64,000 nucleotides of DNA, from assembly GCA_030737835.1 (NCBI GenBank), contig JAUJYN010000026.1:1450395-1514394 (forward strand). Reading direction: 5' to 3'. Shown in pieces: positions 1-64,000 of the stretch. The translations under genes were made by a program, and so were the position numbers. Position 1 is the stretch's first letter. Every line of letters begins with the position of its first letter. The notes beneath the pieces were generated by a model. The model worked only from the letters and a program-made list of their open reading frames with translations. It searched no databases and was not told the DNA's origin. Source of the stretch: Acorus gramineus. Taxonomy: Eukaryota; Streptophyta; Magnoliopsida; Acorales; Acoraceae.

Positions 1-94
1 GAGCTCTATGGAGATTACAGCCTCGACGCCAAAAAGCCAAGGAAAACAGAGTCTCTCCTGTGGTCCTTCGCGTCGTGGTGCGGTACGCCCATAA

Positions 95-3000
95 TGTCAC
101 TCCCCAAGGCGGCCGTCCCCGAGACGTGGCAATAATGAAATATCAGCTATCAAGTACAAGAGATCAATAATGACTCCAATAAACAATACACAAGCTAGCA
201 AACCAATGATAACTGATAACTCAACTGAAAAGCGGAAGCATAAGATATCAACAATGTCTGTAAACTAAAAACATTATTACAGACTCGAATACACAATCAC
301 TGTCCTGTGAGAGCCAAGTCTAGTCCAAATAAAATACAACATGTGCCACATGCACGATTTACAATACATAAAATGACTCTAGGACTGCTGACAGCCTCGC
401 ACTCGCCACTTGCCGGACAGAACGCTCCACGCACATAAGACCACTCCACGGGAAAGCTTCAGCTCCACGCCCAACATTGCCCCTGAAAAGAAACAGTATG
501 CGAGGGGTGAGCTACAAACTTAGTGAGTCTCTGGAAATCAATCACCATTACAACAGTTCAATGTTAAGGCAATTTCTTTTCAAGGAAAACATGGGTAGAA
601 ACCCAATGGATAACAAGGTCACGCGGCGGTGCGACCAACCTCACCCTCACCCTCACCCTCACTCCTGGAGGAAGACTCTTGGGACCTTTGGGGAGAGATC
701 ATACCGTTGGTCGAAGAGACGCGGAATTACTGGTCTACACAACTCTACTGGATCACCAACCTGACTCACACCCTCACTCCCGGAGGGAGACTCTTGGGAC
801 TCTTGGGAGAGACCATACCGTTGGTTGAAGAGACCGGAATTACTGGTCTACACAACACTACTGGATCATCTATGTCGAGATAACTGCCCAACGATGTCTT
901 TGAACATCGATATGCAACCGGACACAACAATTATGGGAACAGACAAACAACGAATGGGTCACGCGGTGACATGTCTTCACCTCATCCTCACCCTCACTCT
1001 TTAGAGGTGACATAGGACTTTTGGAGAGATTAGACTCCTCTACACCCTTGGTCCACCGGTAGCCCTTTCCCTGGGTAGTCTCTACCTGCTATACTCCCAC
1101 GATCAGTACCCTCCCGAACGCATCGGTAGTACCTACGGATGGGAGCCCTCTGCCAGAAAGCTTTTCCAACGCCGGGGAGTTCCTACACGGATCCAACGAA
1201 GGGGAGAACGATTCCACGCTCGCAATATCATTCGTTAGCCCTCTCCCAGGTAGCCTCTACCTCGTATACCCCCATGATTAGTACATCTTGCCGCATGCAT
1301 CGATAGTACCTACAGGTGGGGGCCCTCTGTCAGGACAGCTACAACCCGGGCCGCTTCAACACGGACGACAATGGGAGGAAACACTCCATGTTCGTAAAGC
1401 GAACCCAATGGAAAAACAACTACTCTCGATAATCACATATCGAGGATATCGAATACTATTGTACTCCCACACGGTTGCGTCGCTTGGATATAAGGTGGTT
1501 GCCTCTGCTCTCACGCAGAAATAATCCCAAGGCACATAACCCAACAGGCGGTTCATATACACGCCTTGCACGGGTAGGCCTAGCTTAATGCCACAACTCC
1601 CGCTTAACAAAACCGATAAGATAATCAATTATCCTGAATTCCAAACCAGTGCATCGCTTGGATGCACGGGGGCGATTACATCGCTAGTGCTCTAACTAAT
1701 AAGGTACAACCCGACAACGGGTCATACCCACGCCTATTTCAGATAGGCCTAATCAATTTTAACATGCGCATATATATATCCAGGAGAATTATGTCTTAGT
1801 TATGAACATGAACTACATGCACGATAACCTGTCAAATAATTATAGGGATACTCCCTAACATGGATTTACATCATAAACAATAAATCATACAACATGCATA
1901 CATGGCCATTAATCACATAAGCACACAAGGCATAACTTAAGCATGCGTTGGATATCACCAACTTAAAAGGGAAGGGTCAAGCGTGATCTCGCGCACTAAT
2001 AGGTGCATGCCAATACTACGAACCCGAGTCGAGTAGGAAATCGCCTCTACTTACTCAATTCGTGCAGAGGGAGAGGGCGAGAGAGAGATCATCATCTCTT
2101 GAAGTTGGCCAAACCTTTGCCCCATTAGCATGGGCGCAACAACTACACCACGCCCTCGAGTCTTATCGTAAGGGAATATTAGGCAGGTGCCCATTATTAA
2201 CCCAAACTTAATCATGCTGGATATTCCAATTAATATGGTGAGAGTAGTATTACAATACTACCAAAAGCATGCCATATTCTATACATCCATACACGGATAC
2301 AATACATGCAATATAAGCCTAGCATGCAAGATATCTAACATATTATAATTTAAGCATGGCCATACTACTTATCTACACAAGTAGTATAGCTAGGGTGCCC
2401 CATCGATGCGCGACGCACGACTATGCGCGTCGAGCGCATCTCGAGGGGTTGGATCAAACCACTCACCGAACCTCGCGCATCCCTTCCGACGAGATCTGCA
2501 AGGTAAGGGCATCAAATTTGGTGAGTAACATCACATTATAACACTTAGAAATTACTAGAAATATCAAAGACTTAGACATGCACGCATACGGGCTCGCACG
2601 CATGCGAGTAAGCGCGTACGCACGCATGCCCGAGTGCCCCAGCACCTACCTGAGCCCCTGGGAAGCCTCGCGCATGCCCCTGCACGCGCACGGACACGCA
2701 CGCACGCACGGACGCCTTGCCGCATGCCCAGGCGCGCCCAGACACGTTGCCCCACGTGCGCGCATGACCCGCGTGCATCGCCCGTGCTGCCAGTGTCCGC
2801 TCGAACCCGCGCGCTCGCTCCACGCGCACCCGCGCGCACGCGCTCGCGATTGCCTACTCACCCCCTGCGCCCTTCTGCGGGGGCACGCGCACGGACATAC
2901 CTGCGCGCATGTCCAGCACCCTTTAACCCCTTTTAACCCCTCCCCCAAACTCCTCACTCACCCTAAACCAACTACCTAGCATGCATGACTTCCCAACAAC

Positions 3001-3809
3001 CCCTAAAGCCATGAAAAACCAAAGAAAAGAAGGGGAAGAGCTCCCCAAGGGAGGGGGAATGAAAGTGGGAGATTCGGGGGCCCTCGATGCACCCGCGACC
3101 ACCTCAACCACCACACCACTACCACCACCTCCACAGCCCTCCTCAGCCTTCTTTGGCTGAAAAACAGGGAAGGGGGGAAGACATGAGAGGGAGCTTGAGA
3201 GAGGACAAACCACAACAACAACACTTACACACAAAACTCCCCTTCTTGTGCTTCCTTCTTCACCTTCTCCTTCATTTGCTTCTTCCTCCTCCTTCTCCAC
3301 ACACAAAGAGGGGAAAAAAAGAGACCAAGAGAGGGAGAGAAGGTGTTCCACGAAATGGGAGAGAGGGGGAGAGAGAGAGAGGGCAAAAATGTCATTTTCA
3401 TGCCCAAATAGTGCCTAGGGGTGACCATAATGGGGTGGTGAGGTTAGGATTAGGCTCACCCTCACTCAACCACTTATTTTTGCTTTATTGGGAAGCGTAC
3501 GGAGAAGCACCACACACTCAAAAATATCTCACCCCCTGAAACCCAGTAACGGCCAAACCCGGATGCGATTCAGAACTGCATATTTTTCAAAACGTTACCG
3601 GAATTCGATGAAATTTTTATGGGTAGTACTAAACGGTACCAGGACCCATAATATGCAGTTAGATTTCCAATCAGAGTACTCCAACTCCCGCAGGTAGCTA
3701 AAAGCCAAAATTTTAGCGACTCCGATAAAAAAAAAAACTAAAAGGCCCTGAATGACCCAGATGTGACCATGGCTTAACCGAAATGGCTCCAAATGACACA
3801 GGCATAAAA
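95..3809 (-). mobile_element. A1: solo LTR of chromovirus family A
   Basis: A 3.7-kb LTR with TG...CA-type ends in minus orientation: TGTCACTCCCC at 95 and ...GGCATAAAA at 3809. The 5-bp target duplication cataa flanks it (90-94 and 3810-3814). No primer-binding site, internal region or second LTR is present, so it is a solo LTR left by LTR-LTR recombination. It contains two tandem copies of a roughly 115-bp unit (about 640-880), a CpG-dense block (2580-2925), a pyrimidine/purine-rich promoter-side tract (3130-3400) and the exon-like blocks described for A4. It inserted into the Tat1 integrase region. Confidence 0.9.
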
Positions 3810-3814
3810 CATAA

Positions 3815-4480
3815 TACCGAGGGAAGTTCATCCACCCAATTGCCTTTGGCCGCGTTGAGCCGTTTCTTGATCCCATCCAGGATGGTACGATTGGTGATTT
3901 CTGCCTGACCATTTCCTTGGGGTAGCATGGAGAGGAGAAAAGGTGTTTTATGCCCAACTCCTCTCAGAACTCCCTCATGGTGGCATTATCGAATTGCGTT
4001 CCTTTATCGAAGATTATGGTGTTCGACACTCCGAACCGACACACGATCTCCTTCCAAAGGAAACTTCGTACTTCGATATCGCAAATTCTAGCCAGGGCTA
4101 CAGCTTCCACCCATTTGGTGAAATAATCAGTGGTGACCAGGAGGAATCGCTTCTGAGATTGCGCTAAGGGCATGGGCTTGACTATATCAAACCCCCATTG
4201 AACAAATGACCAGGGACTTGACAGTGTATTCAATTCCCAAGCTGGTCGGTAAATCAGGGGACCAAATCGTTGGCACTTGTCACATTTTCTCACTAGGTCA
4301 AGTGAGTCCTTCGCAAGGGTTGGCCAGAAATATCTGGCTGTCAACGTGCGTCTCGCCAAGGACCTTGAGGCCGTATGGCTCCCGCATACCCTCGAATGCA
4401 TTTCTTCCAACACTTCGTTAGCTTCTTCGAGATTAACACACTTGAGGAGAGGGCCTTGAAAGCTTTGCTTGTATAGCACG
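3815..4480 (-). pseudogene. Tat1 integrase region (zinc-binding and core domains)
   Basis: The translated stretch begins with an HHCC-type zinc-binding pattern containing VRKCDKCQRF. It continues into an integrase core with DYFTKWVEAV and FGVSNTIIFDKGTQF. Integrase would insert the element's DNA copy into the genome. The rest of the domain appears on the far side of solo LTR A1, at 1-94, where an SLAFGVEAV-like tail typical of plant gypsy integrases can be made out. It is a decayed remnant. Confidence 0.85.
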
Positions 4481-4482
4481 CC

Positions 4483-5025
4483 CTAATCAGAGATCAAGAA
4501 CCGAGCGGATCGACTCTTGATTTTTCTAGCCTCTTCTTTGTCAGCTGGGAGGAAGTCGTCTTTCAAGTAAGATAGGATGGAGTCAATCCAAGTCGGTTCT
4601 CGGGTTGTCGACTCCACTGCCATAACTTGTTCGAGATGGGTTATGCTTGGCTCCCTCAAGAACTCGACCTGAATCTCCCGGGATGACTCTCCCTCTAGCA
4701 CACTCGCCAGATTTGCTAGAGCATCAGCTTGAGTATTCTGCTCGTGATCGATTGCATGGATTTCCCACTCACCGATTTGTTCAAGCAAAGTACGGGTGTA
4801 GCCCTGATAAGCCGCCATTCGATCATCCTTCGTCTGATATTCTCCAGTGCTTTGATAGACCATGAGCTGGGAATCGCTGTAGATCACCAATTTGTGGACG
4901 GTGAGATCTACGGTGAATTCCAAGCCCGCGATGAGCCCCTTGTATTCGGCTTCATTGTTAGAAGCATTGAATCCCAGTTTGATTGCGTGTTCAAACAGGA
5001 AACCGTCTTCATTGTGTAAGATCAT
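4483..5025 (-). pseudogene. Tat1 archaeal-type RNase H
   Basis: The reading frame shows ASNNEAEYKGLIAGLEF, then YSDSQLMV, and near its end HEQNTQADALANLAS. These match the acidic catalytic motifs of the second, archaeal-type RNase H found between the standard RNase H and integrase of Tat-lineage elements. The domain removes RNA from RNA:DNA hybrids during reverse transcription. Its presence is the main reason for the Tat assignment. Confidence 0.88.
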
Positions 5026-6740
5026 CCCTCCTCCTGACCCTTTTCGGTTGGATGCCCCATCGACATGGAGTGTCCAAGAAATTTGTCTACAATCGGAGAT
5101 TGCACAGACCTGCTGCTGGGCAAGCGTAAGGTCGTGATGATGTCAGCGACGACCTGCCCTTTGATTGCGCTCTTGGGCTGATAGTGGATATCAAAAGCTG
5201 AAAGCTCCACTGCCCATTTGAGCAATCGTCCTGTGACATCCGCCTTTCACAATACAGCTTTGAGAGGCGAGTCGGTGATGACATGGATCGTATGGGCATG
5301 AAAGTAATGGCTTAGTTTCTGGGCAGAAACGAATAAGTCAAACGCAAGCTTATCGATGCAAGAATACCTGGTTTCCACCCCGCTGAGCGCCTTACTCGCA
5401 TAGTAGATTGCCCTCTACCCCCGGTCCTTCAATAGCGTGGACCTAACAACATGCTCGGAGGCTGCAATGTAGAGGAGCAAAATGTCTCCTAAGGAAGGAC
5501 ATACCAGAAGTGCCCTCTATTAGATTCATAGTAGATTGCCCTCTATTACTCGCATAGTAGATTGCCATCTATCCCCGGTCGATACCAGAAGTGCCCTCTA
5601 TTACTCGCATAGTAGATTGCCCTCTACCCCCGGTCCTTCAATAGCGCGGAGCTAACAGCGTGCTTAGAGGCTGCAATGTAGAGGAGCAAAATGTCTCCGT
5701 AGCGTGCTGAGGTACTTTTGATTTCTTCAAATGCCTTCTGACACCCTGGTGTCCATTCGAATCTCTGAGCCTTCCGCAGCAACTGGAAAAATGGTTGGCA
5801 TCGATCAGTGGCCCTAGAGATGAATCGATTGAGGGCGGCCAACCTCCTTGCTATCTTCTGCACCACCTTTTTGTTTCACGGAGGCTCCATTGCCAATATT
5901 GCCTTGATTTGGTCAGGGTTGGCTTCGATTCCTTGTTGCGTCGTCAAGTACCCCAAAAACTTGCCTGAGGTGACTTCGATGGAGCATTTCGTTGCGTATA
6001 GTTTGAGGTGGTACTTACGCAACACAGTGAAGGCTTCTTCCATGTGGGCCATGTGGTAAACTCAGCGCTTGCTTTTTACCATCATGTCATCGATGTAGAC
6101 TTCAACAGTCTTACCGATCTGACGCTAGAAGATTTTAGTCACCAACCTCTGATAAGTGGCCCCGGCGTTCTTTAATCTGAACGGCATTACTTTATAGCAA
6201 TAAATGCCCGTAGGGGTTATGAATGTTGTCCTCTCCTGGTTGGGCTCGTACATTGGCATCTGGTGGTAGCATGAATAAGCATCCATGAAACGCATTAGTT
6301 CATTACCCGATGAGGAGTCCACCAACTGGTTGATCTTCGGAAGTGGAAAGCTGTCCTTCGGACAGGCGCTGTTCAGGTCGGTGAAGCCCACGCAGACCCG
6401 CCACTTCTTATTCTTCTTGGGAACCACCACGGTGTTGGCCAGCCACTCGGGGTGTCGCACTTCGCGGATGAATCCGGCAGCTAGGAGTTTGTTCACCTCA
6501 TCCCGTACCGCTTCAGCGTGCACTGTGGCCATTCATCTCTGCTTCTGTCAGACTGGACGGATGGTCGGGGAGATGGACAGCCGATGGCTTGCCACCTGGG
6601 ATCAATTCTCGCATGTCTTGAGGCTTGCAGGTGAAGATGTCTCTGTTCTTGACAAGGAGGTCGAGAATTGCCTTTTTCTCTTCTGCGGAGAGTAAACTCC
6701 CGACGAGAAAGTATTTCTCGGGGTCGAGGGGATCTATCAA
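5025..6740 (-). pseudogene. Tat1 reverse transcriptase and RNase H region
   Basis: Clear gypsy reverse transcriptase motifs are visible: VVPKKNKKWRVCV, then DLNSACPKDSFPLPKI, then YKVMPFRLKNAGATYQRL. A thumb/RNase H segment follows (LNRFISRATDRCQPFF, AFEEIKS). The region lies between the protease and the archaeal RNase H, as expected for the lineage. It is broken several times and includes locally duplicated sequence. Confidence 0.85.
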
Positions 6741-7186
6741 GACCTTCTCGAGGTCTTCAAGAACTCTAACTTCAGGACTGGGCCGACGCTCATCGGCCTT
6801 GACTCGGTCCTGAAGTAATTGCTACCTTTTCGGATGAGTTTCTCCATCCTCAGGCTGCTCCTCGAATTCGGGTAGGGCCGACTTCCCTGCCATCGCCGCC
6901 ATGTAGCACCGTTTCACAGCAACTTGGTCTCCTCGAATTTCCATTATCCCCTCGGCTGTGGGGAAACGGAGCCATTGATGATACGTAGACGGAATCACCT
7001 TCATCGCCGCAAGCCAGGTACGTCTGATGATTGCGTTGTACGAAGACGGGAGGTCCATGATAGTGAACTGCGTCATAGCGGTCTGATTTTCAGCTCAAAC
7101 CGGTAGCGTGATTCGTCCGGCGGGGATGACTCGTGCTCTGTTGAATGCGACCAGAGGATCCTTCATTGGAGTGAGATTGGCGGCTT

Positions 7187-7657
7187 TCAACCCATCCGAA
7201 GAAAGGGTTTCATGAAGAGGATGTCGGCTGAGCTTCCTGTATCAACGAGAATCCTCTTAATGTTGAAATTAGAGATGTGCAGGGTGATTACCAGAGCGTT
7301 GGAGTGTGGGGATTGGACTCCTTCCAGGTCAGCGTCAGAGAAAGTGATGGCTCCTTCGTCACCATTTCTTGGCCTTTTCACGACCAGTTTTAGCTCCTGG
7401 TCAATCTGCATCATTTTGAAGGAGACCTGCATCTTTCTCGAATCTCGACGAGCACTTTTTGGCGTGACGAAATGCGGAACGCCTCCAAAAATGACGTCAA
7501 TGAGAACCGCTGAAGTATTAGGGTCAATATTCGTCACATCCTGCTCACCGGAAGCTGGGGTCTTCTCGATAGGAACATATTCCTTCAAGCATCCTCTTTG
7601 GAATTGGGTCTCCAAGAACCCCCGAAGGATACGGCATTGGTAGGTAGTATGGCCCAC
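7187..7657 (-). pseudogene. Tat1 aspartic protease region
   Basis: The segment carries ILVDTGSSADILFM, the catalytic D-T/S-G motif of retroelement aspartic proteases, preceded by GGVPHF and ISNFNIKR. In gypsy elements this protease cuts the Gag-Pol polyprotein. It sits between gag (right) and reverse transcriptase (left), in the standard order. Confidence 0.82.
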
Positions 7658-7710
7658 ACTCTTGTGGTAGTCACAGTGGAGAGTTTGCTATGGATTTGAT
7701 TCTTCGCTCC

Positions 7711-8550
7711 TCATAGGTGCGGGCCATCGGAACCACGGCTCCCCCTGGATTTTAGATAGGATCTGTGACAGAGGGATCTTGAAGAACATCCCCCGTCCTT
7801 CTCGTACCTCGTTTGTTGAGGCACCAAGCTTCTTGCCCTTCTCGCCCCGCTGGTCCTTTTGACATGGCTCTGCGGGCGTTTTACTGCTGGTGATGGGATG
7901 GCAGCCGTTGGCGAAGACCGGGACGCAGCCACCGCCTTCTTAAGGGTTCTTGATTCTTCTTCCACCTTGGCGTACTTTTCAGCACGCCCCATCAAATCAC
8001 GCAAGTCGAAAGGGGTGCGCTTGATAAGCGACTCCTTGAGGCCGTTTCCGGATGGCAGGCCATTCCGGAAAGCCATTATTGCAGCGTCCTCATTGCAGTC
8101 TTCTACTTCAAACTTAAGGATGCAGAAGCGATCAACAAACTGCCGAATCATCTCTCCCGACAGCATTTGGATCTTCATGAGATCGCCGAGGTCCTTCTTC
8201 CTCCGTTGACTACAGATGAAGTGCTCGGCAAACATAGTGCTGAGCTCCTCGAAATTTCTGATTGTCGCAGGGGGAAGGAGATGGAACCAAGTCAAAGCGG
8301 CCCCTTCCAGGCTGGAGGGGAAGAGGCGGCACATAAGCCCATCATAGAGCTCATACAACGCCATCGAATGTCGGAACGCCAAGATATGATCGTAGGGATC
8401 CGTTGTCCCATTGTATAGCTTGAATTTGGGCTGAACGAATTTCCGAGGAAGTCGTTCTCTGAGAATCTCTATGCAAAATGGGGAGGCGAATCCCCGTATT
8501 GCGTGCTCCACCATCTCGTGATTCAGAATGCGCCGTATCTCAGAACACAA
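7711..8550 (-). pseudogene. Tat1 gag (retrotransposon gag domain)
   Basis: A 279-codon open stretch holds the plant retrotransposon gag domain: KLYNGTTDPYDHILAFRHSM, LEGAALTWFHLLPP, FAEHFICSQRRKKDLGDLM and FRNGLP. Gag forms the cytoplasmic virus-like particle. The N-terminal part of gag and the untranslated leader continue rightward to about 9130. It is closely similar to the gag of Tat2 at 51640-52386, so the two belong to one family or to sister families. Confidence 0.88.
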
Positions 8551-9130
8551 GGCGTAACGAGGCTGCGCGACCGCTCCCCCGGCTCGATGGCGGGGTGGAG
8601 AATTATATTGACGTCCTTCCGATACTTCACGTAAGGCCGATTGCCCTTGGTGCGTTTGCCTCCGAGAGGCCTCCCGCCCTGCGGAGTGTTCTCCATGAGG
8701 TGAGCGCCTGCGCCTCTGTTCTTCGTGAAGCCATCGACCCGCTCGAGGGGTGCACGAACGCTGCCAGAACCGCTGGCTCTGATTGGAGGAAGAGGTACTT
8801 CCCTCTGACCCTTCAGCATTGACAGTCAGGGGTTGAGCCGTACAAGAGGTGGTAGCCGGATTTCTTCCTGGACTGGCTGTTGTCGATCCATGTTCGTATA
8901 GAACTGTTGCATCGAGGCTTCGATCATCTGCTGCATCGACCCTTGCAGACGGGTAAATAGAGTTTCTTGCATGGACTCCATTACCCGCCTGAGGCCCTAG
9001 ACCTGACTAGCCAAGGTTTCCGGTGAGCCATCGGCAGCCCTGGATGGGAGAACATTTTTTTTCTGTCGTCCTCATACATTGGTGTCACTCGGACCTGACA
9101 TTGCAGACACTAGCCTTTTTGTTTCGTGTC

Positions 9131-9148
9131 CCACAGACGGCGCCAAAT
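9131..9148 (-). other. Tat1 primer-binding site
   Basis: Read on the minus strand, the site begins TTTGGCGCCGTCTGTGGG, directly after the LTR end (...CCTCA). TGGCGCC at this place is typical of Tat and Athila elements and is complementary to the 3' end of a plant tRNA, probably tRNA-Asp. The same signature recurs at 51032-51050 in Tat2. Confidence 0.8.
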
Positions 9149-9661
9149 TGAGGTGGATATTTCCCCCCTTCACTTAAATTTGTAAATTTCTTAGGAAAAA
9201 GAACTCAAGCAATATGAATTCTTGTAGCTATGCTTCAATTCTCTAAATGATTGTATAGGAAATAACACAAATGACGCACAATGATTGTTGTTGACTCAAT
9301 GGATGACTTTTTTGACCTTGCTTGACTATGCCTCTAGAGTGCTGAGAGCGCGACCTCTTTATAGGCTGCCTACGTACCTCTTGGGGATGAAGTCACGCGT
9401 AATTCCTTTATTACCCTTGTAACCGCCTTGCCACTAAAGTGTTTAGTGGGTTTTTTTCCATGGAAACTCCCCCAGCATTTACGCTCCACGTCAGTCCTTT
9501 ATTACCCACGTTCTGCTGGTAATGGGCCTTAAATGCCACCTTGGCAATTACAGGCATTAGTAGTCTTCTGACCGTTTCTTCATCTTGCTCAGGGTCTCTT
9601 GATGTGCTCACCCGTACGTTTCACATCATGCCTTCGAGGAGTAAGATCGACCGACCAGACC

Positions 9662-12600
9662 TGTTATGCCTGTGTCATTTGGAGCCATTTCGGTTACGCC
9701 TTGGTCACATCTGGGTCATTCAGGGCCTTTCATTTTTTCGATCGGAATCGCTAAAATTTTGGCTTTTAGCTACCTGCGGAGTTGGAGTACTCTGATTGGA
9801 AATCTAACTGCATATTATCGGTCCTGGTACCGTTTAGTACTACCCATAAAAATTTCATCGAATTCTGGTAACGTTTTGAAAAATATGCAGTTCCGAATCA
9901 CATCCAGGTTTGGCCGTTACTGGGTTTCGGGGGGGGTGAGATATTTTTGAGTGTGTGGTGCTTCTCCGCACGCTTCCCCTCTTGTGTGAGGGTGAGCCTA
10001 ACCTTAACCTCACCACCCCTTATGGTCACCCCTAAACACTATTTGGGCATGGAAATGACCATTTTGCCCTCTCTCTCTCTCTCCCTCTCTCCCAACTCGT
10101 GATCTCTCTTTCTCTCCCTCTCTTGGTCTCTTTTTCCCTCTTTGTGTGTGTGGAGAAGGAGGAGGAAGAAGCAAAAGAAGGAGAAGGTGAAGGAGGAAGA
10201 GCAAGGTGTGTGTGTGTGGGTGCCTTTGTTGTTGTTGTTGATTCTCCTCTCTCAAGCTCCCTCTCATGTCTTCCCCCCCTGTTTTGCAGCCAAAGAAGGC
10301 TGAGGAGGGCTGTGGAGGTGGTGGTAGTGGTGGTGGTGGTTGAGGTGGTCGCGGGTGCATCGAGGGCCCCCGAATCTCCCCCTTTCATTCCCCCTCCCTA
10401 GGTGAGCTCTTCCCTTCTTTTCTTTGGTTTTTCATGGCTTAGGGGTCGTTGGGAAGTCATGCATGCTAGGTAGTTGGTTTAGGGTGAGTGAGAAGTGTGG
10501 GGGAGGGGTTAAAAGGTTACAGTGCTAGGCACGCACGCGGGTATGTCTGCGCGCGTGCGCGCGCAGATGCGCGCACAGAGAGGCCCTGGCAGGTGCAGGC
10601 GGGCGTGCGGGTGCGCGCAGAGCGAGGGCGCAGGTTCGTGCAGACGCAGGCCGCGCGGGTCGTGTGCGCTAGTGCGCGAGGGCGGCGGGGCAGGTTGTCT
10701 GGGCGTGCATGGGCATGCGGCAGGGTGGCAGTGCACGGGGCTGCCCAGGGGCTCGGGTAGGTGCTGGGGCACTCGGCATGCGTGGTACGCGCGTGCTCGC
10801 ATGCGTGCATGTCTAAGTCTTTGGCATTTCTACTAATTTCTAAGTGTTATAATGTGATGTTACTCACCAAATTTGATGCCTTACCTTGCAGATCTCGTCG
10901 GATGGGATGCGCGAGGTCCCGGGTTGCGGTGAGTGGTTTGATCCAATCCCCCCCCCCCCTCGAGATGCGCTCGACGCGCGTAGTTCGCGCATCGATGGGG
11001 CATCCTAGCTATACTACTTGTGTAGATAAGTAGTATGGCCATGCTTAAACTATAATATGTTAGATATCTTGCATGCTAGGCTTATATTGCATGTATTGTA
11101 TCCATGTATGAATGATTGTGTTGCATGCGCCCCTCTAGAATGGGCATGTATTTCTGTAATGTGTATGGATGTATAGAATATGGCATGCCTTAGGTAGTAT
11201 TGTAATACTACCACCATATTAATTGGAATATCCAGCATGATTAAGTCTGGGTTAATAATGGGCACTTGCCTAATTTTCCCTTACGATAAGACTCGAGGGT
11301 GTGATGTAGTTGTTGCGCCCATGCAAATGGGGCAATGCTATAACCAACTTCAAGAGATGATGATCTCTCTCTCGCCCTCTCCCTCTGCACGAACTGAGTA
11401 AGTCAAGGCGATTTCCTACTTGACTCGGGTTTGTTTGGAATATTGGCATGCACCTGTTAGTGCGTGAGATTTGCGTTTGACCCTTACCTTTTAAGTTGGT
11501 GATATCCAACACATGCTTAAGTTAGGCCTTGTGTGCTTATGTGATTAATGGCCATGTATGCATGTTGTATGATTTATTATGATGTAAATCCATGTTAGGG
11601 AGTATCCCTATAATTATTTGATAGGTTATCGTGCATGTAGTTCATGTACATAACTAGATATAATTCTCCTGGACATATATATATGCGCATGTTAAAACTG
11701 ATTAGGCCTATCTGAAATAGGCATAGGTATGACCCGCTGTCGGGTTGTACCTTATTAGTTAGAGCGCTAGTGATGTAATCACCCCCGTGCATCTGAGAGA
11801 TGCACTCGTTTGGAATTCAGGAGAATTCATTATCTTATCGGTTTTGTTAAGCCGGTAGTTGTGGCATTAAGCTAGGCCTACCCGTGCTAGGTGTATATAT
11901 GAACCGCCTATTGGGTTATGTGCCTTGGGATTATTTCTGCGTGAGAGCAGAGGCAACCCCCTTGTGACTGAGCGACAACCGTGTGGGAGTACAATAGTGT
12001 TCGATATCACCGATATGTGATTATCGAGAGTATTTGTTTTCCATTTGGGTTCGCCTTGCGAACATGGTGTTTCCTCCCAATGTCGTCCGTGTTGAAGCGG
12101 CCCGGGTTGTAGTTGTCCTAACAGAGGGCTCCCATCCGTAGGTACCACCGATGTGTTCAGAAGCGTACTGATCGTGGGAGTATACCAGGTAGAGGCTACC
12201 CGGGAGAGGGCTAACGAATGATATTGCGAGCGTGAAATCGTTCTCTCCTTCGTTGGATCCGATGTAGGAACTTCTCGGCATTGGAAAAGCTGTCCTGACA
12301 GAGGTCTCCCATCCGTAGGTACCACCGATGCGTTCGGAGCGTACTGATCGTGGGAGTATACCTGGTAGAGACTACCCGGGGAAAGGGCTATCGGTGACCA
12401 AGGGTGTAGAGGAGTCTAATCTCTCCAAAACTCCTATGTCACTCTAAAGGGTGAGGGTGAGGATGAGGTGAAGACACGTCGCCGCGTGACCCATTCGTTG
12501 TTCGTCTGTTCCCATAGTTGTTGGGTCCGGTTGCGTATCGATGTTCAATGACATCGTTGGGCAGTTATCTCGATGTAGATGATCCAGTAGTGTTGTGTAG

Positions 12601-13972
12601 ACAGTAATTCCAGGTCCCTTTGACCAACAGTATGGTCTCTCCCCAAGAGTCCCAAGAGTCTTCCTCCGGGAGTGAGGGTGAGGGTGAGGTTGGTGATCCA
12701 GTAGTTTGAGTGGACCAGTAATTCTGCGTCTCTTCGACCAACGATATGGTCTCTCCCAAATGTCCCAAGAGTCTTCCTCCGGAGTGAGGGTGAGGGTGAG
12801 GTTGGTCGCGCCCCGCATGACCTTGTTATTCATTGGGTTTCTACCCATGTTTCCCTTGAAAGGAAATTGCCTTAACATTGAACTGTTGTAATGGTGATTG
12901 GTTTTCAGCCACTCACTGAGCTTGTAGCTCACCCCTCGCATACTGTTTCTTTTGAGGGGCAGTGTTGGGTGTGGAGCTGGAGCTTCCCTGTGGCGTGCTC
13001 TTGTGTGCGTGGAGCGTTCCATCCGGCGGGTGGCGAGTGCGAGGTTGTCAGCAGTCCTAGAGTCATTTTATGTATTGTAAATCGTGCATGTGGCACATGT
13101 TGTATTTTATTTGGACTAGACTTGGCTCTCACAGGACAGTGATTGTGTATTCAAGTTTGTAATAATGTTTTTTGTTTACAGACATTGTTGATATCTTATG
13201 CTTCCGCTTTTTGGTTGAGTTATCAATTATCATTATTTTGCCAGCTTGTGTATTGTTTATTGGAGTCATTATTGATCTCTTGTACTTGATAGCTGATACT
13301 TTATTATTGCCACGTCTCGGGGACGGCCGCCCTGGGGTGTGATAGTGTGGACCAGTAATTCCGCGTCTCTTCGACAAACGGTATGGTCTCTCCCTAAGAG
13401 TCCCAAGAGTCTCCCTCCGGGTGAGGGTGAGGTTGGTCGCACCACCGCGTGACCTTGTTGTCCATTGGGTTTCTACCCATGTTTTCCTTGAAAGGAAATT
13501 GCTTTAGTATTGAACTGTTGTAATGGTGATTGGTTTCCAGCCACTCACTGAGCTTGTAGCTCACCCCTCGCATACTGTTTCTTTTCAAGGGCAGTGTTGG
13601 GCGTGGAGCTGGAGCTTCCTGTGGCGTGGTCTTATATGGGCGTGGAGCGTTCTTCCGACGGGTGACGAGTGTGAGGCTATCAGCAGTCCTAGAGTCATTT
13701 TATGTATTGTAAATCGTGCATGTGACACAGGTTGTATTTTATTTGGACTAGACTTGGCTCTCACAGGACAGTGATTGTGTATTCGAGTCTGTAATATTGT
13801 TTTTGGTTTACAGACATTGTTGATATCTTATGCTTCCGCTTTTCAGTCAGTTATCATTATCTTTGCTTTGCCACCTTGTGTGTTGTTGTTGGAGTCTTTG
13901 TTGACCTCAGGTATTGATAGCTGATACTTCATTATTGCCACGTCTCGGGGACGGCCGCCTTGGGGCGTGACA
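9662..13972 (+). mobile_element. A2 5' LTR with internal duplication
   Basis: It starts TGTTATGCCTGTGTC and ends GGGGCGTGACA. Its last part is present twice in tandem: about 12709-13342 and 13345-13972 align over some 630 bp, and the first copy stops exactly at an LTR-end motif (GGGGTGTGATA). A CpG-dense block lies at 10510-10815. Exon-like blocks sit at the same relative places as in A4, with an acceptor TTTTGCAG near 10280-10290 and another TTGCAG near 10886-10891. Confidence 0.85.
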
Positions 13973-13977
13973 AAAGT

Positions 13978-13990
13978 TGGTATCAAAGCC
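13978..13990 (+). other. A2 primer-binding site
   Basis: TGGTATCAAAGCC lies five bases after the LTR end. It is complementary to the 3' end of plant initiator methionine tRNA, the usual primer of chromoviruses. The equivalent site in B1 is TGGTATCAGAGCC on the minus strand at 32535-32550. Confidence 0.88.
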
Positions 13991-15189
13991 TGGTCTTGTC
14001 AAAGCCTTAGTCTAGTCGTATAGATGATGAGTCGTAGGATTGTCATCCGAGTACTCTTGTTTTAGAAGTATATCTTAGGCTGCTGACATGCCTCCTCGCA
14101 TCCGTTGATGTGGACCCACCCTTAAGTTGTCGACTGGGTCGACTAAACAGGGTCAGGTCTTGGATCCCTTGTTGCGGGATTAAGGCTTGGGTAGGAGATT
14201 CATGCCCAGTAGTATGATAGTGATGAATTGGTCACAATTTCTATGGTATGGATTGCGTCTCGATAATGGAGCTTCTTTCCCGTGCATCGGTATTGCTGGT
14301 AACCACGGAGTTCGCGTGTGGCTCCAGTTTGAAGTTTTGAGGATGTGGCATATTTCTCATTAAGGGGTGATGTCTTCTTCCAGTCTTCCTACTCAGGATT
14401 AAGGGGCCTTGCGGGGTCATCGTTGAGACCCAGGCTAGGGTACTCCGTGTTCCTTGTTTGGTTGTCGGGATATCCTATATCGGGACCTCATGGTGCCCTC
14501 CCAAGGTTCTTTTCCCAGTCAAGGAATACCTTTGAAGCATCTATTAGATGATTGATTTTTCCTCTCACTTGGAAGGTGCTGTAGCGAGTGGTGATGCGTA
14601 CGATCGGGATTGGATACATCCTATTGTAGCTTGGTGGGCGATTGCTTGTGGACTGGGTTCCATAGTGGCATCTGGAGTCGCTTCGATATATCATTGTGCG
14701 TTGTAGCTGCCCGGTTGAGGCCAGAGCCCTATGAGGTGCTCCCAGATACTATGCTTGTTGGTGCGCCCATATGGCAGAGATAGTGGGCTTGGGAGGCTAC
14801 CAGGTAGAGGCTACACCGGGAGAGTGCTACTGGATGATGTCGAGAGCGTGGACTCCCTGTGATGAATCTACCCATGGAGTGCAGGATGCTGGAGTTCCAA
14901 TGGTTATAGTTGAGCGACCTATCTCTGGCGGCATGTGAAGCACAGTTGTGGATACTGTCGTGTTTTGCCCCACATTGGTCGCAAATGAGGAGGCGCGATG
15001 CTAGCGTTCGTGATGGGACTCAACCGCCTTATCAGATAGATGACGTCGCATAGGCATTGTCGAGGTTCGACGACCCCCCTTATTGCGTGTCTTGTGGATT
15101 AAGTGCGGTTGAGCGGCTTACCAAGCGTGTAAGTGTCATCATGAGCGCCAGCCATGCTTGAGGAGTAGAATCTGGACTTAATTGTTCGA

Positions 15190-15940
15190 GGTGTTGTTTT
15201 GATCTCCCCGTGGAGGTTGAAGATCAATTACCCTTGCCGCGAATCGATGATCTGTTTGACCAGCTCTGGGAGCGGGTGTCTGCTGTTAGATCGATCTTCG
15301 CACAAGGGTACCACAAGTTGGAGATCCGGGAGTTGGACATCCTGTAGATGGCCTTTCATGACCATTTCGGGCACTACGAGTTTTAAGTACTGCTGTCGGG
15401 GTTGACGAATGCGCCGGATGCCTTCGTGGATCTCAAAAGTTTTATTGGGCTTCCGTGGACTACTTTGGGGTAGTCTTCATTGAGATTGCTAGTGGTGCGA
15501 TGAAAAGGCGATATGGGTGACCTTGTTTCCCCAGGTTGGCATGCCCTCAGGCAAAGTTCGAGAATCATCATCGCGTTGGAAAGCATCAGTCCATGGAGAT
15601 TCCTCAGTGGACATGGGAGTGGGTTATCAGGGATTGTTGCGGACTCGCTAATGTCACATTCGGGTCACGACGCCGTCTAGGTGATCATTGACCGACTGAC
15701 TAAGTCCGCGCTTCCCTCCCTAATCCGACTGATTGAGTCTCTGGACGCCTTGACGTGGGTTTTCACCTTCGCGATTATTCATCTTCATGGCACTCTGGTC
15801 GGCGCTATTTTTGGTTGAGACGCGAGGGTTACTTTGAGGTTGTGGCGCAGCCTTGGCAGGCTTTGGCGCGAGCCTCCATTTAAGTATAGCGTTTCATCAC
15901 CGATGGACAGCCAGGCAAAGAGGATGATTTAGACCTTGGA
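15190..15940 (+). pseudogene. A2 chromovirus reverse transcriptase and integrase remnants
   Basis: Around 15215-15430 a decayed gypsy reverse transcriptase can be read (YPCRESMICLTS-like start, FHDHFGHYEF-like and LTNAPDAFVDL motifs). Around 15690-15940 an integrase core is recognisable (DRLTKSALPS, a later FHHRWTARQR-like stretch). Both match Tekay/Del-type chromoviruses. The region between LTRs is only about 2 kb, far shorter than a full gag-pol, so A2 could move only with proteins supplied elsewhere. Confidence 0.65.
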
Positions 15941-15946
15941 GGACAT

Positions 15947-18900
15947 GCTAAAATTTTTCCTTTTAGCTACCTGCGGGAGTTGGAGTACTCTGATTGGAAA
16001 TCTAACTGCATATTATGGGTCCTGGTACCGTTTAGTACTACCCATAAAAATTTCATCGAATTCCGGTAACGTTTAGAAAAATATGCAGTTCCGAATCGCA
16101 TCCGGGTTTGGCCGTTACTGGGTTTCGGGGGGTGAGATATTTTCGAGTGTGTGGTGCTTCTCCGCACGCTTCCCAATAAAGCAAAAATAAGTGGTTGAGT
16201 GAGGGTGAGCCTAACCCTAACCTCACCACCCCCTTATGGTCACCCCTAAACACTATTTGGGCATGGAAATGACCTTTTTGCCCTCTCTCTCTCCCCCTCT
16301 CTCCCAACTCGTGGATCTCTCTTTCTCTCCCTCTCTTGGTCTCTTTTTCCCCTCTTTGTGTGTGTGGAGAAGGAGGAGGAAGAAGCAAAAGAAGGAGAAG
16401 GTGAAGGAGGAAGAGCAAGGTGTGTGTGTGTGTGGGTGCCTTTGTTGTTGTTGTTGATTCTCCTCTCTCAAGCTCCCTCTCATGTCTTCCCCCCCCCTGT
16501 TTTGCAGCCAAAGAAGGCTGAGGAGGGCTGTGGAGGTGGTGGTAGTGGTGGTGGTGGTTGAGGTGGTCGCGGGTGCATCGAGGGCCCCCGAATCTCCCCC
16601 TTTCATTCCCCCTCCCTAGGTGAGCTCTTCCCCTTCTTTTCTTTGGTTTTTCATGGCTTAGGGGTTGTTGGGAAGTCATGCATGCTAGGTAGTTGGTTTA
16701 GGGTGAGTGAGAAGTGTGGGGGAGGGGCTAAAAGACTGCCGGGCGCGCGCGCAGGTCTGTCCTCGCTCGTGCGCGCGCGCAGTGGGGCGTTGCGTTATGC
16801 CTATGTCATTTGGAGCCTTATTTTTTTATCGGAGTCGCTAAAATTTTGGCTTTTAGCTACCTACAGGAGTTGGAGTGCTCTGATTGAAAATTTAGCTACA
16901 TAATTTTTCTCCTAGAAGTTATGCATTTCCGATTTGGTATTTGGATTTAATTTTGTTAAAATCCAAGATGAAGAGGTTTAAATATGATTTTATCATGCAA
17001 TGCTCAGTTTTGAGTTAGCTTTCATACAAAAGTTGAATTAGATCAACTGGATTCATGTAGTAAAAGTTATGGGTATTTTTCCAAGTATACCCCGGGGATG
17101 AGAAAATTCTGGCAGCAGCTCTGTTCAATGTTTAGCTCTCATTTCGGAATATCTGGAGGGCTTATGTGATCTTGGCATAAACATGAAAGTTGTAGATAAT
17201 CATCTTGGCGTTCCAAAGGATCTTGAATTGTGCAATTCGGAGCTATATCGTGGACGTTATGGCTGTTCTAGTGAAGCCCGTCCAAAATTTTTGGTCAGGG
17301 ACGATTTGGTCTTGTTTCCCCCCACCAACTCACTTTAATTCAATTTAAAGCTCCCTTTTTGTGAAAACCTCTCACTCTCTCTCACTCTCCTCTCCCTCTC
17401 CCTCTCTGTTTTTTTGGTTGTGTGTGTGTTGTTAATGGAGGAAAAGATGAAGAAGAAGCACAAGAAAGAGTGAGAAAGGGTGAGAAAAGGTGAGTATGCG
17501 TTGTTGTTGTTGTTGTTGTTGTTTCTCTTCTCTCAATCCCCTTCTCATGCCCTTGCACCCCTGTTTTCTGCCATGAATGGCTTGAGGAGATGCTGATGAG
17601 GTGGTGGTAGTGGTTGAGGTGGTCGTAGGTGTGTCGAGAACCTCGCATCTCCCCATATCCCTCAACCTATTTCGGTAAAATAGCACTCTGTATTTTAAAG
17701 ATCTCAGTGAATCTAGTATTTAGAGGCACATTTTTAGGATTATGTCTGCATATGATATGATCATCTATGTGTCTAGTTGTTATATATGAAATTTGGGGTC
17801 ATTATGATATCTGTAGTGTAAGTTAGAACCAGTTTTGCATGGCCTGTCCAGGTTTGCGTAGGAATTGACCTGCCTCTGGAAATAATTTATTTCAGGCTTG
17901 TCGAGTCAAAATTAGGTTCTATTGTCTTCATAGATTAGGATCCCAGAATATCAGAGAATGTGCATGATTTATTTCATAATTGTTGGAAGTGTATTGGGTG
18001 CTGTGGAGGCCAATTAGTAGGGCTGGTTGCAGCAGGTTTGGCAGTTTTGCTTGGTTGAGTGTCAAGGAGTTGTTTGCATGTGTCTTGGGTGATAATATGG
18101 AAGTATCAGGGGTTAGGGCCTTCATGAAGTAGGCTTATATGTGTGATAGGAGGTTCCATATTTTAATTATGGATCATTGGTTGTGTTTTGCAGATCTCGT
18201 AGACCGGACGCGCGACGATCCGGGTATCTGTGAGTGGTTTGATCCAATCCCCCCCCCCCCTTGAGATGCGCTCGACGCGCGTAGTCGTGCGTCGCGCATC
18301 GATGGGGCATCCTAGCTATACTACTTGTGTAGATAAGTAGTATGGCCATGCTTAAACTATAATATGTTAGATATCTTGCATGCTAGGCTTATATTGCATG
18401 TATTGTATCCATGTATGAATGATTGTATCGCATGCGCCCCTCTAGTATGGGCATGTATTCTGTAATGTGTATGGATGTATAGAATATGGCATGTCTTAGG
18501 TAGTATTGTAAATCTTACTCCCACCATATTAATTGGAATATCCAGCATGATTAAGTCTAGGTTAATAATGGGCACCTGCCTAATATTCCCTTGCGATAAG
18601 ACTCGAGGGCGTGGTGTAGTTGTTGCGCCCATGCTAATGGGGCAAAGCTATGACCAACTTCAAGAGATGATGATCTCTCTCTCGCCCTCTCCCTCTGCAC
18701 GAACTGAGTAAGTAGAGGCGATTTCCTACTCGACTCGGGTTCATTTGGAATATTGGCATGCACCTATTAGTGCGCGAGATCGCGCTTGACCCTTCCCTTT
18801 TAAGTTGGTGATATCCAACGCATGCTTAAGTTATGCTTGTGTGCTTATGTGATTAATGGCGAGGTATGCATGTTGTATGATTTGTTGTTTATGATGTAAA

Positions 18901-20663
18901 TCCATGTTAGGGAGTATCCCTATAATTATTTGACAGGTTATCGTGCATGTAGTTCATGTACATAACTAAGATATAATTCTCCTGGATATATATGCGCATG
19001 TTAAAACTGATTAGGCCTATCTAAAATAGGCGTGGGTATGACCCGTTGTCGGGTTGTACCTTATTAGTTAGAGCGCTAGCGATGTAATCGCCCCCATGCA
19101 TCCGAGCGATGCACTCGTTTGGAATTCAGGAGAATTCATTATCTTATCGGTTTTGTTAAGCCGGTAGTTGTGGCATTAAGCTAGGCCTACCCGTGCTAGG
19201 CGTGTATATGAACCGCCTATTGGGTTATGTGCCTTGGGATTATTTCTGCGTGAGAGCAGAGGCAACCCCCTTGTGACTGAGCGACGCAACCGTGTGGGAG
19301 TACAATAGTGTTCGATATCATCGATATGTGATTATCGAGAGTAGTTGTTTTTCCATTGGGTTCGCTTTGCGAACATGGAGTGTTTCCTCCCAATGTCGTC
19401 TGTGTTGAAGCGGCCTGGGTTGTAGCTGTCCTGACAGAGGGCTCCCATCCGTAGGTACCACCGATGCATTTGGAAGCGTACTAATCGTGGGAGTATACCA
19501 GGTAGAGGATACCCGGGGAAAGGGATAACGAATGATATTGCGAGCGTGAAATCGTTCTCCCCTTTGTTGGATCCGATGTAGGAACTTCCCGGCGTTGAAA
19601 AAGCTGTCCTGACAGAGGGCTCCCATCCGTAAGTACAACCGATGCATTCGAAAGCATACTGATCGTGGAAGTATACCAGGTAGAGGCTACGCGGGGAAAG
19701 GGCTACTGGTGGACCAAGGGTGTAGAGCAGTCTAAGTCTCTTCCAAAAGTCCTATGTCACCTCTAAAGGGTGAGGGTGAGGATGAGGTGAAGACACATCG
19801 CCGCGTGACCCATTCGTTGTTCGTCCGTTCCCATAGTTGTTGGGTCCGGTTGCGTATCAATGTTCAAAGACATCGTTGGGCAGTTATCTCAATGTAGATG
19901 ATCCAGTAGTGTTGTGTAGACCAGTTATTCTGGGTATCTTCGACCAACGGTATGGTCTCTCCCCAAGAGTCCCAAGAGTCTCCCTCCGGGAGTGAGGGTG
20001 AGGGTGAGGTTGGTGATCTAGTAGTGTTGTGTGGACCAGTAATTCCGCGTCTCTTCGACCAATGGTATGGTCTCTCCCCAAAAGTCCCAAGAGTCTTCCT
20101 CTGGGAGTGAGGGTGAGGGTGAGGTTGGTCGCGCCGCCGCGTGACCTTGTTGTCCATTGGGTTTCTACCCATGTTTTCCTTGAAAGGAAATTGCTTTAGT
20201 ATTGAACTGTTGTAATGGTGATTGGTTTCCAGCCACTCACTGAGCTTGTAGCTCACCCCTCGCATACTGTTTCTTTTCAGAGGCAGTGTTGGGCGTGGAG
20301 CTGGAGCTTCCCTGTGGCGTGGTCTTATGGGCATGGAACGTTCTTCCGACGGGTGGCGAGTGCGAGGCTGTCAGCAGTCCTAGAGTCATTTTATGTATTG
20401 TAAATCGTGCATGTGGCACAGGTTGTATTTTATTTGGACTAGACTTGGCTCTCACAGGACAGTGATTGTGTATTCGAGTCTGTAATAATGTTTTTAGTTT
20501 ATAGACATTGTTGATATCTTATGCTTCCGCTTTTCAGTCAGTTATCATTATCTTTGCTTTGCCACCTTGTGTGTTGTTGTTGGAGTCTTTGTTGACCTCA
20601 AGTATTGATAGCTGATACTTCATTATTGCCACGTCTCGGGGACGGCCGCCCTGGGGTGTGACA
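15947..20663 (+). mobile_element. A2 3' LTR (mosaic)
   Basis: Family A LTR sequence runs from about 15947 to the end ...GGGGTGTGACA at 20663. At about 16790 a second LTR-start motif appears (GTTATGCCTATGTCATTTGG). From there to about 18190 the sequence is a strongly diverged A-like variant, after which typical family A sequence resumes. The LTR is therefore a patchwork of two A-type LTRs. In the variant stretch the CpG-dense block is replaced by AT-rich DNA, while the splice-like boundaries persist (see 18194-18229). Confidence 0.75.
18194..18229 (+). other. Exon-like block gamma in the diverged A2 3' LTR variant
   Basis: 36 nt between the acceptor GTTTTGCAG and the donor TCT|GTGAGT. The DNA to its left (about 17690-18180) is AT-rich and unrelated to the CpG-dense block found there in other copies, yet the block and both splice signals are kept. 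Confidence 0.6.
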
Positions 20664-20960
20664 AGACCTCATGTCTCATCGTACCTTAGACTACTCGCCT
20701 TCGAAGAGTAAGGTCGACCGACCAGACCTCATGTTTGGTCGTGCCTTAGTCTACTCGCCCTCAAGGAGTAAGGTCGACCGACCAGACTTCATGTCTCGTC
20801 TTGCCTTAGACTACTCACCCTCGAGGAGTAAGGTCGACTGACCAGACCTCATGTCTGATCGTGCCTTAAACTACTCGCCTTCGAGGAGTAAGGTCAACCG
20901 ACCAGACCTCATGTCTAGTTGTGCCTTAGACTACTCGCTCTCCAGGTGCCCGACTGCCCA
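20664..20960. repeat. Tandem array of a roughly 60-bp unit in the Tat1 LTR
   Basis: About four to five imperfect head-to-tail copies of a unit containing AAGGTCGACCGACCAGAC, CTCATGTCT and GCCTTAGACTACTCGCC. The first unit adjoins the A2 target duplication. Tat1 has several units and Tat2 has about one (near 50510-50580), so copy number varies between related LTRs, as expected for unequal exchange. Confidence 0.85.
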
Positions 20961-21119
20961 ACTAGACCCTGAATCTAGTTGTGCCAGTACATTTGGGAGA
21001 ATCATCATAACCAAGAATTGGAACTCGGATTTACGGATCCCATGGTAGGCCCACGTCTGTCCTGGTGTGACACATTACCCCTGATATGACACGTATCGTG
21101 ATGAGGATTTTTACCTCCA

Positions 21120-22690
21120 CAAACATAAAACTCTAAGTTTAAACATTATTTGGATTTACACAGAAATAAAAATAAAAATAAAATTCTAATAAAATTTATA
21201 ATTGAGAATGTTAACAATTTGTTTCCCGTATCTTTTGCATTTTCTGCATTTTTCCAACTTCCATATGCTTTGTTATCTACATTTGTTGCTCATGCATGTC
21301 TTCTACTGCATTTTCTTCTCCATCTTACATCATGTGCTGATTGCTACTCCATGTAAACTAAGGCATTTTGTAGAAAATGTGATCCTGAATAAAATATTTC
21401 AGAGAATGAATCAAACTTAAAGATTATTGGAGAAGTATGTTGAAATGAATAAATTATGTAAAGAACACCTATAAAAACATATAGTGTTTAAAAGATATTA
21501 TGTAAAGTACACCTACAAATTTTCTAAGCCTCTATATATTATATGAAATAAAAAAACATATACTAAAAAGAAACATATAATGACACACAAACTATTTAAA
21601 AAAAGTTGCACACACAGATATACTATATATGAAAAATGTGACAACCCATAATGCAAAACATTAAAAGAAACATGGATATTTTCATATACAAAAATTTCTC
21701 TTACGATTATACAAAAAATAATAATTGTGGATTAACATGTAAATGTATAAATATAGTATGTGCATGGTTGTAAAGAAAAACAAAAGATCAACATAGTAAT
21801 CATATAAATACAAACAACTCATAAACACATATCAGTAAATTTCAACTTTTTTTTAATGAAAGAAACCTGTTGTTTTAATATTATAAAATTTTAAAATTCA
21901 TAGGAAACTTCATATGTTATAGAATAGGGACTAGGACATGAAAATTCATGCAAAACAAAAACGTGAAATTCACAAAGAATACTTGATCTAGGTATCATGA
22001 TGCATTGAAGAGGCACATTTTTAAGCTAATTTAAAATTTGAATATTCTTTGGAGATTTTAGTGTAAAGATTTGAAAAGATTTTAGATATGATAAAAAAAA
22101 ATATATCAACTGATTTAAATCGCAATTGATTTTACAAATTTAAAAGGATTATTGATAAGAGTGAATTTGAAAATTTAAATATGAATTGATATAATTTTAC
22201 AACAACCAAATAAAAAAATTAATATTGTATTTTCGGAATAATTAAAAGTCCATAAAAATAATATTATTTTTAATTTATTACATAATACTTTTTAGTTTAT
22301 ATGAAATTAAAATATGTGGATTTATTTTATATATGATCTCATCCTAAGGGGTACCAAAAATAAAAACAATGAAGATTGAGATTACATACAATGAGGTCAC
22401 ACATCTAAGTGGAGAAGAAAAACTTACTTGATTTTTTTTAGAAGAGCTTTGTGGAGATGATGATGATGGAGCCAAAGTGACATCTCAAAGAGAGGGTGGA
22501 GTTAAGAAATGGTGGGATTTTTAGAGCGGAGGGAAAATAAAATTTGGTGGAATTTGAGTGGAGGGAAAGTAAAAATTTTGTTGTGGGATTTGAGGAGTCT
22601 TTTTTAGAGTGATTAGCCTAATTTTTCAGAACTGCCATAATAACAATCCCATTAATTTCGGTTGAACTTTCCTTTTTAGTATTACTACGA
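21120..22690. other. AT-rich intergenic DNA, no gene seen
   Basis: The flank to the right of the Tat1 LTR is very AT-rich with many short A and T runs. I see no coding exon, RNA gene or LTR boundary in it. Part of it may belong to the interior of the CACTA-like element that ends at about 22833. Confidence 0.6.
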
Positions 22691-22833
22691 TTTTAAAACA
22701 CAACACGGATGAAGGGATTTTAACAAACAAATGAAATGGTTTTATCAGACCGCTACAATAAGTTAGCTATATGGGTAGTTGTACAAAACCGCAGCAATAT
22801 AAACCGCCACCATATCCCCTTTTTCTTGTAGTC
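22690..22833. mobile_element. CACTA (En/Spm)-like terminus
   Basis: The stretch ends with CCCTTTTTCTTGTAGT, the reverse complement of the CACTACAAGAAAAA-type terminal repeat of plant CACTA transposons. Subterminal repeats of the kind ACCGCTACAATA, ACCGCAGCAATAT and ACCGCCACCATAT precede it, which also fits. I could not find the partner left end, so this is either a truncated copy or one end of an element whose other end has decayed. Confidence 0.6.
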
Positions 22834-22849
22834 TCAACATCAATTTGAG

Positions 22850-23640
22850 ATGAAAGATCTTAGCAAACTTAAATATTTTCTAGGCTTGGAAGTTGCTTCC
22901 GCTCCGTGTGGCTATCTTCTCTCCCAACACAAGTATACTGCTGACTTGATTGACTGTGCCTGTCTGACTAGTGATTGCATTTCTCTCCCCCCCCCCCTAT
23001 TGAGCTTCATGCTAAGCTCCGGCCTAACGATGGAGAATCTTTTTCTGATGTTAGTCGTTATAGACAGCATGTTGAGAGTCTCGTATATCTCACTGTCACT
23101 CGTCCTAACATTGCCTATGCTGTGCATATTGTCAACCAATTCATCGCTGCCCCTCGTTCTATTCATTATGCAGCCGTTCTTCGAGTTATACGCTATCTAC
23201 ATAGCACCATATCTTGTGTTCTGCTGTTATCGTCTTCTTCTACCCTTGAACTTCATGCATATTTTGATGCTGATTGGGTAGGAGATGTCACAAATGCTGG
23301 TATCTATGTGTTTCTTGGTGACTCTTATATCTTGGAAGGCCAATAAACATGACATTGTTTCTCATTCAAGTGCTAAGGCTGAATATTGTACTATGGCGTC
23401 TGCTACTGCTAAGGTTGTTTGGCTTCGGCGCCTCCTCTCTGACATGGGTGTCATTCTATCTATGTCTACTCCTCTATTTTTCATGAACATACGAAGCACA
23501 TGGAGATCGATTGTCATTTCATCCGTCGTCATTTTATTGTGGGCACTATATCACTCCCATATATTTCCTCTTCTCTTCCATTATCTGATTTTTTCACAAA
23601 GTCACATACACTTCAGCTACATGGTTTCTTGTTGAACAAA
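22850..23640 (+). pseudogene. C1 copia reverse transcriptase C-terminus and RNase H
   Basis: Copia motifs are plain: [63 protein letters not shown] and HSSAKAEYCTMASATAKVVWLRRLL. They cover the end of the reverse transcriptase and the RNase H domain with its catalytic DADW and AEY sites. The stretch lies in more than one frame and is a decayed fossil. It ends just before the polypurine tract, as the family does. Confidence 0.9.
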
Positions 23641-26600
23641 CTCTAGGTGTATGATCCACCATGAGTTTGAGGGGGGTGTTAAATGTGTATATATGTTAGT
23701 GTTAAGAGTAGATTAATCTTTTTCTCTTTTCCCTTTTGTACTATAAATATATAATGTTTTCCCCAGGGCGGCCGTCCCCGAGACGTGGCAATAATGAAAT
23801 ATCAGCTATCAATACCTGAGGTCAACAAAGACTCCAACAACAACACACAAGGTGGCAAAGCAAAGATAATGATAACTGACTGAAAAGCGAAAGCATAAGA
23901 TATCAACAATGTCTGTAAACCAAAAACATTATTACAGACTCGAATACACAATCACTGTCCTGTGAGAGCCAAGCCTAGTCCAAATAAAATACAACTTGTG
24001 CCACATGCACGATTTACAATACATAAAATGACTCTAGGACTGCTGACAGCCTCGCACTCGCCACCCGCCGGAAGAACGCTCCACGCCCATAAGACCACGC
24101 CACAGGGAAGCTCCAGCTCCACGCCAAACACTACCCCTGAAAGGAAACAGTATGCGAGGGGTGAGCTACAAGCTCAGTGAGTGGCTGGAAACCAATCACC
24201 ATACAACAGTTCAATACTAAAGCAATTTCCTTTCAAGGAAAACATGGGTGGAAACCCATGGATAACAGGGTCACGCAGCGGCGCGACCAACCTCACCCTC
24301 ACCCTCACTCCCGGAGGAAGACTCTTGGGTCTCTTGGGGAGAGACCATACCGTTGGTCGAAGAGACCCGGAATTACTGGTCTACACAATGCTACTGGATC
24401 ATCTACATCGGGATAACTGCCCAACGATGTCTTTGAACATCGATACGCAACCGGACCCAACAACTATGGGAACGGACGAACAACGAATGGGTCACGCGGC
24501 GACGTGTCTTCACCTCATCCTCACCCTCACCCTTTAGAGGTGACATAGGACTTTTGGAAGAGACTTAGACTGCTCTACACCCTTGGTCCACCGGTAGCCC
24601 TTTCCCCACGTAGCCTCTACCTGGTATACTCCCACGATCAATACGCTTCCGAACGCATCGGTGGTACCTACGGATGGGAGCCCTCTGTCAGGACAGCTTT
24701 TCCAATGCCGGGGAGTTCCTACATCGGATCCAACGAAGGGGAGAACGATTTCACGCTCGCTATATCATTCGTTAGCCCTCTCCCGGGTAGCCTCTACCTG
24801 GTATACTCCCACGATCAGTACGCTTCCAAACGCATCGGTGGTACTTACGGATGGGAGCCCTCTGTCAGGACAGCTACAACCCGGGCTGCTTCAACACAGA
24901 CGACATTGGGAGGAAACACTCCATGTTCGCAAAGCGAACCCAATGGAAAAACAACTACCCTCGATAATCACATATCGATGATATCGAATACTATTGCACT
25001 CCCACACGGTTGCGTCGCTCGGACACAAGGGGGGGGGGGTTGCCTCTGCTCTCACGCAGAAATAATCCCAAGGCACATAACCCAACAGGCGGTTCATATA
25101 CACGCCTAGCACGGGTAGGCCTAGCTTAATGCCACAACTACCGGCTTAACAAAACTGATAAGATAATGAATTCTCCTGAATTCCAAACGAGTGCATCGCT
25201 CGGATGCACGGGGGCGATTACATCGCTAGCGCTCTAACTAATAAGGTACAACCCGACAACGGGTCATACCCACGCCTATTTCAGATAGGCCTAATCAGTT
25301 TTAACATGCGCATATATATCCTGGAGAATTATATCTTAGTTATGTACATGAAGTACATGTACGATAACCTACCAAATAATTATAGGGATACTCCCTAACA
25401 TGGATTTACATCATAAACAATAAATCATACAACATACATACATGGTCATTAATCACATAAGCACACAAGGCCTAACTTAAGCATGCGTTGGATATCACCA
25501 ACTTAAAAGGTAAGGGTCAAGCGCAAATCTCGCGCACTAACAGGTGCATGCCAATATTCCAAATGAACCTGAGTCGAGTAGGAAATCGCATCTACTTACT
25601 CAGTTAGTGCAGAGGAAGAGGGCGAGAGAGATTATCATCTCATGAAGTTGGTCATAGCTTTGTCCCACTATCACGGGCGTAAAACTACACCACGCCCTCG
25701 CGTCTTATCGCAAGGGAATACTAGGCACGTGCCCATTATTAACCCAGACTTAATCATGCTGGATATTCCAATTAATATGGTGGGAGTAGTATTACAATAC
25801 TACCTAAGGCATGCCATATTCTATACATCCATACACATTACAAAATACATGCCCATACTAGAGGGGCGCATGCAATACAATCATACATACATGGATACAA
25901 TACATGCCATATAAGCCTAGCATGCAAGATATCTAACATATTATAGTTTAAGCATGGCCATACTACTTATCTACACAAGTAGTATAGCTAGGGTGTCCCA
26001 TCGATGCGCGACGCATGACTACGCGCGTCGAGCGCATCTCAAGGGGGGGGATTGGATAAAACCACTCACCGCAACCCGGGACCTCGCGCATCCCATCCGA
26101 CGAGATCTGCAAGGTAAGGGCATCAAATTTGGTGAGTAACATCACATTATAACACTTAGAAATTACTAGAAATACCAAAGACTTAGACATGCACGCATAC
26201 GGGCTCGCACGCATGCAAGCACGTGCGTACGCACGCATGCCCGAGTGCCCCAGCACCTCCCCGAGCCCCTGGGCAGCCCCACGCGCGTGCACGCGCACGC
26301 ACGCGCGTGAGGGCACTAGCGCCCAGCCGCGCGCCCAGAAGCACGCCTAGACGTGCTACCCCGCGAGCGCGCACGCTAGCGCGCGCACGACCTGCGCGCA
26401 CCGCGCACGCTACTAGCGCCCGCGCGCACCGGTGCGCCAGCTCCGCACGCACGTGCACGCGCCCGCCTGTGCCTGCCAGCACCCCTCTGCGCGCACGTCT
26501 GCCCGCGCACGCGCGCGGACAGACCCGCGCGCGCGCCCAGCACCCTTTAACCCCTTTTAACCCCACCCCCACACTCCTCATTCACCCTAAACCAACTATC

Positions 26601-26746
26601 TAGCATGCATGACCTCCCCAACCATCCCAACAGCCCTAAAAGTCAAAAAGAAGGGGAAGAGGACTTACCAAAAGAGGGGGAATGAAAGGGGGAGATTCGG
26701 GGGCCCTCGATGCACCCGCGACCACCTCAACCACCACCACCACTAC

Positions 26747-29705
26747 TGTCACGCCCCAGGGCGGCCGTCCCCGGGACGCGGCAGGTGTATATATCATATC
26801 AGCAATCTAAACAGGAGGTCAATAATATACCCTAAACAACATCAACAATAACAACACAGACAAAAGCAGGGCTGACATGATATATACACAAATAGCAGAA
26901 GCTAAAAGACTAAATCTGTAACTCAAAGACACATTACAGACTCGATACATAATCAACTGTCCTGTGAGAGCCAATATATACAACGACATCCAAATATAAT
27001 ACAAACGTGTGCCCAAGCACAGAATACAATACATACAATCAAAAAGGGATGTTGATAGCCTCTAACACTCGCGGGAATGTGGTGCTGCTCCGCTACTGCT
27101 GAAGTCCCTCGGGGAGCCCCTCCTGCTGATCCAACTCGGATAACACTGGAGAAAAATATATATGCGAGGGGTGAGCCACACGCTCAGTGAATAGCACAAC
27201 CCATGCATCACAATTCATATTAACCACAAATAATTATTCAAAGCCTCAAAGTGGCAGGAACTACACAATCCAGTGGGTCGCTACATCGCCGACCCACTAC
27301 ACCCTCACCCTCACCCTCCAATAGGTGACATGGGCTATTGGGACTGACTAGGCTGTTAATCACCCTTGGTCCACCGATAGTCTCTCCTCCACTCCGTAGG
27401 CCGCCTGGTCTAGTCCCACAATTCAGCAATTTCCGAACCCAAATTAGGAGATGCCTACTGATGGGAGTCCTCTGTCAGGAAGGCCTGTCTAACGCTGGGG
27501 CAGTCTCTATACGGATCCAACGAAGGGAACAGAAACAGCCTATCCACACGTATACGATCCACTTGGATCCGCGGTATTCCCTTAACTGGAAAAAGAAACC
27601 TTGGGAGGGCACCATGAGGTCCCGATATAGGATATCCCGACAACCAAACAAGGAACACGGAGTACCCTAGCCCGGGTCTCAACGCTGACTTCTCAAGGCC
27701 CCTTAATCCAGAGAAGGGAGACTCTACTAATGTCATGAATTCTTCAGAATTCCTCCAGGGCGCATAACTAAGATGCGGGGAACATATATAATAACTACCA
27801 GGTTATAATACTTACTAAGGCATGCAAAAATACCATAATTTCGCATTTAATTTAATATATTAAACTAATAGGACACATGCATAGGTCAAGGCTTTCCTAG
27901 CATGAAACATGGTGTCAGGATGCATGGATCTTACACATATCCTAAGGGTGCAAGTCCCTAACATACAAGGTCTAGGGTGGCATGCATACTACATACTAAT
28001 CATGCTTGCATAGATTACATATTATACAAGTTAATATTAACTATGGTGCCCCAGGGGAGGACGGTATACGCCCAAGTGCATATAGCGTCTCCCTACTGGG
28101 TTGGATTGTCCCACTCACTAATACTCGGGTCGATGCGTGACCGTCCGTCAAGATCTACAAGACGGGTATTAAACACGGTGAGTAAAATACACAAATACAT
28201 ACAAAAATACACTAAAAATACCCAACACTCGGAAAAACGTATATACGGCCCGTACGCACTCGAGTCCGAGCACCCCGACTCACTCACGAACCCCCGGGCA
28301 GTCATACGCACGGCCACCCGCCCCGGGCGCACAGCTGCGCCCCAGCCCACATGCCCAGACGCACTGCCGAGCCCCCTTCCAGCACGCCCAGACACGCTGC
28401 CGAGCCCCCTGCCTGCACGCCCAGACACGCTGCGCGCTCGAGCGCACGCTCGCGCGCACCCGTGCGCACCGCGCGTCCAGCCCCGGGTGCACCGCACGCG
28501 CACTGCGCCCCAGCGCAGCACATTGCGCGCACACCCGCACGCACTGCGCCCCCGCGCAGTACCTCGCGCGCACGCCCGCTTGCCTCACCGCGCGCACAGC
28601 ACGCACTGTGCCTCTGCGCAGCGCTCCGCGCGCACGCCCCCGCACGGCACCCAGCACGCAGCACCCGCACACGTGCCCGCGTGCACGCCTGGCACTGCGC
28701 CCAGCGCGCAGCACCAGCACGCACGCCCGCGCGCACGCGCGCGTCCCCTGCCAGCTCGCCCGACAGCGCACCTGCCTGCCGCCTGCGCCTGCCTTCCTGC
28801 GCGCGCCGCTGAGCCCGCCTGCACCCGAGCCAACCCTAACACCTCCAACCGCCCCCAACAGCCCCCTCCAACTCCCCAACACCCATGCACACCCAAAAAC
28901 ACCTCCTAACATGCATCTAAACAAGAATGGAAGGAAAGGAAGCTCACCCAAAGGAAAGGAAGGAAGGGAAGATCGGTTGCTCTTCGGGCACCGAAACACC
29001 ACCACCAAGGTCTCCACTCAGCCAAAGAGGGGCTGAAAACAGAGGAGAAGAGGGTCCATAAGAGGAGTAAAAACAAAGGGAAATGAAGATCCAAGACCAT
29101 GGATGGATAGATCGGGTCCTCACCTATCTTTTCTTCTTCTAGGGTTTCTTCTTTCAACACCTCTAGCTAGATCATATAGTGGATTTAAAGAGAGGGGAGA
29201 GAGAGATTGAGAGGTGCAGAAGATGATGAATAGTGGGGGGAGACACTATGCTTGGGTGCCCACTTAAAGCACCCCACACACACACCTCACACACTCACCA
29301 CTTAACTTAGCCCTAATTAGGTTTAGGCTTGGTTTAGGTGATCTAAGTGCACTTTGACTTGGGTCAACTCAACCACACTAGAAAACAAAGGAGTTGACCA
29401 AGTCATGGGCCCACATTTGACCAAGTCAAGTCTCCCAATGACTTCTCGCTCGGTCAAAACCCGGATACGCTTCGGAACTGTGAAATTCTGAAATGTTACC
29501 GGAATTCGATGAAATTTTCGTGAGTGGCTTGAAATGGCACCAGGACACATAATATGCAGTTAGATTTTCAATCGGAGTCCTCAAACTCAGGATGATAGCT
29601 AAAAGTTCAAAATTTTAGCGGTTCCGATCGAAAACGAAAAAAATTGAAAAACTGCCAGAATGTTCCAATGGTTACCAGAAGGTAAAAAGTGACACATATA
29701 TAATA
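26747..29705 (-). mobile_element. B1 3' LTR
   Basis: About 2.96 kb, beginning (plus-strand left edge) TGTCACGCCCCAGGG and ending ...CACATATATAATA. It includes a CpG-dense tract at 28255-28850 and exon-like blocks in the order described for B2. The purine-rich polypurine tract of the element (TAAGGGGGG on the minus strand) adjoins it at about 29707-29720. Confidence 0.88.
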
Positions 29706-29753
29706 TTATTCCCCCCTTAGGAAATTTTATCCTCAAAATAAATACAAGAACAT

Positions 29754-31323
29754 CTAAGGAGGGAAAAGATGCGGATACGCGTCACGCATGGCGTCCTCGA
29801 GCTCCCAAGTGGCCTCGGCACCGGAACGGTGCTGCCATCGCACCTTGACCAACTGGACGGTCTTGGTGCAGAGCCTCTTCTCGCGGCGGTCCAGGATCTC
29901 GATCGGCTGCTCGACGAATAACAAGTCCGGCTCAAAGACGAGCGGCTCGAACGGGATGACGTGAGCAGGATCGTGGACGCAACGCCTCAGCTGCGAGACA
30001 TGGAGGACGCCATTGGCTTGAGCCAATTGTGGGGGCAGAGCTATGCGATAGGCCACCTCCCCAACTCGCTCGAGGATGAGGAACGGCCCAATGAAACGCG
30101 GACTCAGCTTGCTTCGCACGTCGAAACGGAAGATGCCCTTCCTCGGGCACACCTTCAGGAAGACATGGTCACCAACCTCGAAAACGAGCTCACGGTGACG
30201 ATGATCGGCGTAGCTCTTCTGACGGCTCTGAGCGACTCGGATACGCTCGCGAATCGTCTTCACCATCTCTGAGGTCTGGTGGATGATCTCCGGTCCCTCC
30301 AATTGGCGCTCTCCGACCTCGTCCCAACACAAGGGGGACCTGCAGCTGCGGCCATAGAACGCCTTGACCAAGATCTTCTGCTTCAGCTCTGCGTCGTCAG
30401 GAATGCATACTCGGCCTCTGAACCGCAGGATCCCGTCCTCACGAATCTGGTAGTCCGGACGCTCGCCCCGGGCGACGCCTTCTGAGAGGACTAGAAAGTG
30501 AGGATCCTGTCCCTGAGCCGCGCGGATTTCGTCGAGAAGAACGGGCTGCTCCACTAGCTTGGCCAAAAAGCCACCCGTAGGAGTCTCTCGAACGCTGATC
30601 CAACAAGCGGCCTCCTCCAGAAGCCTCCAACGACGTACAGCCATGTGGGCGGCCATGCCCAAGGGCTGCCTGCTGAGAGCATCCACCACGACATTTGCCT
30701 TACCAAGATGGTAAGCGATGATACAAACATAGTCCTTTAGGAACTCAAGCCAACGTCTCTGACGCATGTTGAGCTCCGGCTGGGACTGCAAATATGTCAA
30801 GCTCTTATGATCAGTAAAGAGCTCGAACTCCTCGCCATAGAGGTAATGCCTCCACATCTTCAGCGTAAAGATGATCGCTGCCAACCCGAGGTCGTGGGTG
30901 GGGTAATTCTGCCCATGGGGCTTCAACTGACGCGACGCGTAAGCCACCACCTTACCGTGCTGCATCAGGACGCAACCCACACCCCAACCGCGATGCATCA
31001 GAGTATACTGCGAACCCACCACTCCCAGACGGAAGGGTAAGAACTGGCGCTGAGGTGAGCCTTCGCTTCAACTCCAGGAAGCTCTCCTCGCAAGACGGGG
31101 ACCACTCGAACCGAACATCCTTCCGAGTGAGGCGGGTAAGAGGTACGGCTATCTTCGAGAAACCCTTGTCAAACCTTCTATAATAACCCGCCATGCCCAG
31201 GAAGTTTCGAATCTCTGTGGGGTTCGACGGCCGACGCCAATTAGACACGGCGAGCGTCTTGTCCGGGGCCACAGATATTCCCTCGCCGGAAATCACGTGG
31301 CCCAGAAGGACGATAAGCTCCAA
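29754..31323 (-). pseudogene. B1 pol: reverse transcriptase/RNase H part and integrase-chromodomain tail
   Basis: From right to left the frames show LLGHVISGEGISVAPDKT and FLGMAGYYRRF (reverse transcriptase end). RNase H follows with [30 protein letters not shown] and DALSRQ. Then comes the integrase C-terminal part ([47 protein letters not shown]). The end, [19 protein letters not shown], is a chromodomain-like tail, which identifies a Tekay/Del-type chromovirus. In such elements this tail is thought to guide integration to heterochromatin. The pol region is incomplete. Confidence 0.88.
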
Positions 31324-31329
31324 CCAGAA

Positions 31330-32040
31330 CTCACACTTAATCCACCATCAATTTGATGCTTCCAAGGTATTCCTTGACTGGGAAAAGAAAAGAAACGTTG
31401 GGAGGGCACCATGAGGTCCCGATATAGGATATCCCGACAACCAAACAAGGAACACGGAGTACCCTAGCCCGGGTCTCAACGCTGACCTCGCAAGGCCCCT
31501 TAATCCAGAAAAGGAACACTAGAAGAAGACATCACCCTTAAAGAACACTACCAACTCTACTGGAAACCCATGCTCCGAAATCAAATAACACACAATCAGT
31601 TCCCTTTTTCAAGGAAAAACATGGGTAGAAACCCAATGATCACTGGGTCACGCGGCGGCGTGACCAACCTCACCCCCACCCTCACTCCCGAAAGGAGTCT
31701 TTTGGGACTTATGGGGAGAGACTTAGACTGCTCTACACCCCTGGTCCACCGGTAGCCTCTCCCCGCTCCGTAGCTTACCTGGTATACTCCCACGATTCAG
31801 CACAGTCCGAAACCAAATCAGGAGGTGCCTACTGATGGGAGCCCTCTGTCAGGATAGCCTGTCTAACGCCGGGGATGTCACTGCACGGCTCCAACGAAGG
31901 GGAGAACGATCCCATGTTCGCCAAGCGAAACCCAATGGAAAACAATCACTCTCGATACTCGCTCAGCGAGATATCACCCACATGCATAACAACAACCAAC
32001 ACACTCATATATATAGGGAGCTGGGAAATCAAAACAATAC
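31330..32040 (-). repeat. LTR-like block inside the B1 internal region
   Basis: About 700 bp here resemble LTR interiors of families A and B. A GGGAGGGCACCATGAGG stretch matches 27600-27640 and, on the opposite strand, A2 near 14480-14510. The CTCACCC-rich part and the GGTCCACCGGTAGCC part match 1060-1080. It lies between gag and pol, where no LTR belongs. I infer a rearranged or captured LTR segment. Confidence 0.65.
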
Positions 32041-32041
32041 C

Positions 32042-32479
32042 TCAGACCATGATACCCGAAGCCTGCTCCTCCTCGGCCGAAAGCGCTGCAACTCTGCCCT
32101 GGACAAACTGTGGCTGAGGAGCAGGGGGTACATCTGGTACCACTGGCGGATCTGCCATCAAGGGGACCTGTGGAGCTGCATCACGGGCCACCCTCAGCTC
32201 CTGAATCTCTCTAGCCTGCACAGTTAACACCCCCGACTGGGCCTCTAATGATCTGGTCTGAGTCTCCACCAGATCTGCTATCCGAGCGAAAGCACGCTCC
32301 CATGCAGGAGGCTCCTGTGCCAATCCTGCCCCCACAGCCGAGGACTCTCCAGTAGCATCCTCACCTCTGGTAGGTCCGGGAACCTCCAAAAGGTCGAGAG
32401 GGACCACGTCCACGCATTCCTCTGTGAGGAGGCATATCAGCAACTCAAGAAAACAAGACACAAGGATCCGAATACTCAT
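32042..32479 (-). pseudogene. B1 gag N-terminal region
   Basis: A 145-codon frame contains a low-complexity N-terminal stretch, then AFARIADLVETQTRSLEAQSGVLTVQAREIQELR (coiled-coil-like) and a proline-rich part. This layout, 80 bp downstream of the primer-binding site, fits the start of a chromovirus gag. The capsid core and zinc knuckle were not found in the internal region. Confidence 0.6.
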
Positions 32480-32534
32480 ATAGGAATCCTAGGACTCATC
32501 TCTACGAAAATGAAGACCATTGGCTCTGACAGGA

Positions 32535-32550
32535 CCAGGCTCTGATACCA
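32535..32550 (-). other. B1 primer-binding site
   Basis: On the minus strand it reads TGGTATCAGAGCCTGG, five bases after the LTR end at 32556. It is complementary to the 3' end of initiator methionine tRNA. Confidence 0.92.
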
Positions 32551-32555
32551 ACCTT

Positions 32556-35386
32556 TGTCACGCCCCAGGGCGGCCGTCCCCAGGACGTGGCAAGTGTATA
32601 TATGACATCAGCAGTCTAACCAGGAGGTCAATAATATACCCTAAACAACATCAACAATAACAACACAGACAAAAGCAGGGCTGACATGATATATACACAA
32701 ATAGCGAAAGCTAAAAGACTGAGTATGTAACTCAAAGACACATTACAGACTCGATACATAATCAACTGTCCTGTGAGAGCCAATATATACAACGACATCC
32801 AAATATAATACAAACGTGTGCCCAAGCACAGAATACAATACATACAATCAAAAAGGGATGCTGATAGCCTCTAACACTCGTGGGATGGCGCTGCTCCGCT
32901 ACTGGTGAAATCCCTCAGGGAGCTCCTTCTGTTGATCCGATTCAGATAACACTGGAGAAAAATATATATGCGAGGGGTGAGCCACACGCTCAGTGAATAG
33001 CACAACCCATGCATCACAATTCATATTAACCACAATTAATTATTCAAAGCCTCAAAGTGGCAGGAACTACACAATCCAGTGGGTCGCTACATCGCCGACC
33101 CACCACACCCTCACCCTCACCCTCCAATAGGTGACATGGGCTATTGGGACTGACTAGGCTGTTAATCACCCTTGGTCCACCGATAGTCTCTCCTCCACTC
33201 CGTAGGCCGCCTGGTCCACTCCCACAATTCAGCACAGTCCGAACCCAAATCAGGAGGTGCCTACTGATGGGAGTCCTCTGTCAGGAAGGCCTGTCTAACG
33301 CTGGGGCAGTCTCTATACGGATCCAATGAAGGGAACAGAAACAGCCTATCCACACGTATACGATCCACTTGGATCCGCGGTATTCCCTTAACTGGAAAAA
33401 GAAACCTTGGGAGGGCACCATGAGGTCCCGATATAGGATATCCTGACAACCTATCGAGGAACACGGAGTACCCTGGCCCGGGTCTCAACGGTGACTTCGC
33501 AAGGCCCCTTAATCCAGAGAAGGGAGACTCTACTAATGTCATGAATTCTTCATAATTCCTCCAGAGCGCATAACTAAGATGCGGGGAACATATATAATAA
33601 CCACCAGGTTATAATACTTACTAAGGCATGCAAAAATACCATAAGTTCGCATTTAATTTAATAAATTAAACTAATAGGACACATGCATAGGTCGAGGCTT
33701 TCCTAGCATGAAACATGGTGTCAGGATGCATGGCTCTTACACATATCCTAAGGGTGCAAGTCCCTAACATACAAGGTCTAGGGTGGCATGCATACTACAT
33801 ACTAATCATGCTTGCATAGATTACATATTTTACAAGTTAATATTAACTATGGTGCCCCAGGGGAGGACGGTATATGCCCAAGTGCATATAGCGTCTCCCT
33901 ACTGGGTTGGATTGTCCCACTCACTAATACTCGGGTCGATGTGTGACCGTCCATCAAGATCTGCAAGACAGGGTATTAAACACGGTGAGTAAAATACACA
34001 AATACATACAACAATACACTAAAAATACCCAACACTCGGACAAACGTACATACGACCCGTACGCACGCGAGTCCGAGCACCCCGACTCACTCCCGAACCC
34101 CCGGGCAGCCATACACACGGCCACCCACCCCGGGCGCACAGCCGCGCCCTAGCCCGCGCGCCCAGACGCACTGCCGAGCCCCCGCCCGCACGCCCAAACA
34201 CGCTGTCGAGCCCCCTGCCCGCACGCCAAGACACGCTGCGCGCTCGAGCGCACGCCCGCTCGCCTCACCGCGTGCACAGCACGCACTGCGCCTCTGCGCA
34301 GCGCTCCGTGCGCATGCCCCCGCACGACGTGCTAGCGCGCAGCACCCGCACGCGTGCCCGCGCGCAAGCCCGGCACTGCGCCCAGCGCGCACGCCCGCGC
34401 GCACGCCCGCGACCCCTGCCAGCTCCCCCGATAGCGCACCTTCCTGCCGCCTACGCCTGCCTGCCTGCGCTCGCCGCTGAGCCCGCATGCACCCGAGCCA
34501 ACCCTAACACCTCCAACCGCCCCCATCAGCCCCCTCCAACTCCCCAACAGCCATGCACACCCAAAAACACCTCCTAAACATGCATCTAAACAAGAATGGA
34601 AGGAAAGGAAGCTTACCCTAGGAGAGGAAGAGAAGGGAAGGAGATCGGGTGCTCTTCGCGCACCGAAACACCACCTCCAAGACCACCACCACCAAGTACT
34701 CCACTCAGCCAAAGAGGGGCTGAAAACAGAGGAGAAGAGGGTCCATTAGAGGAGGAAAAACAAAGGGAAATGAAGATCCAAGACCATGGATGGATAGATC
34801 GGGTCCTTACCTATCCTTTCTCCTTCTAGGGCTTCTTGATTCAACACCTCTAGCTAGATCAAAAGGGGTTTTTAAAGAGAGGGGAGAGAGAGCTTTTGGT
34901 GGAGAAGATGATGAATAGGGGAGGGGGACACTATGCTTGGGCGCCCACTTAAAGCACCCCACACACACACCTCACACACTCACCACTCACTTAACTTAGC
35001 ACTAATTAGGTTTAGGTTAGGTTTAGGGGCACTTTGACTTGGGTCAACCCAACCACACTAGAAAACAAAAGAGTTGACCAAGTCATGGGCCCACATTTGA
35101 CCAAGTCAAGTCTCCCAATGACTTCTCGCTCGGTCAAAACCCGGATACGCTTCAGAACTGTGAAATTCTGAAACGTTACCGGAATTCGACGAAATTTTCG
35201 TGAGTGGATTGAAATGGTACCAGGACACATAATATGAAGTTAGATTTTCAATCGGAGTCCTCAAACTCAGGATGATAGCTAAAAGTCTAAAATTTTAGCG
35301 GTTCCGATCGAAAACGAAAAAAGTTGAAAAACTGCCAGAAATGTCCCAAGGGTGACCAGAAGGCTAAAAGTGACACATATATAACA
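32556..35386 (-). mobile_element. B1 5' LTR
   Basis: About 2.83 kb with plus-strand edges TGTCACGCCCC and ...ATATATAACA. Exon-like blocks on the minus strand are 34617-34719 (103 nt; acceptor TGTTTTCAG, donor GTAAGC) and 33925-33960 (36 nt; acceptor GTCTTGCAG, donor GTGAGT). A further donor (ATAG|GTAAGG) lies near 34810. The CpG-dense tract is at 34060-34500, between the two blocks. It is slightly shorter than the 3' LTR, mostly in the CpG tract. Confidence 0.9.
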
Positions 35387-36191
35387 ACTACCACCACCTC
35401 CACAGCCCTCCTCAGCCTCCTTATTGGCTGAAAAACAGAGGAGAGAAGGGCATAAAAAGGGAGCTAGAGAGAGGGGAATCAACAACAACAACAAAGGCAC
35501 AAAACTCACCTTCATGCACTTGCACCTCCTCTTCTTGCTCCATCTTCTTCTCCTTGGCATAAAATCAAACACTTGGGGAGCAAGAAGAGCCATAAGAGAG
35601 GGAGGGAAAGTGTTCCACGAAATGGGAGAGAGGGGGAGAGAGAGAGAGGGCAAAAAAGTCATTTTCATGCCCAAATAGTGCCTAGGGGTGACCATAAGGG
35701 GGGTGAGGTTAGGGTTAGGCTCATCCACTCACAAATCAAATAACCAATGGTTTCTTCATCCCCAAGCAAGGTGGGGATAAGGTTACCAAGGGTCACCACA
35801 TCCCCAAAATATCTCACACTATTCGACCAACCAGGAACTCTCAAAACCCGGATACGGTTTGGAACTGCATATTTTTCAAAACGTTACCGGAATTCGATAA
35901 AAATTTTATGGGTAGTACTAAACAGTACCAGGACCCATAATATGCAGTTAGATTTTGAATCAGAGTACTCCAACTCCCGCAGGTGGCTAAAAGCCAAAAT
36001 TTTAGCGACTCCGATCGAAAAAGAAAAAGGCCCTGAATGACCCAGATGCGACCAAGGCTTAACCAAAATGGCTCCAAATGACACAGGCATAACACAAACC
36101 CTAATAATATTTTGGTTCATTCCCTTCAATTCATGATTCTAACATAAGTCTTCATAATAGACTTATTCACCCCTCTTTTAAGTCTGTATAT

Positions 36192-37413
36192 TGTCAAGAA
36201 ATGAAATAGTGGAAGCCATCAACAAAACCCATGATCAATCACAAGAACAGAACACCATCACATGAAGAAAACAAGATATACGTGGTTCGGCCTAGGCCTA
36301 CCGCTACGTGGTGAAATCAGAGAATCTATTATAATAGTTGAGATATAAAAAAATTAAGATACTCATAAATTCTCTCATGGATTTACCCTCTTTTAGAACC
36401 CTCTCAACTTCTGATGTAGCGTGGGGTTACGCTCTTCTGTGGATTCGATCAATAATACGTAATCTGTAGGCTCCAACGACGCCGTTGATTCTTCACGAAG
36501 AATGCCATGACGGTGGGCTTCAACAATCTGTTGATTTCTTGAAGAAATACGAGATGATGGAGCCCTACGTAATTGATATTCATCATGAATAACAAAATGA
36601 AGGAAAATAATAAATTCTAATAATCAAAACTTAATTAATCATGTGATTTACAGGTCTATTTATAGAGCAGAGAATCCTTAACAGATTAGGATCTCAACTG
36701 ATTATCTAAATCTGCAAACTAGAATCCTAACAGATTATTTAAATTTACAAAAATCACAAATAAATTCTTATATAATCCTAACTAATATTTAAATTCGAAT
36801 TGAAATCAAAATTTGAAATTTAAATCTAAATATAGATCCTAAGATAAGGGAATAAATCCTAACAAATTCAAAACTTTCAGAAATAGTAAAAATAGATTTC
36901 AACTGTCGATTTGACCCCCAAGACGATCTCAGAACACTCCAAAATCTGGTGCAATGGCATTGGAACTACTCATGCATGGTTCGTCGATACAAATGCGTGG
37001 ACATATTATAATAGCGATTCTGATCTACGATTTAAAAGTTATGGCCATTTGAAGTCACGGTGCTCCCAAACGATCAAGATGTCTTTTTTTTTTTTCTAGT
37101 CCATCTGATCTCGTCTGTCTATATAATTGCTATGATGTCTGCATCATCTTCACCATTTGATCTCTACATTGTATCATGCCAAGTTTTACTATGAAACCTT
37201 AGAGGATATTTATAGATATAAATAACTTCCTCCCAAAGTAATCTCCTAACTAACAAACAAATATTATTCTCTAATTTTAGCAGATTCATTTTAAATAGTA
37301 ATTAACCTCAAATCTTAATAAATATATACCAATTAGGTACTCACCCTAATATGATTCCATCATGGCCGTCTGATGTGAAACATTGAATCGAGACTTTGGC
37401 TTGTATCCTGTAA
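36192..37413 (-). mobile_element. C2 3' LTR with an inserted segment
   Basis: The outer parts (about 36192-36412 and 37155-37413) match the 5' LTR of C2, and the middle does not. A minus-strand purine-rich tract next to the right edge (37414-37445, GGGGTTTGAGGAAG) fits the polypurine tract. The edge at 37413 is approximate. Confidence 0.7.
36413..37154 (-). mobile_element. Possible solo LTR inside the C2 3' LTR
   Basis: About 740 bp absent from the other C2 LTR. It begins TGTAGCGTGGGG and ends near ...CATCATCTTCA, so TG/CA ends are possible. A TATAAATAG box on the minus strand at about 36655-36665 would be a promoter. I could not match a target duplication with confidence, so the solo-LTR call is tentative. 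A non-LTR insertion is possible. Confidence 0.4.
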
Positions 37414-38202
37414 ACTCGGACTTCCTCAAACCCCTTGAAAATTTGTTGATGTCTCCACCTCACTCTCCAGAACTACAACTTACAGGAAAACCTTACAAAA
37501 ATTTGAGGAACATCTTCCTCCGGACATCTGTACTGTCGCATCTTCAAGTCAATACATTGACTCGCTAATCTTGTGAATCTGTCACACGATCTCCATATGC
37601 GTCTTTAAAGAATGATCGTCTGGACTCCACCTTGAACAAGTTCCACCACGCGCTCGCGTGTTCTGAATACCTAGACTCGCCTTTTACCTGAACCACATGG
37701 GACGTCTCCTTTCTTGAAGTCGGTTTAGAATGCCTTTTTCGTGTTCCATTATTCCATCTTCTTCTTCTGCATGAACTCGGTAGCCACATCACATGCTTTA
37801 CGTAGGTGACTTCACACATCATCACTTACCGCCTTGCGTCTCGCGTCCTCACACGTGTGCCTCCACAATTGTCCTTGCACCCTTGGTTTGCACTCGCACC
37901 CCACCTTTGTCACATTTCTGCATGCATTGGAATTTCATGGGTGCCCTCATATGGCTCTCTTTTTCCACCACCAGATGCATGTCTTTGTGCATGCAACTTT
38001 TTTTTTTCTCCAATACATAGCTCCAAAGTTCAAAGTCACTCATGTATTTTTTTTCTTCCTTGTGGAACTCTGTAAGACACCACTTATTGTTGGATTTTCC
38101 AACAACAAATCCGTCGATGGTACATGTGACGCCCGGTCTGTTGAGGGGGAGGCCCAACAGTCCCAAGAGGCCCATGGATTAGGTGAGGGTGAGAGTTTGG
38201 TA
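37414..38202. other. Unrecognised stretch inside C2
   Basis: Between the C2 3' LTR and the 38211 MITE. A 108-codon minus-strand frame (37849-38175) shows no motif I know. The right end (about 38120-38202, CGCCCGGTCTGTTGAGGG onward) seems to be the same unit that resumes at 38604 (TCCCACATCGCCTAATAGG), a common plant LTR-leader type of sequence. Confidence 0.35.
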
Positions 38203-38210
38203 TTTAGTCC

Positions 38211-38595
38211 AATGTGTAAAAAGCGCTAGGCGCTAGTCGGGTGGTTGAGGAGGGACTAGGGGTTAATCGGCTAGACGGGGATTAATCGGGGATTAATCAA
38301 TCACTTTTTATAATAATAAATATAATACATTTATATATACATATTATATATGTAATGATTTTAGTCTACAAAATAATAACAAAATAATATCAAGACAAAA
38401 TTAATAATATAAGCATAATAAGGATAACATTAAAAATTAATTAATAGATATATAATATATAATGTGACTTAATAACTTATTAATCAACTATGGATTAATT
38501 GAAAAAGCAGCTAGGCGCTAAGCGTTGTGGGCTGGGACCACCTAGGCCTAGGCGGGGGATTAATCGGGGTCTAGGCGGAATTTTTAGAACATTGA
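38211..38595. mobile_element. hAT-type MITE with 8-bp target duplication
   Basis: A 385-bp non-coding insertion flanked by the direct repeat tttagtcc (38203-38210 and 38596-38603). The ends are imperfect inverted repeats, AATGTGTAAAAAGCGCTAGGCG on the left and CTAGGCGG...AACATTGA on the right. The 8-bp duplication and the AATGT/ACATT ends fit the hAT superfamily. The middle is AT-rich, while subterminal parts repeat GGGGATTAATCGG-like motifs. It has no transposase and would need one in trans. Confidence 0.82.
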
Positions 38596-38725
38596 TTTAG
38601 TCCCACATCGCCTAATAGGAAGAGATAGTCTGTGCTTATATGTGAGCACAACTCTTATACACCAAGACAGCGTTTTAAAGCCGTGAGCCCATTTTGGGGC
38701 AAAGCGGATAATTTCTTGCTGTGTA

Positions 38726-38776
38726 ATGACATGGGTTGATGAAACCCATTTACAACTTCATCAACCCATGTCATTA
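38726..38776. repeat. Perfect hairpin sequence
   Basis: AATGACATGGGTTGATGAA and its exact reverse complement TTCATCAACCCATGTCATT are separated by a 13-base loop. It sits in the untranslated leader-like part next to the primer-binding site of the LTR at 38831, so in RNA it would form a strong stem. Confidence 0.85.
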
Positions 38777-38830
38777 TTGATCCTCATTTCTTGTCCTCCT
38801 AGGTCAAAACCTAAAGTTCTGATACCACTT

Positions 38831-39440
38831 GTTGGAATTTTTAAATAATTTTATCTATGTCAAACAAATAATATTAATTGCGAAAAAATATATATAAAAC
38901 CTGAATCAATCACCGGCGCAACAGAAAAATATAAAAGCATGCAAACCACAAAGAAATACAATTTAACATGGTTCAGCTTAAGCCTACATCCATGGGACAC
39001 TCTGGTAGCAATCCATTATATCAAATAATAATGATAATAAAGTTCTCTCAAGTTTTTGCCCAAATCTTGAAAAATATAACATGAAAGAGAGATATAAGGT
39101 TATCACAATAAAACCCTAAATAATATTTCAAATGATATGGAGAACACAACCTCAATATAGATTACAGGAATATTTGAAGAAGGAACACACTTTCTTCTCT
39201 CTCATCTCCTCTCACTTCTCTCTCTCTTAATTGTTGCCGCACCCAACATGCAGCGGAACTCCTTTTTTCTTTTCTCGCTGTTGTTGTGTTGTTATGAAGA
39301 GGAAGACCTAGGGCATTAAATACACCCCCCCCCCCCCAACGTGAATATGATTCACGTGTATGTGCTCTATGCATGGGCCCTCATGGGCTCATAAAGCCCT
39401 CAATTGAATTGGATCCTTTTAAGGCCTCACAAACCAAACA
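38831..39440 (-). mobile_element. LTR of a further copia-like element (D)
   Basis: About 610 bp with TG...CA edges (TGTTGGAATTTTT at 38831, ...CAAACCAAACA at 39440). On its left is a minus-strand initiator-tRNA primer-binding site, AGTGGTATCAGAAC (38815-38830). On its right is a purine tract, GAGGAGGAGAT (39441-39452, minus strand). One flank marks a 5' LTR and the other a 3' LTR. The leader to its left contains the hairpin and a GATGTGGGACTAAATACC motif seen in many plant LTR leaders. Confidence 0.65.
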
Positions 39441-39565
39441 ATCTCCTCCTCTAGCCCAATGAGGGAGGAAACCCAGTCCGCAACTCCTCACCTGGAGTCC
39501 ATGCTGCCCAACTTTTTACAAAGCTCAAACCCGTCTTGTTCTTCATGAAAATGTGCCTTTCAAAA

Positions 39566-40020
39566 AAGGGATTTTTATTTTTAAGTACCTATAAACAAGC
39601 TTATTTAGGGATCGGTCCCTCACTTCTTCATATTTCTTTTTTAGTTCCCATATTCAACCGCCTATTTGGTTTTTAGTCCCTCCGTCAAACGTCCGTCCAT
39701 ACACCGTTAATTTGTGAAATGTGATTTTATTTTTAAGTCCCTATAAACTATGTTATTTAGTTATCAGTCCTTGTAAACTATGTTATTTAGTGATTAGTCC
39801 CTGTAAAATATGAAGAAGGAGGGACTAATCACTAAATAACATAGTTTATAGGGACTTAAAAATAAATCACATTTCACAAATTAACGGTGTATGGACGGAC
39901 GTTTGACGGAGGGACTAAAAACCAAATAGGCGGTTGAATATGGGGACTAAAAAAGAAAAAGAAGAAGTGAGGGACCAATCCCTAAATAAGCATGTTTACA
40001 GGGACTTAAAAATAAAAATT
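39566..40020. mobile_element. Foldback Mutator-type MITE with 9-bp target duplication
   Basis: A 455-bp near-palindrome. The left arm (39566-39800) is repeated in inverse on the right (39815-40020), so nearly the whole element can fold into one stem. The direct repeat ctttcaaaa (39557-39565 and 40021-40029) is 9 bp, the hallmark of Mutator-like elements. Each arm includes GGGACTTAAAAATAAA and CGTCCGTCCATACACCG motifs. There is no coding capacity. Arms this complete suggest a young copy. Confidence 0.88.
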
Positions 40021-40118
40021 CTTTCAAAATTTTTTTGCCTCTCCCTCTTTAGTAAAAAAGATATACTTATAAATGGGGTATCTCAATGATGGTCTATGTT
40101 TTCTCGATGACCACTTCA

Positions 40119-41345
40119 TCAAACCCTCTCGGACCCTCTCGATGGCCTCTTCATTGGACTATCTATAGTCTCTAACTCTCTCGATGACCTCTTTATCAAA
40201 ATATCTATCTCTAACTCTCTTGATGACTTCTTCACCGGAATCTCTATCTCTGACTGATGGCACTGCTCACCCTGCTCAAGAGATTCCTGTTCTGTATCTT
40301 CATCAACGTCAAGTATCTCTGGCACCTTATCAAAGTCTTCATTTCGCGTCTCCTCTCCATTTGTAGCCGGCCATATTAGAGAAGGAACTGGTATTAAATC
40401 TGCTACACCACCAACTGATTTCGGAACTCCATCGAAATCTTTAATAGTTGGATTTTCATAGAAGACCACATCCCCCTGCCGAATAATCCACTTCGTTTCT
40501 GGTTCCCATAGCCTATAGGTGAATTCTTCATATCCATATCCAACCAAGATACATGAGATTGCTTCATCAAGCTTATGTCTCTCCTCTTTGGATACAAGCG
40601 CCAAAGCTTTACATCCAAAGGCCTTTAGATGTTAATACAAAACCTCATTCATGGATCGAACCTAGTTTGGAATTTTCACAACCTAAGGAACTGATGGTGA
40701 CTTGTTCATCAAATATAGTAGGCAGTCGAAACAGCTTCACCCTATAAGGTTTCAGGTAATCTAGCCATCTTCAATATACATCTGGCTTTCTCAACAATAG
40801 TGCAATTCATCCGTTCTGTATCACCATTGTGCTGTAGAGTATTAGGCTTAGTCCTTTTGTGTCAAACACCGTGACGGGAGCAATAATCACTGAACCTCCT
40901 CGAACTGTACTCTCCTCCATTAATGGTCCACAGTGTCTTCAACCATTTTCTTGTCTGTCATTCCACCATGGCGAAAGTGCTGAAAGTGCTCGAACACCTG
41001 ATCCATTGTTCTCAATAAGTAAACCCACACTTTCCAGGATGCATCATCAATAAACGTAGAATATGTATTCCCATCAAGCGATTTGACCTTAAACAGACCA
41101 TAAACATCAGAGTAAATTAAGGCCAAAATATTAGACTTCTTTTTCAATCCTCTATCGAAAGAAACTCTATGATGCTTTTCAATTAAACAATAATCACACG
41201 AGCTACGAGACATACCTTTGGTAAAGGAAATAAGAGACTTCTTTGCCAGAACTTGTTGCTCCTTCTCGCTCATGCAACCAAGCCACCTATGCCATAAATC
41301 CGGAGATGAATCCTCTTCAGCTGCATTCATTCCATCTTTGGACAC
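40119..41345 (-). pseudogene. C2 integrase region
   Basis: The pre-integrase and core are visible in 40920-41345: DLWHRWLGCMSEKEQQVLAKKSL, CDYCLIEKHHRVSFDR, ALIYSDVYGLFKVKSLDGN and FIDDASWKVWVYLLRT. The C-terminal part is in 40119-40604: DEAISCILVGYGYEEFTYRLWEPETKWIIRQGDVVFYE. These are copia integrase motifs. The part toward the reverse transcriptase is not found. Decayed. Confidence 0.88.
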
Positions 41346-41697
41346 ATTTTAGTTTTGTCTTGTACGGACTATAGCATGCCTTTCCTCTAGCAACAACTAG
41401 CGAACTCTTGGTGAGTTTTCATTTTCCATTGCCGAAGTGATCCTCAAATCATTGGCGATCCAAAGCGATCACAGAAAGCATATTGAGGCGCAAATCAGTA
41501 ACATGACCAACATTCTTCAAAGTCATTGTATATCCTACATCAATACATATACACACATCACCAATTTCTGCGATCTTTGAGTGACTAGGGTTTCACATTT
41601 TCACCATGTCAAAGTCTCCTACACTGCACAAAGTGTAGAAATCCATCTTAGGAGTCGCATGGTAGGACGATCATATATCAACTATCTACTCAGTATT

Positions 41698-42570
41698 CTA
41701 ATCTGCAACATGAGAGCATTTTTTCTCTGAAAGAAAGAGCCACAAATTCATCTGTTTATGCAATAACCGTGATGTTCTTGTTGTCATCTTTCTTCTTCTG
41801 ATAATTTTCCTCATCCTATTCTCTTTTCCAAATTCAACAATTCCTCTTGAAGTGACCAGCTTTACCGTAGTGGTAGCACACGTTTTCTTCAGACCTTGAC
41901 TTGCTTCTGTACCTGCTATGACCTTCTTGTTCTCGGCCATTGCTCCCCCTTGTTCGCTATGACAAGGGTCTGTGCATCATCTATACCCGCTGATTTTCTT
42001 CTTGTTTCTTCATTGAACAAGCAGCTCATAATTATACTGATAAACAATACACCATCTGGAGCAGAGTTACTCAATGTGACGACTACCCTTTCCAAACTGT
42101 CCGGCAAAGATCCCAAAAATAATAGTGCCTGTAACTCATCATCCAAAGTCATTTTCATATTAGTCAATTGATTCATCAAGATCTAAAACTCATTCAGGTG
42201 CTCTGCAATATTGCAATCTTTGAACTTTAAATTCATGAATTTCCTGATTAAAAATGCCTTGTCACCCGCAGTTTTCTTCTCACACAAAGATTGAAGCGTT
42301 TTCCATAAAGAGAGTATGTGTTCGTCTCATTTGCAATGTGATGGAATACGCTGGCATCAACCCACTGTCAAATAATGGTAACACATTTTTTATTCAACTT
42401 GGTTCAGTCTTCTTCTATCATTTTTTCCAGTTTGCTTTTATCTTCTTCAATTGGTTCTAACAAATCCTTACAATAAAGGATGTCCTCCATCTTGGGCTTC
42501 TATATCAACCAATTGAAACTATTCAAATAAATTATCATGTAGATGGAATTCTCCGTGACTATCTCACACG
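41698..42570 (-). pseudogene. C2 gag region
   Basis: A copia gag can be recognised from MNQLTNMKMTLDDELQALLFLGSLPDSLE (42090-42180) and VVTLSNSAPDG, followed by a zinc-knuckle-like stretch near 41830-41890. Upstream to about 42570 the frame is more decayed. The position next to the 5' LTR is correct for gag. Confidence 0.82.
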
Positions 42571-43934
42571 AATAAATTGAACTTCGCTGTAATACTGTTG
42601 TTGGGAAACGAAATCGTAGAAGCCATCAACACAAGAACACAAGATATACGTGGTTTGGCCTAGGCCTATGTTGAAGAAAAAATCTGCACCCTATTAAAAG
42701 ACGACATATGTCTAGGCTTAGACGGGTATGGGCCACCATATTTGACACCTAAGGACCCAAACCTAGTAGTGGAATACTGAGCAGGCAGTCCCAAGCAGGT
42801 GAGACACAACTAGATTGGCCCCTCATTGAAATAAGCCAAGTCTAGTCGAACAGTCTTACACCTCACGGGTGAATGCCATCCCAAACAGGTGTGACATGAA
42901 TAGATTGAATCAAGTCTGAACTGTATTACATCTCGCGAACGAATGACTGGGTACAGCCGAGCAGGACTCTATGTACCGACTAGATCAAGACCACGAGGAG
43001 AACCTCGGAAACGGTCAGGCACCCATAACGCCTGTAACTGTCAGATGAATGATTAAGGCTATTACTCATAAAACGTGGGTAATTAAGGGCACGTTCAGCT
43101 ACAATAAAGCAGAGCGGTTATCACAAAATTCACCCACTGCCATTAAGGGAGAGTTGTTACAACAGATATGGGGTTAGTGACAATGGCTATCTAGCCCATG
43201 AATCCTATAAAAGGGAAGGTTAACAGCAAATTGAGATATGAGTTAACTTTGATGCAAGCCACTTAATTAGTGAGATAAGACTTTCGAATTCCCTTACTGA
43301 TACATCTATTCGGCATTCCCTTGGCTGGCACCACACCGGTGCCATCTTGATTTCTTTTTTAGTGTAGGATTCATATTCAACCGGGTTCAGATTCGAGAGA
43401 GTTGCTCCTGTTATGTCTGTGTCATTTGGAGCCATTTCGGTTAAGCCTTGGTCACATCTGGGTCATTCAGGGCCTTTTTTTTTTTTTCGATTGGAGTCGC
43501 TAAAATTTTGGCTTTTACCGAATCGCATCTAGGTTTGGCCGTTACTGGGATTCGGGAAATGAGATATTTTTTGAGTGTGTGGTGCTTCTCTGCACGCTTT
43601 CCAATAAAGCAAAAATAAGTGGTTGAGTGAGGGTGAACCTAACCCTAACCTCACCACCCTCTTATGGTCACCCCTAGACACTATTTGAGCATGAAAATAA
43701 CATTTTTGCCCTCTCTCTCTCTCCCCTTCTCTCCCATTTCGTGGAACACCTTCTCTCCCTCTCTTGGTCTCTTTTTTTCCCCCTCTTTGTGTGTGGAGAA
43801 GGAGGAGGAAGAAGCAAATGAAGGAGAAGGTGAAGAAGGAAGCACAAGAAGGTGAGTTTTGTGTATGTGTTGTTGTTGTTGTGGTTTCTCCTCTCTCAAG
43901 CTCCCTCTCATTCCCCCCCCCCCCTGTTTTTCAG

Positions 43935-44041
43935 CCAAAGAAAGCTGAGGAGAGGCTGTGGAGGTGATGGTAGTGGTGGTTGAGGTGGCCGCGGGTGCAT
44001 CGAGGGCCCCCAAATCTCCCCCTTTCATTCCCCCTCCCTTG
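43935..44041 (+). other. Exon-like block beta in A4
   Basis: A 107-nt block starting after the acceptor CTGTTTTTCAG and ending at the donor G|GTGAGC. The same block with the same boundaries occurs in A1, A2, A3, B1 (34617-34719, 103 nt) and B2 (62385-62489, 105 nt), although the surrounding sequence is hardly alignable between families A and B. It shows no conserved reading frame that I can see. I infer an untranslated leader exon. Confidence 0.6.
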
Positions 44042-44586
44042 GTGAGCTCTTCCCCTTCTTTTCTTTGGTTTTTCATGGCTTTAAGGGTTGTTGGGAAGTC
44101 ATGCATGCTAAGTAGTTGGTTTAGGGTGAGTGAGGAATGTGAGGGAGGGGTTAAAGGGGTTAAAGGGTGCTGGGCGCGCGGGTGGGTCTGTCCGCGCGCA
44201 TGGGAGCGCACAGAAGGGCACAGGCGGGTGCATAGGCGGGGGCGTGCGCGTGCGCGCGGGTGTGCGTGGAGCGAGTGATCGGGTTCGCGCGGACACTGGC
44301 AGCGCGCGCGATGCACGCGGGTTGTGCATGCGAGTGCGCGAGGGGCAGCGTGTCTGGGTGCGCTTGGGCATGCGGCAGGGCACCAGTGCGCATGTGCGCG
44401 TGCGTGCGCGTGCGGGGCTGCCAGGGGCTCAGGTAGGTGCTGGGGCACTTGGGCATGCGTGCGTACGTGCGTGCTCGCATGCGTGCGAGCCCGTATGCGT
44501 GCATGTCTAAGTCTTTGGTATTTCTAGTAATTTCTAAGTGTTATAATATGATGTTACTCACCAAATTTGATGCCCTTATCTTGCAG

Positions 44587-44623
44587 ATCTGGTCGGATGG
44601 GATGCGTGAGGTCCCGGGTTGCG
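44587..44623 (+). other. Exon-like block gamma in A4
   Basis: A 37-nt block after the acceptor TATCTTGCAG and before the donor GCG|GTGAGT. Counterparts of 36 nt occur in B1 (33925-33960), B2 (63070-63105) and the diverged A2 variant (18194-18229). All begin ATCT and contain a GG-rich middle. A block this short, bounded by good splice signals in every copy, is hard to explain by chance. Confidence 0.6.
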
Positions 44624-44702
44624 GTGAGTGGTTTGATCCAACCCCTCGAGATGCGCTCGACGCGCATAGTCATGCGTCGCACATCGATGGGACACCCTAG
44701 CT

Positions 44703-44728
44703 ATACTACTTGTGTAGATAAGTAGTAT
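44703..44728. repeat. Small perfect hairpin conserved in family A LTRs
   Basis: ATACTACTT and AAGTAGTAT are separated by 8 bases. The same hairpin is present in A1 (about 2370), A2 (about 11020 and 18320) and A3 (about 25970), always 60-120 bases from exon-like block gamma. Confidence 0.75.
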
Positions 44729-47428
44729 GGCCATCCTTAAACTATAATATGTTAGATATCTTGCATGCTAGGCTTATATTGCATGCATTGTATCCGTGTA
44801 TGGATGTATAGAATATGGCATGCCTTAGGTAGTATTGTAATACTACTCCCACCATATTAATTGGAATATCCAACATGATTAAGTCTGGGTTAATAATGGG
44901 AACCTGCCTAATATTCCCTTGCGATAAGACTCGAGGGCGTGGTGTAGTTGTTGCGCCCATGCTAATGGGGCAAAGCTATGACCAACTTCAAGAGATGATG
45001 ATCTCTCTCTCGCCCTCTCCCTCTGCACGAACTGAGTAAGTAGAGGCGATTTCCTATTCGACTCGGGGGAATATTGGCTTATTGGCAATATTGGCATGCA
45101 CCTATTAGTGCGCGAGATCGCGCTTGACCCTTCCCTTTTAAGTTGGTGATATCCAATGCATGCTTAAGTTATGCCTTGTGTGCTTATGTGATTAATGGTC
45201 ATGTATGCATGTTGTATGATTTATTGTTTATGATGTAAATCCATGTTAGGGGTCACCCTTATGGTCAATTATTAGATGATTGTGCATATGGTCCATGCAC
45301 ATAGCTATGATATGATTCTCCTAGATATATATATGCGCATGTTAAAACTTATTAGGCCTATCTGAAATAGGCGTGGGTATGACCCGTTGTCGGGTTGTAC
45401 CTTATTAGTTAGAGCGCTAGCGATGTAATCGCCCCCGTGCATCCGAGGGGTGCACTCGTTCGGAATTCAGGAGAATTCATTATCTTATCAGTTTTGTTAA
45501 GCCGGTAGTTGTGTTATTAAGCTAGGCCTACCCGTGCTAGGCGTGTATATGAACCGCCTGTTGGGTTATGTTCCTTGGGATTATTTCTGCGTGAGAGCAG
45601 AGGCAACCCCCTTGTGTCCGAGCGACGCAACCGTGTGGGAGTACAATAGTATTCGATATCATCGATATGTGATTATCGAGAGTAGTTGTTTTTTCATTGG
45701 GTTTGCTTTGCGAACATGGAGTGTTTCCTCCCAATGTCGTCCGTGTTGAAGCGGCCTGGGTTGTAGCTGTCCTGACAGAGGGCCCCCACCTGTAGGTACT
45801 ATCGATGCATGCGGCAAGATGTACTAATCATGGGGGTATACCAGGTAGAGGCTACCCGGAAGAGGGCTAACGAATGATATTGCGAGCGTGGAATCGTTCT
45901 CCCCTTCGTTGGATTCGTGTAGGAACTCCTCGGCGTTGGAAAAGCTTTCCTGGCAGAGGGGCTTCCATCCGTAGGTACTACCGATGTGTTCGGGAGCGTA
46001 CTGATCGTGGGAGTATACCAGGTAGAGACTACCCGGGGAAAGGGCTACCAGTGGACCAAGGGTGTAGAGGAGTCTAATCTCTCCAAAAGTCCTATGTCAC
46101 CTCTAAAGGGTGAGGGTGAGGATGAGGTGAAGACACGTCGCCGCGTGACCCATTCGTTGTTCGTCCGTTCCCATAGTTGTTGGGTCCAATTGCGTATCGA
46201 TGTTCAAAGACATCGTTGGGCAATTATCTCGATGTAGATGATCCAGTAGTGTTGTGTAGACCAGTAATTCCGGGTCTCTTCGACCAACGGTATGGTCTCT
46301 CCCCAAGAGTCCCAAGAGTCTCCCTCCGGGAGTGAGGGTGAGGGTGAGGTTGGTGATCCAGTAGTGTTGTGTGGACCAGTAATTCCGCGTCTCTTCGACC
46401 AACGGTATGGTCTCTCCCCAAAAGTCCCAAGAGTCTTCCTCCGGGAGTGAGGGTGAGGGTGAGGGTGAGGTTGGTCGCGCCGCCGCGTGACCTTGTTATC
46501 CATTGGGTTTCTACCCATGTTTTCCTTGAAAGGAAATTGCCTTAACATTGAACTGTTGTAATGGTGATTGGTTTCCAGCCACTCACTGAGCTTGTAGCTC
46601 ACCCCTCGCATACTGTTTCTTTTCAGGGGCAGTGTTGGGCGTGGAGCTGGAGCTTCCCTGTGGCGTGGTCTTATGTGCGTGGAGCGTTCTATCCAGTGGG
46701 TGGCGAGTGCAAGGTTGTCAGCAGTCCTAGAGTCATTTTATGTATTGTAAATCATGCATATGGCACATGTTGTATTTTATTTGGACTAGACTTGGCTCTC
46801 ACAGGACAGTAATTGTGTATTCGAGTCTGTAATAATGTTTTTGGTTTACAGACATTGTTGATATCTTATGCTTCCGCTTTTCAGTTGAGTTATCAGTTAT
46901 CATTGGTTTGCCAGCTTGTGTATTGTTTATTGGAGTCATTATTGATCTCTTGTACTTGATAGCTAATATTTCATTATTGCCACGTCTCGGGGATGGCCGC
47001 CCTGGGGTGTGACAGCTCCATCAGTTTATTTTGATTGAAGGGAAAAAATATCTCTTAGCTTATATTGACGAGGCGAAAACAGAGAATCTACTATAATAGT
47101 TGAGATACAAAAAATATATTAAGACTCACAAACTCTCTCATGAGTTACCATGTCTTAGAACCCTCTCAACCTCAGTCTAGGATCTCTATATTGTATCATG
47201 CCAAGTTTTACCATGTAACCCTAGAGGATATTTATATATATAAATAACTTCTTCTCAAATTAATCTTCTAATTAACAAATAAATATTGTTTCCTAATTTT
47301 AGGAGATTCACTTTAAATATTAATTAAAATTAAATCTTAATTAATATATACCAATTAGATGCTTACCCTAATATGGTTTCATCATAATCATCTGAAGTGA
47401 TAAACCAGATCGAGATCTAATCCTAACA

Positions 47429-47838
47429 TATATAACACATTGAGAAATTACATATAGATGCAAAAATCTATCCATTTGATAGGATAACAATAGCTTATTT
47501 ATATTGGTCCTTGATATCAGATTATATAACGTGCGAATGCACGAAACATTTTATACCATTTTCACAAAGTAATGTCATCACATCCAAAGATAACAGGGTC
47601 AACAAAATCACGAAAGTCTGACTGAATGAGGTGTTTCACTTATTAATTTACAAAACAAATCCCTTGAAAAAACAACACATCTAGAATTCTAGATCACCTA
47701 ATTAAAGACGGCTAGTGTTTAAGATGGGGGGGGGGGGGAATCTTAAAATCTAATACACTGTTGGAAGCTCAACACCCTACGAACGCATGCATTTCTTACA
47801 CGTTTAGTCTCTGCGTTTTTTTTTCTTTCAATTGGATG
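47429..47838. other. Spacer between C2 and the host gene
   Basis: About 400 bp of AT-rich DNA downstream of the stop codon of the minus-strand gene. It holds a homopolymer G run (about 47727-47738) and several AT-rich stretches that could serve in 3' end formation, but I could not single out a poly(A) signal. No other gene seen. Confidence 0.5.
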
Positions 47839-49805
47839 TTAGTCAAGTTTCTCAAAGCTCGATTGATATGACACATCGACTCGCCGTTCGCATTTACTGC
47901 TCTCCCCTTCGTCTCTGCTCTCCAGCTGAGGCACCACCTTTAGCACCCAATGCGAATAAGTATCAGTATATAATCGTTTATCCATTCAAACGCAACAACA
48001 GCATAAATTACGTACTCAAAACTTTCAGTTAAAGTAAAATAAAAAAAAACAAACAAAAAGAACAAAAAGATAACACTTATATTAAATTCTAACATCTCCA
48101 ATTCTGTATTTAAACCTTTATTTAAATTTAAAAGTCACTCAAAACTTTCTCCAACCATTTATCCATACCCACACCAAATCAAGCTTTTATTCAAATATTT
48201 ACCCAAATCAAAGAGACCTAAATCTTATCCAAATTTTAATATTTTTTTTTTTCTTTATCTCTACATTTTCTTTCAATGTGATTTTTTTTTCCTTCAATTC
48301 TACCTTTAGTTGAATTATATTAGATGCTTTCCCACCCTTAAAAATTTTCACTTTCTTAAGTCTTCTTTCTTAAGTCTTTATCTTTGTTTTTAAATTTTTT
48401 ATTTTTCAAAAAATTGGATGAGTTTAATTTTTAAATTTAAATGTCTTGAATGAAAGAAATTGAATAATAAAAATGTTTATGGAAAGACTTTGAAAATTTT
48501 TATAGAAAATAATCAGAATAAGATATGGATTTTTTAAAAGATTTAAATAAAATATAAAATGATGATTAAAAACATATCATATCAAATTAATTTTTACTCA
48601 AATTTTAAATAAAATTTAAATAAAGACAATAGATGACCTTACAAGTTTAATGAGAATGGGACTCACTGAAAATTATCAGTACATCAAAAGAGCATTTAAG
48701 GAACCCCACCAACTCGTTTAATCATTTCACACACACGCGCGCGCAAAAAAAAAAAAAAAAAAAACAATATCTTACGGCGGTGAAGAAATTTAATTCAACC
48801 ACCAGAAATTTAGGTTTATAACTAATTAAACCTTGGTCCAAAAAAAATCTAATATGTGACATCATCTGTTGGTTTTGAACCGCTCGGAGAGATATTTTTT
48901 ACTAATAAAAGTTTCCGCACACCGTCTCCGACGATATATCCGCGGGAGCACGTTAGAACATAGAACAGAAGTGAACCATTGGCATTCTCATGGAAACCTC
49001 ACCTGATCCTGCGATGTACTATACGGACGCGAACGCGAACGCAACTCTCTCTTCGCTCGTGATCGGTTGACTCCTGATTTGCCTACATAAAAAAAGAGAG
49101 AATAAATTACCAAAAAAATGTATTGTATTCTATCATATAAATGAAGATGTTCGCCAAGGTTTAAAAATATTATTTTTCTTTCAAGAGTTTGCCGTGTATA
49201 TGGGTTTTTCTTAAGAGAAAAAACACAGACAGACTAAAATATTTTGTAATCAAATTATTTGATGATAATAAGAAACCGGTTTTTGTTTTATTCCATGAAT
49301 GTATGTAAAATTTACGTGTCTTCTATCTTGTGATTTTTGTTCTTCTGCAGATGGTTTGAGTTCTAACCGGTTTAGCTCCGTCAACAATAAATTTACAAAT
49401 AATTTGATATAAAACGAAGAAGCCTACAATTAACTGTCCAGATCTTTGAGTAACACCAATTATCCGGCTACGGATGTTCCCATTTCTGTCTTTTTATTAT
49501 TACGTAAAACAAAAACAGTGCAGCGCGAATCCCGAGACGTTTTTTTTTTTTTTACCTCCTCTGGCTGGACAGTACCGCTTCGAGTCGAAGGTGGAGTCGG
49601 CGCTGTCGGGGAGGTAGCGATCGAGGCGGATTCGCGACGACACGAAGGCGGCGTCGTCGTCGACCTTGTCGAGGGAGGAACCCCGATCGTGGGCCGTCCC
49701 GAGCATCCTCCTCACGAAAGACGCCTCTATCCAGTTCAGGAACGACACGTGCATCTCGTCCGTCCAAAGTCCGTCGTCCACTCCGACGATCTTCTTAAGA
49801 TCCAT
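47839..49805 (-). CDS. COR27/COR28-like protein, three exons
   Basis: A spliced gene of 142 codons. Exon 1 is 49556-49805 (ATG at 49805; donor AG|GTAAA), exon 2 is 49003-49082 (acceptor TGTAG, donor CAG|GTGAGG) and exon 3 is 47839-47937 (acceptor CTAAAG, stop TAA). The phases fit: exon 1 leaves one base, exon 2 supplies two, and exon 3 starts in phase 0. The N-terminus has LWTDEMHVSFLNWIEASFVRRML, very like the W-T-D-E-x-H...EASFV motif of plant COLD-REGULATED 27/28. Exon 2 ends STSQDQ, and exon 3 starts VVPQLE and contains GESSKCERR, which resemble the C-terminal region of that family. Those proteins are small nuclear regulators linking cold, light and the circadian clock; a valine-proline motif is used for COP1 binding, and VVP is a candidate here. 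The protein is shorter than the Arabidopsis members. The exon 3 acceptor is weak and its start is the least certain boundary. Confidence 0.62.
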
Positions 49806-49912
49806 TAATAAGTCGATCCAATATACCGAATAAAAAAAGATTGCTATGCTCTGACAAGGCGGTGAAGATATCTTTGATTTTGATTCGGCGAGAGAGGGGT
49901 TTTTTTATTTTT

Positions 49913-49920
49913 TTTATATA
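49913..49920 (-). promoter_or_regulatory. TATA box of the COR27-like gene
   Basis: TATATAAA on the minus strand, about 110 bp upstream of the start codon, followed by a CT-rich stretch (CCCCTCTCTCG) suitable as a transcription start. This gives a 5' untranslated region of roughly 70-90 nt. Confidence 0.6.
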
Positions 49921-49950
49921 TGAAAGCCAAGGTGGCGCCCGCAGCGACCT

Positions 49951-50005
49951 AGATATTTGTTAAATCGGTAGTTTGGTCACACGTGGTTTTCTTCTCAGAT
50001 ATTTT
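49951..50005 (-). promoter_or_regulatory. Evening-element and G-box cluster upstream of the COR27-like gene
   Basis: Within 90 bp upstream of the TATA box lie an exact evening element AAAATATCT (minus strand, 49997-50005), a near copy AAATATCT (49951-49958) and a G-box CACGTG within ACACGTGG (49980-49985). Evening elements bind the CCA1/LHY/RVE clock factors. G-boxes bind bZIP and bHLH light or ABA factors. The set is what one expects for a gene of the COR27/28 kind, and it supports the identification independently of the protein. Confidence 0.6.
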
Positions 50006-50329
50006 TTTTTTCTCTTTCGAGGGCTTTTGGTTGGTTTTTTTTTTTTTTCTTTTTTAAAGAGTACGATATATGAGACGATAAATATTCTACACCACACATG
50101 TCCTCTGTGTGAGTTGTTGACCTCAGATCTGGAATGGATATTTTGTGCTTTCGCGTCTTTTCTTGGCTTCCGATGTGACGCTCTTCTGTGTATGTTGCAC
50201 TCGTTTTATTTATGGTATCTCACCTCGTAAAGATTTCAGATTTTTTATATTTTTGTTTTTGAAAAAAAGATTGGAGACATATTTCTTTTATCCTTGAATA
50301 ATTTTTTTTATATTTTATTTTACACATTA

Positions 50330-51031
50330 TGGAGATAAAAATCCGCACAACACGTGTCAGGCAAGAACTGAGGTGTCATAGCAAGATGAATATGGGTCAT
50401 GCGTGGGCCCTGTGAATCAGAATCTGGATTCTGAGCAATGATGACTTTCCCAGATATGTTGACACGTGCATTGACACTAGTAGATCTAGGATCTAGTTGG
50501 ACAGTTGGGCACCTCGCGAAAGAATACCACCTCGAGCAGTTAAGGCACAACCAGACAAGAGGTCTGGTCGGTTGATCTTCCATCTCGCAAACGCACTCAA
50601 AATGGCGTGATGGATAAACGAGTAGGCCAAAGGGCTACGAACAGACTGAAGAAACGGTCAGAGGAATGAAACGCCAAGTGACAATTAAGGCCCACTACCC
50701 ACGAAACGTGGGTAATCAATAGTCCAACATGGGGAACATTTTCGTAAAAAAAAAGCCCACTAAACACTTAGTAGCAAGGCAATTACAAGGCCAGTAAAGG
50801 AACTACGTGTGACTTGATCCCAAAGGGGTACGTAGGCAGCCTATAAAGAGGTCGCGCGATGGCACTCTAAAGGCACTGTCAGTCATTCACAGCCAATCGA
50901 TCCCAGTCAGTCATTGAGACAGGAAAAGACAGATTCAAGCCACCAAATTAAATTTTTTTTTCACAAAAATTCCAATCCAAGTTTTAATCCCACTTCTACA
51001 AATTTAACTGTAGGGGAAGTTATCCTCCTCA
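50330..51031 (+). mobile_element. Tat2 5' LTR
   Basis: About 700 bp from TGGAGATAAAAATCC to ...TATCCTCCTCA. It has the same ends as the Tat1 LTR but only about one unit of the 60-bp repeat. The pair AACGTGGGTAAT and CCTATAAAGAGG (a TATA-like box near 50840-50850) is shared with Tat1. Confidence 0.85.
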
Positions 51032-51050
51032 GTTTGACGCCGTCTGTGGG
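51032..51050 (+). other. Tat2 primer-binding site
   Basis: GTTTGACGCCGTCTGTGGG begins directly after the LTR end and matches the Tat1 site apart from a base difference. The tRNA primer should be the same. Confidence 0.75.
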
Positions 51051-51078
51051 ACATCATAACAAAAAGCTAGTGTTCAGA

Positions 51079-52640
51079 ATGTCTGATCCAAATGACACCC
51101 CTTTCGAAAGACAACAAAGTCGAGTTGACGTCCCACCAAGTGTTGCCATCAACAATTCACCCGGGGCCATGATCAGTCAGGCCCAAGATCTCCGGCAGGT
51201 GGTGGAATCCACACAGAAAACACTCCTCACCCGCCTCTAGGGATCCATGAAACAAATGATTGAAACATCGATGCAACAGTTCTACGCCAACCAGCATCTG
51301 CAACTTCCTGTTCAATAGGGCGTCCTGCCGCCACCCCCGGCACAGCCCAATCCGCCAACCAACGCCGTGCATAATTCGGAAGGAAGCACCTCTTCCTCGA
51401 ATCGTAGGCAACAGAGCCGTCGACGTTCACGCTCCCCTCGAGCTAGCCAACGGGTTCATGAGGAACTAAGGCACAGACGTTCCCCACGCCGGGAACGTTC
51501 CACCCGGAGGGAAGCATTGTGGAGGCCGGCGCATCAAGAAAGATTGGCCTTCAGCGAAACATCCGGCGGATGCCAGGGCAATCCCCTGTAGCAAACAGAG
51601 GGAGCCGTCGTGTAGCCCCGCCACAACCTACGTTCGGAGGTGTGGCGAGCCCGAGATCACGGGATGGTAGAGCACGCATTACGGGGCTTCGCCTCTCCGT
51701 TTTGCCCAGCCATCCTCAGAGAACGACTTCCACGGAAGTTTGTTCAGCCCAAGTTCAAGCTGTACAATGGCACGTTGGACCCTTACGACCATATTTTTGT
51801 GTTCCGTCACTCCATGGCATTGTACGAGCTATATGACGGGCTGATGTGCTGCCTCTTCCCATCCAACCTAGAAGGGGCCGCCCTCACTTGGTTCCACCTT
51901 CTAACGCCTGCGGCGATCCAAACTTTCGAAGAGATCGGCACAATGTTTGCCGAGCACTTCATCTGCAGTAGGCAAAGGAAGAAAGACCTTGGAGATCTCA
52001 TGAAGATCCAAATGCAACAGAGAGAATCGATTTGTCAATATGTCGATCGATTTCGTATCCTGAAGTTCGAAGTAGAAGACTGCAATGAGGACGCTGCAGT
52101 CATGGCCTTTCGCAATGGACTTCCAGCTGGCAATAGCCTGAAGGAATCGCTCATCAAGCGCACTTCTTCCTATTTGCGTGATCTAATGGGGTGTGCTGAA
52201 AAGTACGCAAAGGTGGAAGAGGAGTCTAAGCTCCTCAAGCAAGTAATGGCGGCATCCCGCTCTTTGCCGACTGCCACCACTCCCGCACCGGCAACTAAAC
52301 GCTCGACGGAATCCTGTCAGAAGGACCGACGAGGTGACAAGGACAAGAAGCAGGGCACCTCAACGAATGCGGTGCGAGAGGGATAGGGGACATTCTTTAA
52401 AATCCCACCATCCCAAATTCTGCCCAAAATTCAGAGTCAGCAATGGTTCAGGTGGCCTGAGCCAATGAAGAGTGATGAGTCAAAGTGGGACCAGTCTCTC
52501 TGTTGCGACTATCACAAAAGCGTAGGGCACACGACCGATCAGTGTCGCATTTTTCGAGGATTCCTGGAAGAACATGTCTGGAAGGGTCGCCTAAAGGAAT
52601 ATGTACCCTCCGAGAAGACCCAAGCTGCAGAGGAGTAGCA
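51079..52640 (+). pseudogene. Tat2 gag
   Basis: The gag starts near MSDPNDTPFERQ (51079), passes an arginine/serine-rich part, and has the main gag domain at 51640-52386: KLYNGTLDPYDHIFVFRHSM, LEGAALTWFHLL, FAEHFICSRQRKKDLGDLM and NGLPAGNSLKESL. Near 52500-52560 CDYHKSVGHTTDQC forms a zinc-knuckle-like motif. The domain is nearly the same as that of Tat1. Confidence 0.86.
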
Positions 52641-53340
52641 TGTTACAAACGTTGACCAACACTGCGGCCGAGGTTATCGATGTCATCTTCAGAGGCAAAC
52701 TGCATTTCACCAAGCCGAAGAGTGTCCGACGAGATTCGAAGAAGATGCAAATCTCCTTCGAAATGATGCAGATCGACTAGGAGCCGAAGCTAGTCACAAA
52801 GAAAGCAAAGAATGATGATGAGGGAGTTATCACCTTTTCTGACACCGACCTGGAGGGAGTCCACGCCCCACATTCTGATGCGCTGGTAATTACCCATGCA
52901 TCTCTAATTTTGACGTCAAAAGGATCCTTGTCGACAAAGGGAGCTCAGCCGACATCCTTTTTATGCAACCCTTCCTTCAGATGGGTTTGAAAGCGGCTGA
53001 CCTCATACCGACTAAGGATCCAGTGGTCTCTTTCAATGGTGCGCGAGTCATCCCGGCCGGACAGATCACCTTGCCAGTCCGAGCAGGAAATAAGCGTCCA
53101 TGACAGAGTTCACCATCATGAACCTCCCATCACCATACAAAGCGATCATTGGGCGCACATGGTTGATGGTGATGAAGGCGATCCCCTCCACTTATCATCA
53201 GCGTCTTCGTTTCCCCACGGCTGAAGGGATAATGGAGATTCAAGGGGATCAGGTAGCCACGAGACGATGCTATATGGCGGCACTGGTGGGGAAATCAACC
53301 CTGCCCGAGGAACTACCCGAGGAGGGAGAGATCCATCCTA
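52640..53340 (+). pseudogene. Tat2 protease region
   Basis: A decayed protease region with SADILFMQPFLQMG (near 52950-52985) and, farther on, MTEFTIMNLPSPYKAIIGRTWL. The latter matches Tat1 in its protease-to-reverse-transcriptase interval (6822-7076). Confidence 0.75.
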
Positions 53341-53399
53341 AGAGGTAGCAATTACTTCAAGACCGAGTCAAGGCGGACGAGAGCCGACTCGGTCCCGAA

Positions 53400-54420
53400 G
53401 ATAGGGTTCTGGAAGACCTAGAGGAGGTCCCCATAGACCCTATTGACCCCGAGAAATTCTTTTTCGTCGGGAGTTTACTGTTAGCCGAGGAAAGAAAGGC
53501 GATACTTGACCTCCTTGTCAAAAACAAGGATGTCTTTGCCTGGAAACCTCGCGACATGTCGGGGATTGACCCCGAGGTCGCAAACCACCGGTTGTTCATT
53601 TCGCCCACCATTCACCCAGTTCGGCAGAAGCAGCGGTGAATGGCCTTGGCACATGCAGAAGCAGTACGAGACGAGGTGAATAGATTCTTGGTCGCCTGGT
53701 TCATCCGCGAAGTGCGACATCCCGACTAGCTGGCCAACACCGTGGTGGTTCCAAAGAAGAACAAGAAGTTGCGGGTGTGCGTAGACTTCACAGACTTGAA
53801 CAGCGTGTGCCTGAAGGACAACTTCCCACTGCCAAAGATCAATCAGCTGGTGGACTCCTCATCGGGTAATGAACTAATGAGTTTTATGGATGCTTATTCA
53901 GGCTACCACCAAATCCCATTGTACGAGCCTGACCAAGAAAAAACCGCATTTATAACCCCCACCGATATTTACTGTTATAAAGTAATGCCATTCGGGTTGA
54001 AAAATGCCAGGGCTACCTATCAGAGGTTGGTCACGAAGATCTTCTAGCACCAGATCAGGATAACTGTAGAAGTCTATATTGATGACATGATGGTCAAGAG
54101 CAAGTGCAGAGCTGACCATCTGTCCCATTTGAAAGAGGTCTTCACTGTGTTACGCAAATACCGGCTCAAATTAAAAGCAACAAAGTGCTCCTTCGGAGTC
54201 ACCTCGGGAAAGTTTTTGGGGTATTTGACGACTCAACGAGAAATCGAAGCCAACCCCGATCAGATCAAAGCAATCATGGAGATGGAGCCTCCGCAGAACA
54301 AGAAGGAGGTGCAGAAGCTTACTTATATGTTGTCTGTGTTTTGGCGAGTAAAAAGCGCCTCAGTCGTTGCTTGGCAAGCGCTTTCCAGGTCGTCTTCAAG
54401 AAGGCAACCCCTGAGTTGAG
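53400..54420 (+). pseudogene. Tat2 reverse transcriptase
   Basis: Motifs in order: VVPKKNKKLRVCVDFTDLN, FPLPKINQLVDSSSGNELMSFMDAYSGYHQIPL, YKVMPFGLKNARATYQRL, then YIDDMMVKSK, which holds the catalytic aspartates, and SGKFLGYL. It is less decayed than the Tat1 copy. The downstream pol domains are missing. Confidence 0.86.
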
Positions 54421-54422
54421 CA

Positions 54423-56892
54423 CAAGCAACCTCCTTGTTGGTGCGCCCAACAAAGGTACTAGCCGAAGGAGCCGCTGCAGAAGCCCTGACAAGCATAGCC
54501 CCACTGGCTAATGTAACCCCTGGGGAGGCCAAGTTCGGAGTATTGACTGCTGCGGAAGGAATGGCCTCTGAGGCCAAGACAAAAGGAACCTCCGAGCGAG
54601 AGGGTTCTGAAGGAACAGCCGCGGTCTGAATGACCGAGGACACTATCAGAGACGGCGAGATGGAGGATGGAGTCTCCACCATAACGGCTGGGGGCACCCC
54701 CGAGGGAACTTCTGGAGGGGACGCAACCCCCATCGCCGCGACTGGGCTTGAGCCAGGTACTACCATCAAGGGAGGCACCACCTTGACTGCCTCGATTGAT
54801 GACAACTCAGCTCTTGCCAAGTCGACTACCGAGATGGAGGACTCGATCACCTCAACTTCAGGAGATAGCGGAACCACTACCGCGTCTAGAGATTTGCTAG
54901 CGGTAGCACTCGACGGGCTTCCCGGTCCGCTAGAGGTCGGGGCAAACCCCGATCCTTGACCACCAGCTGCATTCGCAGGAGGCCCACTTGGACCCCCAGA
55001 AGGGAGAGTCGAAGGTGTGCCAAGTGTGGCGACCGCCCCCTCTCCTGTCTCATCCCCCTGGACTGAAGATTCAGGGCGAGGCGTTTTAGACCTTTGTTTT
55101 GAAGGAAGCGGCAATCTGGGCCTCTTCCTTGAAACAAAGGCAAACTTGGCTTTGAGGGCAGCGAGCTGTCTAGCCACCTCCTCGTTCACAACGGGAGAAG
55201 AAGCAGAAGGAGCGTCGAGGCTTAATGATGTGCCAGCGACCACCGAGGAAGAGCCAGCGGCCCAAGAACCTGGAGGGCTAAGAATTTTGTGGAAATCTTT
55301 ATCCTCCACTTCTTGGGTGCGAGCAATCTGATCAAACTTCACCACTGAAGGATCCGGAGTTGCTTGCTCAAGGTCATCTGACAAGAAATAAAGAAACTCT
55401 TCAGGTCTCGATGATGAAGGGAACGATCTAAAAGGGCACTCACTCTTATGCTTACCCAATTTCATCGAACGAAGACAATGGGGCACCTTCGGCCCACCAT
55501 GCGGTCCGTAGGTAGAAAATTCCCAAGGACCGGTCAGCTGTACAAGACACTTCTCCCTCCACCCACTGTCGGACGAAGGGAGCTTCTCCACGAGAGGGGT
55601 TATGTCTTTTCTGGCCCGGAGATAGAAAGCATGCTGCTTTCCTCAGGTCATACAGATGGTAGATGTCGTCTACCCTGAGTTCGAGGTGCAGCGAACGGTT
55701 GATGGTGAGAACGCCCATCAGAACCCTCAACAGGTTAGGAGAACATTGTGTCGAGTGAAGCTTAAACTGACACATGAAGTACTTAACTAGTTGGGGGAGA
55801 GGAAGGGAAAGAGAACTTCACAGCATTTGAGAGTGATACATATATAGCCCATCAAGGTTCTGATGCTTCATGAGATCGAAGAACTTCTCTTGTGTATGCG
55901 TGATTGTGATGGAATGAGGGATTGACAAAGAAGATCTCAGTCTATGAACGATGTTCGTTGACATGGCGATGCGAGAAGAAAAACGATTGGAGGCAAGGTT
56001 TGAAAGCAAGGAGGGGATTTGATTTTTGAATTCTCTCTCTCTCCTCTTCTCAGCGAGTGATGACTACATTAAGGGGATGGTTCTCCCTCAATAACTTTCC
56101 GCAATCATGGTAAGGGCGTGAAAATCAAGATCGTGGAAGATTTACCGCCAAAATCTTCTACAGAAATCGAGGAATAGCTAGCACGGAGACGAGGCGTCAG
56201 TTTCAACTGATGTGCAGCTTACATGGAAAGTTTACGATATTTCTATCTCTAACTTCCCACTTGGCCTCATGAAAGGACAGATCGGCGGGAAGGTCGTTAC
56301 GACCAGATGGATGCATCCAGGGGCATCCTGGCCAAGGGCATGACACGAGGCATCTTTACTCGTTTCATGCAGAGTAGCCTATTCGCCTAGTGCGGGCAAT
56401 TTGCGGTTGAAGTCGAGACAACTTAGCTTTGAAGCACTAAGGTGGGAAAAGCATACAGCGAGGAAGATATCCTATGTTCTTTAAAGACTTCGCTAAACGA
56501 CACGAGTACATAAGACAAGAAAGAGCAAGGTTGACCCAAAAAGTAATTTTTTATTCATTCGATTGGATAAAGATTACACACAAAAAAAAAGATATACATG
56601 CTCAACCCTATGTCCTGTTCTCTGCTCGGCCCTTCCCACGAGACCTCCTCTCCCGTGCGGCACAGTGAAGTATGGGCAGCTCCTCGTTGCTCATCTCTCC
56701 AAAACGACATGAGTGGTCAACGTAGCCCAAGCGGTAGCCGCTGATGAAGTAGAAGTCCAGAAGATGAACCTCTTCATCACCCTCGCAAGCTTCATGAAGA
56801 AACCGCAGTTGTTGATCTATGGAGAGGACGACTACATGAGCTGAGGCTTGCAAGTTCCTGGATGGATCGTCGTTAGGGAGATTGACACCCAC
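54423..56892 (-). CDS. Antisense ORF region of Tat2, one long open frame
   Basis: Downstream of pol, on the opposite strand, open frames cover 54423-55591 (about 390 codons, part of a 422-codon frame that overlaps the pol end), 55452-55775 and 56608-56892. The first contains GWREKCLVQLTGPWEFSTYGPHGGPKVP and then a long Ser/Pro/Ala/Val-rich part. The second has QCSPNLLRVLMGVL and LELRVDDIYHLYDLRK. This resembles the putative gypsy-type transposon domain family found in antisense ORFs of Tat-lineage elements such as maize Grande and Retand. Function unknown. The long open frame despite a broken pol is notable. I make no claim that it is expressed. Confidence 0.6.
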
Positions 56893-56959
56893 AAGACGTT
56901 CCTCTAGAATAGGAGCAGCATCCGCATCAACACTCGGGAGATATCCTTTTGATCCACGT

Positions 56960-58128
56960 TCGAACGAATTTCATGACGGAAATTGCGGCTTAACATCATC
57001 GCAAATCCAAACAAAATATCAGCGTCTGCATTTTCACGAGGACAAAAGCGATGGATGATTATTTTTCTCCGCATATAAGAAGCCTTGCAAACAATATTTT
57101 TTTACCACATCTTCTTTTCCCATGATATCTAATGGATATTTAACAAAAGTATCTATATCCTTATTTCTTAAATGTTTTATATATGATTTGTATGATGTTA
57201 ATATTACATTTCTGACATCGAATAAATGTAACAGTCTGAAATGTAACATTTATTCGTGTATTGCATTTGTTTCAATGCAAATAGTAATTTATATTTGTTA
57301 CATTTATTAATGTAACAGTCAAATACATATATTTGTTAAATGTATCACACAACAAAAAAATATGTTTGATATTTTCTATAAAATGTAACTGATTATTGAA
57401 AATATAATCTGTTTATAAATTGTTTAAATGTAAATATAACAAATCATTGTGAGAGATATAAATATTTAAGAAATGTACTTGACGTAACTGCTTCATATAG
57501 TAACTATATATGTTTTTTTTATTTAAATTTCAATACAATAAATACCTGAACTTTTTAATGTTCAATTAATAACATTCTTAAAAAAAAAAATTTAATGTGT
57601 ACAATAAGAATATAAGTTTTAAGAAGAATTTTGATTAAAACAATTTAGATCATTTTTTTGTGTAATTTAGTTTTAATTGTAATTTAGGCAAGGATTTTAA
57701 AATTCAAAATTTGAAATGGATAAATGGATTTCAAGATTCCCTCATAACCGAATAGAAAAAATGGGGGGATTTGGGTTAATGGGATAGATTTTTAATGAAA
57801 GGCAGATTTGTATTTTGACATTTTATCTTTTTTGAAAAGTCAACAAACCAATTAATAAGAACCAATAAGATGATGACACCTCATGGGGCCCATGAGTGGG
57901 GCTTATTCTTTGGGGCTTGGGTATCACCATTGTAACGATTTATATGTTTTGATAAATTCTTTTTATATTTTCATAAATGCATCAATGTAATTCATTAGAG
58001 TGTATGCTTCGATTTTTATAAAAACACGTAACTTGTTAGATGAGGTATACTATTTTTTGAAAATTAAAAATATGTGTAGACTAAAATTAAGATTGAAAAA
58101 ACATTGTATGTAACAATATCTTATTCTA
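56960..58128. other. AT-rich intergenic DNA, no gene seen
   Basis: Very AT-rich. Several copies of an AATGTAAC(A/C) motif occur at 57180-57320 in both orientations, suggesting a decayed AT-rich MITE. No coding exon, LTR or RNA gene could be supported. Confidence 0.55.
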
Positions 58129-58320
58129 TATATATATATAGAAAGTCCCACAAGGGATATGGTGAATATAACATAATAAGGCTCAAAATCCATAACTACG
58201 GTCCACTGGGGGCCAAGCCAATGGCCCAGTACTCCCCATAGGGGGATGTTTAATTGAGATTGAACTTGGGATCTCCACACGGAGCAGGTGCAGCTAAACT
58301 ACCTCGCCAACGAGGGGTGG
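58129..58320 (-). mobile_element. tRNA-derived SINE
   Basis: On the minus strand the unit begins CCCCTCGTTGGCGAGG and has an A-box-like TAGTTTAGCTGC. A B-box-like AAGTTCAATCTC follows about 35 bases later. The unit ends in TTGTGGGACTTTCTATATATATATAG. The pol III promoter boxes and a TTGTGGGACTTTC-type 3' end followed by a short AT repeat fit plant SINEs of the Au type. About 190 bp, which is a usual length. I could not define a target duplication. Confidence 0.65.
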
Positions 58321-58440
58321 TGAGATATTTTAGATCTCATTAATCGAAGGTACGACACTGATAGATACATTTTTTTTTTCTTTTAAATGTTCATCGTAGC
58401 ATGAAATTTTACTAGGAGAGTAAAATAAAAAGATCAATCT

Positions 58441-59035
58441 TTTGGCTCATTTATTTGGGTGGAGGAGAGTAGAAGTAAAAGTCATCATTTGGCCCAAGGC
58501 CTGAAAAGCTAGCCTGTCTGCCCAGGCCCACAGAGTAAAAACCTGGCTCATTTTAAGGAGGGCCAGGCTCGGACCTAATTCTGGAGCCCAAGCCCAACCG
58601 ATGGTGCAGCACGAAATTGGCATATGTTCGAGCTGGCTCATAGGCTCGTGGGGGGCCATGTGCCTATTCATTTTTTATTTGTTAATATCCAATGGATGTA
58701 AACATTTTTTTAATAAATATAACATATTTAATTAATGTGAACATCATTTTTTTAAAAAAAATTTGTGTTATTTTAACATTAATATAAAAATGCACAATAT
58801 AAAATTGAAAAACAAACAAAATAAAAAACAAAACATTCTTTAAAAATCTTGGCTCTCAAGCTCACCCGTGGGCCCAAAGCCCGAGCCCTGCTCGCAGGCT
58901 CAGACCTGCATCTCAGCTTGGTTATTTGGCCACGGGCCGGCCCAGGCTAGAACTGCAAGCCTGTGCCTAGGTCCAGGTTTGGGCCTTGTTTCAAAGGGCC
59001 GGGCCGGCAGGACTCGGCCAGTTGCCAATGCCTAA
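58441..59035. mobile_element. hAT-like non-autonomous element remnant
   Basis: Two GC-rich arms (58470-58670 and 58850-59035), crowded with GGCCC, GGGCC and AGGCT motifs, flank an AT-rich centre. The right end, GGCCAGTTGCCAATGCC, resembles the GGCAAT...GGGCCGGGCC-type ends of plant hAT-like elements. The left end is not clear, so limits are approximate. Confidence 0.4.
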
Positions 59036-59206
59036 GAAAGAGAACCGGAGAAGCAACACTTGGATGGGGCAATTAAATAAATTTCACTACAATTTCTTTT
59101 CTTTTTTTCTTTTCAGATTGCATAGCTGAAGAAAAAGGAAGTTGGAAAGATAAAGAAAAAGATAATGGGACAGTTGAATGAACATATTACATTGGTTTGG
59201 GCCTTA

Positions 59207-59456
59207 TTATAGGTAGTAGCATTTGGTATCGCGATTGCAAAACTGATTTTCTACAATCACTGGGTTTAAAACTGATTCTGCAGGAAGCTGCCTCTCCCCT
59301 GCTTTCTCAAATCACAGCTTTTAGGCACTATTTCCCTAAACACTATTTGCAGGAAGCTGCGATTGTAAAACTGTTTGGGTTACATGATTTGAAAACCATC
59401 TACCTGCAATCGCAAAAGATGCGCAATTGCGCAACCAAACACTATCGTAGTCTTTT
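59207..59456. mobile_element. MITE with CATTTGGT/ACCAAACAC ends
   Basis: About 250 bp with imperfect terminal inverted repeats: GTAGCATTTGGTATCGCGATTGC on the left and GCGCAATTGCGCAACCAAACACTATC on the right. Inside, CAGGAAGCTGC occurs twice (about 59280 and 59350) and GATTGTAAAACTG-like motifs occur repeatedly. Ends of this kind are common among plant hAT and Harbinger MITEs. The target duplication is uncertain (GTAG is a candidate). Confidence 0.6.
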
Positions 59457-59519
59457 TATAAGTTCGAGCCCAAATTAGCGAAGGAGGGATTATTTGAACC
59501 AATCAACAACCCACAACAC

Positions 59520-59620
59520 ATTCCCCGTGACCAGGGCCGGCGGAGCCAGTGGGGCGAGCTAGGCCCGATGCGGCGATGCCCCACCAAAGCCGTGGGTGGA
59601 CTGGGTGATATTTTCTGTTC
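59520..59620. mobile_element. Possible hAT terminus
   Basis: CAGGGCCGGCGGAGCCAGTG followed by a GC-rich strip is close to the CAGGGGCGGAGCCA-type terminus of Ac-like plant hAT elements. No partner end was found and the following DNA is AT-rich, so this is one end only. Confidence 0.4.
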
Positions 59621-60270
59621 ATCAAGCTAATTTTGCTTTTTTTTAATAGACCAGCAGAAAAATTAAAAGAGATTATTTTACTAAAGAAATCATGAAAACA
59701 AAAATATCATTATTTGAAATTTATTTAATGGATAATGTTAAGTACAACACCAAATGCAATCATACGGACTATCGACATATGTTATAATTTTTTAAAATAG
59801 TAAACCTCTTGTGATGAGGCATAAGGTAATGAAAATGTATATCTATCCATTTCGATTTGAATGGATTTATTTTTATAATACCATAAAAAAAATTAATGAG
59901 GTATATATCTCATCTAAGATAATATGTAATTTTTTACAAAGTCCAAATTGAAGGGGATGGGGTGTGGAAGCGATAGAAAAACAAAAAATAAACAGTGGGA
60001 AACCGCAAAGCCGATGGATAAAAAAGGTTACTCTCATCTAAGAAGGTATATAATGCATAACAATCTGACTGGATTGTGCTACCATTCACATGTTTGGATT
60101 GCAGTATAACATAAGTTTATGTTATATGAAGCTTACGGTTTTTATCATCCTTGAAGTCGTGCATTCAGTTTAATTTTTGTAAAGCACATTCAAGACATAT
60201 TACTTTAGTTCAAGATAGCATATAAAACCTTCAATTTTTAGTTACCTCTCATTTAAATTAAATTGGCATC
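59620..60270. other. AT-rich DNA, nothing recognised
   Basis: Intergenic-looking sequence between the hAT-like terminus and the exon-like fragment at 60359. I see no gene or repeat boundary. Confidence 0.5.
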
Positions 60271-60358
60271 ATTTGGAACTATATTGGAAAAGTAATGGCC
60301 ATATTAACATTACTGCCCCTAGAAGGACAAAGCGCGATGTCCTATGTTCGTCTCTGTT

Positions 60359-60512
60359 TTTAGCACAGTTGGATGCATCATCTGATCTTGGTATAATAAG
60401 AAAAGTTGTGGATATTTTTGTCAGCTATCAACAGAAGTTGTGTCATATGATTCAGTGTTCTTTGGGAGAAGATATGACAGTTAGAGTCGAGGATGCGCAG
60501 AGTTTTATTGTA
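60359..60512 (+). pseudogene. Exon-like fragment of an unknown gene
   Basis: An open stretch bounded by a good acceptor (TCTCTGTTTTTAG, AG at 60361-60362) and a donor-like GTAGGG (about 60510). It reads LDASSDLGIIRKVVDIFVSYQQ and, farther on, SLGEDMTVRVEDAQSF. Codon use and composition are gene-like, unlike the AT-rich flanks. I do not recognise the family. No neighbouring exons were found, so it is probably an isolated exon, perhaps one carried by the adjacent Mutator-like element. Confidence 0.4.
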
Positions 60513-60559
60513 GGGTATTTTGGTAATTTCATGAATTTCTTAATTTCACTTGAATGAGT

Positions 60560-60830
60560 CATTAGTTTGATTATTGAACCAGGATTTGATTCCAAGAGAG
60601 CTCTCAGGTAGCGAGGCAACATCGTGTACTGCATTGCATGACATGCATCTATTTCTTCAATGGCCTTCCCCTAAACTCTATATGATTTGGTTTTGTTGAC
60701 TTCCAATCCATATGTTCTTTGCAAATTTTCAATAATGGTAGCATCTTTAAGTACCCTGTCATCACGCAATTCATCAATAATAGTTCTTGCATTCCAAGTA
60801 GATGTGGCGGATATATTCATCTCCCTTTTT
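60560..60830 (-). pseudogene. MULE (MuDR-type) transposase fragment
   Basis: On the minus strand the frame reads SATSTWNARTIIDELRDDRVLKDATIIENLQRTYGLEVNKTKSY and, after one stop, GKAIEEIDACHAMQYTMLPRYLRALLESNPGS. The YGLEV...KAIEEI...LPRYL...NPGS pattern is the segment before the catalytic core of plant Mutator-like transposases. The core itself is missing, and at about 60560 the sequence passes into unrelated DNA. It is a truncated fossil transposase. Confidence 0.75.
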
Positions 60831-60899
60831 TCACGTGTGGATATATTTTTTAATGCTTTTTGGAGAAAGAAAAAATATCAAACCGGGTCCGATGTCGCA

Positions 60900-61719
60900 T
60901 GATCTGTCCGCTCCACTTCCTCCGACGAGTTCAATTGGCTTGCTAGCGATCCTCCTCCTCGAGCGTCATGGAAACAGGATTGGAGGTAACCTGCAGTAGA
61001 CCCTCCAATACTCAAGTCAATAGAATGCACAATTAGGGTTATTGTAAAAACGAATTTCACATACCTCATTAAGGAGAACCGGTTCCCTATTTATTGTGTT
61101 TTCGGTCAAACCCTAGAATCCTATGGGAATCCTTCTCCCATCGGACGGATGGGACGGGATCCTAGATTCTAGGGGATCAATTATGTATTATTTATGGGAT
61201 TTGCAAGATCTGCAGTCATTATCCTTTCATAAATGCACATAATTTGTTGGGATCATCTGGATCAATTGGTGATTAATTCCACATCCAGCATATATTATTG
61301 TGATCCTAGAGGATCAGTTACATGATGACTTTAAATTTAATATATCTGTGTAGATTTAGAGAATCAACAACTGATAATCCTTGATTTAAAATTTAAGTTA
61401 TGGATTTACTGGTTTGGAATGATGCTTGTACGTTGGACATTGAAGGTTTAACAAGCCGGAATCCGCTTATGGTAGGTGATCCAAGTCGTGGGTCCTTGCC
61501 AATAGAGTCATGGGCCGTTAGTACGTAGAGCATAGTTGGTGGACCTCATTTTTGGGCCCTACACTTTCACTTAAAATCCGGTTCTATGTTCAGATGGCGA
61601 GGCATGAACCCTCCATAAACAATTTAAATTAGCACATACACAAGTTACTCTATCACTTTCATTTTTCTTGAATACCAATTAAAAAAAAATCCTCCTTGGA
61701 TTGGAAATTCCTTGAAATC
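60900..61719. other. Unrecognised DNA, no gene seen
   Basis: A mixed-composition stretch between the MULE fragment and LTR B2. A GGATCCTAGATTCTAGGGGATC area near 61155-61175 has short inverted repeats. Nothing can be called with confidence; it may include an old LTR. Confidence 0.4.
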
Positions 61720-62384
61720 TGTTATATATGTGTCACTTTTTACCTTCTGGTCACCTTTGGAACATTTCTGGCAGTTTTTCAACTTTTTCTTTTTTCGATC
61801 GGAACCGCTAAAATTTTAGACTTTTAGCTATCATCATGAGCTTGAGAACTCTGATTGAAAATCTAACTGCACATTATGTGTCCTGGTGCCATTTCAAGCC
61901 TCCCACAAAAATTTCATCGAATTCCGGTAACGTTTCATAATTTGGGCAGTTCCGAATCGTATCCGGGTTTTGATCAAACGAAAATTCATGGGGAGACTTG
62001 ACCAAGTCAAAGATGAATTTGACCAAGTCAAGTTTGACCATTGACTTGGTCAAATGGTTTTGTTTGTTTGTGTGGTTGGGTTGACTCAAAGTCAAACACC
62101 AAAAACCCTAATTTTTTCTAAGTGTGTGAGTGTGTGAGTGTGTGTGTGTGTGTACCAAAAGTGGGCGTCCCCTTCATCTTCTCTCTTCATCTCTCTCTCT
62201 CACTCAAAAATCCATCTCTCCCTCTTGTGTTTTTCCTCCATTAGAGGTAGTAGGAGGAGTTGAAATAGAAAGCCATTGAAGGGAAAAAGAAAAGTAGGGT
62301 TCCGATCTACCTCTCCATGGTCTTTGATTTGTCTTCCCCTTTGTTGACCTCCCTCTCATGGCTTCCTCGCCCCCCTATTTTCAG

Positions 62385-62489
62385 CCATCTTTAGGCCTTG
62401 CTAGAGGCTGAGGTGGTGGTGGTCTTGGTGGTGGCGATTCGGTGCGCGAAGGGCACCCGAGTTCCTCCCTTTGTTCTTCCTCCTTTTGG
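62385..62489 (+). other. Exon-like block beta in B2
   Basis: 105 nt between the acceptor CCCTATTTTCAG and the donor TTGG|GTAAGT. It begins with CCATCTTTAGG and passes a GGTGGTGGT repeat, as in family A, which also has GGTGGTGG-type repeats in this block. Confidence 0.6.
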
Positions 62490-63069
62490 GTAAGTTTTTC
62501 TCCTCCCCTAGCTAGTTTAGATGCTTGTTTAGGGTGTGTAAATGGTTATGCATGTATGCATGGGTGTTGGGGGGGTCTGGGAGGGCTGAGGAAGGGGTGG
62601 AAGGGGCTCAGTGCGCTTGCGGGATCATCCGCGCATGTGCGAGCGCAGACGCGCGCACAGGCAGGCGCTGGCGAGCGCGCGCGCGTACGCGCAGACGCGC
62701 GGGCATGGGCGCGAGGTGCTGCGCGGGCGCGTAGTGCGCGCGGGTACGAGCAGGCTGGGCTCGCGGTGCGCGCGGGCGCGCGTGAGCGTGTGCGCGCGCG
62801 CGGCAGCGTGTCTGGGCGCTCGGGCAGGGGCGTGGCAGTGCGCCAGGGGCGCAGGGGCGCGTGCGGGCATGCGCATTCGTGCGTGCATGTGCGGGTGGCC
62901 ATGCGTATGGCTGCCCGAGGGTTCAGGAGGGTGTCGGGGCACTCGGACTCGCGTGTGCTCGCGTGCGTGCGGGCCCGTATGCATGCTTGTCCGAGTGTTG
63001 GGTTTTTCTAGTAAATATCTTATGTATTTGTGTAGTTTACTCACCATATTGAATGCCCCTGTCGTGCAG

Positions 63070-63105
63070 ATCTTGACGGACGGTCACGCAACGACTCGGG
63101 TTTCG
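63070..63105 (+). other. Exon-like block gamma in B2
   Basis: 36 nt between the acceptor CTGTCGTGCAG and the donor TTTCG|GTGAGT. It starts ATCTTGACGG, where A4 starts ATCTGGTCGG. Confidence 0.6.
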
Positions 63106-64000
63106 GTGAGTGGAACAATCCAACCCAGTAGGGAGGCGTTTGATGCACGTAGGCATTCATTGCCCTCCCCTGGGGCACCATAATTGCATATTAACTAGTA
63201 ATCAATGTAAACTATGCTATGCATGAATTAATATGATGTATCCATGCCACCTTAGACTTGTATGCTAGGGATATGCACCCATATATCATGTATAGAGGCC
63301 TATGCATGCCTAGTCACCATGTCCCCTGATTGGAAAGCCCCGAACTATGCATGTTTCCATCTAGTTTAATCTAATTAAATCAAAATGAGAGCATATAGTT
63401 ATAAGCATGCCTTAGAGAATATTATAACCTTGTTGTTATAATATATGTCTCCCCGCATCTGAGTTATGCGCCCTGGAGGAATTCTTGAGAATTCATGACA
63501 TTAGTAGAGTTACAATCGGTGTCGACGGATCCAAGAGGATCGTGTCCGTGTGAGTAGGCTGTCTTCTCCTTTTGGTTGGATCCGATGTAGGGACTCCCCG
63601 GCGTTGGCTGACCTGACAGAGGGCTCCCGTCCGTAGGTACCTCCGATGTGTCGGACAGTACTAATAGTGGGAGTGGACTAGGTGGAGGCTACGAGGGTGG
63701 GAGAGGCTACCGGGTGGACCAGGGGTGGAGAGCGGTCTAGTATGCCCCAAGAGGCCCATGTCACCCCCAGTAAAGGGTGAGGGTGAGGGGGGGAGGTGGG
63801 TTGGCGATGAAACGACCCACTAGAATGTGTTGTTGCTCCCGTTTTTAGGGGCTATGAATTTATATAAGGTTAATATGAATTGTGATGCATGGGTTGTGCT
63901 ATTCACTGAGCGTGTGGCTCACCCCTCGCATTTCTTTTCTTCTAGTTATATCTGAGTCGGATCTGAATGAGGAGCTCCCTGAGGTACCACAGCAGTAGCG

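Follow-up and report, generated by a model that had tools for sequence, protein, structure and literature searches.

Two introns in the LTR leader of two plant retroelement families, as read from intron-less genomic copies in Acorus gramineus

The question raised by this locus is whether transcripts of plant LTR retroelements are spliced within the LTR itself. In the window, a stretch of 64,000 nucleotides of Acorus gramineus DNA, a sequence-only reading had described long LTRs of two families, A and B, sharing one order of donors, acceptors and short blocks, and had proposed three introns whose removal would give a short leader before the primer-binding site (PBS). In family A as in family B, genomic copies without introns 1 and 2 support splicing inside the LTR; for the third intron such support was not found. 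The explanation that fits the data best as a whole, which we consider very probable, is that the leader has two spliceosomal introns, that some of the spliced RNA is reverse transcribed and that a further mRNA class would use a third donor.

Elements and leader layout

TG...CA ends, target duplications (GCTCC, GTAGT and AGACC), a PBS and pol domains were found among the elements of the window, the pol domains in B1 only, whose pol fragment matched RT RNase H and a Tf2-1-like SH3 domain. An iMet-type PBS and long LTRs are features of the del/Tekay clade; taking together the PBS, the SH3 and RNase H matches and general knowledge of the clade, we regard families A and B as two related Ty3/gypsy families, probably del/Tekay-like. 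The ATG which we take to be the gag start of B1, judging by its frame and by what is generally known of such elements, was located by counting from the sequence.

The positions previously given for A4 (first donor, both blocks and last acceptor) and for the two blocks of B1 and of B2 were correct (Table 1). With a slash marking the border, intron 1 of A4 lies between AAG/GTGAGT and TTTTTCAG/CC and intron 2 between TTG/GTGAGC and CTTGCAG/ATC, while the third segment runs from the donor GCG/GTGAGT to the acceptor CTTTTCAG/GGG. Exon 2 is read as non-coding because its lengths across family A copies fall in all three frames, which ruled out a coding reading. Identity between A4 and B1 amounts to 58/102 in exon 2, 38/83 in intron 1 and 317/530 in intron 2; exon conservation between the families was therefore dropped as an argument, and the case is built on the common order and splice sites.

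Table 1. Features of the LTR leaders in the window
Feature	Positions	Strand	Remarks
Solo LTR A4, family A (TGTTATG...GTGACA)	43409..47014	+	5-bp target duplication GCTCC on both sides
A4 exon 1	43700..43851	+	first CT-rich, then rich in purines; left edge set arbitrarily at 43700
A4 intron 1 (GTGAGT...TTTTTCAG)	43852..43934	+	missing in 18/22 confirmed processed copies
A4 exon 2, read as non-coding	43935..44041	+	101-119 long across copies, all three frames
A4 intron 2 (GTGAGC...CTTGCAG)	44042..44586	+	exactly missing in 22/24 loci read at the joined junction
A4 exon 3	44587..44623	+	
A4 donor 3, GTGAGT	44624..44629	+	best-conserved splice-type site
Proposed intron 3 of A4	44624..46626	+	no copy without this segment found
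B1 5' LTR, then PBS TGGTATCAGAGC	32556..35386	-	
B1 intron 1 (GTAAGG...TTTTCAG)	34720..34810	-	missing in L085; splice sites conserved
B1 exon 2	34617..34719	-	
B1 intron 2 (GTAAGC...CTTGCAG)	33961..34616	-	missing in L085; joined junction also matched elsewhere
B1 exon 3, then donor 3 GTGAGTGG	33925..33960	-	
Presumed gag start codon of B1	32433..32435	-	121 nt past LTR end; acceptor-like TTTTCTTGAG/TTGCTGAT just upstream
B1 3' LTR	26747..29705	-	
B2 exon 2	62385..62489	+	donor 1 at 62294
B2 exon 3, then donor 3 GTGAGTGG	63070..63105	+	

Copies lacking introns 1 and 2

In family A, the pattern for the joined exon 2-exon 3 junction gave 60 raw genomic matches against 2 for a reversed-pattern control, and that for the unspliced junction 1541 against 3, the estimated sensitivities being 0.95 and 0.94; the erased junction thus has about 4% as many matches as the unspliced one. 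Twenty-four of the 60 were read, and 22 of these are LTR copies with intron 2 exactly missing (processed copies): exons 2 and 3 are separated by 0 bases in all 22, versus 275-818 bases, with one outlier of 1290, in intron-bearing copies. Most of them have also lost intron 1 (Table 1), and their exon 1 ends GCACAAGAAG, GAGCAAG and GCAAGAG stand directly before GT in intron-bearing copies. The other exon 1 types have no matching source among the copies read; L072 and L075 look like the use of a shifted donor, their source copy not being among those read. In two of the 22, intron 2 is gone but intron 1 is kept. One is L082, whose weak donor reads AAG/GTTTGT; the other is L079, the one copy in which a dead splice site is seen to block removal, acceptor 1 of its subfamily being TG and not AG.

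Exact removal from RNA is seen here through reverse-transcribed genomic copies. U3 is present upstream of the spliced leader in L061-L063, as expected if the LTR is rebuilt by strand transfer. The processed copies are not all independent: in a tree of weak resolution, with 14 processed copies among its 49 rows, the Fitch count is 6 changes, where shuffles gave 7-14. Skipping of exon 2, looked for as the exon 1-exon 3 junction of one exon 1 type, had 0 genomic matches.

The one family B processed copy read, L085, is without both introns. When its exons were used as query, 7 of the 40 places listed (L085 included) spanned one exon joint or more, and a pair of these shares a strand of contig 58 at a distance of 5.35 kb (604266-604450 and 609613-609794). 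The remaining 33 consist of exon 2 alone and end at exon borders. Only matches at 0-1 mismatch were counted for the exon 2-exon 3 pattern of family B, which also fits the intron end CTTGCAG; there were 15 among 100 listed of 1465 raw, and none ends in AG.

These DNA copies show that LTR transcripts are spliced in vivo from exon 1 to exon 2 to exon 3, and that some of the spliced RNA went through reverse transcription and entered the genome as LTRs free of introns 1 and 2; it is the intron-less copies that decide the matter. Most pattern matches are intron-bearing, which means that the template is usually unspliced there.

Splice sites, the third segment and AUG content

Splice signals had been called consensus-like in every copy, which is refuted by the broken donor 1 of A1 (GGGGAGT) and by the third acceptor of A2, which lacks AG; among 34 aligned family A copies, the A of this third AG is kept in 34 and the G lost in 6. 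Introns 1 and 2 have GT-AG (U2-type) borders, with exceptions in copies or subfamilies whose sites are dead, weak or shifted, chiefly at family A donor 1. Taken alone, the motif pattern does not greatly exceed chance: the A4 LTR has 15 donor-like sites, and shuffles have 8.6. Conservation of GT and AG across copies, the check suggested earlier, was mixed in family A and clear in family B. Within the family A LTR (depth 33-51 copies), hexamer percentiles reach 97.8 at donor 3, 81 at acceptor 2 and 69 at acceptor 1, and are unremarkable at donor 2 (53), acceptor 3 (43) and donor 1 (20). Where B1 probes found a match, either in the window or in a fetched locus (a small number may be A copies), donor 1 has GT in 20/20, acceptor 1 CAG in 20/20, donor 2 GT in 27/28, acceptor 2 AG in 27/27 and donor 3 GTGAGT in 26/26. 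Each base of donor 3 is kept in 57-58 of 58 copies, and the site is retained in 22 of the 23 loci L061-L083. Given the mixed result in family A and motif counts that do not greatly exceed chance, conservation alone was not relied on as proof.

A third splice, from 44624 to 46626, is without support. The 28-base pattern for exon 3 joined to 46627 in family A (estimated sensitivity 0.71) had 0 genomic matches, as had the equivalent search in family B, a pattern with no sensitivity estimate. A 20-base pattern gave 186 matches against 101 for its control, none with fewer than 2 mismatches; the 100 listed are mostly background or the normal end of intron 3, with a few 2-mismatch places unread. The processed copies retain the sequence after exon 3, and removal of the third segment is not seen in them. 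The proposed short leader before the PBS consequently loses its support as well.

Family B exons 1-3 contain 3 AUG in 2607 nt where 16.8 were expected, and introns 1-2 contain 136 against 91, as counted in nine copies, namely the B1 5' LTR, B2 and the 7 parsed loci among the 12 fetched for family B. Exons 1 and 3 of family A are not AUG-poor. Between 43700 and 47014, A4 has 90 ATGs, of which introns 1 and 2 take out no more than 17, so that the introns alone do not clear its leader.

Competing explanations and known systems

In the explanation we prefer, the LTR has a promoter and, behind it, a non-coding leader that contains two genuine spliceosomal introns; these may raise expression and aid export. 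Donor 3 would have another use than the third splice: in an mRNA class of its own it would most likely be joined to a candidate acceptor just before the gag AUG, past the PBS, and the removal of U5 and PBS would leave an RNA that can be translated and is not reverse transcribed. Such splicing would explain both the absence of copies without the third segment and the near AUG-free exons 1-3 of family B. The joined exon 3-gag junction gave 8 matches, all in unspliced context; that no joined copy appears is predicted by a translation-only mRNA, but is not positive evidence for it. More tentatively, and with somewhat less than an even chance in our judgment, the leader may work as a three-step switch: two introns would leave early, donor 3 would then decide between a gag-spliced, AUG-poor, translation-only mRNA and the unspliced genome, and LTR introns would persist because intron-less progeny, arising each time spliced RNA is the template, express less well.

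By analogy with foamy viruses, donor 3 could alternatively serve to bind U1 snRNP and so prevent polyadenylation in the 5' LTR, without being used for splicing. The very strong conservation of GTGAGT together with the lack of any processed junction would suit this, and foamy viruses have their donor in R, with bound U1 suppressing 5' LTR polyadenylation (PMC3694450); on the other hand, the AUG-poor exons of family B are left unexplained and no poly(A) site is mapped in these LTRs, and we hold this reading possible and rather unlikely. Three LTR introns, the last ending at 46626 and leaving a short leader that keeps the PBS, are improbable: the acceptor sequence CTTTTCAG is good, the A of its AG invariant and a similar acceptor is found in B1, but this model is opposed by the 0 joined junctions found in A with the 28-base pattern and in B, by the loss of the G in some copies and by the 7-8 ATG that the leader would still hold within the LTR.

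The LTR might also host a captured host-gene promoter and leader whose exons have no function for the element. The CT-rich leader and first-intron layout do resemble those of a host gene, by our inference; nevertheless the architecture is common to two diverged families with more than 1000 raw pattern matches each, and the processed forms are LTRs with U3, which makes this very unlikely. Least credible of all is a reading of the intron-less LTRs as plain deletions, or as the original state, with the introns a later addition. In a tree rooted at the midpoint and weakly supported, some processed copies do lie close to the base. Against this, in many copies, whose subfamily letters differ, the joints coincide with the splice borders of two introns; families A and B lack the same pair of introns; intron 1 is retained where its splice site is dead or weak; and it is implausible that A and B gained introns separately at matching positions.

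In foamy viruses the acceptors lie outside the LTR, whereas here two complete introns, donors and acceptors included, are inside it, and host and family are unrelated. The two systems are alike in having a splice donor in the transcribed part of the LTR, so at both RNA ends; the major donor of foamy viruses (spumaviruses) is in R (PMC3694450). Ogre elements of the Tat lineage, which are likewise plant Ty3/gypsy elements with only partly spliced transcripts, have their intron between gag-pro and RT-RH-IN, that is between coding regions, unlike introns in a non-coding LTR leader (PMC6317226). Spliced and unspliced RNA of one element are described for BARE1, EVADE and the sunflower Tyran/Varan, with Gag made from the spliced form in BARE1 and EVADE, and a review among these sources calls plant LTR elements generally intron-free, excepting Ogre and EVADE; in the sections consulted none of these introns is placed in the LTR (PMC3735527, PMC12786077, PMC7730604). 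The del/Tekay chromoviruses share with B1 the RT RNase H, the Tf2-1-like SH3, the iMet-type PBS and long LTRs, and leader introns are not mentioned for them in the passages available (PMC6317226); the terms 'splic' and 'intron' are absent from PMC3059260, on plant centromeric elements. Among the literature matches listed, in the parts accessible, we found no description of introns inside a plant LTR and no earlier report of introns in the LTR leader of a plant retroelement.

Each time spliced RNA serves as template, introns in an RNA-copied part of the LTR should disappear, and their survival through repeated copying via RNA is a puzzle. With the intron-less copies, nature has recorded splicing in vivo and template choice in DNA alone, and by this record the separation of translation RNA from replication RNA in a retroelement becomes directly testable. 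If the LTR promoters work, the many scattered LTRs would be ready-made promoters with splice-competent leaders.

Introns 1 and 2 and the copies that lack them

The sequence-only reading had drawn three introns into the LTRs of two related families, A and B; in A4 they are set off by exon 2 (43935-44041), exon 3 (44587-44623) and a third acceptor at 46626. Its blocks and signals all lie where it put them in A4, B1 and B2; that the signals were consensus-like in every copy was too strong a wording, as the first donor of A1 and the third acceptor of A2 are broken. Donor-like motifs number 15 in A4 against 8.6 in shuffles, so the splice pattern needed another kind of test. An LTR newly made by reverse transcription of spliced RNA should be missing precisely its introns; we searched 398.6 Mb of genome with a 22-base pattern joining exon 2 to exon 3, allowing up to 3 mismatches and taking the reversed pattern as control.

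The joined pattern matched 60 places, 6 of them exactly and 17 at one mismatch, and the reversed control 2; the unspliced border, with the same design, matched 1541 against 3. Among the 24 joined places read (L061-L084), 22 proved to be LTR copies that align on either side and have no base separating exon 2 from exon 3, a spacing of 275-818 bases in intron-bearing copies (one outlier, 1290); for L067 a single side could be aligned, for L084 neither. Intron 1 is missing as well in 18 of these 22 processed copies (L071 with a one-base uncertainty), the other four being L079 and L082, which retain it, the ambiguous L076, and L083, interrupted by another LTR. Downstream of exon 3 the sequence carries on, and donor 3 (GTGAGT, 44624-44629 in A4) is retained in 22 of the 23 loci L061-L083.

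The exon 1 ends GCACAAGAAG, GAGCAAG and GCAAGAG also stand right before GT in copies that bear the intron; the copies read included no source with a matching exon 1 end for some of the processed ones, and in L072 and L075 the donor looks to have shifted downstream. In the L079 subfamily acceptor 1 reads TTTTCTGCC in place of ...CAGCC; its members (L015, L022, L045 and L079) carry CTGC or CTGT where others have CAGC, and it is a natural intron 1 retention mutant, while L082 has a weak donor 1, AAG/GTTTGT. Natural mutants such as L079 and L082 are what spliceosomal removal predicts, and chance deletion does not predict them.

Moreover, the joined junction occurs in family B, with 15 places at 0-1 mismatch among the matches listed, none of which ends in intron AG. 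The single family B processed locus read, L085, is free of both introns: B1 34811 runs straight into 34719, and 34617 into 33960. A query of 185 bases of L085 matched 40 places, of which L085 is the one whose sequence was read; five besides L085 cross the exon 2-exon 3 joint (see table), and C58:609613 and L085 are likely an LTR pair. The remaining 33 match exon 2 alone (query bases 50-155), many having a separate exon 1 piece upstream.

These intron-less copies bear out splicing within the LTR for introns 1 and 2 in both families: read from genomic copies, they demonstrate that both introns are removed from LTR transcripts in vivo, and that spliced RNA can serve as template, giving LTRs that carry U3 together with a spliced leader. 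Since intron-bearing matches dominate, the usual template would be unspliced RNA. On a tree of the exon 2 and exon 3 region, built from the longer rows (49, 14 of them processed), intron state changes 6 times, where shuffled states need 12.3 changes on average (range 7-14); processed copies thus probably arose more than once, many sharing ancestry, on a tree of weak support.

Among the titles and passages listed from the literature, which took in a minority of the subscription papers, none describes whole introns lying within the LTR of a plant element. In the parts of the sources available, plant elements with spliced RNA have introns in or between coding regions (PMC3735527, PMC12786077, PMC7730604, PMC6317226), and foamy viruses have a splice donor in R (PMC3694450).

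Signal conservation, the third splice and donor 3

Conservation of GT and AG was borne out in part. Where B1 probes match, the splice sites are near invariant and the adjoining exon letters variable, whereas in family A only donor 3 stands strongly above the rest of the LTR (percentile 97.8). Over 34-58 aligned family A copies per site, mostly fetched by similarity to 43852-44041, which slightly favours donor 1 through the end of exon 2, donor 1 is variable; the two bases of the other signals are kept in 53/58 and 58/58 (acceptor 1), 51/51 and 50/51 (donor 2), 56/56 and 54/56 (acceptor 2), 57/58 and 58/58 (donor 3), and 34/34 and 28/34 (acceptor 3). TACTCAC, close to a branch-point consensus, lies roughly 25 nt upstream of acceptor 2 in both families (44555-44561 and 33985-33991).

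For the third splice, a 28-base pattern joining exon 3 to 46627 (estimated sensitivity 0.71) had 0 matches in family A; a 20-base pattern had 186 against 101 for its control, with no match below 2 mismatches, and the 100 listed of those 186 are mostly background or show intron 3 ending in the ordinary way, a few 2-mismatch places remaining unread. The equivalent family B pattern, of unestimated sensitivity, also had 0 matches. With joined junctions absent from these searches, intron 3 as drawn has no support in the RNA that served as template for reverse transcription.

Conservation of donor 3 is compatible with an mRNA spliced beyond the primer-binding site or with a U1 site. Donor 3 might be joined to an acceptor just upstream of gag, removing the primer-binding site from the mRNA; acceptor-like AGs immediately upstream of what is presumed to be the gag AUG, in B1 as well as in A-type elements, count for such splicing, as do family B exons 1-3, with 3 AUG in 2607 nt where 16.8 are expected (9 copies, namely B2, B1 through its 5' but not its 3' LTR, and 7 of the 12 B loci retrieved). 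Family A exon 2 is AUG-poor too (2 in 4332 nt, 39 copies), but exons 1 and 3 of that family are not, which counts against splicing to a gag acceptor, and three family A interiors examined (A2, L016, L047) hold no long frame. A U1 site preventing early polyadenylation would also fit donor 3. In plants, leader introns are known to raise expression.

Elements in the window and listed places

Features of the window and places found with the L085 query
Feature	Position	Strand	Description
A1 and Tat-like element	95-3809 and 3964-9006	-	solo LTR A1 within integrase gene of that element
A2 + A3	9662-20663		LTR pair of one element, ~2 kb interior, no long frame; target duplication AGACC
A2 duplicated LTR end	13345-13972
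Tandem repeat	20660-20946		60 bp, 4.8 copies, directly beyond A3 3' end
A5	23761-36096		LTR split by B1 insertion into its exon 2; target duplication GTAGT
B1	26747-35386		element with two LTRs, shortened interior, within A5
A4	43409-47014		solo LTR; target duplication GCTCC
Shared A-B stretch	45882-46152, 31644-31921, 63564-63788		~77%, inside proposed intron 3; also within B1 internal region
Tat-like gag, second	51616-52386	+
Open frame	54323-55642	-	439 codons, no Pfam match at E 0.001
L085-query place	C58:609613	same as L085	5.35 kb further, 97%; crosses exon 2-exon 3
L085-query place	C82:431599		crosses exon 2-exon 3
L085-query place	C55:1447312		crosses exon 2-exon 3; match starts at base 25
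L085-query place	C3:31553454		crosses exon 2-exon 3; match starts at base 22
L085-query place	C3:1606749		match from base 50; exon 2-exon 3 only
L085-query place	C78:416894		exon 1-exon 2 only

The window consists of nested LTR retroelements. The element around A1, whose lineage we take to be Tat-like, matched gag, RNase H and integrase pieces (Pfam). We provisionally call families A and B del/Tekay-like; a primer-binding site, which we take to be of iMet type, immediately follows the 5' LTR in A2 and B1, and the B1 pol fragment matched reverse-transcriptase RNase H and Tf2-1-like SH3. At 39571-40019, some 450 bases match their own reverse complement at 89%, a fold-back type element or hairpin.
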